From Deltaproteobacteria bacterium (GTDB lineage: Bacteria > Desulfobacterota > DSM-4660 > Desulfatiglandales > HGW-15), in the NCBI GenBank assembly GCA_019310525.1, contig JAFDEE010000026.1, positions 1 to 41,153 on the forward strand: a stretch of 41,153 bases of DNA. The letters run 5' to 3'. Positions within the stretch are counted from its first letter, which is position 1. Each line of letters opens with the position of its first letter. A program made the translations under genes and the position numbers. The notes beneath the pieces were generated by a model that made no database searches, was not told the DNA's origin, and worked only from the letters and a program-made list of their open reading frames with translations. Positions 1 to 41,153 of this stretch are shown one piece after another.

Positions 1-1
1 C

Positions 2-64
2 ACCCAGGAAGAGAAGGAAGAGATCCTCACCGCGGTGCGGGAATTCCAGGAGGATCCGTCCTGA
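2..64 (+). CDS. 3' end of an upstream gene (partial, unidentified)
   Basis: An open frame enters from the left window edge and stops at TGA 62-64. The 20 visible codons are Glu-rich and look like an amphipathic C-terminal helix, ending in EDPS. Nothing identifies the family. It is listed because the frame has ordinary coding character, but a stretch this short could also be a chance open frame. Confidence 0.4.
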   Translation, partial: TQEEKEEILTAVREFQEDPS

Positions 65-158
65 CGACGAGCTGGGCCGGGAAGATCGAACGACGCTCCA
101 GGAAGGTGAAACGCCTTACAGGAGGGTTGGACGGCCGTCTCCCAAGGTTCGAAATCTA

Positions 159-187
159 TTGACAAAGGACCCGCGGCAACGCATAAG
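159..187 (+). promoter_or_regulatory. putative sigma-70 promoter of lepA-hemW
   Basis: A perfect TTGACA (-35) at 159-164 is followed after 17 nt by CATAAG (182-187, 4 of 6 matches to the -10). It lies about 40 nt upstream of lepA, with no gene in between, so it would drive the lepA-hemW unit. The call rests on consensus and position only. Confidence 0.5.
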
Positions 188-229
188 AAAACTTTTGTTG
201 GATTCCAAACCTATTGGGATGTTTTCTTC

Positions 230-2026
230 ATGGCTGCCATAAGAAATTTCAGCATCATCGCCCACATTGATCACGGTAAATCAACCCTGGCCGATCGGCT
301 GATCCAGCATGCAGGGCTTGTCAGTGAGAGGGAATTCCGCGACCAGATCCTGGATACCATGGATCTGGAGCGAGAAAGAGGAATCACCATCAAGAGCCAG
401 ACCGTCACACTCCCTTACCGAGCACGAGACGGCAGGGAATACGCCTTGAACCTCATCGACACCCCCGGGCATGTGGACTTTTCTTACGAAGTGAGCCGGG
501 CTCTCGCCTCCTGCGAGGGGGTCCTGCTCCTCGTGGACGCATCCCAGGGGGTGCAGGCCCAGACCCTCGCCAACCTTTACATGGCTATGGAGCAAGACCT
601 GATCATCATCCCGGTGATAAACAAGATCGATCTGCCTTCCGCCGACGTGGAGCGGGTAATGGAGCAGATCGAAAACGAGCTGGACCTGGATCCCGAGTGG
701 GTTGTGAAATGTTCGGCCAAGGAAGGTACGGGAATCGAGGAGGTCTTCGAGGCCATCATCCATCGCATTCCCCCTCCATCCGGAAACAAGGAGGACCCAC
801 TTCGGGCCCTTGTCTTCGACGCCTATTACGACCCCTTCCGCGGGACCATCGTCAGCTGCAGGATATTCGACGGATCGGTCCGAGCGGGGGATACAATCCG
901 CCTTATGGCCAAAAAAGCTGTTTACCGGGTGGAAGAGGTCGGAATCTACCGGATCAGGCGGGAACCCGTTCAGAGCCTCGAGGCCGGTCAGGTGGGCTAT
1001 ATCATCGCCGGGATCAAAAACATCAGCGACACCCGGGTCGGTGATACGGTGACCCTTGACTCCGCCCCCGCCCCGGAACCACTTTCCGGGTTCAGGGAGG
1101 TCAAGCCCGTAGTCTTTTCCTCCATCTATCCCATATCCTCCGACGATTATCAGGATCTGGCCGAGGCCCTTGAAAAGTACGTGCTCAACGATGCGGCCCT
1201 CACCTACCAGAAAGACGCTTCCGCCGCCCTTGGCCAGGGTTTCCGTTGCGGCTTCCTCGGGTTGCTTCACCTCGAGATCGTGCAGCAGCGGCTCGAGAGG
1301 GAATTCAACCAGGCCTTTCTCATGACGGTACCGAGCGTGCAGTACCGGTTCACCCTCCAGGACGGAACCACCCTCACGGTGGACAATCCCCAGTATTACC
1401 CGGATCCTGCGCAAATCAAGCAATCTGCCGAACCCTTTATCCGGGCTTCCATCCTCATACCGGAACGGTACATGGGAGCGGTCATGAAGCTCTGCATGGA
1501 ACGGCGCGGCGTGAATTCCCGTTTTACCTACCCCACCCCAGGAAGGATCGAGATCACCCTGGACATGCCCTTGGCCGAGGTCATCGTTGACTTCTACGAC
1601 AAGCTCAAGACAGTCACCCAGGGCTACGGTTCCTTTGACTACGAGTTGATCGGATACCGGGAGAGCGACCTTGTAAAGCTCGATATCCTTGTCAACGGAG
1701 AAAAGGTGGATGCCCTCTCCATGATCGTCCATCGGGATCGTGCCAGGGAATGGGGAGTGAAGGCCTGCGAGCGCCTCAAAAAGGAGATTCCACGGCACCA
1801 GTTCAAGATCGCCATCCAGGGGGCCATCGGCGGGAAAATCATCTCCCGCTCCACCATCCATCCCTTTCGAAAGGACGTGACCGCCAAGTGTTACGGTGGA
1901 GATATCACGCGGAAACGAAAGCTGCTGGAAAAGCAGAAGAGAGGGAAAAAGCGCATGAAAATGGTGGGTTCCGTCATGATTCCCCAGAAGGCCTTCGTTG
2001 CAGTACTGAGGTCCGCTGATGAGTGA
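230..2026 (+). CDS. lepA: Elongation factor 4 (LepA) GTPase
   Basis: LepA/EF4 is a ribosome-associated translational GTPase that helps stalled or mistranslocated ribosomes and assists 30S biogenesis. The 598 residues match the usual family length. The G motifs are all visible near the N-terminus: AHIDHGKST (about residues 11-19), the RGITIKSQT switch, DTPGH, NKID and SAKEGTG. The protein ends in the characteristic basic LepA C-terminal domain. The start gives the canonical AAIRNFSIIAHIDHGKS beginning, although the ribosome binding site before it is weak. The last 8 nt overlap hemW, an arrangement often seen in bacteria and consistent with translational coupling. Confidence 0.97.
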   Translation: MAAIRNFSIIAHIDHGKSTLADRLIQHAGLVSEREFRDQILDTMDLERERGITIKSQTVTLPYRARDGREYALNLIDTPGHVDFSYEVSRALASCEGVLLLVDASQGVQAQTLANLYMAMEQDLIIIPVINKIDLPSADVERVMEQIENELDLDPEWVVKCSAKEGTGIEEVFEAIIHRIPPPSGNKEDPLRALVFDAYYDPFRGTIVSCRIFDGSVRAGDTIRLMAKKAVYRVEEVGIYRIRREPVQSLEAGQVGYIIAGIKNISDTRVGDTVTLDSAPAPEPLSGFREVKPVVFSSIYPISSDDYQDLAEALEKYVLNDAALTYQKDASAALGQGFRCGFLGLLHLEIVQQRLEREFNQAFLMTVPSVQYRFTLQDGTTLTVDNPQYYPDPAQIKQSAEPFIRASILIPERYMGAVMKLCMERRGVNSRFTYPTPGRIEITLDMPLAEVIVDFYDKLKTVTQGYGSFDYELIGYRESDLVKLDILVNGEKVDALSMIVHRDRAREWGVKACERLKKEIPRHQFKIAIQGAIGGKIISRSTIHPFRKDVTAKCYGGDITRKRKLLEKQKRGKKRMKMVGSVMIPQKAFVAVLRSADE

Positions 2027-3137
2027 AGGCACCCGCCCGGGGCTTTACGTCCACGTTCCCTTTTGCAAGAGTAAGTGCCCTTACTGCGATTTTTATTCCG
2101 TGACCTCTCCTTCCCGGGTCTCCGAATGGCTGGAGGCCCTTGAAAAGGAAGTCCGAATCTACCGGGAGCACTTTCCATTATTCGATTCCCTATACTTTGG
2201 GGGTGGGACCCCCAGCCTCCTGGAACCCGGGGAATTGAAGGACCTGCTCTCCCTCCTCTTCAACAATTTCTCCTTTTCCCCGGATGCCGAGTTCACCCTG
2301 GAGGCCAACCCGGACGATGTGACGGCCTCCAAGGCGGACCTATTCCTGGACCTGGGGTTAAACCGGATCAGCCTGGGCGCCCAGTCCTTTATTGATCGGG
2401 AACTCCGGCTGCTTGGAAGGAGACACACGGCTTCTCAAACGGAAAGGGCGGTGGAACACCTGGCCCGGGCAGGGTTTAAACGAATCGGCATTGACCTCAT
2501 TTACGGCCTCCCCGGGCAGGGGGAATCCGACTGGTTGGAAAGCTTAGACCAGGCCCTTTCCCTGGACCCCGACCATGTCTCCTGTTACCAGCTCACCTTG
2601 GCGGGCGGCACTCCCTTCGAAGCCCTGATGAAGCGGGGCCGAATCCGCCCCCCAAGCGAGGCGAAGGCAAGAAGACTTTTCCTTATCGCATCGGATCACC
2701 TCGAAAAAAGGGGGTACGTCCATTACGAGGTCTCCAATTATGCCAGGAATCTCCGCTCCGTTTGCCGTCACAACCTGAAATACTGGCGACGCGGGCCCTA
2801 CCTGGGGCTCGGGCCTTCGGCCCATTCCTTTTCCGGGGGCGAACGGTGGTGGAACCACAGGTCACTCGGGAAATACGTTCGTGACCTCTCTACGGGAAGG
2901 CCGCCGGTCGAAGGGCAGGAGAAATTGAGCCCGGAACAACATCGTATGGAGGCCCTTCTCCTGGGGTTCAGAACCCTTGAAGGTGTTGACCTGTCCCTTG
3001 TTGACCTCTCCCCCAATGCAGGGAAAATCATCGCGGAATTGTGCCGTTCGGAACTGATCCGACGTGATGGTGGGAAGATCGTCCCCACCCGAAAAGGTTT
3101 TCTGGTTGCAGACAGTCTTCCCCTGCTCTTTTGCTGA
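2019..3137 (+). CDS. hemW: HemW, radical-SAM heme chaperone (HemN-like)
   Basis: The 372-aa product carries the HemN-type radical SAM motif HVPFCKSKCPYC (Cys16, Cys20, Cys23), which binds the 4Fe-4S cluster with S-adenosylmethionine. It is followed by the GGGTPS motif and a HemN C-terminal region. Short HemN homologues next to lepA are usually HemW, a heme-binding chaperone that delivers heme to respiratory proteins, rather than the oxygen-independent coproporphyrinogen dehydrogenase, which is about 80 residues longer. The ATG overlaps the end of lepA, with TGAGGT as a plausible Shine-Dalgarno sequence. HemW is the preferred call over HemN because of length and neighbourhood. Confidence 0.88.
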   Translation: MSEGTRPGLYVHVPFCKSKCPYCDFYSVTSPSRVSEWLEALEKEVRIYREHFPLFDSLYFGGGTPSLLEPGELKDLLSLLFNNFSFSPDAEFTLEANPDDVTASKADLFLDLGLNRISLGAQSFIDRELRLLGRRHTASQTERAVEHLARAGFKRIGIDLIYGLPGQGESDWLESLDQALSLDPDHVSCYQLTLAGGTPFEALMKRGRIRPPSEAKARRLFLIASDHLEKRGYVHYEVSNYARNLRSVCRHNLKYWRRGPYLGLGPSAHSFSGGERWWNHRSLGKYVRDLSTGRPPVEGQEKLSPEQHRMEALLLGFRTLEGVDLSLVDLSPNAGKIIAELCRSELIRRDGGKIVPTRKGFLVADSLPLLFC

Positions 3138-3247
3138 ACCCCGGGAAAGATCCCTTTCCGTGGTCTCCTTGCCCCCTGGACCCTTTTGTGGGAAAATGGA
3201 TCGATTTAAACAGTGGGAGATCATTTCAAACCCGAGTGGAGCCATCA

Positions 3248-3757
3248 ATGAATACCACTTCCACCACCGATCTTCCCAGTGAGGAAGAACTCAAAGAAAG
3301 GGCGGCCGACCTCATCCGCAGCCAGAGCACCATGACCCTGGCCACAGCCCTCGAAAACAAGGCCTGGGCGGCTCCGGTCTACTATGTGGATATCGATTTC
3401 CTCTTCTATTTCTTCTCTTCCCCCTCCTCCCGGCATATCCTGGAAGCCCTCGAGAGCAAAACGGCCTCCGCCGCAGTGTTTCACCCCTCCGACAAATGGA
3501 AGGACATCCAGGGGATACAGATGTCGGGGAGCATTAAACCCGTCGGACCGGGCTGGGAGGCGGCAAAGGCCCTTCGGGCCTATCTCAGGAAATTCCCCTT
3601 TACTGGAGATTTCTTCGGGAAGAAAAAAATCCTGGATCTTCAAGATTTCTCCAAGACGTTCAGGGTAAAGCTCTACCGGTTTAGACCGACGCGCTTGCTG
3701 TATATGGACAATCGAATCCAGTTCGGGTTCAGGGCGGAGATCCCCCTTTCTCCCTGA
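3248..3757 (+). CDS. Pyridoxamine-5'-phosphate-oxidase-like flavoprotein
   Basis: The 169-aa protein has the layout of the PNPOx-like split-barrel family: an N-terminal helix, the TMTLATALENKAWAAPVYYV strand pair, the FYFFSSPSSRH strand-turn and a basic C-terminal segment (FRPTRLLYMDN). Such proteins usually bind FMN, F420 or heme; the substrate cannot be told from sequence. An in-frame upstream codon at 3131 would add 39 residues without family character. The ATG at 3248 has GAGTGGAG just before it and was chosen. It stands about 110 nt after hemW on the same strand and may be cotranscribed. Confidence 0.75.
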   Translation: MNTTSTTDLPSEEELKERAADLIRSQSTMTLATALENKAWAAPVYYVDIDFLFYFFSSPSSRHILEALESKTASAAVFHPSDKWKDIQGIQMSGSIKPVGPGWEAAKALRAYLRKFPFTGDFFGKKKILDLQDFSKTFRVKLYRFRPTRLLYMDNRIQFGFRAEIPLSP

Positions 3758-3867
3758 GGATTCTCTATCGCCGTTTCCGGCCCTCCTCAGCGCCCCCGGT
3801 TGCTGACCCCGGAAGATCGTTAAAAAAACCAACAAGTACAGCGTTTTCAAAAAAGGGAGGTTCATAG

Positions 3868-4614
3868 ATGAAAATCACTCTTGGCACAGACCACGCAGGA
3901 TTTCAATACAAGGAGAAGATCAAGGAGTTTCTCCAGGAACAAGGACACCAAGTCAAAGACTTCGGGACCTTTTCCCCTGAACCCGTGGACTATCCTCTCT
4001 TTGTACGCCCCGCGGCCCAATCGGTCGCCGCCGGGGAATCGGAGAGGGGGATCGTTTTCGGCGGCTCGGGCAACGGGGAGGCCATCGTCGCAAATCGGAT
4101 TCCTGGGATCCGCTGCACCCTTTGCTGGGACCTGGAAACGGCCCGCCTGGCCAGACGGCACAATGACGCCAACGTTCTCTCCCTGGGAGCCCGCCTGATC
4201 TCCCTGGAATCGGCTGTCGAGATCGTGAGGACATGGCTCTCCACCCCTTTCGATGGAGGACGGCATTTGAGGAGGATTCGTTTGATCGACCCGCAAAAGG
4301 GTGTGAATGTCCCGTCCCCTTCAACGGACTCCTCAGCCCCATTGTTTCCAAGCTCCAAACCGCGGGGAGAAGCTCCTCCATCGGCTAAGTACGACGTCAT
4401 GATCGCCTTTCGATACCTCAAGTATTTCGAGGGAAATCAAACCCTTGAGTTCCGCCTCGATCCCAATCTAAAGACTCCATCGGTGATCCACGTACCTTCC
4501 GAGGAAAGGTGGAAAAAAGAGCTGCCCGAATGGGCAAGGGACCGAAGGGACGAAATCCTTGAACGCCTCAAAAAGAAGTGCTCCCACATGGAGTGCATCT
4601 GGGAGGAATATTGA
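3868..4614 (+). CDS. rpiB: RpiB/LacA-type sugar-phosphate isomerase fused to a C-terminal domain
   Basis: Residues 1 to about 142 form a complete RpiB domain, which interconverts ribose-5-phosphate and ribulose-5-phosphate. TDHAG (Asp8, His9), GSGNGE ending in Glu71, and the RRHNDAN loop are all present. GSGNGE is the actinobacterial-type active site, in which Glu replaces the catalytic Cys of the E. coli enzyme. A Ser/Pro-rich linker (about 143-172) leads to an extra domain (about 173-248) with YFEGNQTLEFRLD, VPSEERW and a basic helix ending in IWEEY. Ordinary RpiB is about 150 residues, so this is a fusion; the added domain is not one I can name. GGGAGG precedes the ATG. Confidence 0.88.
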   Translation: MKITLGTDHAGFQYKEKIKEFLQEQGHQVKDFGTFSPEPVDYPLFVRPAAQSVAAGESERGIVFGGSGNGEAIVANRIPGIRCTLCWDLETARLARRHNDANVLSLGARLISLESAVEIVRTWLSTPFDGGRHLRRIRLIDPQKGVNVPSPSTDSSAPLFPSSKPRGEAPPSAKYDVMIAFRYLKYFEGNQTLEFRLDPNLKTPSVIHVPSEERWKKELPEWARDRRDEILERLKKKCSHMECIWEEY

Positions 4615-4688
4615 ATCTTCTCTCCTCTATTTCGTCTCTTTCCATACCCTCCCCCTGGGACCGATCCTGCCCAGAGTCAAGGAGTTTC

Positions 4689-4717
4689 GGCCGCACCCGG
4701 GGCCCTGGGTGGGGGCC
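4689..4717. other. hairpin in the rpiB / XRE-cupin intergenic region
   Basis: GGCC-g-CACCC, an 8-nt loop, then GGGTG-gg-GGCC can form an imperfect GC-rich stem about 75 nt after rpiB. No T-tract follows directly (a T6 occurs some 35 nt later), so it is not a textbook terminator, but it may slow or end rpiB transcription. Confidence 0.3.
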
Positions 4718-4787
4718 ATCTCCTCCAGACTCGGTTTTCATACTCTCCGCTTTTTTATGGGCATTGTTTGATGACAGCAAAAATAAA

Positions 4788-4818
4788 GTTTGACATTGCC
4801 AAACACAAGGAGTATCCT
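4788..4818 (+). promoter_or_regulatory. promoter and overlapping dyad before the XRE-cupin operon
   Basis: Consensus TTGACA (4790-4795), a 17-nt spacer and TATCCT (4813-4818) make a good sigma-70 promoter about 55 nt upstream of the regulator gene. GTTTG (4788-4792) and CAAAC (4800-4804) form an inverted repeat with a 7-nt gap straddling the -35. This is a natural place for autorepression by the XRE protein encoded directly downstream. The promoter is fairly well supported; the operator role is inference. Confidence 0.55.
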
Positions 4819-4874
4819 GATTTTATTCCACCGGGTTTTCCTTTCTCAACGACCTGGTATACCTGGAAACGGCC

Positions 4875-5465
4875 ATGGACATTCACGCAGAAGTCAAGGC
4901 CCTCAATCTCGGAAGCCAGATACGGCAAATCCGTCTGGGCAAGCAATTGACGCTACAGGACATCTCCAACGTCACCGGACTATCCAAGCCCTTTCTTTCA
5001 CAGATCGAGAACAATCTCGTTGTTCCTCCCATCGCCACCCTCCTGAAGATCTCCAAAGCCCTTGGTGTCAGTATCAGCCGCTTTTTCCAAGGTGCACCAT
5101 CTCCCGAACGCATTGCCTTGGTGCGGCGCGGGGAACGAAAGAAGTTTTCCCGCCCATCCCCCAAAAGCGCGGATCGAACCGGCTACCGATACGAGTCCCT
5201 GGCCCACCCCATGGCCGAGAAACACATGGAGCCCTTTCTGGTGGAAATCGAACCCAGGGATGAAAAGGATCTGGTCTTTTACAACCATGCGGGGGAAGAA
5301 TTTCTTTACGTGCTTGAAGGAAAGACGGAATTCAGGGCCGCCGATCGGGTGATTGTCATCGAACCCGGCGACAGTCTCTACTTTCACTCTGATATTCCCC
5401 ATGCCTTGAGGGGGTTGAACGGAAAGAAGTCAATCGTTCTTGCCGTAGTTTTCTCTCCCAGGTAA
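4875..5465 (+). CDS. XRE-family regulator with C-terminal cupin sensor domain
   Basis: The 196-aa protein has an N-terminal HTH_3 domain (about residues 12-70, with LGSQIRQIRLGKQLTLQDISNVTGLS and LSQIENN). A cupin barrel follows (about 115-190, with GEEFLYVLEG and PGDSLYFHSDIPH). XRE-cupin proteins are usually local repressors or activators that sense a small metabolite or metal through the cupin. The gene heads the 2-oxoacid oxidoreductase operon, only 47 nt before the gamma subunit, so it probably controls that operon in response to its substrate or a precursor. The start fits the HTH alignment but has only a weak ribosome binding site. Confidence 0.88.
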   Translation: MDIHAEVKALNLGSQIRQIRLGKQLTLQDISNVTGLSKPFLSQIENNLVVPPIATLLKISKALGVSISRFFQGAPSPERIALVRRGERKKFSRPSPKSADRTGYRYESLAHPMAEKHMEPFLVEIEPRDEKDLVFYNHAGEEFLYVLEGKTEFRAADRVIVIEPGDSLYFHSDIPHALRGLNGKKSIVLAVVFSPR

Positions 5466-5512
5466 GGACGGCAGGCGGCCGGTATCCGCCGCCAGGAAAA
5501 GGAGAGTTTTCC

Positions 5513-6073
5513 ATGGAAGAGATCAGATTCCACGGACGAGGCGGCCAGGGGGCGGTCATCGGATCCGAAGTCCTCGCCCACGCTTTCTTCATCGAAGGGA
5601 AATACGTCCAGGCCTTCCCAGCCTTTGGTGTGGAACGTAGGGGTGCTCCGGTCACGGCCTTTTGCCGTGTGGATGAGCGACCCATTCATCTTCGGAACCA
5701 GATCTACACGCCTGATCACATCGTGATTCTCGATCCCACCCTGATCGAAAACAGCGGGGTGACCGAAGGCCTGAAGCAAAACGGCACTGTCCTGATCAAC
5801 GGTAAAAGGCCCCCCGCCGATTACGGAAAGATGCTCCCGCCCGGTTTCAGGATCTATGTGGTTGACGCGGCCTCCATCGCGGTACGATTCCGGCTCGGTT
5901 CCCCCTCCAACCCTATCGTGAATACCGCAATTCTCGGGGCATTTTCCAGGGCCACGGGACTCCTGAAGCTCGAATCCGTAAAGGAAGCAATCAGGGAATA
6001 CGTCCCTGCGAAAACGGAAGAAAATGTCCAGGCCGCCCGGGCCGCCTTTGATCAGGTCATTCGGGCCGAGTAA
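5513..6073 (+). CDS. porG: 2-oxoacid:acceptor oxidoreductase, gamma subunit
   Basis: The 186-aa protein shows the gamma-subunit signature: IRFHGRGGQGAV near the N-terminus, then QAFPAFGVERRGAPV. In pyruvate and related 2-oxoacid:ferredoxin oxidoreductases this domain contributes to the interface that handles CoA and the thiamine-bound intermediate. It is the first structural gene of a gamma, delta-fusion, alpha, beta operon. AAGGAGAG is well placed before the ATG. The substrate (pyruvate, a branched-chain or aromatic 2-oxoacid, or phenylglyoxylate) cannot be read from this subunit. Confidence 0.9.
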   Translation: MEEIRFHGRGGQGAVIGSEVLAHAFFIEGKYVQAFPAFGVERRGAPVTAFCRVDERPIHLRNQIYTPDHIVILDPTLIENSGVTEGLKQNGTVLINGKRPPADYGKMLPPGFRIYVVDAASIAVRFRLGSPSNPIVNTAILGAFSRATGLLKLESVKEAIREYVPAKTEENVQAARAAFDQVIRAE

Positions 6074-6091
6074 ACCCCTGCAGCGGAGGCG

Positions 6092-7933
6092 ATGACTCCT
6101 ATGGAAACGAAAAAACGGAGTGAGCTGGCTAAACCCTTTGTGCTCGAGAGCTGGCGCGGCTTTCCGCCCATGAATACCTCCAAAGGGACCATGCTCCACA
6201 ATCTAACCGGTAACTGGCGCTACCTGAAACCCCTCTATGAGGACAAGACCCCGCCTTGCCAGGATGCCTGCCCTGCCGGGAACGACATCGAGGGGTGGAT
6301 CAGGCTCCTCCAGGACGGAGAATACGAGAGGGCTTACCGGCACCTGAAAAGGGAGCAGCCCTTTCCATCCCTTCTCGGCCGCGTCTGCTTCACTTTTTGC
6401 GAAAAGGCCTGCAACCGCCAATACTTGGACGAGTCCGTGAGTATCCGGGAACTGGAGCGTTTCGTCGGGGACCAAGGCCTGAAAGAAATGCCGCCCCCTG
6501 ATCTTCCCCAACCCAACGGAAAGAACCTCGCCGTAGTCGGATCAGGGCCGGCCGGAATGTCCGCCGCCTATTTCGCAAGGCTTCTCGGTTTCGAGGTGAC
6601 CCTTTTCGAGGCCCTGCCCGTCCTGGGAGGCATTCTACGCGTCGGCATTCCCGCATACCGACTTCCCAGAAACGTTTTAGAGACTGAATTCCAAGGCCTG
6701 AAGAACATGGGCATCGACTTGAGGCCCGGCACCCGCATCGGAAAGGATATCGGAGTCAAGGAATTGGGGGAGACCTTCGATTATGTCTTCTTGGCATCCG
6801 GGGTTCACCAGTCCCTGAAATTAGCCCCTTCTGGAGAAGAGGAATGCCGCGAGATCATGAGTGCCCTTTCATTTCTTAAAAAAGTCGCCCTGGGGGAACC
6901 ACCCCCCATTGGAAAGAACACGGTCGTTGTGGGGGGCGGCAACACGGCCATCGATGCGGCGAGAACAGCCCTCCGGTTGGGATCCAAAGTTACGATCCTC
7001 TATCGCCGGTCCCGTGCCGAGATGCCCGCTCACCCTTCCGAGATACAGGAGGCCGAGGAAGAAGGCGTTTCCTTCAGATTCCTGGCCGCACCCGAAAAAA
7101 TCCTTCTGAACGATCAGGGGACCCTCACCGGGCTTCTCTGCACCGAGATGGTTCTCGGCCCACCCGACGAGAGCGGCAGGAGACGACCGGAGAAAAAAGA
7201 AGGCGCTCTTTTTGAAATTCCGGCAGACACCCTTCTTACGGCTGTCGGGGAAAAGGCCGATTTACATTACCTGGAGGGAATGCCCTCCGCTGAGGGTCGA
7301 ATCCTTACAGTTGGTGAAGACCTCCGCCTCAGAGGACCGGCCCCCTTGGAAAGGGCCAAATGGTTTGCCGGAGGAGACATCATCGACATCCCCCACACGG
7401 TGATCCATGCCGTGGGCTCCGGAAAGCGGGCCGCCATCGCCATGGACTGCGACCGGAAGGGGATCGATTTCTCAACCGTTCGTGATGAGATCACCATTGG
7501 ATCGGGTCCGGCCCTGAGTTTTTCCGCTTACATGGGCCTGGCCCCCATCCGTCCGGTTCGCCGCAATCTTCGGGAGGTCGTGGATTCCTCCAAGATGATT
7601 TTCGACTACTTCGGCAAGGCGCCCCGCAAGGCGGAAGAGATCCTGGAACCCTCCGCGAGAAGGACCTCCTTCGCCCCGTACAGGGAAACCTTCACAGGGG
7701 ATGAAGCCCGCAGGGAAGGAGATCGATGCCTTCATTGCGGCCGCTGCACTGAGTGCGACAACTGTCTCGTCTTCTGCCCCGACATGTCGGTGCTTCCCAG
7801 GGGACGGGACGAATTCGGTTATCTTTTTGATTACGATTACTGCAAAGGCTGCGGCATTTGTTATACGGAGTGCCCGCGCCATGCCATCACCATGGTCGAA
7901 GAGGAGACCCCTGTACCGGAGGTAAAGAATTGA
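6092..7933 (+). CDS. GltD-like NAD(P)H:FAD oxidoreductase fused to ferredoxin-like delta subunit
   Basis: This 613-aa fusion probably carries electrons from the 2-oxoacid oxidoreductase to NAD(P)+. The N-terminus has a delta-subunit-like stretch (SWRGFPP, GNWRYLKP) and a GltD-type Fe-S region with Cys56, Cys60 and GRVCFTFCEKAC. Next come an FAD Rossmann motif (VVGSGPAGMSAAY, about 150) and an NAD(P) motif (GGGNTAIDAARTALRLG, followed by YRRSRAEMPA). The C-terminal 70 residues hold a Cys-rich ferredoxin module: CLHCGRCTECDNCLVFCP, then CKGCGICYTECP. Such a module is known as a separate NAD(P)H subunit in phenylglyoxylate and 2-oxoglutarate oxidoreductases of aromatic degraders. ATG 6092 and ATG 6101 are both possible starts; GGAGG at 6085 sits very close to the first. 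The stop overlaps the next start. Confidence 0.85.
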   Translation: MTPMETKKRSELAKPFVLESWRGFPPMNTSKGTMLHNLTGNWRYLKPLYEDKTPPCQDACPAGNDIEGWIRLLQDGEYERAYRHLKREQPFPSLLGRVCFTFCEKACNRQYLDESVSIRELERFVGDQGLKEMPPPDLPQPNGKNLAVVGSGPAGMSAAYFARLLGFEVTLFEALPVLGGILRVGIPAYRLPRNVLETEFQGLKNMGIDLRPGTRIGKDIGVKELGETFDYVFLASGVHQSLKLAPSGEEECREIMSALSFLKKVALGEPPPIGKNTVVVGGGNTAIDAARTALRLGSKVTILYRRSRAEMPAHPSEIQEAEEEGVSFRFLAAPEKILLNDQGTLTGLLCTEMVLGPPDESGRRRPEKKEGALFEIPADTLLTAVGEKADLHYLEGMPSAEGRILTVGEDLRLRGPAPLERAKWFAGGDIIDIPHTVIHAVGSGKRAAIAMDCDRKGIDFSTVRDEITIGSGPALSFSAYMGLAPIRPVRRNLREVVDSSKMIFDYFGKAPRKAEEILEPSARRTSFAPYRETFTGDEARREGDRCLHCGRCTECDNCLVFCPDMSVLPRGRDEFGYLFDYDYCKGCGICYTECPRHAITMVEEETPVPEVKN

Positions 7934-9084
7934 AACGGGTTATCAAGGGAAACCATGCCGTATCCCAGGGTGTGAGACTTTCCAGGGTGAAGGTCATCTC
8001 GGCCTATCCCATCACCCCTCAAACCACCATCGTGGAAGAACTCTCCGAGATCTGCGCAAGCGGCTCCCTGGATGCCAAGTTTATCAAGGTGGAAAGCGAG
8101 CATTCCGCCATGGCCGCCGTAGTGGGCGCCTCCACCGCCGGAGTCCGCTCATTTACAGCGACAAGCAGTCAGGGACTGCTTCTCATGCACGAGGTCCTCC
8201 ACTGGGCCGCAGGGGCCCGGCTCCCTATCGTGCTTGCGAACGTGAACCGGGCCGTGGCCCCGGGTTGGAACATCTGGGCCGACCAGACCGACTCCCTGTC
8301 CCAGCGGGACACCGGATGGGTCCAGATCTACTGCGAATCAAACCAGGAAGTCCTTGACAGCGTCATCATGGCCTACCGCCTTGCGGAAGAAGTCCGTGTG
8401 CCGGTCATGCTTACCTATGACGCCTTTTTCCTGAGCCACACTTCAGAAATCGTTGATGTGCCTGAAATCGAGGAAGTGGACTCCTTCCTGCCACCCTACG
8501 AGCCGGAGTTGAAGCTCGACGTAGAGGCCCCCTTGGCCTTCGGCGGCCTGATGTCCCCCGACCTTTATTACGAAGGGCGCTATACCCAACACAGGGACAC
8601 AATGAGAGTCTTGGAGGTTTATCCCAGGGTCTGTATGGAGTTCCAACGGGTCTTTGGCAGAAAATACGACATTGTTGAAGAATACCGGACCGGGGATGCA
8701 GAACTTGTCGTCGTCACCGCGGGGACCATCACCTCTGTGTCACGCATCGCCGTCGATGCCATGAGGGCCAAGGGAAAGCCCGTAGGCCTCGTGAAACTCC
8801 GCATCTTCAGGCCGGTACCGGCCGAAGTCTGGCGTTCGGTACTGGGCAGGTTTCCCAAGGTGGTGGTCATCGACCGAAACCTCACCGCCGGTCTAGGCGG
8901 TGTGTTTGCGAGCGAGATCCGTTCCGTTCTCTACTCTCTCGAAGAGAGGCCGAAGGTCTATCCCGTTGTTGCCGGCCTTGGGGGCCGTGACGTAACTCCT
9001 CGGGACCTGGAAGGGATCATCGAGGCCGCCCTCGGACGTGAGGACCCGGGCTCCGAACCCCTGTTCTGGGGCCTTAAGGAATAG
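7930..9084 (+). CDS. porA: 2-oxoacid:acceptor oxidoreductase, alpha subunit
   Basis: The 384-aa subunit has the alpha-chain pyrimidine-domain signature SAYPITPQTTIVEELSE near the N-terminus and ESEHSAMAAVVGAS, and ends with the transketolase-C-like domain. With the beta chain it builds the thiamine-pyrophosphate active site that decarboxylates a 2-oxoacid to an acyl-CoA. The start is TTG 7930: GGAGGT at 7918-7923 is six bases upstream, and TTGA overlaps the stop of the preceding gene, giving translational coupling. An in-frame ATG at 7858 would add 24 residues of non-family sequence inside the preceding gene and was rejected. Confidence 0.92.
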   Translation: MKRVIKGNHAVSQGVRLSRVKVISAYPITPQTTIVEELSEICASGSLDAKFIKVESEHSAMAAVVGASTAGVRSFTATSSQGLLLMHEVLHWAAGARLPIVLANVNRAVAPGWNIWADQTDSLSQRDTGWVQIYCESNQEVLDSVIMAYRLAEEVRVPVMLTYDAFFLSHTSEIVDVPEIEEVDSFLPPYEPELKLDVEAPLAFGGLMSPDLYYEGRYTQHRDTMRVLEVYPRVCMEFQRVFGRKYDIVEEYRTGDAELVVVTAGTITSVSRIAVDAMRAKGKPVGLVKLRIFRPVPAEVWRSVLGRFPKVVVIDRNLTAGLGGVFASEIRSVLYSLEERPKVYPVVAGLGGRDVTPRDLEGIIEAALGREDPGSEPLFWGLKE

Positions 9085-9142
9085 CCACCCGGGCCCGGGG
9101 GCCTTGAAAGGGCGACACCGGGCCGATTTTGGAGGTATTCTC

Positions 9143-10057
9143 ATGCAGAAGAAATTCGATATTCCCCGCGAAATCATGTCTCGAGGAGAACTCCTCCAAC
9201 CCGGCATCCTTTCATGCCAGGGTTGCGGGGCAGCCCTCGCCATGAAGCTGGCCATGATGGGCCTGGGGAAGCGTACAATAGTCGTCATTCCCGCTTGTTG
9301 CTGGACCATTATCCTGGGTGTCTATCCTTACTCGGCCTTACAGGTCCCGGTGATCCACGTCCCTTTTGAGACGGCTGCAGTTGTGGCCTCGGGCGTGCGG
9401 GCCGCCCTGGACATGCGGGGAGAAAAGGACGTGGAGGTGATGGCCTGGGCCGGCGACGGCGGCACCTTTGATATCGGCCTTCAGGCCCTCTCCGGGGCAG
9501 CTGAGCGCAACGACGACATCCTTTATGTCTGTTACGACAACGAGGCGTACATGAACACTGGGATCCAGCGCTCCAGCGCAACCCCCATAGGGGCCTGGAC
9601 CACCACGACCCCGGCAGGCTCCCTTAAGAAGGAACCCAAAAAGGATCTGGAAAAAATCATGATGGGCCACTCCATCCCTTACCTCGCCACCCTCTCTGTG
9701 GCCTACCCCGACGACGCGGTGAAGAAGTTCAGGAGGGCCCGTACCATTCGGGGAACCAAGTTTCTCCATATCCTATCCCCCTGCCCTCCGGGGTGGCGGA
9801 TCGATCCTTCCCAATCCATCCGCACGGCCCGCCTTGCGACCCTTTCAAACGTCTTCCCCCTGTACGAGGTGGTGGATGGAAAACTCGAACTCAGCCTCAT
9901 ACCCGAGAAGACCGTACCCGTAAAGGAGTACCTTGAGTGCCAGGGCCGTTTCAAGGGGATCACACCGGAGATGGAAGATCTCCTCCAGCGAAACGTTGAT
10001 CGGAAATGGGAAGAACTGCTCGCAGAGGCTGAAAAGGAGCGTCAGGCCCTTTCCTGA
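9143..10057 (+). CDS. porB: 2-oxoacid:acceptor oxidoreductase, beta subunit (TPP-binding)
   Basis: The 304-aa beta subunit has the typical CQGCGAALAMK opening, the thiamine-pyrophosphate/Mg motif WAGDGGTFDIGLQAL followed by CYDNEAYMNTGIQRSSATP, and AWTTTTP. These last blocks are typical of pyruvate-type beta chains but also occur in relatives using other 2-oxoacids. The ATG at 9143 follows GGAGGT at 9131-9136. The gene closes the operon and meets the symporter gene tail to tail with only 10 bp between the two stops. Confidence 0.92.
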   Translation: MQKKFDIPREIMSRGELLQPGILSCQGCGAALAMKLAMMGLGKRTIVVIPACCWTIILGVYPYSALQVPVIHVPFETAAVVASGVRAALDMRGEKDVEVMAWAGDGGTFDIGLQALSGAAERNDDILYVCYDNEAYMNTGIQRSSATPIGAWTTTTPAGSLKKEPKKDLEKIMMGHSIPYLATLSVAYPDDAVKKFRRARTIRGTKFLHILSPCPPGWRIDPSQSIRTARLATLSNVFPLYEVVDGKLELSLIPEKTVPVKEYLECQGRFKGITPEMEDLLQRNVDRKWEELLAEAEKERQALS

Positions 10058-10067
10058 GGAAAAGGCC
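10045..10067. terminator. hairpin over the porB stop codon, between convergent genes
   Basis: GGCCcTTTCC, loop TGA, GGAAAaGGCC forms a 9-bp stem with one mismatch, including the stop of porB. It sits exactly where the two convergent transcription units meet and could act as a bidirectional stop, but there is no T-tract on either side. Confidence 0.35.
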
Positions 10068-11765
10068 CTATCCCGGCGAGCCCTCCAACCCCCTCCCGCT
10101 GATCGCCCTTCCCGGACCGGAAACCCTTTTCCGTATCTTCTCGGGATTAGGGGCGTCTATCTTCGCCCCCTTCAACCACCAATTCATGAGAAAGGTCTGC
10201 AGGATCGAAAGGATTATGAAGTACCCCATCCAATAGGGAAATCCCCCCAGGGAGGGTCGGGAAGCGGTCCATTCCCACCAATCGACGGCAAGCCCGAACA
10301 GGAGGGCGAACATGGCGCCGAAGACCAAACTCCTCCTCGAGATGGCGATCCATCCGCGCAGGTCCAGCGAAAGGAGCAGAGTGACGACCAGGTAAACGAG
10401 GAAGGTCACCCCGATGATGGGAACAGCGGGCAGGAATCCGCCCGATGGAAGAAGCTTGAGATAGGACAGAACCACCATGCTTTCCCCAGCGAGTATGGAC
10501 AGGATGGCCGCCGCCGCCCGTGGCCTTTTCAAGTAAAGACCGAAGAACACCGTGGGAAACAGGACAGCCAGCCCCGTAAAGGCCTGGGTGGCAATGTGGA
10601 GGATCGTCGAGGGAGGATTGACCGCGAAGATCAGTCCCAGCGCCGCCAACACGGGCACGAAGACCTTCCCTGGCAAAGATGAATCCCCTGCCTTCCTACC
10701 CGTTACCAGGGGAAAAACGTCGCGGCTGAAAATGGAGCTTAAAGTCAGGAGCTGGGAGTCCATGGTGGACATGAGCGCTGCCAGACCTGCGGACATGATG
10801 AGGGTCCCCATGAAATCACCGCACAGGGAACGAAGCATCATGGGAAGAACCCGATCTGCTTCCTTTCCCACGAGATCCGGAAAAGAGATGTGGCCCAAGA
10901 CCCCCAGGGTGACGGGCAGGAAGAAAACCAGCGTGCAGACCAGGGGGTAGGAGAGCATGGTGCGACGAATGGCTCTGGGATCCCTGGCGCTGAAAAACCG
11001 CTGAAAAAGCTGTGGAAACATGGGATCGCAAAAGAACCAAAGCATCATGAAGCTGAACCACATCGAAGGAGTGAACCTTCCCTGGGGCCCGGGCCGGGAC
11101 ATGAGCGCGGGATCCGCCTTTCGTACCAGGGAATGGGCGAGCTCAAAGCCCCCGTACTGGGCGGAAACCATGATGAGTGCCGTGATCATGAGAGCCACCA
11201 TGAGCAGACCCTGGAAAACATCGGTCCAGGCGACGGCCCTAAGCCCCCCCCTGAAAACATAGAGGACGATGATCAAGGTGATCAGCGTCGCTCCAAGGCC
11301 CTGGGGAATGTCGAACAACTCTTTGAGCACATACCCGCCAGCCATAGGTTGAAGTGCGATATAGGGGATCGTGAAAACGATCATGACCATGGCGAACAAG
11401 AAGGAAAGCAAGGGATTCCCGTAAAGGGAGCCGACCAGTTCCGCAGGGGTGACTGCCCCCCGCTCCTTTCCGATCTCCCAGGCCCTCTTGCCGATGATCC
11501 AGAAGGTGAGCGCCATGAAGCCCGTTCCAAAACCCACGATCGGAAAGAACGCATAACCGTCCCGGTAACCGGCCCCTGAGGCCCCGAATACCGTAAAGGC
11601 CGAAAAATTGGTGGCCGCCATGGTCCCCAGAAGCACGAAGCCCCTGAGGCCCCTTCCGGCCAGGAAGTATTCCTCGGGTGAAGATCGCCACCTCGTCTTT
11701 GCGAAAAAACCGATCAACAGGACCACCATGAAATATCCTGCAATGACTGCGATACGAATCTCCAT
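10068..11765 (-). CDS. Sodium:solute symporter (SSS family)
   Basis: The 565-aa integral membrane protein starts directly in its first transmembrane helix and has many further hydrophobic segments, as expected for the 13-helix SSS/LeuT fold. Family features include EEYFLAGRGLRGFVLLGTMAATNFSAFTV near the N-terminus and SAGLAALMSTMDSQLL in the later half, a region that helps bind Na+ in relatives. SSS proteins import amino acids, carboxylates, sugars or vitamins with Na+; this substrate is unknown. GGGGAGG lies 11 nt before the ATG, immediately after a strong intrinsic terminator, so expression probably depends on readthrough (see 11784-11819). Confidence 0.9.
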   Translation of the reverse strand: MEIRIAVIAGYFMVVLLIGFFAKTRWRSSPEEYFLAGRGLRGFVLLGTMAATNFSAFTVFGASGAGYRDGYAFFPIVGFGTGFMALTFWIIGKRAWEIGKERGAVTPAELVGSLYGNPLLSFLFAMVMIVFTIPYIALQPMAGGYVLKELFDIPQGLGATLITLIIVLYVFRGGLRAVAWTDVFQGLLMVALMITALIMVSAQYGGFELAHSLVRKADPALMSRPGPQGRFTPSMWFSFMMLWFFCDPMFPQLFQRFFSARDPRAIRRTMLSYPLVCTLVFFLPVTLGVLGHISFPDLVGKEADRVLPMMLRSLCGDFMGTLIMSAGLAALMSTMDSQLLTLSSIFSRDVFPLVTGRKAGDSSLPGKVFVPVLAALGLIFAVNPPSTILHIATQAFTGLAVLFPTVFFGLYLKRPRAAAAILSILAGESMVVLSYLKLLPSGGFLPAVPIIGVTFLVYLVVTLLLSLDLRGWIAISRRSLVFGAMFALLFGLAVDWWEWTASRPSLGGFPYWMGYFIILSILQTFLMNWWLKGAKIDAPNPEKIRKRVSGPGRAISGRGLEGSPG

Positions 11766-11768
11766 TTT

Positions 11769-11831
11769 TCACCATACCTCCCCAAAAAAATACGGCCATC
11801 CCGCAAGTCGGGATGGCCGCTGCCTGAACAT
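11769..11831 (-). CDS. possible 20-codon leader peptide of the symporter
   Basis: An ATG at 11831, with GAGAG seven bases upstream, opens a 20-codon frame. It reads through the terminator hairpin and ends in TGA only a few bases before the symporter ATG. Its second half is aromatic-rich (W, Y, F, F, W). Ribosomes translating it would melt the terminator, giving a simple coupling of translation to antitermination. The frame is short and could be fortuitous. Confidence 0.3.
   Translation of the reverse strand: MFRQRPSRLAGWPYFFGEVW
11784..11819 (-). terminator. intrinsic terminator / attenuator in the symporter leader
   Basis: On the minus strand CGGCCATCCCG (11819-11809), loop ACTTG and CGGGATGGCCG (11803-11793) form a perfect 11-bp stem, followed by TA and seven T residues (11790-11784). 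The T-tract runs straight into the Shine-Dalgarno sequence of the symporter, whose ATG is only 18 nt beyond it. No promoter fits between terminator and gene, so every symporter mRNA must read through it. It could also end nitroreductase transcripts. Confidence 0.75.
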
Positions 11832-11861
11832 AACTTGCTCTCAATCTCAAAATTTCGGCGG

Positions 11862-11890
11862 ATTATGGCATAACCTCAGCACTCCTTCAA
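11862..11890 (-). promoter_or_regulatory. putative promoter of the symporter leader
   Basis: On the minus strand TTGAAG (11890-11885), a 17-nt spacer and CATAAT (11867-11862, 5 of 6) form a sigma-70 promoter about 100 nt before the symporter ATG. It lies upstream of the terminator hairpin, so a transcript starting near 11855 would contain the hairpin at about nucleotides 37-63. Confidence 0.5.
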
Positions 11891-11971
11891 GAAAAAATTG
11901 CGGTCCCATGGATGCATGGATGGTTTTTCTTTCAGGCCGAAAGAAGACGATCCGGGATGTCCCGGGGCTTT

Positions 11972-12544
11972 CTATCGGACGAACCTGGTCTTCCCCTCAA
12001 TCCCTTTCCTCGGGGGCGCAGGGATCTCATTCCTCGCCCGGCCGATGCATACCAGGGCCAGGGGGGTCTTCTCGGAGTCGATATCCAGAAGCCCCCGGAT
12101 CGCCTCCTTGTCAAAGAGGGTGAACCACAGGCTGGAAAGGCCGAGGGCCCAGGCCGCCAGGTGCATGTTCTGGATGGCGGCCGCACAGGCATGCTGGTAT
12201 CCCACCGAACCTTCCTCCTGGAACATGTCCACCCCGGTTTTCTTGGGGTCTCCCACCACGGCGATAATCACGGGTGCGGATCGTAAGAAATCCACACCAT
12301 ACTTACCGAGCCACTTCCATCCGGATACCTCCATGGCCCACTTCCTGCACCTCTCGGCCTCCTCGAAGATCTTTTCCTTGGTCTCTGGATGGGTCACCAC
12401 AATGAATTCCCAGGGCTGTGCATTAAGAGGTGAAGGGGCCCAGGTCCCGGCCTCCAAAATTTTGTCGATAAGGGCATCATCGATCGGCTCCGGGGAGAAG
12501 TCCCTGCAACTCCTCCGTTCCTTCATAGCTGTGAAAACGTCCAT
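11972..12544 (-). CDS. Nitroreductase-family FMN oxidoreductase
   Basis: The 190-aa protein has the nitroreductase fold signatures: MKERRSCRDF at the N-terminus, WAPSPLNAQPWEFIVV (FMN and dimer contacts) and a C-terminal IGRAR strand. The family uses NAD(P)H and FMN to reduce nitro groups, quinones or enoates; some members are dehalogenases or BluB-like. The physiological substrate here is unknown. The start at 12544 is preceded by AAAGGAGGTG on the minus strand; an in-frame codon 13 residues upstream lacks such support. It lies between the DUF1847 gene and the symporter, all on minus. Confidence 0.9.
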   Translation of the reverse strand: MDVFTAMKERRSCRDFSPEPIDDALIDKILEAGTWAPSPLNAQPWEFIVVTHPETKEKIFEEAERCRKWAMEVSGWKWLGKYGVDFLRSAPVIIAVVGDPKKTGVDMFQEEGSVGYQHACAAAIQNMHLAAWALGLSSLWFTLFDKEAIRGLLDIDSEKTPLALVCIGRARNEIPAPPRKGIEGKTRFVR

Positions 12545-12598
12545 CTGCCACCTCCTTTCCGGGGAAACCCCTCTGAAAATCATGGTACTGGAAACAAT

Positions 12599-12618
12599 CT
12601 TGATCCTACACGATCAAG
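12599..12618. promoter_or_regulatory. inverted repeat upstream of the nitroreductase gene
   Basis: CTTGATC, a 6-nt gap, then GATCAAG is a perfect 7-bp dyad about 55 nt upstream of the nitroreductase start. It has no T-tract, so it is more likely an operator than a terminator. No regulator can be assigned. Confidence 0.3.
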
Positions 12619-12744
12619 TGGGAAGCAAAAACCCATTGGCAGCCCCGGAGGTATCGCAACTCACGGGGGCCGAACCGGTTCCGGGATATGAGAGAGATCA
12701 GCGGCTGGTCGGGGAAAGGGACAGATGGACCTTCCGGCGGGTCT

Positions 12745-13443
12745 TCAAATCCCGGGGTGCTTGATCTTCATGTAATAGGCGTGGGACAGATAAACGGCCG
12801 CCAGGGGGTTATGCCCCGTCACCCTGTCCTTCACGGCGAGGACGGTTGTCGGGGCCTCCGCGTACTTGAAGAACAGGGAATCGTGCCCCACGCAGAGCCC
12901 GAGGAGAACGTTCAATTCCGTGCCTTCATGGTTGAGAAGCTTCGCCTGAAAGATGGGATTACATAGAGACTCATCCGTTCCCTGGAATATCTTTTCCTCC
13001 TCCTTGAGTCCAAGCCTGTCCTTGGAGGTGCGGCCGGCCTTGCAAAGTACGGATACGACCTCGAATCCATGCTCCTTGAATACCTCTTCCACAATACCGG
13101 CCTCCTTGGCCAATCCGATACAAAAGGCCAACCCGAGACGCCTGTAACCCATCTTCTTGGCAAACTCGCAGATCTCCACGATCCGTGTCTTGGTCGGCTG
13201 CATCACGTAGGGTTGCTGGTGCCGATTGGCGTAACACTCGGCTTCCTGGATCGAGGCCTGCCTGGCGAACTCCCTAATCCTGGGGTCATCGTATTCCGCG
13301 TCGGCCTCCTCGAGGACCTCTCTTCGGGTCAGGGTCGGACATCCCTTGGCCCCGCGCCCATCAGCGCTCATACAGAGCTTCTCCATCGCCTCAATAGTGC
13401 AGGAGGCACAAGAGGGGAGCGGGCCCTTTGTATTCTCTGTCAT
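12745..13443 (-). CDS. DUF1847 cysteine-rich protein
   Basis: The 232-aa protein belongs to the DUF1847 family common in anaerobes. It has an N-terminal metal-type cluster of cysteines (PSCASCTIEAMEKLC, then KGCPTL), then CEFAKKMGYRRLGLAFCIGLAKEA, SVLCKAG and NVLLGLCVGHDSLF, and ends in YMKIKHPGI. The conserved Cys residues suggest a metal or Fe-S site, but no biochemical function is established. AGAGGA precedes the ATG. A 200-nt gap separates it from the nitroreductase downstream, so cotranscription is possible but not clear. Confidence 0.85.
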   Translation of the reverse strand: MTENTKGPLPSCASCTIEAMEKLCMSADGRGAKGCPTLTRREVLEEADAEYDDPRIREFARQASIQEAECYANRHQQPYVMQPTKTRIVEICEFAKKMGYRRLGLAFCIGLAKEAGIVEEVFKEHGFEVVSVLCKAGRTSKDRLGLKEEEKIFQGTDESLCNPIFQAKLLNHEGTELNVLLGLCVGHDSLFFKYAEAPTTVLAVKDRVTGHNPLAAVYLSHAYYMKIKHPGI

Positions 13444-13890
13444 AATTCCAGTCCTCTCTTCCTTGAAAATCCTTCTTACTTTATCTCCTTTTCGTACCGC
13501 GGGAGGATAACAAAACCCTCAATGGATTACAACAGGAATGGGTTATTCTCCAACAGGTGATTCTCTTCATAAAGACGGGTTTCAAGCAAGGCCCCTCAAA
13601 AGCCCTGGCAGGATACACTTGATTCTGCTATGAATATGATCAATATACTACATACCGCCCTTTTTCGGGATACGATATACCCTTGCCCTTTGACAAACCC
13701 GCTCCTCCCTAACCGGCCTCCCGACAGCTGAACGCCCTATCTCCATCCAGCATGGCAAAAAAGGCCCGATTTCCAAGGGTCAAGTCGGATACAGGTAACG
13801 AGGAGAGATTTTTGGGGAAGGAGTGGTCCGAAGCGGGCGCAAAATCCCTATAAATGGAAGACATTGGGCTGTTCAATCAGGGGGCGATCC
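13444..13890. other. divergent intergenic region between the DUF1847 and Nfu-N-like genes
   Basis: About 450 bp without a convincing gene. It must carry the minus promoter for the DUF1847 gene and probably a plus promoter for the Nfu-N-like gene. I see only weak candidates: TGTAAT as a -10 on minus near 13520, and TATAAA at 13849-13854 on plus without a good -35. The TTGACA at about 13691 has no partner -10. No strong repeats were found. Confidence 0.4.
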
Positions 13891-14223
13891 ATGGAGGAAG
13901 AAAGCATTGAGGTTTACCTCCACCCAAATCCTGAAATCCGCTCCTATCTTACCCACCGTACAATATCCCCGCCCCGGGTCGGGATCTTCAGGAATCCCCT
14001 GGACGAGGAGGCCCGTGGCGCCCTCAGGACCCTCGGAGAGATCCCGGCCCGGATCGTGATGGATATCCTTTCCCTGCCCGGTGTAGAGGAAGTCCACATC
14101 AAGCCGAAGGAAATCAGGGTGAAGAAATCAATAACAGTTACTTGGGAGACTATTCAAGGACCCATCATCGAAACCCTCAGACGCTCCCTGAGACGGAAGG
14201 GAATAAGGATCGTTAAAAAATAG
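13891..14223 (+). CDS. Nfu/NifU N-terminal-domain-like protein
   Basis: The 110-aa protein matches the layout of the Nfu_N (scaffold protein Nfu N-terminal) domain: EVYLHPNPEIRSYL at the start, a middle helix (GEIPARIVMDILSLPGVEEVHIK) and KSITVTWETIQGPIIETLR at the end. The Fe-S-binding C-terminal NifU domain with its CxxC is absent; the protein has no Cys pair. In Nfu proteins this domain helps partner recognition, so a free copy may be an accessory factor. The ATG at 13891 is preferred over a codon nine residues upstream. The amidohydrolase follows after 63 nt. Confidence 0.6.
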   Translation: MEEESIEVYLHPNPEIRSYLTHRTISPPRVGIFRNPLDEEARGALRTLGEIPARIVMDILSLPGVEEVHIKPKEIRVKKSITVTWETIQGPIIETLRRSLRRKGIRIVKK

Positions 14224-14286
14224 GGACCGCCGGGCGAGGGTGTAGGTCGAATCGTTCCGGGATTTGAATTGCGAGGTGAAATTTCC

Positions 14287-15558
14287 ATGGACCATTGCAA
14301 GATTTTCCAAAATGTTACGATCATTGACGGCCTTCGGGATAAGCCCCTGCTTGATTCCATGCTGGTGATCGAGGGCGGAACCATCGTTTACGCCGGCAAT
14401 AAGGATCAAGGGATCCTGGAAAGGTATAGTCATGGGAAAATCGTGGATCTTCGGGGCATGTGGATCATGCCGGGCATGATTGACACCCATGTCCACCTTT
14501 CCCTGGACGGGAGTCCCGATTATTTCAGGTTGATGATCGAGGAGACACCCCAGCTTGCAGCCATAAGGGCCGTCAGGAGAGTGAGAAAGATCCTTGAATC
14601 GGGTTTTACGACCATCCGGACCATGGGAGACAAGGGATGTATCGACATCGCCGTCAAACAAGCGGTGGAGGAAGGTGAGATCCCCGGCCCGAGAATCCTG
14701 ACCAGCGGACAGGCCCTCACTATTACGGGCGGGCATGGGGACATGTTCCCGAACCATGTGAAAATCGAAGGGTTGGCCAGGATCGTAGACGGGCCGGACG
14801 AGGCAAGAAAGGCCGCCCGGGAGCAACTGAAGCTCGGGGCGGACAATATCAAACTAATGGCCACCGGGGGAGGGATGTCTCCAGGCCCGGGGACGGTTGC
14901 ACAGTTGACCGTTGAAGAGATGCGGGCGGCCGTGGAAGAGGCATCCAAATACGGTAAGATCACCGGCGCCCATGCCATCGGGGCCGAAGGGATAAAAAAC
15001 GCCCTTGAAGCAGGGGTTCGGACCATTGAACACGGCTCATTCCTGGATGACACGGGTATCCGTCTCTTATTGGAAAAGGAGGCCTTCCTGGTACCCACTC
15101 TTTCCGCGTTCAAGACCCTGAAATTCGGAGAGGATGGGGGAGTTCCTTTGAAGACCATTCGAAAAGTCGAGCATTTTCAAACTGTTCACATGAAAAACCT
15201 CAAACGTGCCATCAAAGCAGGCGTTAAGGTGGTCGTAGGAACAGATGCCGGTACACCTTTCAACTATCACGGTGAGAGCGCTTACGAACTGGAATGCCTG
15301 GTGGCAAACGGCCTATCGGAGATGCAGGCGATCCGATCGGCCACGAGCATCGCCGCCGAGGCCTTGAACCTTTCCAATGTGGGCGTAATTCAAAAAGGCT
15401 GCGTTGCAGACCTTGTAGTCCTCGAAGCGAATCCCCTTGAGGACATAAAAACCCTCCAGCAACCCGAAAAAATTGTGGCGGTCCTGAAAGATGGGGAAAT
15501 CGTGGCGGGAAAATTACCGGGGGGCCGTGATGGTATTGATGTAAGGTCCGGAGACTGA
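14287..15558 (+). CDS. Metal-dependent amidohydrolase (imidazolonepropionase / Xaa-Pro dipeptidase-like)
   Basis: The 423-aa protein has the amidohydrolase-superfamily metal site: DTHVH (His68, His70), a candidate bridging Lys in LGADNIKLMATGG, His in ITGAHAIG and TIEHGSF, and the late Asp in VVGTDAGTP. The family hydrolyses cyclic or linear amide bonds, for example in imidazolone propionate, prolidase-type dipeptides or hydantoin-like rings; the exact substrate is open. The ATG at 14287 follows GAGGTGA and was chosen over TTG 14269. It precedes the peptide transporter operon by about 380 bp and may act on an imported compound. Confidence 0.88.
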   Translation: MDHCKIFQNVTIIDGLRDKPLLDSMLVIEGGTIVYAGNKDQGILERYSHGKIVDLRGMWIMPGMIDTHVHLSLDGSPDYFRLMIEETPQLAAIRAVRRVRKILESGFTTIRTMGDKGCIDIAVKQAVEEGEIPGPRILTSGQALTITGGHGDMFPNHVKIEGLARIVDGPDEARKAAREQLKLGADNIKLMATGGGMSPGPGTVAQLTVEEMRAAVEEASKYGKITGAHAIGAEGIKNALEAGVRTIEHGSFLDDTGIRLLLEKEAFLVPTLSAFKTLKFGEDGGVPLKTIRKVEHFQTVHMKNLKRAIKAGVKVVVGTDAGTPFNYHGESAYELECLVANGLSEMQAIRSATSIAAEALNLSNVGVIQKGCVADLVVLEANPLEDIKTLQQPEKIVAVLKDGEIVAGKLPGGRDGIDVRSGD

Positions 15559-15935
15559 TGGACTCATAAAATTCCTCGTAGAATCAGAGTGTTACAAAAA
15601 AGGATCCAAAGATAAGGGTTGTGATTCAGGAATGCCGGACCCCAGGATCTGAAACAAGAACGCCCGCAGATCGTTTTTATCTCTCCATTACTTCTCCCGT
15701 ACAAACCTCACCTTTTTTCTTGATTCTTCAATCAGAGAAAGAGTATGGTATTTTTGTAGCTATTTGCATACAATAAGTATACACAAAGAGACCTTTAAAA
15801 AACAAACGTTTTTCAAAGGTCTCACAAGGGCACTCGGCCCCTCCCTCCATTTCATGAGGCCTTTTATGATTGGGGATCGGGCCGGGGTTTGGGGAACTCC
15901 TGATTCAACCGCCACCATCTCAAAGGAGGGAAAAA
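15559..15935. other. intergenic region before the peptide transporter operon
   Basis: About 377 bp without a gene. It is AT-rich around 15720-15790 (GCATACAATAAGTATAC is a loose dyad and may be regulatory) and contains the GAGACC hairpin at 15788-15823. The promoter of the downstream operon should lie here, but I found no hexamer pair with correct spacing. Confidence 0.45.
15788..15823. repeat. GAGACCTTT palindromic element (copy 1)
   Basis: GAGACCTTT-a-AAAAAC, loop AAAC, GTTTTT-c-AAAGGTCTC is a 15-bp stem with one mismatch. The right arm, read on the minus strand (15823 to 15805), shares 19 consecutive bases with 34073-34091, so it belongs to a repeat present at least twice. It could also serve as a terminator for the amidohydrolase gene, though no T-tract follows. 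Confidence 0.7.
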
Positions 15936-17471
15936 ATGGGTGAGATAAAAACTTTACGAAGGTGTCTATGGATCTTTGGCGTGTTCATCGTCCTTGGGAT
16001 GATGGGGACCGGCGTGACTACCGCCGAATGCAAGACCAGGGTGGTCATAGCCCAAGGAGTTGAGCCGACAAGGCTGGATCCGGACATGCACCGGGAAAAC
16101 TCCACCCTGAATGTCATTCTCCATCTCTATGACGCGCTCCTTGAGCGGAACCAGGACGCAAAGATCGTGCCCGATCTGGCTGAATCCTGGCGGATACTGG
16201 ACGACAGGACCGTCGAGTTCAAGCTCCGCCGCGGTATCACCTTCAGCAACGGGGAACCTTTCAATGCCCAGGTGGTCAAATATAACTTCGAGCGTGTGGC
16301 GGGCCTTTTGCCGGGAGCCAAAAAGACCCTTAACGCCAGTGACTACCAGAGCATCAAAGAGGTCAAGATCCTGGACGATTACACCGTTCAAATCATCACC
16401 AAGCACCCGGACCCCTTGATCCTCTCCTACATTGCACAGAAATATATGGTGCCTATACAGTACACAAAGAAGGATAACTTCCGAAGCCTGGCGACCAAGC
16501 CCGTAGGTACCGGCCCTTATGTTCTCAAGCGCTGGAGGAAGGGAGGGGAATGCGTTCTTGAGGCCAGAAAGGATTACTGGAAAGGGGCGCCGAAAATCGA
16601 TGAGATCGTTTTCAGGCCCATCCCTGAGGATTCCACCCGAATCGCCGAGCTGAGGGTGGGGAACGTGGACATCATCGCCAACCTCAAGCCCGATAATATC
16701 CAGGAGGTAGAGGCTGAGAAGCACCTGGTTGTGAAGCGGGTTCCCAGTACCCGGGTGGCCGCGGTATGGATTAACGCCGAGATGGACAAGCTGAAAGACA
16801 AACGTGTGCGAAAGGCCATCAATTACGCTATAAACGTTGATTCTCTGGTAAAAAACGTTATGGACGGAAACGCAGTAAGGGTCTCGACCGTCGCCCCGTC
16901 CAATTTCGTAGGCTGGGATCCCCAGGAAAAATTCTATTCATACGATCCGGCCAAGGCCAAGAAGCTGTTGGCGGAGGCTGGTTTTCCCAACGGCTTTGAG
17001 GCCACCATTCTAACCCCCAGGGGACGCTATCTCAATGATGTGCAGGCCTGTGAGGCCATCGCCGGCATGCTCACCAAGGCAGGAATACGGACAAAGGTCA
17101 ACGCCGTGGAATTCGGTGTATTCGCCAAGAAGACCCAGGCCCACGAGATGCCCGAGTTCATGTACGCGGCCTGGGGGAACGCACACTTCGACGTCTGGGA
17201 CATGATCAAAACCTGTGTCAGGAGCGGGGCCATGTTCTCGTGGTACAAAAATGAAAAAGTGGATGAGTATATTGACAAGGCGGCCCAGACCATTGATCCT
17301 GAAAAACACAACAGATACCTCCAGTTGGCGTTGCGTGAGATGTGGGAGGACCCACCCTTCGCGTTTCTCTATGCCCAGCGTGATATCTATGGTGTAAACA
17401 AGCGGGTTGTATGGGAACCCCGCTCAGACGAGGAAATCAACCTCTACGGCGCCTACGTGAAAGGAAAATAA
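15936..17471 (+). CDS. ABC transporter substrate-binding protein, family 5 (peptide/nickel type)
   Basis: The 511-aa exported protein has a Sec signal peptide (basic start, hydrophobic core at about 12-26, likely cleavage near TTA-EC). It continues with the family-5 opening EPTRLDPDMHRENST and LAESWRILDDRTVEFKLRRGITFSNGEPFNA. Family members bind oligopeptides, dipeptides, nickel, heme or opines in the periplasm; the ligand is unknown. AAAGGAGG precedes ATG 15936, and an upstream in-frame start at 15870 was rejected. It heads the unit with two permeases and two creatininase-family enzymes, suggesting a cyclic amide or small peptide as cargo. Confidence 0.92.
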   Translation: MGEIKTLRRCLWIFGVFIVLGMMGTGVTTAECKTRVVIAQGVEPTRLDPDMHRENSTLNVILHLYDALLERNQDAKIVPDLAESWRILDDRTVEFKLRRGITFSNGEPFNAQVVKYNFERVAGLLPGAKKTLNASDYQSIKEVKILDDYTVQIITKHPDPLILSYIAQKYMVPIQYTKKDNFRSLATKPVGTGPYVLKRWRKGGECVLEARKDYWKGAPKIDEIVFRPIPEDSTRIAELRVGNVDIIANLKPDNIQEVEAEKHLVVKRVPSTRVAAVWINAEMDKLKDKRVRKAINYAINVDSLVKNVMDGNAVRVSTVAPSNFVGWDPQEKFYSYDPAKAKKLLAEAGFPNGFEATILTPRGRYLNDVQACEAIAGMLTKAGIRTKVNAVEFGVFAKKTQAHEMPEFMYAAWGNAHFDVWDMIKTCVRSGAMFSWYKNEKVDEYIDKAAQTIDPEKHNRYLQLALREMWEDPPFAFLYAQRDIYGVNKRVVWEPRSDEEINLYGAYVKGK

Positions 17472-17482
17472 CCCCATTGGAT

Positions 17483-17507
17483 GGGGGGCGGTGCGGCAGT
17501 GCCCCCC
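17483..17507 (+). other. intercistronic hairpin after the binding-protein gene
   Basis: GGGGGGC (17483-17489), an 11-nt loop, GCCCCCC (17501-17507) lies between the binding-protein stop and the permease start. It has no T-tract. Such structures protect the upstream mRNA segment and help make binding protein in excess of permease. Confidence 0.6.
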
Positions 17508-17522
17508 GTCCGAACCACCGGT

Positions 17523-18446
17523 ATGTTCGGATACCTTACCAGAAGATTCATCCACTCGGTTTTCATTATCATCGGGATCTCCCTTGCCGTCTTTGCCATT
17601 TCGCGGCTTACCGGTGACCCTGTCAGTCTCATGGTCGACTTCGACACCCCCCGGGAAGATCGCGAGGTGTTGAGGAAGGAACTGGGTCTGGACAAGCCCC
17701 TTCCCCTACAATATCTGATATTCCTCAAGGGAGCAGTAAAGGGAGAATTCGGCACCTCCATCCGTTACGAGGAACCGGCCCTCAAACTCGTCATCGAGAG
17801 GATCCCCGCCACCCTGAGACTTATCGCATTTACCCTCGGCTGGTCTCTTCTTATCGCCATCCCGGTAGGAATCATCTCCGCCCTCAAGCGGAACAGCTTT
17901 TTCGATCTGTTCGGGATGGCCATCACATTCCTGGGTCAGTCCATCCCGAGCTTCTGGCTGGGCATCATGCTCATTATGATCGTCGGCGTGAAATTTCACT
18001 TATTGCCCATCTCAGGGTACGGGGACGGCGACCTTTTACACGTCGTCATGCCAGCTCTGACCCTCGGGGCTTTCGAGATGGCCTCCTTTGCCAGGATCAC
18101 TCGATCCAGCATGCTGGAAGTCCTCGACATGGATTACATCCAAACCGCCAGGGCCAAAGGACTGCGGGAGACCGCTGTGGTGATCAAACATGCCTTTCGA
18201 AACTCCCTGATTCCTATTGTGACCATCATGGGCATTCACGTAGCACTTCTCATGGGAGGAGCCGTTATAACCGAACAGATTTTCGCCTATCCTGGTGTAG
18301 GATGGCTCGCCATTCAATCCATTTACAACCGTGATTTTCCCGTTATTCAAGCAATAGTTACAGTGGTTTCCGTAGGCGTAGTGGCCACCAATTTTCTCAT
18401 CGATATCCTCTACACCTTGATCGATCCAAGGATCCGCTATGATTAG
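17523..18446 (+). CDS. dppB: Peptide-type ABC transporter permease (DppB family)
   Basis: The 307-aa membrane protein begins FGYLTRRFIHSVFIIIGISLAVF and has about six hydrophobic segments. It carries the DppB-type stretch SLMVDFDTPREDREVLRKELGLDKPLP and the cytoplasmic EAA-type loop ARAKGLRETAVVIKHAFRNSLIP, which docks with the ATPase. It forms the pore with the DppC-like protein. The start at ATG 17523 matches the family N-terminus; no strong ribosome binding site is visible because the preceding bases belong to a hairpin, so translation may be modest. The symbol is at family level. Confidence 0.92.
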   Translation: MFGYLTRRFIHSVFIIIGISLAVFAISRLTGDPVSLMVDFDTPREDREVLRKELGLDKPLPLQYLIFLKGAVKGEFGTSIRYEEPALKLVIERIPATLRLIAFTLGWSLLIAIPVGIISALKRNSFFDLFGMAITFLGQSIPSFWLGIMLIMIVGVKFHLLPISGYGDGDLLHVVMPALTLGAFEMASFARITRSSMLEVLDMDYIQTARAKGLRETAVVIKHAFRNSLIPIVTIMGIHVALLMGGAVITEQIFAYPGVGWLAIQSIYNRDFPVIQAIVTVVSVGVVATNFLIDILYTLIDPRIRYD

Positions 18447-19299
18447 AGCAAACAATATCCTCAGGAAAATGCGGGGCAACAAGATGATCCTTTTCAGCTC
18501 CGTGATCCTGCTCCTTACCATCCTCTGCGGGACCTTCGCAGGGATCTTTGCTCCTTTCAGCCCTTACGATCAAGACCTCACCCATAAACTCAAGCCTCCT
18601 CTATGGAGGGATCCCGGGAACCGGATCCATCTCCTGGGGACCGATCAATTGGGAAGAGACGTCCTGAGCCGTATACTCTACGGCGTCCGGGTCTCGTTGG
18701 TAATCGGCATCCTGGCGGTAGCGATTTCCGCCGTCTTCGGTGTCGTCCTCGGGCTCCTCTCGGGGTTCTATGGAGGGTTTTTCGACGACCTCATCATGCG
18801 GATCGCAGATGTTCAACTTGCCATTCCCCTCATACTGCTCGCCATTTCCGTCATCGTGGTCCTGGGAAGCAACATGAAAGTACTTGTCCTTGTCATCGGA
18901 CTCACCCAGTGGATGTCTTACGCCCGCATGGTCCGGGGGGAAACCCTTTCTTTAAGGGAAAAGGACTTCGTAAGGTCCGCTTACGCTGTAGGAGCAACCG
19001 ACACCCGGATCATTCTACGTTATATCCTGCCCAACACCCTCTCATCCGTAATGGTCCTGATTACCCTCAACATGGCAACGGTGATCGTCCTCGAAGCCGG
19101 ACTCAGTTTCCTGGGCCTGGGAATCCAACCGCCCGAACCATCCCTGGGGACCATGTTGAGTGAAAGCAAAAACTACCTGAGCAGGGCCTGGTGGCTGAGC
19201 ACCTTTCCCGGTGTCACGATCATGACCATCATTCTGGCCATCAATCTCTTCGGCGACGGACTGAGGGATGTCTTTGATCCCCGCCTGGAAAACTACTGA
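18439..19299 (+). CDS. dppC: Peptide-type ABC transporter permease (DppC family)
   Basis: The 286-aa membrane protein has the DppC features: an N-terminal helix followed by APFSPYDQDL and HLLGTDQLGRDVLSRILYGVRVSL, several transmembrane helices, and the EAA loop VRSAYAVGATDTRIILRYILPN. It ends with the typical NLFGDGLRDVFDPRLEN. It overlaps the DppB-like gene by 8 nt, so the two are translationally coupled. The ATPases for this pore are probably the pair encoded on the opposite strand at 20.97-22.97 kb, as no other peptide-type ATPase is nearby. Confidence 0.93.
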   Translation: MIRANNILRKMRGNKMILFSSVILLLTILCGTFAGIFAPFSPYDQDLTHKLKPPLWRDPGNRIHLLGTDQLGRDVLSRILYGVRVSLVIGILAVAISAVFGVVLGLLSGFYGGFFDDLIMRIADVQLAIPLILLAISVIVVLGSNMKVLVLVIGLTQWMSYARMVRGETLSLREKDFVRSAYAVGATDTRIILRYILPNTLSSVMVLITLNMATVIVLEAGLSFLGLGIQPPEPSLGTMLSESKNYLSRAWWLSTFPGVTIMTIILAINLFGDGLRDVFDPRLENY

Positions 19300-19315
19300 T
19301 TGGAGGTGCTTTGAA

Positions 19316-20116
19316 TTGAGAAACACCGTTTTTATGGAAGAGATGACCTGGAAGGAAATCAAACAGTCTATTGAGGAAGGAAAAGATACGGCGATACTGG
19401 TGGCCGCTTCAATGGAACAGCACGGCCCTCACCTTCCCATCGCGACCGACACTATCATCGGATACGCCCTTGCCGGGTCTGCGGCGCAGCGGCTAGGAAA
19501 CGCCCTGGTGGCACCGGTTATCCGGCCTGCATTATCTCAGCACCACGTGGGATTTCCCGGAACCATCACCTTCCGAATGAAAACCTTTTTGGGCGTATTG
19601 AAAGATTGTTGCAGCGGCCTCAAGGCCCATGGATTCCGAAATGCAGTGCTCTTCGTCTCCCACGGCGGCAACATGGATGCCCTGAAGGCCTTCACTCCCT
19701 ACATCGCCAGGGATATCGGAAACGACATGCGTATTCACCTTGTCTTTGCACTGGAAAGGTTCATGGAAACCACCCGCGAAATCCTGGACAAGCAGGGAAT
19801 AACTCCTGAAAAGGCGGGGGTCCATGCAGGATTCAGTGAAACGGCCCTCATGCTGTACCTGAGGCCGGATCTCGTGGACATGAATCTGGCCGGGCCGGGA
19901 CTAGTGGAGGAGAAATTCTACCGTAGGGAAAACCTGGAGAATTTTAAGATTAGCACCTTCATTCACGGTATCGGTCATTTTTCCTGGAACGGAATACTGG
20001 GAGATCCCATGGGGGCGGATGCCCGGGTGGGCGAGGAGATCTTCCAGGCCACCGTTGAAGGCCTTGTTGAGGAAATCCGGCAATGCTTGGGCATGGAAGG
20101 AGGAAAAGAAAGTTGA
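19316..20116 (+). CDS. Creatininase-family amidohydrolase, copy 1
   Basis: The 266-aa enzyme carries the creatininase metal-site motifs: MEQHGPHLP with ATDT, SHGGN and HAGFSET, which supply Glu, His and Asp ligands for two divalent ions. The family opens cyclic amides (creatinine to creatine) and includes enzymes acting on other lactams or formamides; the true substrate is unknown. The start is TTG 19316, with GGAGGT at 19302-19307 eight bases upstream and only 16 nt after the permease. It is closely similar along its whole length to the next gene, a tandem duplication. Confidence 0.88.
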   Translation: MRNTVFMEEMTWKEIKQSIEEGKDTAILVAASMEQHGPHLPIATDTIIGYALAGSAAQRLGNALVAPVIRPALSQHHVGFPGTITFRMKTFLGVLKDCCSGLKAHGFRNAVLFVSHGGNMDALKAFTPYIARDIGNDMRIHLVFALERFMETTREILDKQGITPEKAGVHAGFSETALMLYLRPDLVDMNLAGPGLVEEKFYRRENLENFKISTFIHGIGHFSWNGILGDPMGADARVGEEIFQATVEGLVEEIRQCLGMEGGKES

Positions 20117-20904
20117 AGACAAAAGTGCTGATGGAAGAAATGAGCTGGGTAGAGATCCAGGAGGCCCTTCGCGAAGGGAAAGATGGGGTCATTGTGGTAT
20201 CGGGCTCCATCGAACAGCACGGCCCACACCTGCCTACCGCCACGGATACTATCCTGGGATACGAAGTGGCCAAACGGGCGGCCGAGGAACTCGGCGACAT
20301 CCTTGTCGCTCCCGTCATTCGGCCTTGCCTTTCCGCCCACCACATGGGATTCCCGGGTTCCTTCACCCTGAGCTGGGAGACCTACGCCGCGGTCCTGAGG
20401 GACTATTGCGAAAGCCTTGCCGAGGGGGGCTTCAGGAACATCGTCTTGACCTCTTCCCACGGGGGAAACATCGCTGTACTAAAGGCCCTTGTTCCAGACC
20501 TGGCAAGGGACCTGTGGGACCGAACCCACATCCACTTCGTTGACTTTCTAAGCCTTGCGGAGGAATCAGAAACGGCTTATCTGGAAACCCTGGGAATCTC
20601 AAGGGTCAAGGGGGGAGTCCATGCCGGGTATTCGGAGACCTCCCAGATGTTGGTGACAAGCCCCCATCTTGTGGAAATGGATGAGGCTCAAAAGGGCTTG
20701 GACGATGAAAGCTTCTATGCCCCGGAAAACATTTCGCGCTCCCAGGTCGACCTGTTCATCCGTGGTCTCGGGTCCTTTTCTCCCAACGGAATCCTCGGGG
20801 ACGCACGTGGGGCTGATCCAGCCACCGGGGAGAAGCTCCTTCAGATCGCGGCAAAGGCCCTCGTCGAGGGCATTTCAAACGCCCTGAAGAATCAGGATCC
20901 CTGA
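20113..20904 (+). CDS. Creatininase-family amidohydrolase, copy 2
   Basis: The 263-aa protein is a paralogue of the preceding gene. Shared blocks include MEEM at the start, IEQHGPHLP with ATDT, LVAPVIRPCLS, HHMGFPGS, SHGGN, HAGYSET and NGILGD. All expected metal ligands are kept in both copies, so neither looks inactivated. They may form a hetero-oligomer or have split substrate range. The start is TTG 20113, whose TTGA overlaps the stop of copy 1, with AAGGAGG nine bases before it. The gene ends the plus-strand unit and converges on the ATPase genes. Confidence 0.88.
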   Translation: MKTKVLMEEMSWVEIQEALREGKDGVIVVSGSIEQHGPHLPTATDTILGYEVAKRAAEELGDILVAPVIRPCLSAHHMGFPGSFTLSWETYAAVLRDYCESLAEGGFRNIVLTSSHGGNIAVLKALVPDLARDLWDRTHIHFVDFLSLAEESETAYLETLGISRVKGGVHAGYSETSQMLVTSPHLVEMDEAQKGLDDESFYAPENISRSQVDLFIRGLGSFSPNGILGDARGADPATGEKLLQIAAKALVEGISNALKNQDP

Positions 20905-20968
20905 GGAGGGGGCCAAAAAGCATTCAACCCTTTAGTAAGGTAAACGATTCTTTGATGATCTTCAGCTC

Positions 20969-21946
20969 CTAAGGTGATGTGAATTTCAGGCACCACACCC
21001 AGTGGTCAGGTTCCGCCTCATGCATGCGGGGAGGTTCCCGGCGGCATCGTTCCTCGGCCTCGGGACACCTCGTGTGAAAACGACATCCCGGCGGCGGGTC
21101 CACGGGATTGGGAACATCTCCTTCCAGAATAATCCGCTCCCGCTTCAGTCCTGGTTCTGGCACCGGCGAGGCTGAAAGCAGTGCTTTCGTATAGGGATGA
21201 AGGGCGCCCGATCGAAGCCTGTCCGCACCGGCCACCTCTACGATTCGCCCAAGATACATCACCGCGATCCGGTCGCACAGGTGCTCGATGACGGAGAGGT
21301 CGTGAGAGATGAAAAGATAGGTCAGGCCCATATTCTCCTTTAATTCCACAAGCAAGTTGATGACCTGGGCCTGAATGGAAACGTCCAGGGCGGAAACCGG
21401 CTCATCACAGACAACGAATTTCGGATTCAACGCCAGGGCGCGGGCGATGCCGATTCTTTGCCTCTGTCCTCCGGAAAATTCGTGCGGATAGCGGTTCAAA
21501 TGCTCCTCTTTGAGCCCCACCTCTTCCAGGAGCCTCAGGACCCTTTCTTTTTGCGTCTTTTGGTTTCCCCACCCATGGATGACAAGGGGTTCCCTGATCA
21601 ACTGCTCCACAGTGTATCGGGGATTCAGGGAAGAGTAAGGATCCTGGAAGATGATCTGCATTTCGGCTCTGAGGCGGCGCAGGTGCTCCTTGTCAAGGGA
21701 GGTGATGTCCTGCCCCTGGAATAGAATCGCTCCTTCTGTAGGTTCCTCCAAACGGAGAGCAATTCGACCAAGAGTGCTCTTTCCACAACCGCTCTCCCCG
21801 ACCAGGCCGAGGATTTCCCCCTCCCGGATGAAAAACGAGACACCGTCTACGGCCTTGATGGTCTTCTTCCCCGCGGAAAAGGCCCCTTTCCTGATCGGGT
21901 AGTATTTCTTCAGGTTTTCCACACGAAGCAGTTCCTGCGATTCCAT
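20969..21946 (-). CDS. dppF: Peptide-type ABC transporter ATPase (DppF/OppF family)
   Basis: The 325-aa ATPase has Walker [13 protein letters not shown], the signature [15 protein letters not shown], Walker [14 protein letters not shown] and the switch His in [11 protein letters not shown]-terminal oligopeptide-transporter extension carries the Cys-rich region of these subunits ([16 protein letters not shown]), which often binds an Fe-S cluster. It works as a heterodimer with the neighbouring DppD-like ATPase. ATG 21946 lies 12 nt after the DppD stop; an alternative start at 21985 would overlap DppD by 28 nt. Confidence 0.93.
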
Positions 21947-21957
21947 TTCTTCCGCCC

Positions 21958-22968
21958 TCAATGCACGTGAAGCCAACACCGGCAATGATGCTCAGGCGCG
22001 ACTTCCACATCCGGAGGATCTTCCTTGAAGCACTTTTCCCAGGCCCTGCTGCACCTGTCGCTGAACCTGCATCCCTGGGGCAGGCTGGTCAGGCTGGGCA
22101 CCACACCGGGAATGGCCTCCAGCTTCCTTTGTCTTGTGCGATCCCTGCCCGGCCTTGGGATGGATCGCATCAGACCGACTGTGTAAGGATGGACCGGATG
22201 GGTAAAAAGTTCATACACCTCCGAATATTCCACGATTTTGCCGGCATACATCACCGCCACGTACTGGGCCGTCTCGGCAATAACCCCCAGATCATGGGTA
22301 ATCAGGATGATGGAAGTCCGGGTCTCTTCCTGGAGTTTCAGCATGAGGTCCAGGATCTGGGCCTGGATCGTCACATCCAGGGCCGTGGTGGGTTCGTCCG
22401 CGATCAAAAGCTTCGGGGAACAGCAAAGCGCCATAGCAATCATAACCCTCTGCCTCATTCCTCCGCTTAATTGGTGAGGATACGCCTTCGCGCGCCTGGC
22501 GGGGGCCTGAATCCCGACAGCTTTCAACATCTCTACGGAATGGGCAAAGGCCTCCCGTTTCGGCAGGTCTTGGTGAAGGCTGATCGCCTCGGCAATCTGA
22601 TCTCCCACCCTGTGGACCGGGTTAAGGGAAGTCATGGGTTCCTGGAAGATCATGGAAATTCGGTTTCCCCTGATTCTTCTCATTTCGGCAATGGGTTTTT
22701 TCAGCAGATCTTCCCCTTCGAACAGGATCCTGCCGGCCTCGATCTTACCGGGCGGATCCTTGATGAGTCTCAGAATGGAAAGGGCCGTGACGCTCTTCCC
22801 GCAACCCGATTCCCCCACGAGCCCGACGACTTGCCCTTCCTTTACAGACAGGTCCAGATCGTCGACGGCCGTTGCGGCACCCATTTTGGTATGAAAGCTG
22901 GTCTTCAGACCTTTAATCACCAGGAGTTCCCGTTGAGGGGACATCTTCTCGACACTTTCTCCAGTCAT
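21958..22968 (-). CDS. dppD: Peptide-type ABC transporter ATPase (DppD/OppD family)
   Basis: The 336-aa ATPase contains Walker [13 protein letters not shown], the signature [15 protein letters not shown], Walker [14 protein letters not shown] and the switch His in ILITHDLGV. The OppD C-terminal domain has the Cys-rich block [23 protein letters not shown] precedes the ATG. It starts 41 nt after the PAS-LuxR gene on the same strand, so regulator and the two ATPases form one minus-strand operon, convergent with the genes for their presumed permeases. Confidence 0.93.
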
Positions 22969-23009
22969 ATCGGCTTCTCCCCGGTAAACCCCCTGGCCTC
23001 AGTAATCCG

Positions 23010-23891
23010 TCAAGTCGTCTTTCCGGCCAGAGACAGATAGGAGCGCAGATTCACCTTCTTGTTTGTAAGGCCCAGTTTCTTCCGTATCTTGTCCCGATGA
23101 AAATCGACGGCCGCCTTGCTGACGCAAAGTATCTCAGCGATTTCCTTGGTCGTTTTTCCCACCTTGATGAGATTGGCCACCTGGATCTGTCTGGGGGTCA
23201 GGATCGGATGGGTGGCGGACAATTCCCGGTAAAATGGATCGATGATATCATGGAGGTTGGACTTGATGATTTTCACGTAGGCCATGTGCCTGGCGTCCAA
23301 GGGTGCTTTTTCCAGATCCTCCACGAAAGGCATGATCAACTTTTCAACGTTAAACAGGATGTTCTTTTGGAGTTCTATCCTGTCCTCGTTTCGCTGGTCG
23401 AGCAGTACTCTGAGGGCCGTGTTGGTCTCTTCAAGTTTTCTGGATTGGACTTCCAGCTCTGCTTCCCTCTTTTTGAGGGCCTCCTCCGCCCTCTTCCTCT
23501 CGGTGATGTCCACCACGTTGACAAGGGTCGCCGGTTCATCAAAATCATCTATCACGGTGGCCCTCACCTCAATCCAGATAACCTCCCCGTCCTTTCGAAT
23601 CCATCGGGTTTCATAATAATCTCTCACCTTCTTCTTCTTCAATCTGGCCAGGGCGATCTTCCGGACCCTCTCCCGCTCTTCGGGATGCACCATCTCGTAA
23701 GGCCCCATCTTCCTGATATCCTCCGGGGTGTATCCCGTAATTTCCTGAAATGTCTGGTTCGTGAAGATAATCCCTTTGGCGGTCGTAATGAGGATACCTG
23801 TGAGAGAATGGTCCACCAAGGCCCGGAAAAGGGAATCGGATTCGGTGATCGGCACCTTTTTCTTGGGAGAAGTCGTTCTTTGCTTGCCCAT
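23010..23891 (-). CDS. PAS-domain LuxR-type transcriptional regulator
   Basis: The protein (293 aa from ATG 23891; 312 aa if TTG 23948 is used) has a PAS domain (LFRALVDHSLTGILITT to LVNVVDITERK), a coiled-coil linker of about 50 residues and a C-terminal LuxR helix-turn-helix (LTPRQIQVANLIKVGKTTKEIAEILCVS, VDFHRDKIRKKLGL). PAS senses a ligand or redox cue. No receiver domain or kinase domain is visible, so it is probably a one-component regulator. Neither start has a convincing ribosome binding site. It is cotranscribed with dppDF and divergent from livK, across a perfect dyad that is its likely binding site. Confidence 0.87.
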   Translation of the reverse strand: MGKQRTTSPKKKVPITESDSLFRALVDHSLTGILITTAKGIIFTNQTFQEITGYTPEDIRKMGPYEMVHPEERERVRKIALARLKKKKVRDYYETRWIRKDGEVIWIEVRATVIDDFDEPATLVNVVDITERKRAEEALKKREAELEVQSRKLEETNTALRVLLDQRNEDRIELQKNILFNVEKLIMPFVEDLEKAPLDARHMAYVKIIKSNLHDIIDPFYRELSATHPILTPRQIQVANLIKVGKTTKEIAEILCVSKAAVDFHRDKIRKKLGLTNKKVNLRSYLSLAGKTT

Positions 23892-24111
23892 GAGAGACAC
23901 CAAACTTGTACCTGAATCTTGCAAGCGTCGAGTTTGCCGAAGATGCAAGGCATCGACCGCATTCAGGTTGTAATTTCATCCACCGGGCGGTGGGCCTTCC
24001 TTCTGCTGACGCCCTTTCCGCATAGTTTTGGAAAAGACCCAACCCCCGGAAAGATACCAAAAAACCCACCGGTTATCAAAAGACTCGCGCGGCACGGTGA
24101 TCCCGGCCTTT

Positions 24112-24134
24112 AGTATTAGGATATACCTAATACT
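24112..24134. promoter_or_regulatory. perfect 9-bp dyad, probable operator of the PAS-LuxR regulator
   Basis: AGTATTAGG, spacer ATATA, CCTAATACT. The centre (24123) lies about 68 bp upstream of the predicted livK transcription start, a typical class I activator position, and overlaps the -10 of the predicted promoter on the other strand. Two-fold symmetry suits a LuxR-type dimer. Confidence 0.6.
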
Positions 24135-24148
24135 TTACCCTTAATCAA
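24120..24148 (-). promoter_or_regulatory. putative promoter of the PAS-LuxR/dppDF operon
   Basis: On minus, TTGATT (24148-24143), a 17-nt spacer and TATATC (24125-24120) form a moderate sigma-70 promoter. Its -10 sits inside the dyad at 24112-24134, which would allow negative autoregulation. Confidence 0.4.
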
Positions 24149-24154
24149 CTAATA

Positions 24155-24184
24155 TTGAAACTATCTTTTTATCTTTGCTATGAT
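24155..24184 (+). promoter_or_regulatory. promoter of the livKHMGF operon
   Basis: TTGAAA (24155-24160, 5 of 6), an 18-nt spacer and TATGAT (24179-24184, 5 of 6), with a TGC extended -10 just before it. Transcription would start near 24191, leaving a leader of about 230 nt before livK. Confidence 0.6.
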
Positions 24185-24419
24185 TTTTTGAATATGGAGT
24201 TCGGCAAACCGGTTGCGGTCGCTCGCCCAGGGTTTCCAAGATGTTTTACGTAGGCACCCATCCTTCTCTTTTGATCCCGGAAAGTCCGCGCCTCAAGCCC
24301 ATCTCCCTCAGCTTCGGAAAAATCAATCCCGCGCCCTTCGGCGCGGTCAGGCCAGGGACCGGATCCGGCAGTTACGGGACCGGGCAATTTTTACAATGGT
24401 ACAACAAGGAGGGTTGAAA
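24185..24419 (+). other. livK 5' leader with a GC hairpin
   Basis: About 230 nt of predicted untranslated leader. CCGCGCC-CTTC-GGCGCGG (24329-24346) is a perfect 7-bp hairpin, and CCGGATCCGG (about 24359-24368) is a palindrome. I do not recognise a known riboswitch, and no T-tract directly follows either structure. Confidence 0.35.
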
Positions 24420-25658
24420 ATGAAGAAATGGATCGTGGGAATCGTCTTGATTGCCTTTTTTTGTGTCCCTTTCATGATCGTGCAGCACTCTTACGCTGCA
24501 GATAATGTCTGGCGCATCGGGACCATCTTTCCAATGACCGGTCCCCTTTCCAAAAACGGAATCAAGAATTCCGACGGGGTCAAAATCGCCACCGAGATGA
24601 TAAACGATGCAGGCGGCGTGCTGGGGAAAAAAGTCGTCCTGGTGAGCGCGGATGCCCCGGATCCCCAGGCAGCTGCCAGTGAGGCAAACCGGCTGATTAC
24701 CCACGAAAAGGTAACGGCCATCATCGGAACCCAGGCCAGCAGTCTTTCCATGGCGGCAACGACCGTTGCTGAAAAAAACAAGATCTTTTACCTGGAAAAT
24801 GAGGGAATTTCAGGCCTCATCACCGCCCGCGGCTTCAAGTACATCTTCCGGACCACCTTTAACAGCACCATGATGACCACCCAGATGGTGGATTACGCCG
24901 CTGATGTCCTCGGTCCCAGAAAACTGGGGAAGAAAGCCAGTGAACTCCGTCTGGCAATCATTCACGAAGACGGCGGGTTCGGGACCTCTTCAGGCAAGGG
25001 CCTCATGGCCAGGGCGAAGCAAAGGGGGCTGAAAGTCGTTGCTTCCGAGACATACAGCGCCAAGTCCACAGATCTCTCTTCCCTTGTTCTGAAACTCAAG
25101 CGGGCGAAACCCGATATTCTTCTGGCCGCCCAGTACATCAACGACTCCATACTCTTCCACAGGCAGGCACGTGAGATGAGATTTAAGACCCTGGTGATCG
25201 GAACCACTGCCGGACAGGGCAATCCCGATTTCTACAAGGCCCTTGGCAAGGACGCCGAAGGTGTACTGGCAGGCGGCATCCCCTCCGAGATCTCCGTTGA
25301 AGGGCTTGCTGAAGGCCCCAAAAAAGACGCCAAGGAATTCGTCCGCCGTTACCGTGAAAGCCATAACGGTGAATATCCCAATCCCACATCCTTCGTAGGG
25401 TTTGCAGGAGCTTGGGTCCTTTACAAGTTTATCCTTCCCAAGGCCGGCAGCCTGGATCCTGAAAAACTGAGGGAGGCCGCCCTGAGTTTGGATATTCCGA
25501 GAGGACAGGGGGTTCTTAACTGGGGAGTGAAATTCGCGGGCCCGGACCAGAAAAACGCAGGACAGAATCTCTATGCCTCTGCTGCCATCAACCAGTGGCA
25601 AAACGGGGAGATGAAACTGATTTATCCGAGAGAAATCGCTTCCTCGGATCTCAAGTAA
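24420..25658 (+). CDS. livK: Branched-chain amino-acid-type ABC transporter substrate-binding protein
   Basis: The 412-aa protein has a Sec signal peptide (MKKW start, hydrophobic core, likely cleavage after HSYA) and the type-I periplasmic binding fold: IGTIFPMTGPLSKNG, EMINDAGGVLGKKV and VTAIIGTQASSLSMA. Relatives bind branched-chain amino acids, other amino acids, amides or aromatic acids, so the ligand is open. AAGGAGG precedes ATG 24420; a longer open frame from 24213 would hide the signal peptide and was rejected. It is the first gene of a full five-gene transporter operon and is followed by a strong hairpin. Confidence 0.92.
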   Translation: MKKWIVGIVLIAFFCVPFMIVQHSYAADNVWRIGTIFPMTGPLSKNGIKNSDGVKIATEMINDAGGVLGKKVVLVSADAPDPQAAASEANRLITHEKVTAIIGTQASSLSMAATTVAEKNKIFYLENEGISGLITARGFKYIFRTTFNSTMMTTQMVDYAADVLGPRKLGKKASELRLAIIHEDGGFGTSSGKGLMARAKQRGLKVVASETYSAKSTDLSSLVLKLKRAKPDILLAAQYINDSILFHRQAREMRFKTLVIGTTAGQGNPDFYKALGKDAEGVLAGGIPSEISVEGLAEGPKKDAKEFVRRYRESHNGEYPNPTSFVGFAGAWVLYKFILPKAGSLDPEKLREAALSLDIPRGQGVLNWGVKFAGPDQKNAGQNLYASAAINQWQNGEMKLIYPREIASSDLK

Positions 25659-25661
25659 CAG

Positions 25662-25721
25662 GCAACCGCAGGATGATTCCATGGATCTCCGGTTAACAAG
25701 ATCCATGGAATCATCCGTTGC
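25662..25721 (+). other. large intercistronic hairpin between livK and livH
   Basis: GGATGATTCCATGGATC (25671-25687), a 12-nt loop, and its exact complement (25700-25716) form a perfect 17-bp stem. Outer GCAAC/GTTGC (25662-25666, 25717-25721) extends it across a 4-nt bulge. No T-tract follows. It starts only 4 nt after the livK stop and probably stabilises livK mRNA or limits readthrough into livH. Confidence 0.75.
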
Positions 25722-25885
25722 GCCTTTCGTTCCAGATTCTGCCTCACCCTGGATCGGAACAGGGAGAAGCAGCCTGGGCCTCCTGATCATCCGGCATGCC
25801 GCGAAAGCCGGTCTCAATTCAAAAAAGGCGCTAGATCCAGGGGGAAAACTCCGCAAATTTTTTCTCAGAAGGAACGCGAAAACAG

Positions 25886-26815
25886 ATGGACGCAACCCTC
25901 TTTTTCCAGCTTCTGATCGCCGGTATCCTGCTCGGGGGCATTTACGCTCTGGCGAGCATCGGGCTAACACTCATCTTCGGGGTCATGAAGATCGTCAACT
26001 TCGCCCACGGCGAATTCCTGATGCTGGCCATGTATTTCAGTTACTGGCTTTTTCATTCTCTGCATCTGGATCCATACATTTCCATCATTGTCGTCGCCCC
26101 CGGACTTTTCTTGCTGGGCCTCATTGTATATCGTATCATCATCAAGCCCACCATCGGGGCTCCAGTCCTGGCGCAGATCTTCGTCACCGTGGGCTTGTCC
26201 ATGGTGATCGAGAACCTGGCGCTTCTCATCTGGTCCGCGGATTTCAGGACCGTCTCCCTTGATTACCTTCAGCATTCCATCCTGATCGGTCCCTTTCCCT
26301 CCCTCGGACTGGAGGAAATGATCATTAATCCCGCGCGTCTCATCGCCTTTATCATTGGAACCTCCCTGGCGGTTGCTTTTTACCTGTTTCTGAAATTCAG
26401 CTATACCGGGAAGGTGATCCGGGCCACATCACAGGATCGATCCACCGCACAACTCATGGGAATCAATATAGACAAGATCTATAGGGTGACCTTCGCCATC
26501 GGAATCTTTCTGGTCGGTGTGGCCGGGGCCCTGATGATTCCCATTTATACCGTGCATCCCTTCGTCGGATTCGAATTCGTCCTTGTCATGTTCGTCGTGG
26601 TGGTCCTCGGGGGAATGGGCAGCATCGTCGGGGCCATGATCGCGGGAATCTTCATCGGAATAATTGAAGTGTTTTCCGGTTACATCCTGGGTCCTGACAG
26701 CAAAGAGGCCATCTATTTCCTGGTGTTTATCGCAGTGCTGGTCATAAAACCTTCCGGATTGTTCGGACTAGAAGGAGAAGAAGAGCTTGAACGAATCGAA
26801 GCCATCGACGCATAG
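25886..26815 (+). CDS. livH: Branched-chain amino-acid-type ABC permease LivH
   Basis: The 309-aa membrane protein starts with the typical LLIAGILLGGIYALASIGLTLIFGVMKIVNFAHGE and has about eight hydrophobic segments. It carries the LivH-type cytoplasmic region RATSQDRSTAQLMGINIDKIYR that contacts the ATPases, and the VVLGGMGSIVGAMIAG motif. It pairs with LivM to form the inner-membrane pore. About 230 nt separate it from livK, occupied by the large hairpin. Confidence 0.94.
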   Translation: MDATLFFQLLIAGILLGGIYALASIGLTLIFGVMKIVNFAHGEFLMLAMYFSYWLFHSLHLDPYISIIVVAPGLFLLGLIVYRIIIKPTIGAPVLAQIFVTVGLSMVIENLALLIWSADFRTVSLDYLQHSILIGPFPSLGLEEMIINPARLIAFIIGTSLAVAFYLFLKFSYTGKVIRATSQDRSTAQLMGINIDKIYRVTFAIGIFLVGVAGALMIPIYTVHPFVGFEFVLVMFVVVVLGGMGSIVGAMIAGIFIGIIEVFSGYILGPDSKEAIYFLVFIAVLVIKPSGLFGLEGEEELERIEAIDA

Positions 26816-27797
26816 GGGGAACACCCTTCAAATCGCCGTTCTGATCCTGGGATTTCTCGCTGCGGCCATCGGGCCGCTCTTCATCAAGAATGATTTCTAT
26901 CTGGACGGCTTTATCCTCATTTTTCTCTGGGGTGCCTTTTCCGGCGCATGGAACATCATTTCCGGCTATGCCGGGATGGTTTCCCTGTGTCACAACGCCT
27001 TTTTCGCCATCGGGGCCTATACGTCCACATTGCTTTTCCTTCGCTTCGGCATTACTCCATGGGCGGGCTTGCTCGTCGGCGGCCTCCTTGCGGCGGCTGT
27101 TGGACTGCTTCTCGGGATCGTGTGTTTCCGGCTGAGGAGCCACTACTTTGTTTTGGCCACCCTAGCCTTCGGACAGGTGACCTTCATCATCAGCACGAAC
27201 TGGCGTTCCCTTACCGAGGGCGCCGAAGGACTCGCTCTGCCCATTGAACCAAGTTTTTACAACATGATTTTCCAGGGGAAGCTTCCCTATGTATACCTGG
27301 GCCTGGCCCTGCTGCTGTTGGTCATGATCATCTCCTATTCCATCGAAAATTCACGGCTCGGATATTACCTTACAGCCTTCAGGGAAAACGAGGACGCAGC
27401 CCGCGCGCTTGGTGTTAAAACGGGAAGGGTTCGTTTGATCGCCATGGGGATCAGCTCCTTTCTCGCGGCCGTAACAGGCACCTTTTACGCCCAGTACATC
27501 ATCTATATCGACCCTTCAAGCGTGGCCCGACTTCAGCTATCGGTCCAGGTGGCCCTCTTCACCATTGTGGGCGGACTCGGCACCGTCCTGGGGCCCACGA
27601 TAGGCGCTATCATTTTCATTCCGATCACCATATTCCTGAGGGCCACTCTGGGGACGGCGGTTCCCGGCCTTCACATGATCATCTACGGGTCGATCCTCAT
27701 CCTTGTGCTCCTTTTCATGCCTAAGGGCATTTACGGAACATTAAAGGGCAAGGGTTACCCGGCCTTTTCACGCAAACTCTATAAGGGAAGAAGTTGA
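26787..27797 (+). CDS. livM: Branched-chain amino-acid-type ABC permease LivM
   Basis: The 336-aa membrane protein has the LivM features LWGAFSGAWNIISGYAGMVSLCHNAFFAIGAYT, the cytoplasmic loop AFRENEDAARALGVKTGRVR and the TIVGGLGTVLGPTIGA region. TTG 26787 is the likely start: AAGGAG lies nine bases before it and there is no suitable ATG until well into the conserved part. It overlaps livH by 29 nt, implying translational coupling. Confidence 0.92.
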   Translation: MNESKPSTHRGNTLQIAVLILGFLAAAIGPLFIKNDFYLDGFILIFLWGAFSGAWNIISGYAGMVSLCHNAFFAIGAYTSTLLFLRFGITPWAGLLVGGLLAAAVGLLLGIVCFRLRSHYFVLATLAFGQVTFIISTNWRSLTEGAEGLALPIEPSFYNMIFQGKLPYVYLGLALLLLVMIISYSIENSRLGYYLTAFRENEDAARALGVKTGRVRLIAMGISSFLAAVTGTFYAQYIIYIDPSSVARLQLSVQVALFTIVGGLGTVLGPTIGAIIFIPITIFLRATLGTAVPGLHMIIYGSILILVLLFMPKGIYGTLKGKGYPAFSRKLYKGRS

Positions 27798-27809
27798 GGA
27801 ATTCGCCCC

Positions 27810-28544
27810 ATGCTTGAGGTCCATGAGATAAGCAAGTTTTTCGGTGGAAACCCGGCCCTTCAACATGTCAGCTTCCGGATCGACAAGGGAGAGGTCGTGG
27901 GACTCATCGGTCCCAACGGATCCGGAAAGACCACCCTTTTCAATGTGGTCACGGGATTTCTCCGTTCCAAGACTGGCTCCATCCGCTTTGATGGAAAGAA
28001 CATCTCCTGTATGAAACCCGAAGATATCTGCTTCCTCGGGCTTTGCCGCACCTTCCAGATCACCAAACCCTTCAGCAACATTCCCGTGCTCAAGAACGTC
28101 ATGATCGGGGCGCTGGTCAGGGAAAAGAGCCTCAAAGGTGCCAGGAAAAAGGCTGAAGAGGTACTGGAGTTCGTCGGTATGCAGGACAAGAAGGACGTCC
28201 TGGGAAAGAGCCTGACCATCGCAGACCGTAAACGTCTTGAGATTGCCAGGGGACTGGCTACCTCCCCAAGGCTTTTCCTCCTTGATGAAGTCATGGCGGG
28301 CCTTACTCCAAGCGAACTCCAGGAGATAATGGCCCTTATCCGCAAGATGGTGGACTCCGGGATCACGCTTTTCGTGATCGAGCATATCATGGCGGCGATG
28401 ATGAACCTGGCCGAGAGAATCATCGTACTGGATCACGGAGAAATCATCGCCCAGGGGGAACCTGCGGAAATAGCCTGTGATCCCAATTGTATCAAGGCTT
28501 ACCTAGGAGAGGAGTATCTGAGTGCTCAACATCAACAACCTTAA
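27810..28544 (+). CDS. livG: Branched-chain amino-acid-type ABC ATPase LivG
   Basis: The 244-aa ATPase has Walker A GLIGPNGSGKTT, a signature-region variant (LTIADRKRLEIARGLAT), Walker B FLLDEVMAGL and the switch His in FVIEHIMAA. The signature begins LTIAD rather than LSxGQ or LPYGx; this ADRKRLEIAR form occurs in some LivG-like proteins. Walker B ends in DEVMAGL, also common in LivG. It sits 12 nt after livM and forms a heterodimer with LivF. Confidence 0.92.
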   Translation: MLEVHEISKFFGGNPALQHVSFRIDKGEVVGLIGPNGSGKTTLFNVVTGFLRSKTGSIRFDGKNISCMKPEDICFLGLCRTFQITKPFSNIPVLKNVMIGALVREKSLKGARKKAEEVLEFVGMQDKKDVLGKSLTIADRKRLEIARGLATSPRLFLLDEVMAGLTPSELQEIMALIRKMVDSGITLFVIEHIMAAMMNLAERIIVLDHGEIIAQGEPAEIACDPNCIKAYLGEEYLSAQHQQP

Positions 28545-29226
28545 CGTTTCCTATGGTGATGTCCAGGTCCTTTTCGACGTATCCTGCTCTATTGAAGAGG
28601 CGGAACTCGTATCGATCGTCGGGGCCAACGCTGCGGGAAAAAGCACCCTTCTAAGAGCAATATCCGGAATCTTGCGAAAGGTATCCGGATCCATCCGGTT
28701 CAAGGAAAAAGAACTCGTGGGCATGCCCGCCCATGAAGTGGTTTCCCTCGGGATCGTTCACATCCCCCAGGGACGCCGGGTCTTTCCTGCGATGACGGTC
28801 CAGGAAAACCTGGAACTCGGATTTTACTCCCAGAGGGCGGGAGGAGGCATTCAAGAACTGCTGAATCAGATGTACGACTTCTTCCCTGAGCTCTCCAAAC
28901 TAAAGGGTCGACTAGCCGGGCGGTTAAGTGGAGGAGAGCAGCAAATGCTGGCCATCGCCCGGGGCCTGATGGCTCGTCCGGTGCTTCTCACGGTGGACGA
29001 ACCCTCACTCGGCCTTGCCCCGATTCTAGTTGAAAAAACCTTCCAGATCATTGAAAGGATCAAGCAGGAAAAAGTCACCATATTGCTCGTGGAACAAAAC
29101 GTGTTCAAGGCCCTAAACATCTCCGACCATGCCTACGTCATAGAGAACGGCCGTATCGTAATGCAAGGTCTCGGTAAAGATCTGCTCCAGGATGAACACC
29201 TGAAGAAGGCCTATCTCGGTATGTGA
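28522..29226 (+). CDS. livF: Branched-chain amino-acid-type ABC ATPase LivF
   Basis: The 234-aa ATPase has Walker A SIVGANAAGKST, a LivF-type IPQGRRVFPAMTVQENLELG block, the signature LSGGEQQMLAIARGLMA, Walker B LLTVDEPSLGLAP and the switch segment ILLVEQN (Gln in the usual LivF form). The start is GTG 28522, preceded by GGAGAGGAG and overlapping livG by 23 nt. The operon ends here; the next gene starts 158 nt later and may still be read from the same promoter. Confidence 0.94.
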   Translation: MLNINNLNVSYGDVQVLFDVSCSIEEAELVSIVGANAAGKSTLLRAISGILRKVSGSIRFKEKELVGMPAHEVVSLGIVHIPQGRRVFPAMTVQENLELGFYSQRAGGGIQELLNQMYDFFPELSKLKGRLAGRLSGGEQQMLAIARGLMARPVLLTVDEPSLGLAPILVEKTFQIIERIKQEKVTILLVEQNVFKALNISDHAYVIENGRIVMQGLGKDLLQDEHLKKAYLGM

Positions 29227-29384
29227 GGGTTCTTTACCGAAATTTCCAACTCTCCTATCGGCGGGCTTTCTGATGTCAGGACCGCGTGCGCCCGATTTGT
29301 GAGGAAAGCCACCCGCAAAAGAAACCTCCGGCCGGGCCGACCTTCCTGTTTTTTTTCGATTTTATGGACCCAGGAGAAAAGAAA

Positions 29385-30548
29385 ATGCACGAAACAGTGA
29401 ACAAATCGGATTCCTCCCTGGAAAGGGAATTCCCTTTCCAGGTTCCCGACTACCGCTTCGATCAAAAAAACGAGATGTTCAAGAGGCGAACCTGGGATCC
29501 GGAGTTCAAGCCCCATGGAGACCGCCTTTACAATACCATCAAGTTCCAGGACAGATACGGATACCGCAAATTGGATTATGCCTTGCGTAATGCCGCATGG
29601 AACCTGGAATACGGGTATGCATTCGGCAATATGTGCAGCAACTACGGGCTCTATTCCTGGGACCACATCCCGGCAAAGGCCAAGCGTTTCGTGGAAACGG
29701 GAGGGGCTGTCAAGAACAGCCCCGAGGTCAACACCCGTATCGTGAAAAAGGCGGCCAGGCTTTTCGGGGCGGACCTTGTGGGCGTCTGTTACGCCCACCC
29801 CAATCTCGTCTATTCCCACGAATACGACCTCGTTCACATGGAACACAAGCCGCTGGAACTACCGCCGGGATGCACCAACGCCATCGTCATGGCCATAGAG
29901 ATGAACTACGAGGCGACCCGCTACTCCCCGGATGCCATATCTGGCGCGGCCACCGGCCTCGGCTACTCGATGCAGGCCGTAGTGGCCAACCTCCTGGCCG
30001 CTTTTATCCGCGGCCTCGGGTACCGCGCGGTCCCGTCCGGGAACGACACCGCCCTGTCCATCCCCCTGGCCATGGCTGCCGGCCTTGGAGAACTGGGACG
30101 CATGGGACTTCTTATCACCCCCGTGTTCGGGCCGCGGGTCAGGATATGCAAGGTTTTCACGGACCTTCCCCTTGTCCACGACACCTATCGACCTTTCGGG
30201 GTTGCCAAATTCTGCGAAACATGCAAAAAATGCGCGAGAAACTGCCCTTCCCAGGCCATCACCTTCGGGGAGCCGACCATGGAGGGACCTTCCATGTCCA
30301 ACTTTTCCGGGGTCCTGAAATGGTATATCAACCCGGAAAAATGTTTTCTCTTCTGGGTCAAGAACTGGATGGATTGCAACAATTGTGTCATGTCCTGCCC
30401 CTTTAACAAGCCCGCGGGAAAGATCCATGACCTTACCAGGTTCTTGATCCGCCGCGCGCCGATTTTCAACCGTGCCTTCCTGTGGATGGACGATCTCATG
30501 GGATACGGGAAACCTCTGCGGAACAAGAGATACTGGGAACGGCCTTAA
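29385..30548 (+). CDS. Reductive-dehalogenase-like Fe-S protein, copy 1
   Basis: The 387-aa protein resembles RdhA, the corrinoid and Fe-S reductive dehalogenase: IRGLGYRAVPSGNDTALSIPLAMAAGLGELGRMGLLITPVFGPRVRICKVFTDLPL is followed by two clusters, CETCKKCARNCP and C-x10-CNNCVMSCPFNKP. No twin-arginine signal peptide is present and no RdhB anchor gene adjoins, so it should be cytoplasmic, unlike respiratory RdhA. It is also shorter than usual (about 450-500). It may act on halogenated compounds or catalyse another corrinoid/Fe-S reduction. CAGGAG precedes ATG 29385; a T8 run upstream (29349-29356) may mark a weak terminator after liv. Confidence 0.8.
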   Translation: MHETVNKSDSSLEREFPFQVPDYRFDQKNEMFKRRTWDPEFKPHGDRLYNTIKFQDRYGYRKLDYALRNAAWNLEYGYAFGNMCSNYGLYSWDHIPAKAKRFVETGGAVKNSPEVNTRIVKKAARLFGADLVGVCYAHPNLVYSHEYDLVHMEHKPLELPPGCTNAIVMAIEMNYEATRYSPDAISGAATGLGYSMQAVVANLLAAFIRGLGYRAVPSGNDTALSIPLAMAAGLGELGRMGLLITPVFGPRVRICKVFTDLPLVHDTYRPFGVAKFCETCKKCARNCPSQAITFGEPTMEGPSMSNFSGVLKWYINPEKCFLFWVKNWMDCNNCVMSCPFNKPAGKIHDLTRFLIRRAPIFNRAFLWMDDLMGYGKPLRNKRYWERP

Positions 30549-30673
30549 CTCCAGGCCTTACCAACCATTTCCCAAGGCGCACCTGTTGAATCCCGGGACC
30601 GGGTTATTCGGTCCAAATCCCTTCGTGATATGGGCGGGGAAGGCCCCAAAGGATTATCAGACTTGTAATTCCC

Positions 30674-31576
30674 ATGGAACTGCCTTTTTACCACATCGGC
30701 GAGCTGGCCGCCCTGGGGGCGGCTTTCCTTTGGGCGGTGGCCACCGTCCTTTTTCGCCGCATCGGGTTCGAAATCCCTCCCCTCCTTTTGAATCTGCTAA
30801 AGGGCCTGGTCAGTCTCTTACTGGTGGGCCCAACCTTACTCCTCACTCAAGAGTCACACACCCCTGTGGAACCTGCGGGCTGGTTGCTGCTCCTTTTAAG
30901 CGGGGTGTTCGGCATCGGCTGCGGCGACACCTTTTTTTTCGCATCCCTGAACCGGATCGGCGAGGGCCGCTCGGTCCTGATCGTCGAAACGGTGGCCCCA
31001 CTTTTCGCCACTCTTTTCTCGATGGGGTTCCTGTATGAATTTCTTCCTCTCCAGGGATTCCTTGGAATCGCTGTGACCGTGGCTGGGGTCGGCTGGGTCC
31101 TTGCCGAGAGAACCACTCCCTCCGACGGCGCCAGAAGGCGGGCCAAGCGCGGAATTCTTCTTGGACTTGCGGCCGCCTTTTTCCAGGCGGTCGGTTCGGT
31201 TCTTTCCAGGGCGGCCTTCCTTCACACCGAGATCACGCCGATGTGGAGCACCCTGATCCGGCTGATCGGTGGGAACCTCTTTTTACTCGTTTTCATCCCC
31301 CTTCGGGGCCAGGCCCTGTTTCCAAGAGCATTGATGTCTCTGAAGATCTGGACATTCATTCTCGCTGCGACCTTTTTTGGAACCTACCTGGGCATCCTGT
31401 TTCAACAGATCTCCCTGAAATATACCAGTGCAGGGATCGCTCAGACCCTCATGGGAACGAGCGCTTTGTTCGTCCTGCCTTTCACTCTCTTGCGGGGAGA
31501 ACGGGTAAGCCTGCGGGCGGTACTGGGTGCCCTCGTTGCCCTCTGCGGTATCTTTTTGCTCTTCAGTCTGAAATGA
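30674..31576 (+). CDS. EamA/DMT-family transporter
   Basis: The 300-aa membrane protein consists of two EamA repeats of about five helices each: HIGELAALGAAFLWAVATVLFRR starts the first and RAKRGILLGLAAAFFQAVGSVLSR the second. DMT proteins usually export metabolites or amino acids; the substrate is unknown. It lies between the two RdhA-like genes, with only 20 nt to the second one, so an operon link is likely, perhaps exporting a product or taking up a substrate of these enzymes. Confidence 0.85.
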   Translation: MELPFYHIGELAALGAAFLWAVATVLFRRIGFEIPPLLLNLLKGLVSLLLVGPTLLLTQESHTPVEPAGWLLLLLSGVFGIGCGDTFFFASLNRIGEGRSVLIVETVAPLFATLFSMGFLYEFLPLQGFLGIAVTVAGVGWVLAERTTPSDGARRRAKRGILLGLAAAFFQAVGSVLSRAAFLHTEITPMWSTLIRLIGGNLFLLVFIPLRGQALFPRALMSLKIWTFILAATFFGTYLGILFQQISLKYTSAGIAQTLMGTSALFVLPFTLLRGERVSLRAVLGALVALCGIFLLFSLK

Positions 31577-31596
31577 CAGGAGAAAAGGAGATTTCA

Positions 31597-32742
31597 ATGA
31601 AAGTCGTGAATGAACCCACATACAAGAAATACATTACAGGGGAACTGAAACGATTCGACGACCGGAATACGGCCTTCAGCCGGGGCCACGTGGAGGGGAA
31701 CAAGTACACGGCCATGCACGAGAAAGGCATCACGAACATGCTGAACGCCCCTCCGGGTCAAACCATCCTGGACCATGCAACGTCGGTGGCCGGGGGCACT
31801 GTGGATTACGTGGTGCGCATGAATCTCCTCGGGAGGGAAATGAAGCCGATCTATAATGACGGGTATCGTCTGAAGGATCCAGACCCCGCCGCCATGAGCC
31901 GGGTAATCAAAGAAAAGGCCAAATGGATCGGAGCGGACGACGTGGGCATCGCCCGGATCAACCCCCTGTGGATCTATTCCCACTGGGGCCACCACAACGT
32001 CAAGTATTCCCAGGCCGCCGAAGTAGGGGATCCGATTGAACTTCCATCCGGATATAAGTTCGTGATCGTCATGCTCAACGAGTTGGCACACGAAGTCATA
32101 CAGCGGTCCCCTGCGGTTGAATACGAAACGGACATCAGCTACTCAAAAGGGGTATGGTGCGCGGCCTCCCTCGCTACTTTCATAACTGAACTCGGGTACC
32201 GGGCCATACCGACGGTCAATGAAATCGGGATCAACGTGGCCATGGCCGTGGATGCCGGCCTGGGTGAAATGGGGCGGAGCGGGCAGCTCATCACCCGCGA
32301 TTACGGCCCCAGAGTGCGCATCAGCAAGGTCTTTACGGATCTCCCCCTTATTCCTGACCGACCCGTTGATATCGGGGTCCAGGAGTTTTGCGAGAAGTGC
32401 GCGATCTGCGCCCAATACTGTCCCAGCGAGGCGATTCCCATGGGGGAGAGAACAGACAGGGCATGGGATGAGTGCAATTCCCCCGGTATGCTGAAATGGC
32501 CGATCCATGCCATGAAATGCTTTGATTGGTGGGTTAAAAACGGGAACCACTGCTCCATTTGTATTCGCGTTTGCCCGTGGAACAAGCCCAACGACGCCCT
32601 CCACAAAGGGGTCCGTTTCTTTGCGGAGCGAAACATCTTCACCCGACTCATCGTCCGGATGGATCAAATGATGGGTTACGGGAAACAGGTGGTGAAGGAC
32701 GGCCCAGTAAAGGACTGCTCCGTGGAGCGAAAGAAGAGATGA
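31597..32742 (+). CDS. Reductive-dehalogenase-like Fe-S protein, copy 2
   Basis: The 381-aa protein is a distant paralogue of the gene at 29385. It keeps ITELGYRAIPTVNEIGINVAMAVDAGLGEMGRSGQLITRDYGPRVRISKVFTDLPL and the two 4Fe-4S clusters: CEKCAICAQYCP, then C-x10-CSICIRVCPWNKP. It also lacks a twin-arginine signal. Both copies share the middle motif WIGADDVGIARINP / LFGADLVGVCYAHP, the region between the N-terminal and corrinoid-type domains. The long open frame upstream of ATG 31597 runs through the EamA gene in another frame; AAAGGAG six bases before the ATG fixes the start. The gene is convergent with the lipoprotein gene. Confidence 0.8.
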   Translation: MKVVNEPTYKKYITGELKRFDDRNTAFSRGHVEGNKYTAMHEKGITNMLNAPPGQTILDHATSVAGGTVDYVVRMNLLGREMKPIYNDGYRLKDPDPAAMSRVIKEKAKWIGADDVGIARINPLWIYSHWGHHNVKYSQAAEVGDPIELPSGYKFVIVMLNELAHEVIQRSPAVEYETDISYSKGVWCAASLATFITELGYRAIPTVNEIGINVAMAVDAGLGEMGRSGQLITRDYGPRVRISKVFTDLPLIPDRPVDIGVQEFCEKCAICAQYCPSEAIPMGERTDRAWDECNSPGMLKWPIHAMKCFDWWVKNGNHCSICIRVCPWNKPNDALHKGVRFFAERNIFTRLIVRMDQMMGYGKQVVKDGPVKDCSVERKKR

Positions 32743-32805
32743 TCGAGTAGAGGAGGGGGAAACGCCTTACTTTTTCTCTTACCGGGATTCGGGGAAAAAA
32801 TATGG

Positions 32806-33612
32806 CTATTTCTTTACCACCACCGTCGCCATGTTCTCACAGGCCGACCGCAGATCGAGTTTGCAGGCCGATTTGAAATCTCTCAGGGCCGACTTGAAGT
32901 CTCCCTTCTCCCGAAAGGCCAACGCCCTGGTATTGTATGCTTCCGCAATTTTCGAATCCAACACCAAAGCCCTGTCACAATCCCGGATGGCCTCATCAAA
33001 CCGTCCCTTTTCATAAAGGGCCCGGGCCCGGTAAACATAGGAAGAAGCGAGCCTGGAATCCAGGGAAACGGCCCTTGTTGCGGCCTCGATTCCTTGATCC
33101 CATTCCCCCTTAATGAGGCTGCGGCGACTCAACTCTGCATAATAGATCGCAAGGGGGCTGTTTCTCGGCCTGTCCCTCACGGCCAACACTCGGTCCCGGT
33201 TTCCATGCTTGTCGACAACCTCGTAGGTCACGGCCATCAGATGCCAGGTTCCATTGAACCGATCCACCGGGCTGACCATGTAAGTACCCAGTCCAAAAGT
33301 CGCAACATCAAGGGAATCCGCGATCATGGTCTCGATTACACTTCTCTCCCTCTCGTACCTGTAAACGGCCACATAGACATCCTTGTCCAGAACCATTGTA
33401 AGCACAGGGACACCCAGATACTTCTCAGCCTTTTCGCGGGTGATCCCCACATAGATCGGGCCGAAGGAGGGGGCGGTAGAACCCAACCTGGTGAAGAGCC
33501 CTGAACTCGTCGTAGGGGTCAGGATATGTGAGGCCAGGGGCCAGCACCCGAAAAGAAACCAGGAAATGGAAAACAAGAGAAGGAATCTTCCGATGGCATA
33601 AAGCTTTTTCAC
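32806..33612 (-). CDS. TPR-repeat lipoprotein
   Basis: The 268-aa protein has a lipoprotein signal (basic KKLYAIGRF, hydrophobic core, lipobox-like LFGC), so it is probably anchored in the inner or outer membrane. The central region (VGITREKAEKYLGVPV to VAVYRYER) resembles small outer-membrane-assembly-type domains. The C-terminal 100 residues hold about three TPR units (SSYVYRARALYEKGRFDEAIRDCDRAL, AEAYNTRALAFREKGDFKSALRDFKSA). No specific role can be given. GTG 33612 with GGGGGAG before it was chosen over a codon 19 residues upstream. Confidence 0.75.
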   Translation of the reverse strand: MKKLYAIGRFLLLFSISWFLFGCWPLASHILTPTTSSGLFTRLGSTAPSFGPIYVGITREKAEKYLGVPVLTMVLDKDVYVAVYRYERERSVIETMIADSLDVATFGLGTYMVSPVDRFNGTWHLMAVTYEVVDKHGNRDRVLAVRDRPRNSPLAIYYAELSRRSLIKGEWDQGIEAATRAVSLDSRLASSYVYRARALYEKGRFDEAIRDCDRALVLDSKIAEAYNTRALAFREKGDFKSALRDFKSACKLDLRSACENMATVVVKK

Positions 33613-33831
33613 CTTTCTCCCCCTTACAGCATTTTGGGTCGAAAAAAGGTTTTTCAATTTGCATGCCACCGGGTATCATCTGGAGAGAGGAAGCTCCATA
33701 TCAAAAAAACCCTGGGAAATAAAAGAGATACAAATGGAATTTCCGATGTGGAAACTCTATACTAAACCTTGTCCATCCCTCTCCGGTAATAGAATCTTCC
33801 GCCAGAAGGCAAATTTTTCCTATGGAGCCCT

Positions 33832-34041
33832 ACGGGTGAACCCGTGGTTACCCACCTCAGGCTTTGGGTGACATCACGCCATAGCACAACAATTGTTTGC
33901 ACATTCACCCACAGGCAAGCCCGTGGTCTTCTGCGAAGGCGGGTAAAAGAAACAAAAAGGGCCCGCATTCAAGATCCTCACGGCAGCACTCTCAACAGGC
34001 TCCCCGTGATGCACATCCTTCAGCGGGCCCCCTGGTTTTTT
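33832..34041 (+). ncRNA. candidate structured RNA region between the lipoprotein and hutH genes
   Basis: No gene fits this stretch, but on plus it has a run of stems: ACGGG/CCCGT (33832-33845), GTTACCC/GGGTGAC (33847-33872), CCACAGG/CCCGTGG (33909-33926, one mismatch), then GGGCCCGC (33959-33966) pairing with GCGGGCCC (34023-34030). The last encloses TCACGG/CCGTGA (33978-34009). Five bases later comes T6 (34036-34041), as in an intrinsic terminator. I recognise no known RNA family. It could be a small RNA or remnant DNA. Confidence 0.35.
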
Positions 34042-34072
34042 CATACAGGGCCGAATCGGTCCCTTATGCATT

Positions 34073-34200
34073 GAGACCTTTGAAAAACGTTCAATTTTGT
34101 TCAAGGTCAAGGAAGGCGAAAATTTTAACCACAGGAATACATTGAAGTATTTCGAGGATTAAAATTTGAGCCTGACGCCGAGATTGCTTCGGGGGGTCTC
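34073..34200. repeat. GAGACC-bounded repeat element (copy 2)
   Basis: The element begins GAGACCTTTGAAAAACGTT (34073-34091), identical over 19 nt to the minus strand at 15823-15805, and ends GGTCTC (34195-34200), the inverse of its first six bases. Inside, AAATTTTAA (34120-34128) is matched by TTAAAATTT (34159-34167). This looks like a dispersed intergenic repeat or a MITE-like element. It lies just beyond the 3' end of hutH. Confidence 0.6.
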
Positions 34201-34209
34201 CCGACGCTC

Positions 34210-35742
34210 CTATAGAAGCTTTCCGACCACCTTCTCGACTTCCTCGATGAGACGGCCGCTTCTTACCAGGGCGACCATGGTCTCAATGTCCTTGTACAGG
34301 ATTCGGTCTTTTTCAAGGCGGGGGACGGTCTCTCTGATGGTCTTATAGGCCGCCAGAGTCCCTTCACCGGGTTTCATATTGGTAAAGAGATCCATGGCCT
34401 GGGCTCCGCAGAGAAGTTCAATGGCGATCACGTATTCCGTGTTTTTCACGATTTCGCGGCATTTCCTGGCGGCGATGGTCCCCATGGAGACGTGGTCTTC
34501 CTTGTTGGCCGAGGTGGGGATGGAGTCCACGCAGGCGGGGTGAGCGAGAACTTTGTTCTCCGAGACCAGGGATGCGGCCGTGTACTGGGAAATCATGTAC
34601 CCGGAATTAAGCCCCCCGTCGCTGACGAGAAAGGCAGGCAGACCGCTCAACTGTGGATTTACCAGCCGCTCGATCCGCCTCTCCGAGATATTGGCCAACT
34701 CTGCGACGGCCATGGCCATGAAGTCCATGGCAAGGGCCACGGGCTGTCCGTGAAAGTTGCCCCCCAGCAGGAAATCCTTCTCTTCTTCAAATATGAGCGG
34801 ATTGTTGGTTGAGGAGTTCATCTCGATCTCCACCACTTTCCTGGCATGGTTGATAGCATCCTTACTTGCGCCATGCACCTGTGGAGAACACCTAAGGGTG
34901 TAAGCGTCCTGCACCCGGGAGCAATCCTTGTGGGAGGAAATGATCTCGCTGTTCCGAGTGATTCTTTCCATGTTGTCCGCAGCAGCGCTCTGTCCTTCGT
35001 GGGGCCTGACCCGGTGAATCCTGGAATTGAACTCCGTTCTGCTCCCCATGAGGACTTCCAGGCTGAGGGCGGCAGCGATATCCGTGGTCTTGGCCAGTTT
35101 CTGGGCGTCGTATACGGAAAGTCCCCCGATGGCCGTCATCACCTGGGTACCGTTGACCAGGGCCAGGCCCTCTCCAGCCTCCAGGCTGAGGGGTTGCAGG
35201 CCGCACCTCCTAAGGGCCTCTTCTCCTGAAACCCTTTCGCCGTTCAAAAAGGCTTCCCCTTTCCCGATGAGCACGAGGCCCAGGTGAGCCAGGGGAGCCA
35301 AGTCCCCGCTCGAGCCCACGGAACCCTTCTCTGGAATCACAGGGTAGATACCACGGTTCAGGACCTCGATTAGGGTCTTCACGGTCTCTATCCGACTCCC
35401 GCCGATCCCCCGGGCCAGATCCTTGATCCGCAGGGCCATTATCGCCCGCACCGTCTCCTCGTCCAAAGGATTCCCGACACCTGCCGCATGGCTCATCAGG
35501 ACGTTAATCTGCAGTTGGCGGGTATCTTCCCCTGAAATGGTCACACTGCTCATGGCCCCGAATCCGGTTGTGATCCCGTAAATAACCCTTCCTTCCTTGA
35601 CCCACTGATCTATGAGTCCGCGGGATCGTATGATTCGCTCTTCTGAATCCTTGGAAAGGCGAACCTTGCTTCCATTCCTTGCTATGGCCACAAGGTCTTC
35701 AATGGTCATTCCGTCGAAACCGAGTTCAATCTCTTTCATCAT
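34210..35742 (-). CDS. hutH: Histidine ammonia-lyase-family aromatic amino-acid lyase
   Basis: The 510-aa enzyme has the complete lyase layout. Tyr55 is in the ITTGFG region; MSHAAGVG with Ser84-His85 is the histidine-type selector, whereas phenylalanine and tyrosine lyases carry FL or HL. QDAYTLRCSPQVHG and SANKEDHVSMG (Glu) follow. The cofactor triad is Ser144-Ser145-Gly146 (GSVGSSGDLAPLAH) instead of the usual Ala-Ser-Gly; the central Ser needed for MIO formation is kept. The expected reaction is histidine to urocanate plus ammonia. No hutU, hutI or hutG adjoins. GGGAGAG precedes ATG 35742. Confidence 0.88.
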   Translation of the reverse strand: MMKEIELGFDGMTIEDLVAIARNGSKVRLSKDSEERIIRSRGLIDQWVKEGRVIYGITTGFGAMSSVTISGEDTRQLQINVLMSHAAGVGNPLDEETVRAIMALRIKDLARGIGGSRIETVKTLIEVLNRGIYPVIPEKGSVGSSGDLAPLAHLGLVLIGKGEAFLNGERVSGEEALRRCGLQPLSLEAGEGLALVNGTQVMTAIGGLSVYDAQKLAKTTDIAAALSLEVLMGSRTEFNSRIHRVRPHEGQSAAADNMERITRNSEIISSHKDCSRVQDAYTLRCSPQVHGASKDAINHARKVVEIEMNSSTNNPLIFEEEKDFLLGGNFHGQPVALAMDFMAMAVAELANISERRIERLVNPQLSGLPAFLVSDGGLNSGYMISQYTAASLVSENKVLAHPACVDSIPTSANKEDHVSMGTIAARKCREIVKNTEYVIAIELLCGAQAMDLFTNMKPGEGTLAAYKTIRETVPRLEKDRILYKDIETMVALVRSGRLIEEVEKVVGKLL

Positions 35743-36103
35743 TAACACTCTCCCTTTCACTTTCAATTTTTCAGTCCCGGGATCGGGGCCGCGTCACCAA
35801 ACGCCGGAACAAAGAATCTCAGGCATTTAGATAGAAGAAGATAACAAAAGTCCGGCCTGAAACCAAGAAAAAAGGGAGCAAATCTTCATATTGTTCTGCT
35901 TTGAACGATACAAAGAACACGTCCTTCCGAAACAACCAATGGCCCCAAAAGACGCCACTTCCCAATTATTGGAGAAAGAGGGGCAACACCAGGGAACGGG
36001 ATGCGAAATTTCGACTTTAGGGGGGCTTTATTCCAGGGGATCAGGCTGGTGTGAGGCTAAGGGGTGTCCTTTGAAAACAAGGGAGTCGGCGCGGGGTTAT
36101 GGA
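35743..36103. other. intergenic region with the putative hutH promoter
   Basis: About 360 bp between the NUDIX stop and hutH start, both on minus. On minus, TTGGTT (35866-35861), a 17-nt spacer and TATCTT (35843-35838) make a moderate promoter about 95 nt before hutH. The remainder (35880-36100) holds no recognisable gene or strong repeat. Confidence 0.4.
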
Positions 36104-37033
36104 TCAGACTCCGATCGGCTTCCAGATTCCATCTTTCAGCCATATCCTGGAAAAAGGCGTTCCAGGAGGCAACACCTTCCCTTCAAGGTCTTCCGGATCA
36201 ATCCGGATCTCATTTCCGTACATGGGATCCCAGGGCTCAATGATAATCGCACCGTTTTCCCATTTCTTGAATACCGGGAGGCGGGCAGGCCCCCAAGATC
36301 GGGATTCCAATTCCGCCTTTAGTGCCTCCAGGCTCCCGTACGGCAGCAACTCGTGCAGGGTGATCAGGGTCGGTGGACTGAGGGGAACCTCTCCGGCCAT
36401 GTTAAGTCGGAGCCCATCCTCAGGACTTACCCAAATTCCTTCCACCGTCTCCTTTTCGTCCGGGATGCATTCCTGTCCTTCGGGCATCAAGGCAAGAAAG
36501 AAGCGGGTGTCAAAACGCTTGGTCATGGCCTCGGGCGTAATCCAGTGGGCCCATGGGAAAAGGCTGGAAAATGAAAGTGTCCAACCCTCATCTACTACCT
36601 TCCGCTCAAGCCAACCCTTTCCAAGCTTTCCAGATGAGCGCTCCGAACACAGGCGTTCATAGGAAGCTCCCGTATCCTTTTCCTGATGAGCCAGAAAGAC
36701 CCCCGCTTCTTCAAAGGTTTCCCGAACGGCGGCAACCCCGTAAGCAAGGATCTCAGGTGATCCCATTTCTCTTCCAAAAATTCTGATGAGAAAGTCGTTA
36801 GAAAGATCAATATGTTCCATCCAAAAGGCATGCTTCCTGTCTTCCTCTTCCAGGGCGCCGCCCGGGAAGACATAGCTCCCAGGGAAGAACCCGGCTCCCT
36901 TGCTGCGCCTCAACAGATAGAGCTGGAGTTTTCCCCGATCTTCACGCACCAGGATGACCGTAGAAGCCGCTCTCGTCCGCCTGCCCGCTGGCTGTCGTCC
37001 GCCTTCCATCTGATCTGTCCCTTCCTGGTCCAC
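36104..37033 (-). CDS. NUDIX hydrolase, NUDT19-like
   Basis: The 309-aa protein contains a NUDIX domain in which the box is split by an insertion: FFPGSYVFPGGALEEED, then about 35 residues, then AAVRETFEEAGVFLA with the metal-binding REtfEEaG residues. This split arrangement and the length match NUDT19/RP2-type hydrolases, some of which cleave CoA or acyl-CoA to 3',5'-ADP and acyl-phosphopantetheine. Activity here is inferred only. The start is GTG 37033, with AGGAGGG six bases upstream. Confidence 0.82.
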   Translation of the reverse strand: MDQEGTDQMEGGRQPAGRRTRAASTVILVREDRGKLQLYLLRRSKGAGFFPGSYVFPGGALEEEDRKHAFWMEHIDLSNDFLIRIFGREMGSPEILAYGVAAVRETFEEAGVFLAHQEKDTGASYERLCSERSSGKLGKGWLERKVVDEGWTLSFSSLFPWAHWITPEAMTKRFDTRFFLALMPEGQECIPDEKETVEGIWVSPEDGLRLNMAGEVPLSPPTLITLHELLPYGSLEALKAELESRSWGPARLPVFKKWENGAIIIEPWDPMYGNEIRIDPEDLEGKVLPPGTPFSRIWLKDGIWKPIGV

Positions 37034-37161
37034 TTCAGCCCTCCTATCCGCCCGCTTCCCGGTTTCTGGATTTGAGTATGGCGAGTTTTCATAAAGAAAA
37101 AAGCCTAGGTGACGATACCAATGGCCCTTTTCTCCAGCAAAAAATCCGTGTCAAGGCAGGA

Positions 37162-37875
37162 TCAGGAGAGGACTCTTTCTGGGTTTTTGAAAAATTCCCG
37201 GTAGATCCTGTAGTGTTCCGTATCTTCGTATTCGATCAAGCTGATGGGAATGGTATCGAAATTATAAATCCTGGCTCCCGGACAGGCCAATAGAATGGGG
37301 GAATGGGTGGCAATGATGAACTGGGCATGACCTGCGCGGCCCATTTCCTGCAAAAGTGACAGCAATTGCAACTGGCTTTTGGGGGATAGGGCCGTCTCGG
37401 GTTCATCAAGAAAATAAAGGCCCCGCCGCTTGTAACGCGCCCGGAAATAGGACATGAGGGACTGACCGTGGGACTGGGTCAAGAGGGATTTCCCACCGAA
37501 ATAGTCCAGGATCTCGGTTCCCGCCATCGCCCATTCATCCAGATACTGAGCGAAATTCTGAAACATCTCGGAAGAGAAGAAAGATCCCGGCACCCTTCCG
37601 TTCGTCCACTGCACCCGGATATAGCGGTAAAGCAATTCTTCGTAAGGATTGTTTTCAAGGGATTGCCGCTCTGAGTCCCGCCACATGTGAATCCCGCACT
37701 TGTGGACCAGGGCCTTTAAAAGTGTGGATTTTCCGCTCCCGTTCTCTCCCACGAAAAATGTGACCGGGGTGGTAAAAGAGATCTCCTTTGTCTTCCGAAA
37801 AATCGCCTTGTTGAAAGGATAGAAATTCCTGGTAGGATACTGGTCAGAGAGGAAGATGATACCTTTGAGATGCAT
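37162..37875 (-). CDS. AAA-family ATPase with ABC-type fold (predicted ATPase)
   Basis: The 237-aa protein has Walker A FFVGENGSGKST at about residue 40, a reduced signature-like SHGQSLMSYF, Walker B GLYFLDEPETALSP and a late His in IIATHSPIL. This is the pattern of the SMC/OLD-like predicted ATPases related to ABC ATPases. No transmembrane partner or nuclease gene adjoins, so neither transport nor defence can be claimed. The same fold occurs in several defence systems, but here it appears to be a stand-alone gene following 320 nt of intergenic DNA. Confidence 0.82.
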   Translation of the reverse strand: MHLKGIIFLSDQYPTRNFYPFNKAIFRKTKEISFTTPVTFFVGENGSGKSTLLKALVHKCGIHMWRDSERQSLENNPYEELLYRYIRVQWTNGRVPGSFFSSEMFQNFAQYLDEWAMAGTEILDYFGGKSLLTQSHGQSLMSYFRARYKRRGLYFLDEPETALSPKSQLQLLSLLQEMGRAGHAQFIIATHSPILLACPGARIYNFDTIPISLIEYEDTEHYRIYREFFKNPERVLS

Positions 37876-38001
37876 GGGTGCGGCCCCCCTGGAAACAGCC
37901 TCGCCGCCGATTCATTCTTATGATCTGACGCAGGCGGAGGGAAAAACGGTTGAAGGGAACGGCCGGCCCCTTATGGATGTAAGGCTTAACCGGTCGGGCT
38001 C

Positions 38002-38030
38002 TTGGTCTAGTGTCCATCCATAAATAAAAT
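38002..38030 (+). promoter_or_regulatory. putative promoter of the thiamine-binding protein gene
   Basis: TTGGTC (38002-38007), a 17-nt spacer and TAAAAT (38025-38030, 5 of 6). TAGTGTCCA (38008-38016) and TGGATACTA (38032-38040) form an inverted repeat with one mismatch around the -10, a possible operator. Otherwise the 320-nt gap (37876-38197) holds only the palindrome at 38165. Confidence 0.45.
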
Positions 38031-38164
38031 CTGGATACTAAACTATAGGAAAGATGGAAAAGCCTGTCAACAGAAGGCCTCATTCATTTCCTTCCAGGTT
38101 GCCATGACTGCGGACTCTGTGTTATGGGATATCCCGGGGTCTGTTTAACAGGTCCACGGAACAA

Positions 38165-38176
38165 CAGGTTAACCTG
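38165..38176. promoter_or_regulatory. 12-bp palindrome before the thiamine-binding protein gene
   Basis: CAGGTTAACCTG is a perfect 12-bp palindrome eight bases before the AAGGAG of the next gene, in the predicted leader. It may be an operator or a short mRNA hairpin. No thi-box (TPP riboswitch) motif is recognisable here. Confidence 0.35.
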
Positions 38177-38197
38177 GCATACATAAGGAGAACAGAG

Positions 38198-38506
38198 ATG
38201 ACCCTGATGGAATTCTCCATGATTCCTTTGGACAAGGGGCCCAGTCTGAGCCGGTACGTGGCCCGTATCCTCGCGGTCGTGGACGACAGCGGTCTTCCCT
38301 ATCGTCTGAACCCCATGGGAACGGTGGTTGAGGGAGAATGGGAGGAACTTCTCGCACTCCTGACCCGATGCTTCAAAGTCCTGGAAAAAGACTCGGAGCG
38401 GATCAGCTTGACCGTGAAGTTCGACCACCGAAAAGGCGTAAACGGTGCGCTGGATCGAAAGATCCGAAGTGTTGAAGAAAAGGCCGGGAGGACATTCAAG
38501 ACTTGA
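38198..38506 (+). CDS. MTH1187-family thiamine-binding protein
   Basis: The 102-aa protein matches the MTH1187/YkoF-like small ferredoxin-fold family: MEFSMIPLDKGPSLSRYVARIL, YRLNPMGTVVEGEWEELLALL and RISLTVKFDHRKG, with the LNPMGTVVEG segment being characteristic. Structures of relatives bind thiamine or a similar ligand at a dimer interface. AAGGAG lies seven bases before the ATG. The TrpF-like gene follows after 51 nt, so the two are probably one unit. Confidence 0.85.
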   Translation: MTLMEFSMIPLDKGPSLSRYVARILAVVDDSGLPYRLNPMGTVVEGEWEELLALLTRCFKVLEKDSERISLTVKFDHRKGVNGALDRKIRSVEEKAGRTFKT

Positions 38507-38557
38507 GGAACAGCGAAAGGCGCGACCTGAAGGAGAAGAGATGGGAGACGTTTGGAG

Positions 38558-39451
38558 ATGATCATACAGATCTATGAAATTCAGACACCCGAAGAGGCCG
38601 AAAAGTGTATCGAACTTGGAGTGGACCGGATCGGCAGCGTCATTCTCTCCGCCGAAGAATGGCGTAAGCCTGTGATCAGGGAAGTCATTCGCCTTTCCGA
38701 AGGAACCCGGACGAAAAACAGCCTGATTCCGCTTTTCCAGGGCGAGACCCTCCTCCGGACCCTGGATTACTACCAGCCCCATTTCGTCCACCTCTGCGAC
38801 AATCTCACGGACCGTCAAGGCAGCAATATGATCCTGGATCAGCACTTAGAAACCCAGGAGACACTTAAAAAGGAATTTCCTGAAATCGGCATCATGAGAT
38901 CCATTCCCATTCCAATGGACGGGAAGGAGCCCGACTTCCCGTTCATGAAGATCGCAAGGGCCCTGGAACCGGTAAGCGACTGCTTCCTGATCGATACCTG
39001 GGTAGGAGAGGAGCCTGTTGAAGGTTTCGTGGGGATCACGGGTAAGACCTGTGACTGGAAGCGTGCTGAAGAGCTTGTCAAAAAAACCAACATTCCGGTG
39101 ATCCTTGCAGGCGGCCTTTCTCCCGAAAACGTTCGAGACGCCCTGATCCAGGTTCAGCCTGAAGGGGCGGACTCCTGCACCGGCACCAACGCCACCGGCC
39201 CTGAAGGTCATCCCATCCGATTTAAAAAGGATTTTCAAAAGGTGAGGCAATTCATCCAGGAAGTCCGTCATGCCGAAACAGCCATCCGCGAAAACCTCGA
39301 AAAAAGACTCAGCCGACTCCGACAGGAACTGGAGGAACGAGAGGCCGCCCTACCCGCACACTCCATCCGTCCCCATCAACTCCTTGCCATCGAGGAACTG
39401 GAAGAAGAAATCAGCCGACTGGAGAGCATTTTAGAGTCAGATCTGAATTGA
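38558..39451 (+). CDS. TrpF-like TIM-barrel protein lacking the catalytic Cys
   Basis: The 297-aa protein resembles phosphoribosylanthranilate isomerase in its barrel: IQIYEIQTPEEAEKCIELGVDRIG at the start, LIDTW in the middle and IPVILAGGLSPENVRDAL near the end. The TrpF catalytic Cys (KICG motif) is replaced by Tyr (IQIYEI), whereas the Asp in LIDT is kept; TrpF also ends earlier. The last 60 residues form a Glu/Arg-rich coiled-coil tail. It is therefore unlikely to be the tryptophan enzyme and may act on another phosphorylated sugar adduct. ATG 38558 has GGGAG ten bases upstream. It follows the thiamine-binding protein gene. Confidence 0.65.
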   Translation: MIIQIYEIQTPEEAEKCIELGVDRIGSVILSAEEWRKPVIREVIRLSEGTRTKNSLIPLFQGETLLRTLDYYQPHFVHLCDNLTDRQGSNMILDQHLETQETLKKEFPEIGIMRSIPIPMDGKEPDFPFMKIARALEPVSDCFLIDTWVGEEPVEGFVGITGKTCDWKRAEELVKKTNIPVILAGGLSPENVRDALIQVQPEGADSCTGTNATGPEGHPIRFKKDFQKVRQFIQEVRHAETAIRENLEKRLSRLRQELEEREAALPAHSIRPHQLLAIEELEEEISRLESILESDLN

Positions 39452-39724
39452 TAAAATATCGAGTCTATTTGCCAGTTCCTCAAATTTCCTTCTAAGGCCT
39501 CGATCAACTTTTTACTTCAATCGTTACGGTCTTGACTCTCAGTTCTGTATAGGAAGGTTTTTTTTCAAGACGCAGCTTGTCGCGCCGTAGCCATGATGAA
39601 GACGGAAGACTACAAAAATTGGTCATTTATGGATGGGCGTCAATTCGCCCTCATCTCACACCGGAACCCCAACCTTCTGACGACGCTCTTAAAAATAACT
39701 CATCTAATTTCACCAACCGGTGCT

Positions 39725-40099
39725 TTATTTATGCCACGGCACGATCCAAATCGCAATTAGCACGGCAGCATCTAAAAATACATGAAATACAGTATATTGC
39801 CACCACTCCGCTGGACTCAAACTTTCAACTACTGCCCCACGATTTGGAAGATCATCCGGCAGCATATCCAACAGAGCTTTACGAAGTTTACCAAGTCGAA
39901 TAATCGCTTTAAGATTTGAGTACGCAAATACTACGAATGCACCGGTGAGAAAGATTTTCACAGCCGAGCTATCTGTAAATGCCTTGCCGGAGGCCATTAC
40001 ACCTACCACAGCGCTGGCAACAGCTATAAAAATATTCCAGAAAACATTTATTGCAGAGGCTCGATCTATCGAAAACTTAAGGATATCTTTAGCTTCCAA
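39725..40099 (-). CDS. small membrane protein of unknown function
   Basis: The 124-aa protein has three hydrophobic segments (INVFWNIFIAVASAVVGV, AVKIFLTGAFVVFAYSNL and VFHVFLDAAVLIAIWIV) separated by a charged loop (RLGKLRKALLDMLPDDLP). I do not recognise the family. TTG 40099 is the only plausible start, with GAGGA five bases upstream. Its DNA is more AT-rich than the rest of the window and it lies beside an IS transposase, so acquisition by transfer is possible. Confidence 0.55.
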   Translation of the reverse strand: MEAKDILKFSIDRASAINVFWNIFIAVASAVVGVMASGKAFTDSSAVKIFLTGAFVVFAYSNLKAIIRLGKLRKALLDMLPDDLPNRGAVVESLSPAEWWQYTVFHVFLDAAVLIAIWIVPWHK

Positions 40100-40321
40100 T
40101 TCAATCCTCGCCTATGAAACTCGTATAAAAGATGGGACGGTTGAATTTAATCCATCGGTATTGCGTTCCTTGTAAGCCAAAGGTAGACGGTCATTGTGTT
40201 CTGGTTCAGCGTGAAATGGAATTTTCCGGTTTAAAAATAAGCTGCTCATTCATTCTTTAAAACGATGTTGACGGCAAGGATGGAAGTTTTCAGTTTCTAC
40301 CTGCCGCGCTACGCTTGCCGA

Positions 40322-40364
40322 CCTGTGTCATCCTGAAAATCTCTGATTTTCAGGATGACACAGG
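40322..40364. repeat. perfect 20-bp inverted repeat at the IS end
   Basis: Each arm is 20 bp (40322-40341 and 40345-40364) and begins or ends CCTGTGTCAT / ATGACACAGG around a 3-nt loop. It starts 19 bp beyond the transposase stop. It may be the terminal structure of the IS or its terminator, blocking readthrough from either side. Confidence 0.7.
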
Positions 40365-40383
40365 GGTGTAATGAGATCGCCGT

Positions 40384-41139
40384 TTATCCATAATTACACG
40401 CTATATCCAGATACTCTTTGATAATCTGTCGTTGTTCCCGGCGTCTGATTTTACGCAACTCCCTGGCCTGATGGAGCCTGCGGTCTCTTTCGGCGAAGAT
40501 CTCTTTTTCTTTCCCCAAAAGCTTATCTTTCGGGGTAATGTACCCTGTGGCGCTATGGAGACGTTGGGTGTTGTAGTAGCCGACAAAATCACCCACAATC
40601 CTTCTGGCGTCTTCAAGGGAAAGGGGGGATTTGGGCCTGATACACTCCTTTTTCAGGCTCTGGTGCCACCTTTCAATCTTCCCGTTGCTCTGTGGATAGT
40701 AGGGGGATGTCCTTACATGGCCCATCCCGCTTATCCGTATGAACTCCTTAAAATCCTTTGCAATAAACTGTGGGCCGTTTTCCGATATGATCCTGGGCTT
40801 ATCATTCGGGAATCTCTCCCTGGCCCTCTGCAGGATGATTTCGATATCTCCTTCTGTCATGGCTTCCCGGATCTCCCAATGGATAATATACCGGCTATAC
40901 CCATCCAGGATACTACACAGGTAATAGAAAGTACCCCGGATATTCAGGTACGGGATATCTATATGCCAATGTTCGTGAGGCCTTTTCGGATCCTTAAATC
41001 CATCCCCTTTTTGAGAAGGCCCGGCATTCCATCTCCTCAAACTGATCTTTGACAGTTGAATTTGAGAAACATAGTAAAAACAAGGCAATACGGGGATGCA
41101 AAATGCTCTTGGCACTACCATTACGATTTTCAACCCCAT
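40384..41139 (-). CDS. IS transposase (integrase-core DDE), partial or degraded
   Basis: The frame encodes an rve-type integrase core: HEHWHIDIPYLN (first Asp), IISENGPQFIAKDF, and YYPQSNGKIERWHQSLKKE (final Glu), followed by a short basic tail. The second catalytic Asp of the usual SDNGPQF motif is Glu here, so activity is doubtful. The N-terminal 40 residues have no helix-turn-helix and look out of frame. An in-frame TGA lies four codons before the ATG, while another frame stays open to the window edge. The 5' part is probably frameshifted and lies beyond the window. The family is IS3-like or IS481-like. Confidence 0.8.
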   Translation of the reverse strand: MGLKIVMVVPRAFCIPVLPCFYYVSQIQLSKISLRRWNAGPSQKGDGFKDPKRPHEHWHIDIPYLNIRGTFYYLCSILDGYSRYIIHWEIREAMTEGDIEIILQRARERFPNDKPRIISENGPQFIAKDFKEFIRISGMGHVRTSPYYPQSNGKIERWHQSLKKECIRPKSPLSLEDARRIVGDFVGYYNTQRLHSATGYITPKDKLLGKEKEIFAERDRRLHQARELRKIRRREQRQIIKEYLDIACNYG

Positions 41140-41153
41140 TTTCTTTCATGAGA

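Follow-up and report, generated by a model that had tools for sequence, protein, structure and literature searches.

The Streptomyces PAS-LuxR activators PimM and PteF act through an operator box, CTVGGGAWWTCCCBAG, that forms a 16-bp palindrome (PMC9774167). The regulators characterised for reductive dehalogenases are of three kinds, namely CRP/FNR, MarR and two-component systems (PMC12090745). The two subjects meet in the window described here (the whole stretch of DNA that was analysed, 41,153 nt), where a PAS-LuxR gene stands divergently from a liv-type transporter gene row that is followed by reductive dehalogenase genes. The genes concerned are as follows.

15870 to 19299, plus strand: dppA, dppB and dppC (dppA and dppB by NCBIfam, dppC by position only)
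20969 to 21985, minus strand: dppF-like ABC ATPase gene, overlapping dppD
21958 to 22968, minus strand: dppD-like ABC ATPase gene, starting 41 bp past the regulator gene
23010 to 23948, minus strand: PAS-LuxR (GerE) transcriptional regulator gene; the reading frame opens with TTG at 23948, and ATG at 23891 is the likelier start
24420 to 25658, plus strand: livK-type substrate-binding protein gene (Pfam Peripla_BP_6), ATG at 24420
25886 to 29226, plus strand: livH, livM, livG and livF (Pfam BPD_transp_2/ABC_tran)
29286 to 32742, plus strand: reductive dehalogenase, EamA transporter and reductive dehalogenase genes, after livF

The regulator has the N-terminal PAS domain and C-terminal GerE helix-turn-helix that mark the PAS-LuxR family, both above the Pfam gathering score (PAS_3, 6.5e-19; GerE, 1.7e-12), and the two ATPases encoded downstream of it carry ABC_tran plus oligo_HPY domains (Pfam). 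Both dehalogenases, which the first-pass annotation had overlooked, exceed the TIGR02486 cut-off; in the source genome (3.8 Mb) roughly a dozen genes pass the cut-off of the reductive dehalogenase family. Gene order and strand suggest that the liv row and the dehalogenase genes form one transcript. Two other inverted repeats were seen in the window. A perfect hairpin with 18-bp arms (25671-25716) lies just past the livK stop codon, in the 227-bp gap preceding livH, and could set the ratio of LivK to permease; a perfect inverted repeat with 20-bp arms (40322-40364) lies near an integrase-core gene (40384-41139).

A perfect dyad between the divergent genes

The dyad that had been claimed between the divergent PAS-LuxR/dppDF and livKHMGF genes is present as described. 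Its host is a 528-bp intergenic region, with the minus-strand PAS-LuxR gene on one side and plus-strand livK on the other.

24112 to 24134, no strand: candidate operator, perfect dyad AGTATTAGG-ATATA-CCTAATACT, from the sequence and shuffles
24148 to 24156, plus strand: weak third half-site ACTAATATT, matching CCTAATACT at 7 of 9 positions

Read from the letters, the full dyad is AGTATTAGGATATACCTAATACT, 23 bases comprising two perfect 9-bp arms and a 5-nt spacer, and it is set in a 101-bp AT-rich patch of 29% GC. Dinucleotide shuffles, in which any dyad with perfect arms of at least 9 and a gap of at most 10 was counted, give such a feature by chance in 2.3% of cases for the 528-bp intergenic region and in 0.6% for the AT-rich patch alone, the feature having been chosen post hoc and the figure of about 2% being uncorrected for that choice. 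By the same definition the entire window contains five perfect dyads, as against none to two in shuffles. The dyad beats chance, yet only weakly for a feature picked after the fact. The half-site ACTAATATT, which lies 22 bp from the right dyad arm and overlaps the start of the predicted liv -35 element, was rejected as a real third half-site, an equal match being present in 22% of shuffles and the resemblance therefore not significant.

Further copies were sought on several scales. Within the window there is no second copy at up to three mismatches (none being expected), and hence none near dppABC. The first-pass annotation had proposed looking elsewhere in the genome, at other transporters linked to PAS-LuxR genes, and at the same tolerance the source genome (3.78 Mb, 158 contigs) yields no other copy there or at any other position. 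Across 85 genomes of the class, a search at up to two mismatches found two other sites, one within a coding sequence and one by the 3' end of a gene and thus neither in a promoter region, and a reversed-pattern control found more matches, in more genomes, than the dyad pattern itself. An exact scan of GTDB genomes (257 Gb) returned only two matches, on unrelated contigs, which is about what chance gives for 18 fixed bases in a collection of that size.

Predicted promoters and the position of the dyad

Promoters were scored with a simple E. coli-like matrix, and all transcription starts given here are predictions.

24155 to 24184, plus strand: predicted liv promoter TTGAAA-18-TGc-TATGAT, +1 near 24191
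24051 to 24079, minus strand: best predicted PAS-LuxR-dppDF promoter TTGATA-17-TGg-TATCTT, +1 near 24044
24120 to 24148, minus strand: weaker predicted promoter TTGATT-17-TATATC, its -10 overlapped by the dyad, +1 about 24113

The liv promoter has the top score in the region, 13.7 bits with 10 of 12 consensus matches, compared with 10.5 bits at the 95th percentile of shuffles. The best minus-strand promoter (24079-24051) scores 12.5 bits and lies 32 bp from the dyad, with no overlap. The palindrome is thus flanked by two divergent predicted promoters, its centre falling at about -68 relative to the liv start and at about -79 relative to that of PAS-LuxR-dppDF. The former distance agrees with the first-pass annotation, which had placed the dyad near -68 of a strong extended -10 liv promoter. 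Its further statement that the dyad covers the opposing -10 applies to a sequence scoring 7.1 bits, under the median best score of 7.7 bits in shuffles, and the 12.5-bit promoter is untouched. Since the better minus-strand promoter lies outside the dyad, the basis for self-repression by covering a -10 is removed, and because the dyad is upstream of both predicted promoters, simple promoter occlusion is not suggested.

The same position had been described as class I activator spacing. Measured cooperativity for CRP is 763-fold at -61.5 and 105-fold at -71.5, and is absent at -66.5 (PMC6301791), so that a centre at -68 would lie near the face that is poor for CRP; this counsels caution and does not refute activation from the dyad. 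Other activators, or a start shifted by one or two bases, could depart from the CRP pattern.

The proposal that one dyad couples the peptide transporter with liv is not supported by gene order. The dpp-type transporter is split across 15870-22968, with dppABC and the two creatininase-family genes that come after it, all on the plus strand, converging on minus-strand dppDF. Only the ATPase genes share the regulator's strand; dppABC is necessarily expressed from another promoter, and the dyad alone therefore cannot switch the whole peptide transporter.

The regulator and its putative target genes in relatives

LivK orthologues with 69-76% identity occur in six related genomes (G005, G011, G028, G040, G076 and G096); a seventh, in G133 (73%), was left out of the upstream reading. 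The dyad is absent from the regions upstream of livK in G005, G011, G040, G076 and G096. For G028 (locus L046) the downstream side was read, and the pattern search of that genome at up to two mismatches found no dyad. In G040 the product of the gene divergent from livK reads as GntR-like (translation by inspection only), which suggests that control of liv differs between lineages.

The transporter row itself is better preserved. In G005, a genome of the same family, locus L078 retains livKHMGF followed by the first dehalogenase gene at 62-75% identity, along with an aromatic amino acid lyase (74%) and a DUF1847 protein (63%), and inspection of that locus found it to be without PAS-LuxR, dpp genes or the dyad. 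The implication is that the transporter-dehalogenase row probably predates the present regulator arrangement.

No close orthologue of the regulator turned up in the searched genomes, the best matches reaching at most 48% identity over full length, and no palindrome was found to be common to the regulator's upstream region and those of 45 PAS-LuxR homologues. Good dyads are present in 8 of these 46 upstream regions (this one included), where 2.5 would be expected; their sequences differ and some are terminator-like. A LivK-type gene lies within 1.5 kb of 5 of the 52 other PAS-LuxR loci examined (L016, L026, L065, L072 and L073), a count given without a formal base rate and with two of the five loci coming from one genus. 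In four of the five the LivK-type gene is just downstream of the PAS-LuxR homologue and co-directional with it, and the intergenic regions leading from these homologues to the co-directional livK genes contain no motif matching the dyad. Conservation in relatives is thus lacking on both sides, the dyad being missing both from the livK upstream regions that were read and from those of the 45 homologues, so that the site follows neither the regulator nor the putative target genes as the operator of a local regulator might be expected to do.

A separate observation concerns G005, in which locus L085 (8526-13308) has a PAS-LuxR homologue between two reductive dehalogenase genes. Near 11333-11361, upstream of this homologue and in the region where it diverges from a dehalogenase gene, there is a perfect palindrome with 13-bp arms.

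Readings of the dyad and comparison with known systems

The reading that we tentatively prefer, as possible without being secure, is that the dyad is a single operator of the adjacent PAS-LuxR protein, lying upstream of both divergent promoters. A dimeric regulator would dock at the dyad in the divergent promoter region, and the bound dimer, controlled by its PAS domain, would modulate, probably by activation, the liv promoter (with the downstream dehalogenase genes), the PAS-LuxR-dppDF promoter, or both. The same dimer would adjust synthesis of the regulator, rather than repress it by covering a -10. That the site is an operator at all is suggested by its perfect 9-bp arms (0.6-2% by shuffles), by the well-formed divergent extended -10 promoters on either side and by the adjoining gene for a PAS and GerE protein; the single copy in the genome fits a local regulator. 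That PAS-LuxR is the binder is suggested by resemblance to the Streptomyces box, by the LivK-adjacent homologues and by the palindrome in G005. Against this stand the lack of motif conservation, the small share of PAS-LuxR upstream regions with any good dyad (8 of 46, with differing sequences), the mismatches to the Streptomyces box at 5 of 16 positions and the want of a close orthologue in which co-variation might be followed. From the original idea of one regulator serving two operons, what is retained is a plausible regulator site, a palindrome that precedes a good liv promoter next to a PAS and GerE gene; occlusion of the opposing -10 and control of the whole peptide transporter find no support. 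In its original form, with one PAS-LuxR dimer covering its own -10 and activating liv as a class I factor, the idea has the right distance to the liv promoter and is nonetheless very improbable, given that the covered -10 falls under the shuffled score with a much better promoter outside the dyad, that CRP is inactive at -66.5 (PMC6301791), and that the operon carries just half of the peptide transporter.

The alternative to be taken most seriously, although itself unlikely, is that the palindrome arose by chance in AT-rich promoter DNA and binds nothing specific. Shuffles put such a dyad in about 2% of intergenic regions of this length, and the window offers many intergenic regions to choose from; the lack of conservation and of a second copy, like the chance-level number of exact matches in 257 Gb, points the same way. 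The position next to a regulator gene, between divergent genes and directly before a strong promoter, and the 0.6% within the AT-rich patch argue against chance. It is doubtful that the dyad is instead the operator of an unlinked regulator (TetR, MarR, GntR or similar), with PAS-LuxR acting elsewhere or indirectly on both sides. Such a regulator would account for the lack of a palindrome common to the PAS-LuxR homologues, and the GntR-like gene divergent from the G040 livK orthologue (translation by inspection only) points to lineage differences in liv control, but more than one site would usually be expected and the genome has none at up to three mismatches. An RNA stem-loop in a leader is scarcely credible: the arms could pair into a 9-bp stem closed by a 5-nt loop, but the dyad is upstream of both predicted starts and would be untranscribed, a U-tract is absent, and a search of the region against Rfam gave a sub-threshold chance match only.

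If PAS-LuxR binds the dyad, this would be a first candidate operator for a regulator subfamily common in the phylum, and would tie that subfamily to a transporter-dehalogenase operon; as one unreplicated palindrome, the dyad carries limited weight. The finding is ordinary in kind, and its most interesting extension is the link to the reductive dehalogenase genes. In its full form, in which the dyad lets a cytosolic PAS-LuxR sensor exert direct control over a Liv-type importer whose operon also encodes two reductive dehalogenases, we consider that extension improbable.

Set against known systems, the locus resembles that of PimM and PteF in pairing a regulator of PAS and LuxR-type helix-turn-helix domains with a palindrome that has TAGG...CCTA half-sites and an AT-rich middle. 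Indeed, the dyad core TTAGG-N5-CCTAA recalls the box CTVGGGAWWTCCCBAG (PMC9774167). The TAGG-CCTA spacer is 5 here and 6 in the Streptomyces box, the outer arms differ too, and a strict PimM box is not found at the dyad, the best ungapped fit leaving 5 of 16 positions mismatched. Unlike the PimM type, which is placed in the -35 region of its target, the dyad is centred at -68 relative to the predicted start of liv. In its layout, a single palindrome with divergent promoters and an adjoining regulator gene, the region is like the divergent operators of local regulators of the LuxR, LysR and GntR types, from which it differs in that the candidate site is not conserved in relatives. As to the dehalogenases, PAS-LuxR belongs to none of the three kinds of characterised regulator, the link here coming from gene order only. 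Were direct control true, it would add a kind of dehalogenase regulator beyond CRP/FNR, MarR and two-component systems, and the G005 homologue, with its own palindrome beside dehalogenase genes, would be a second case.
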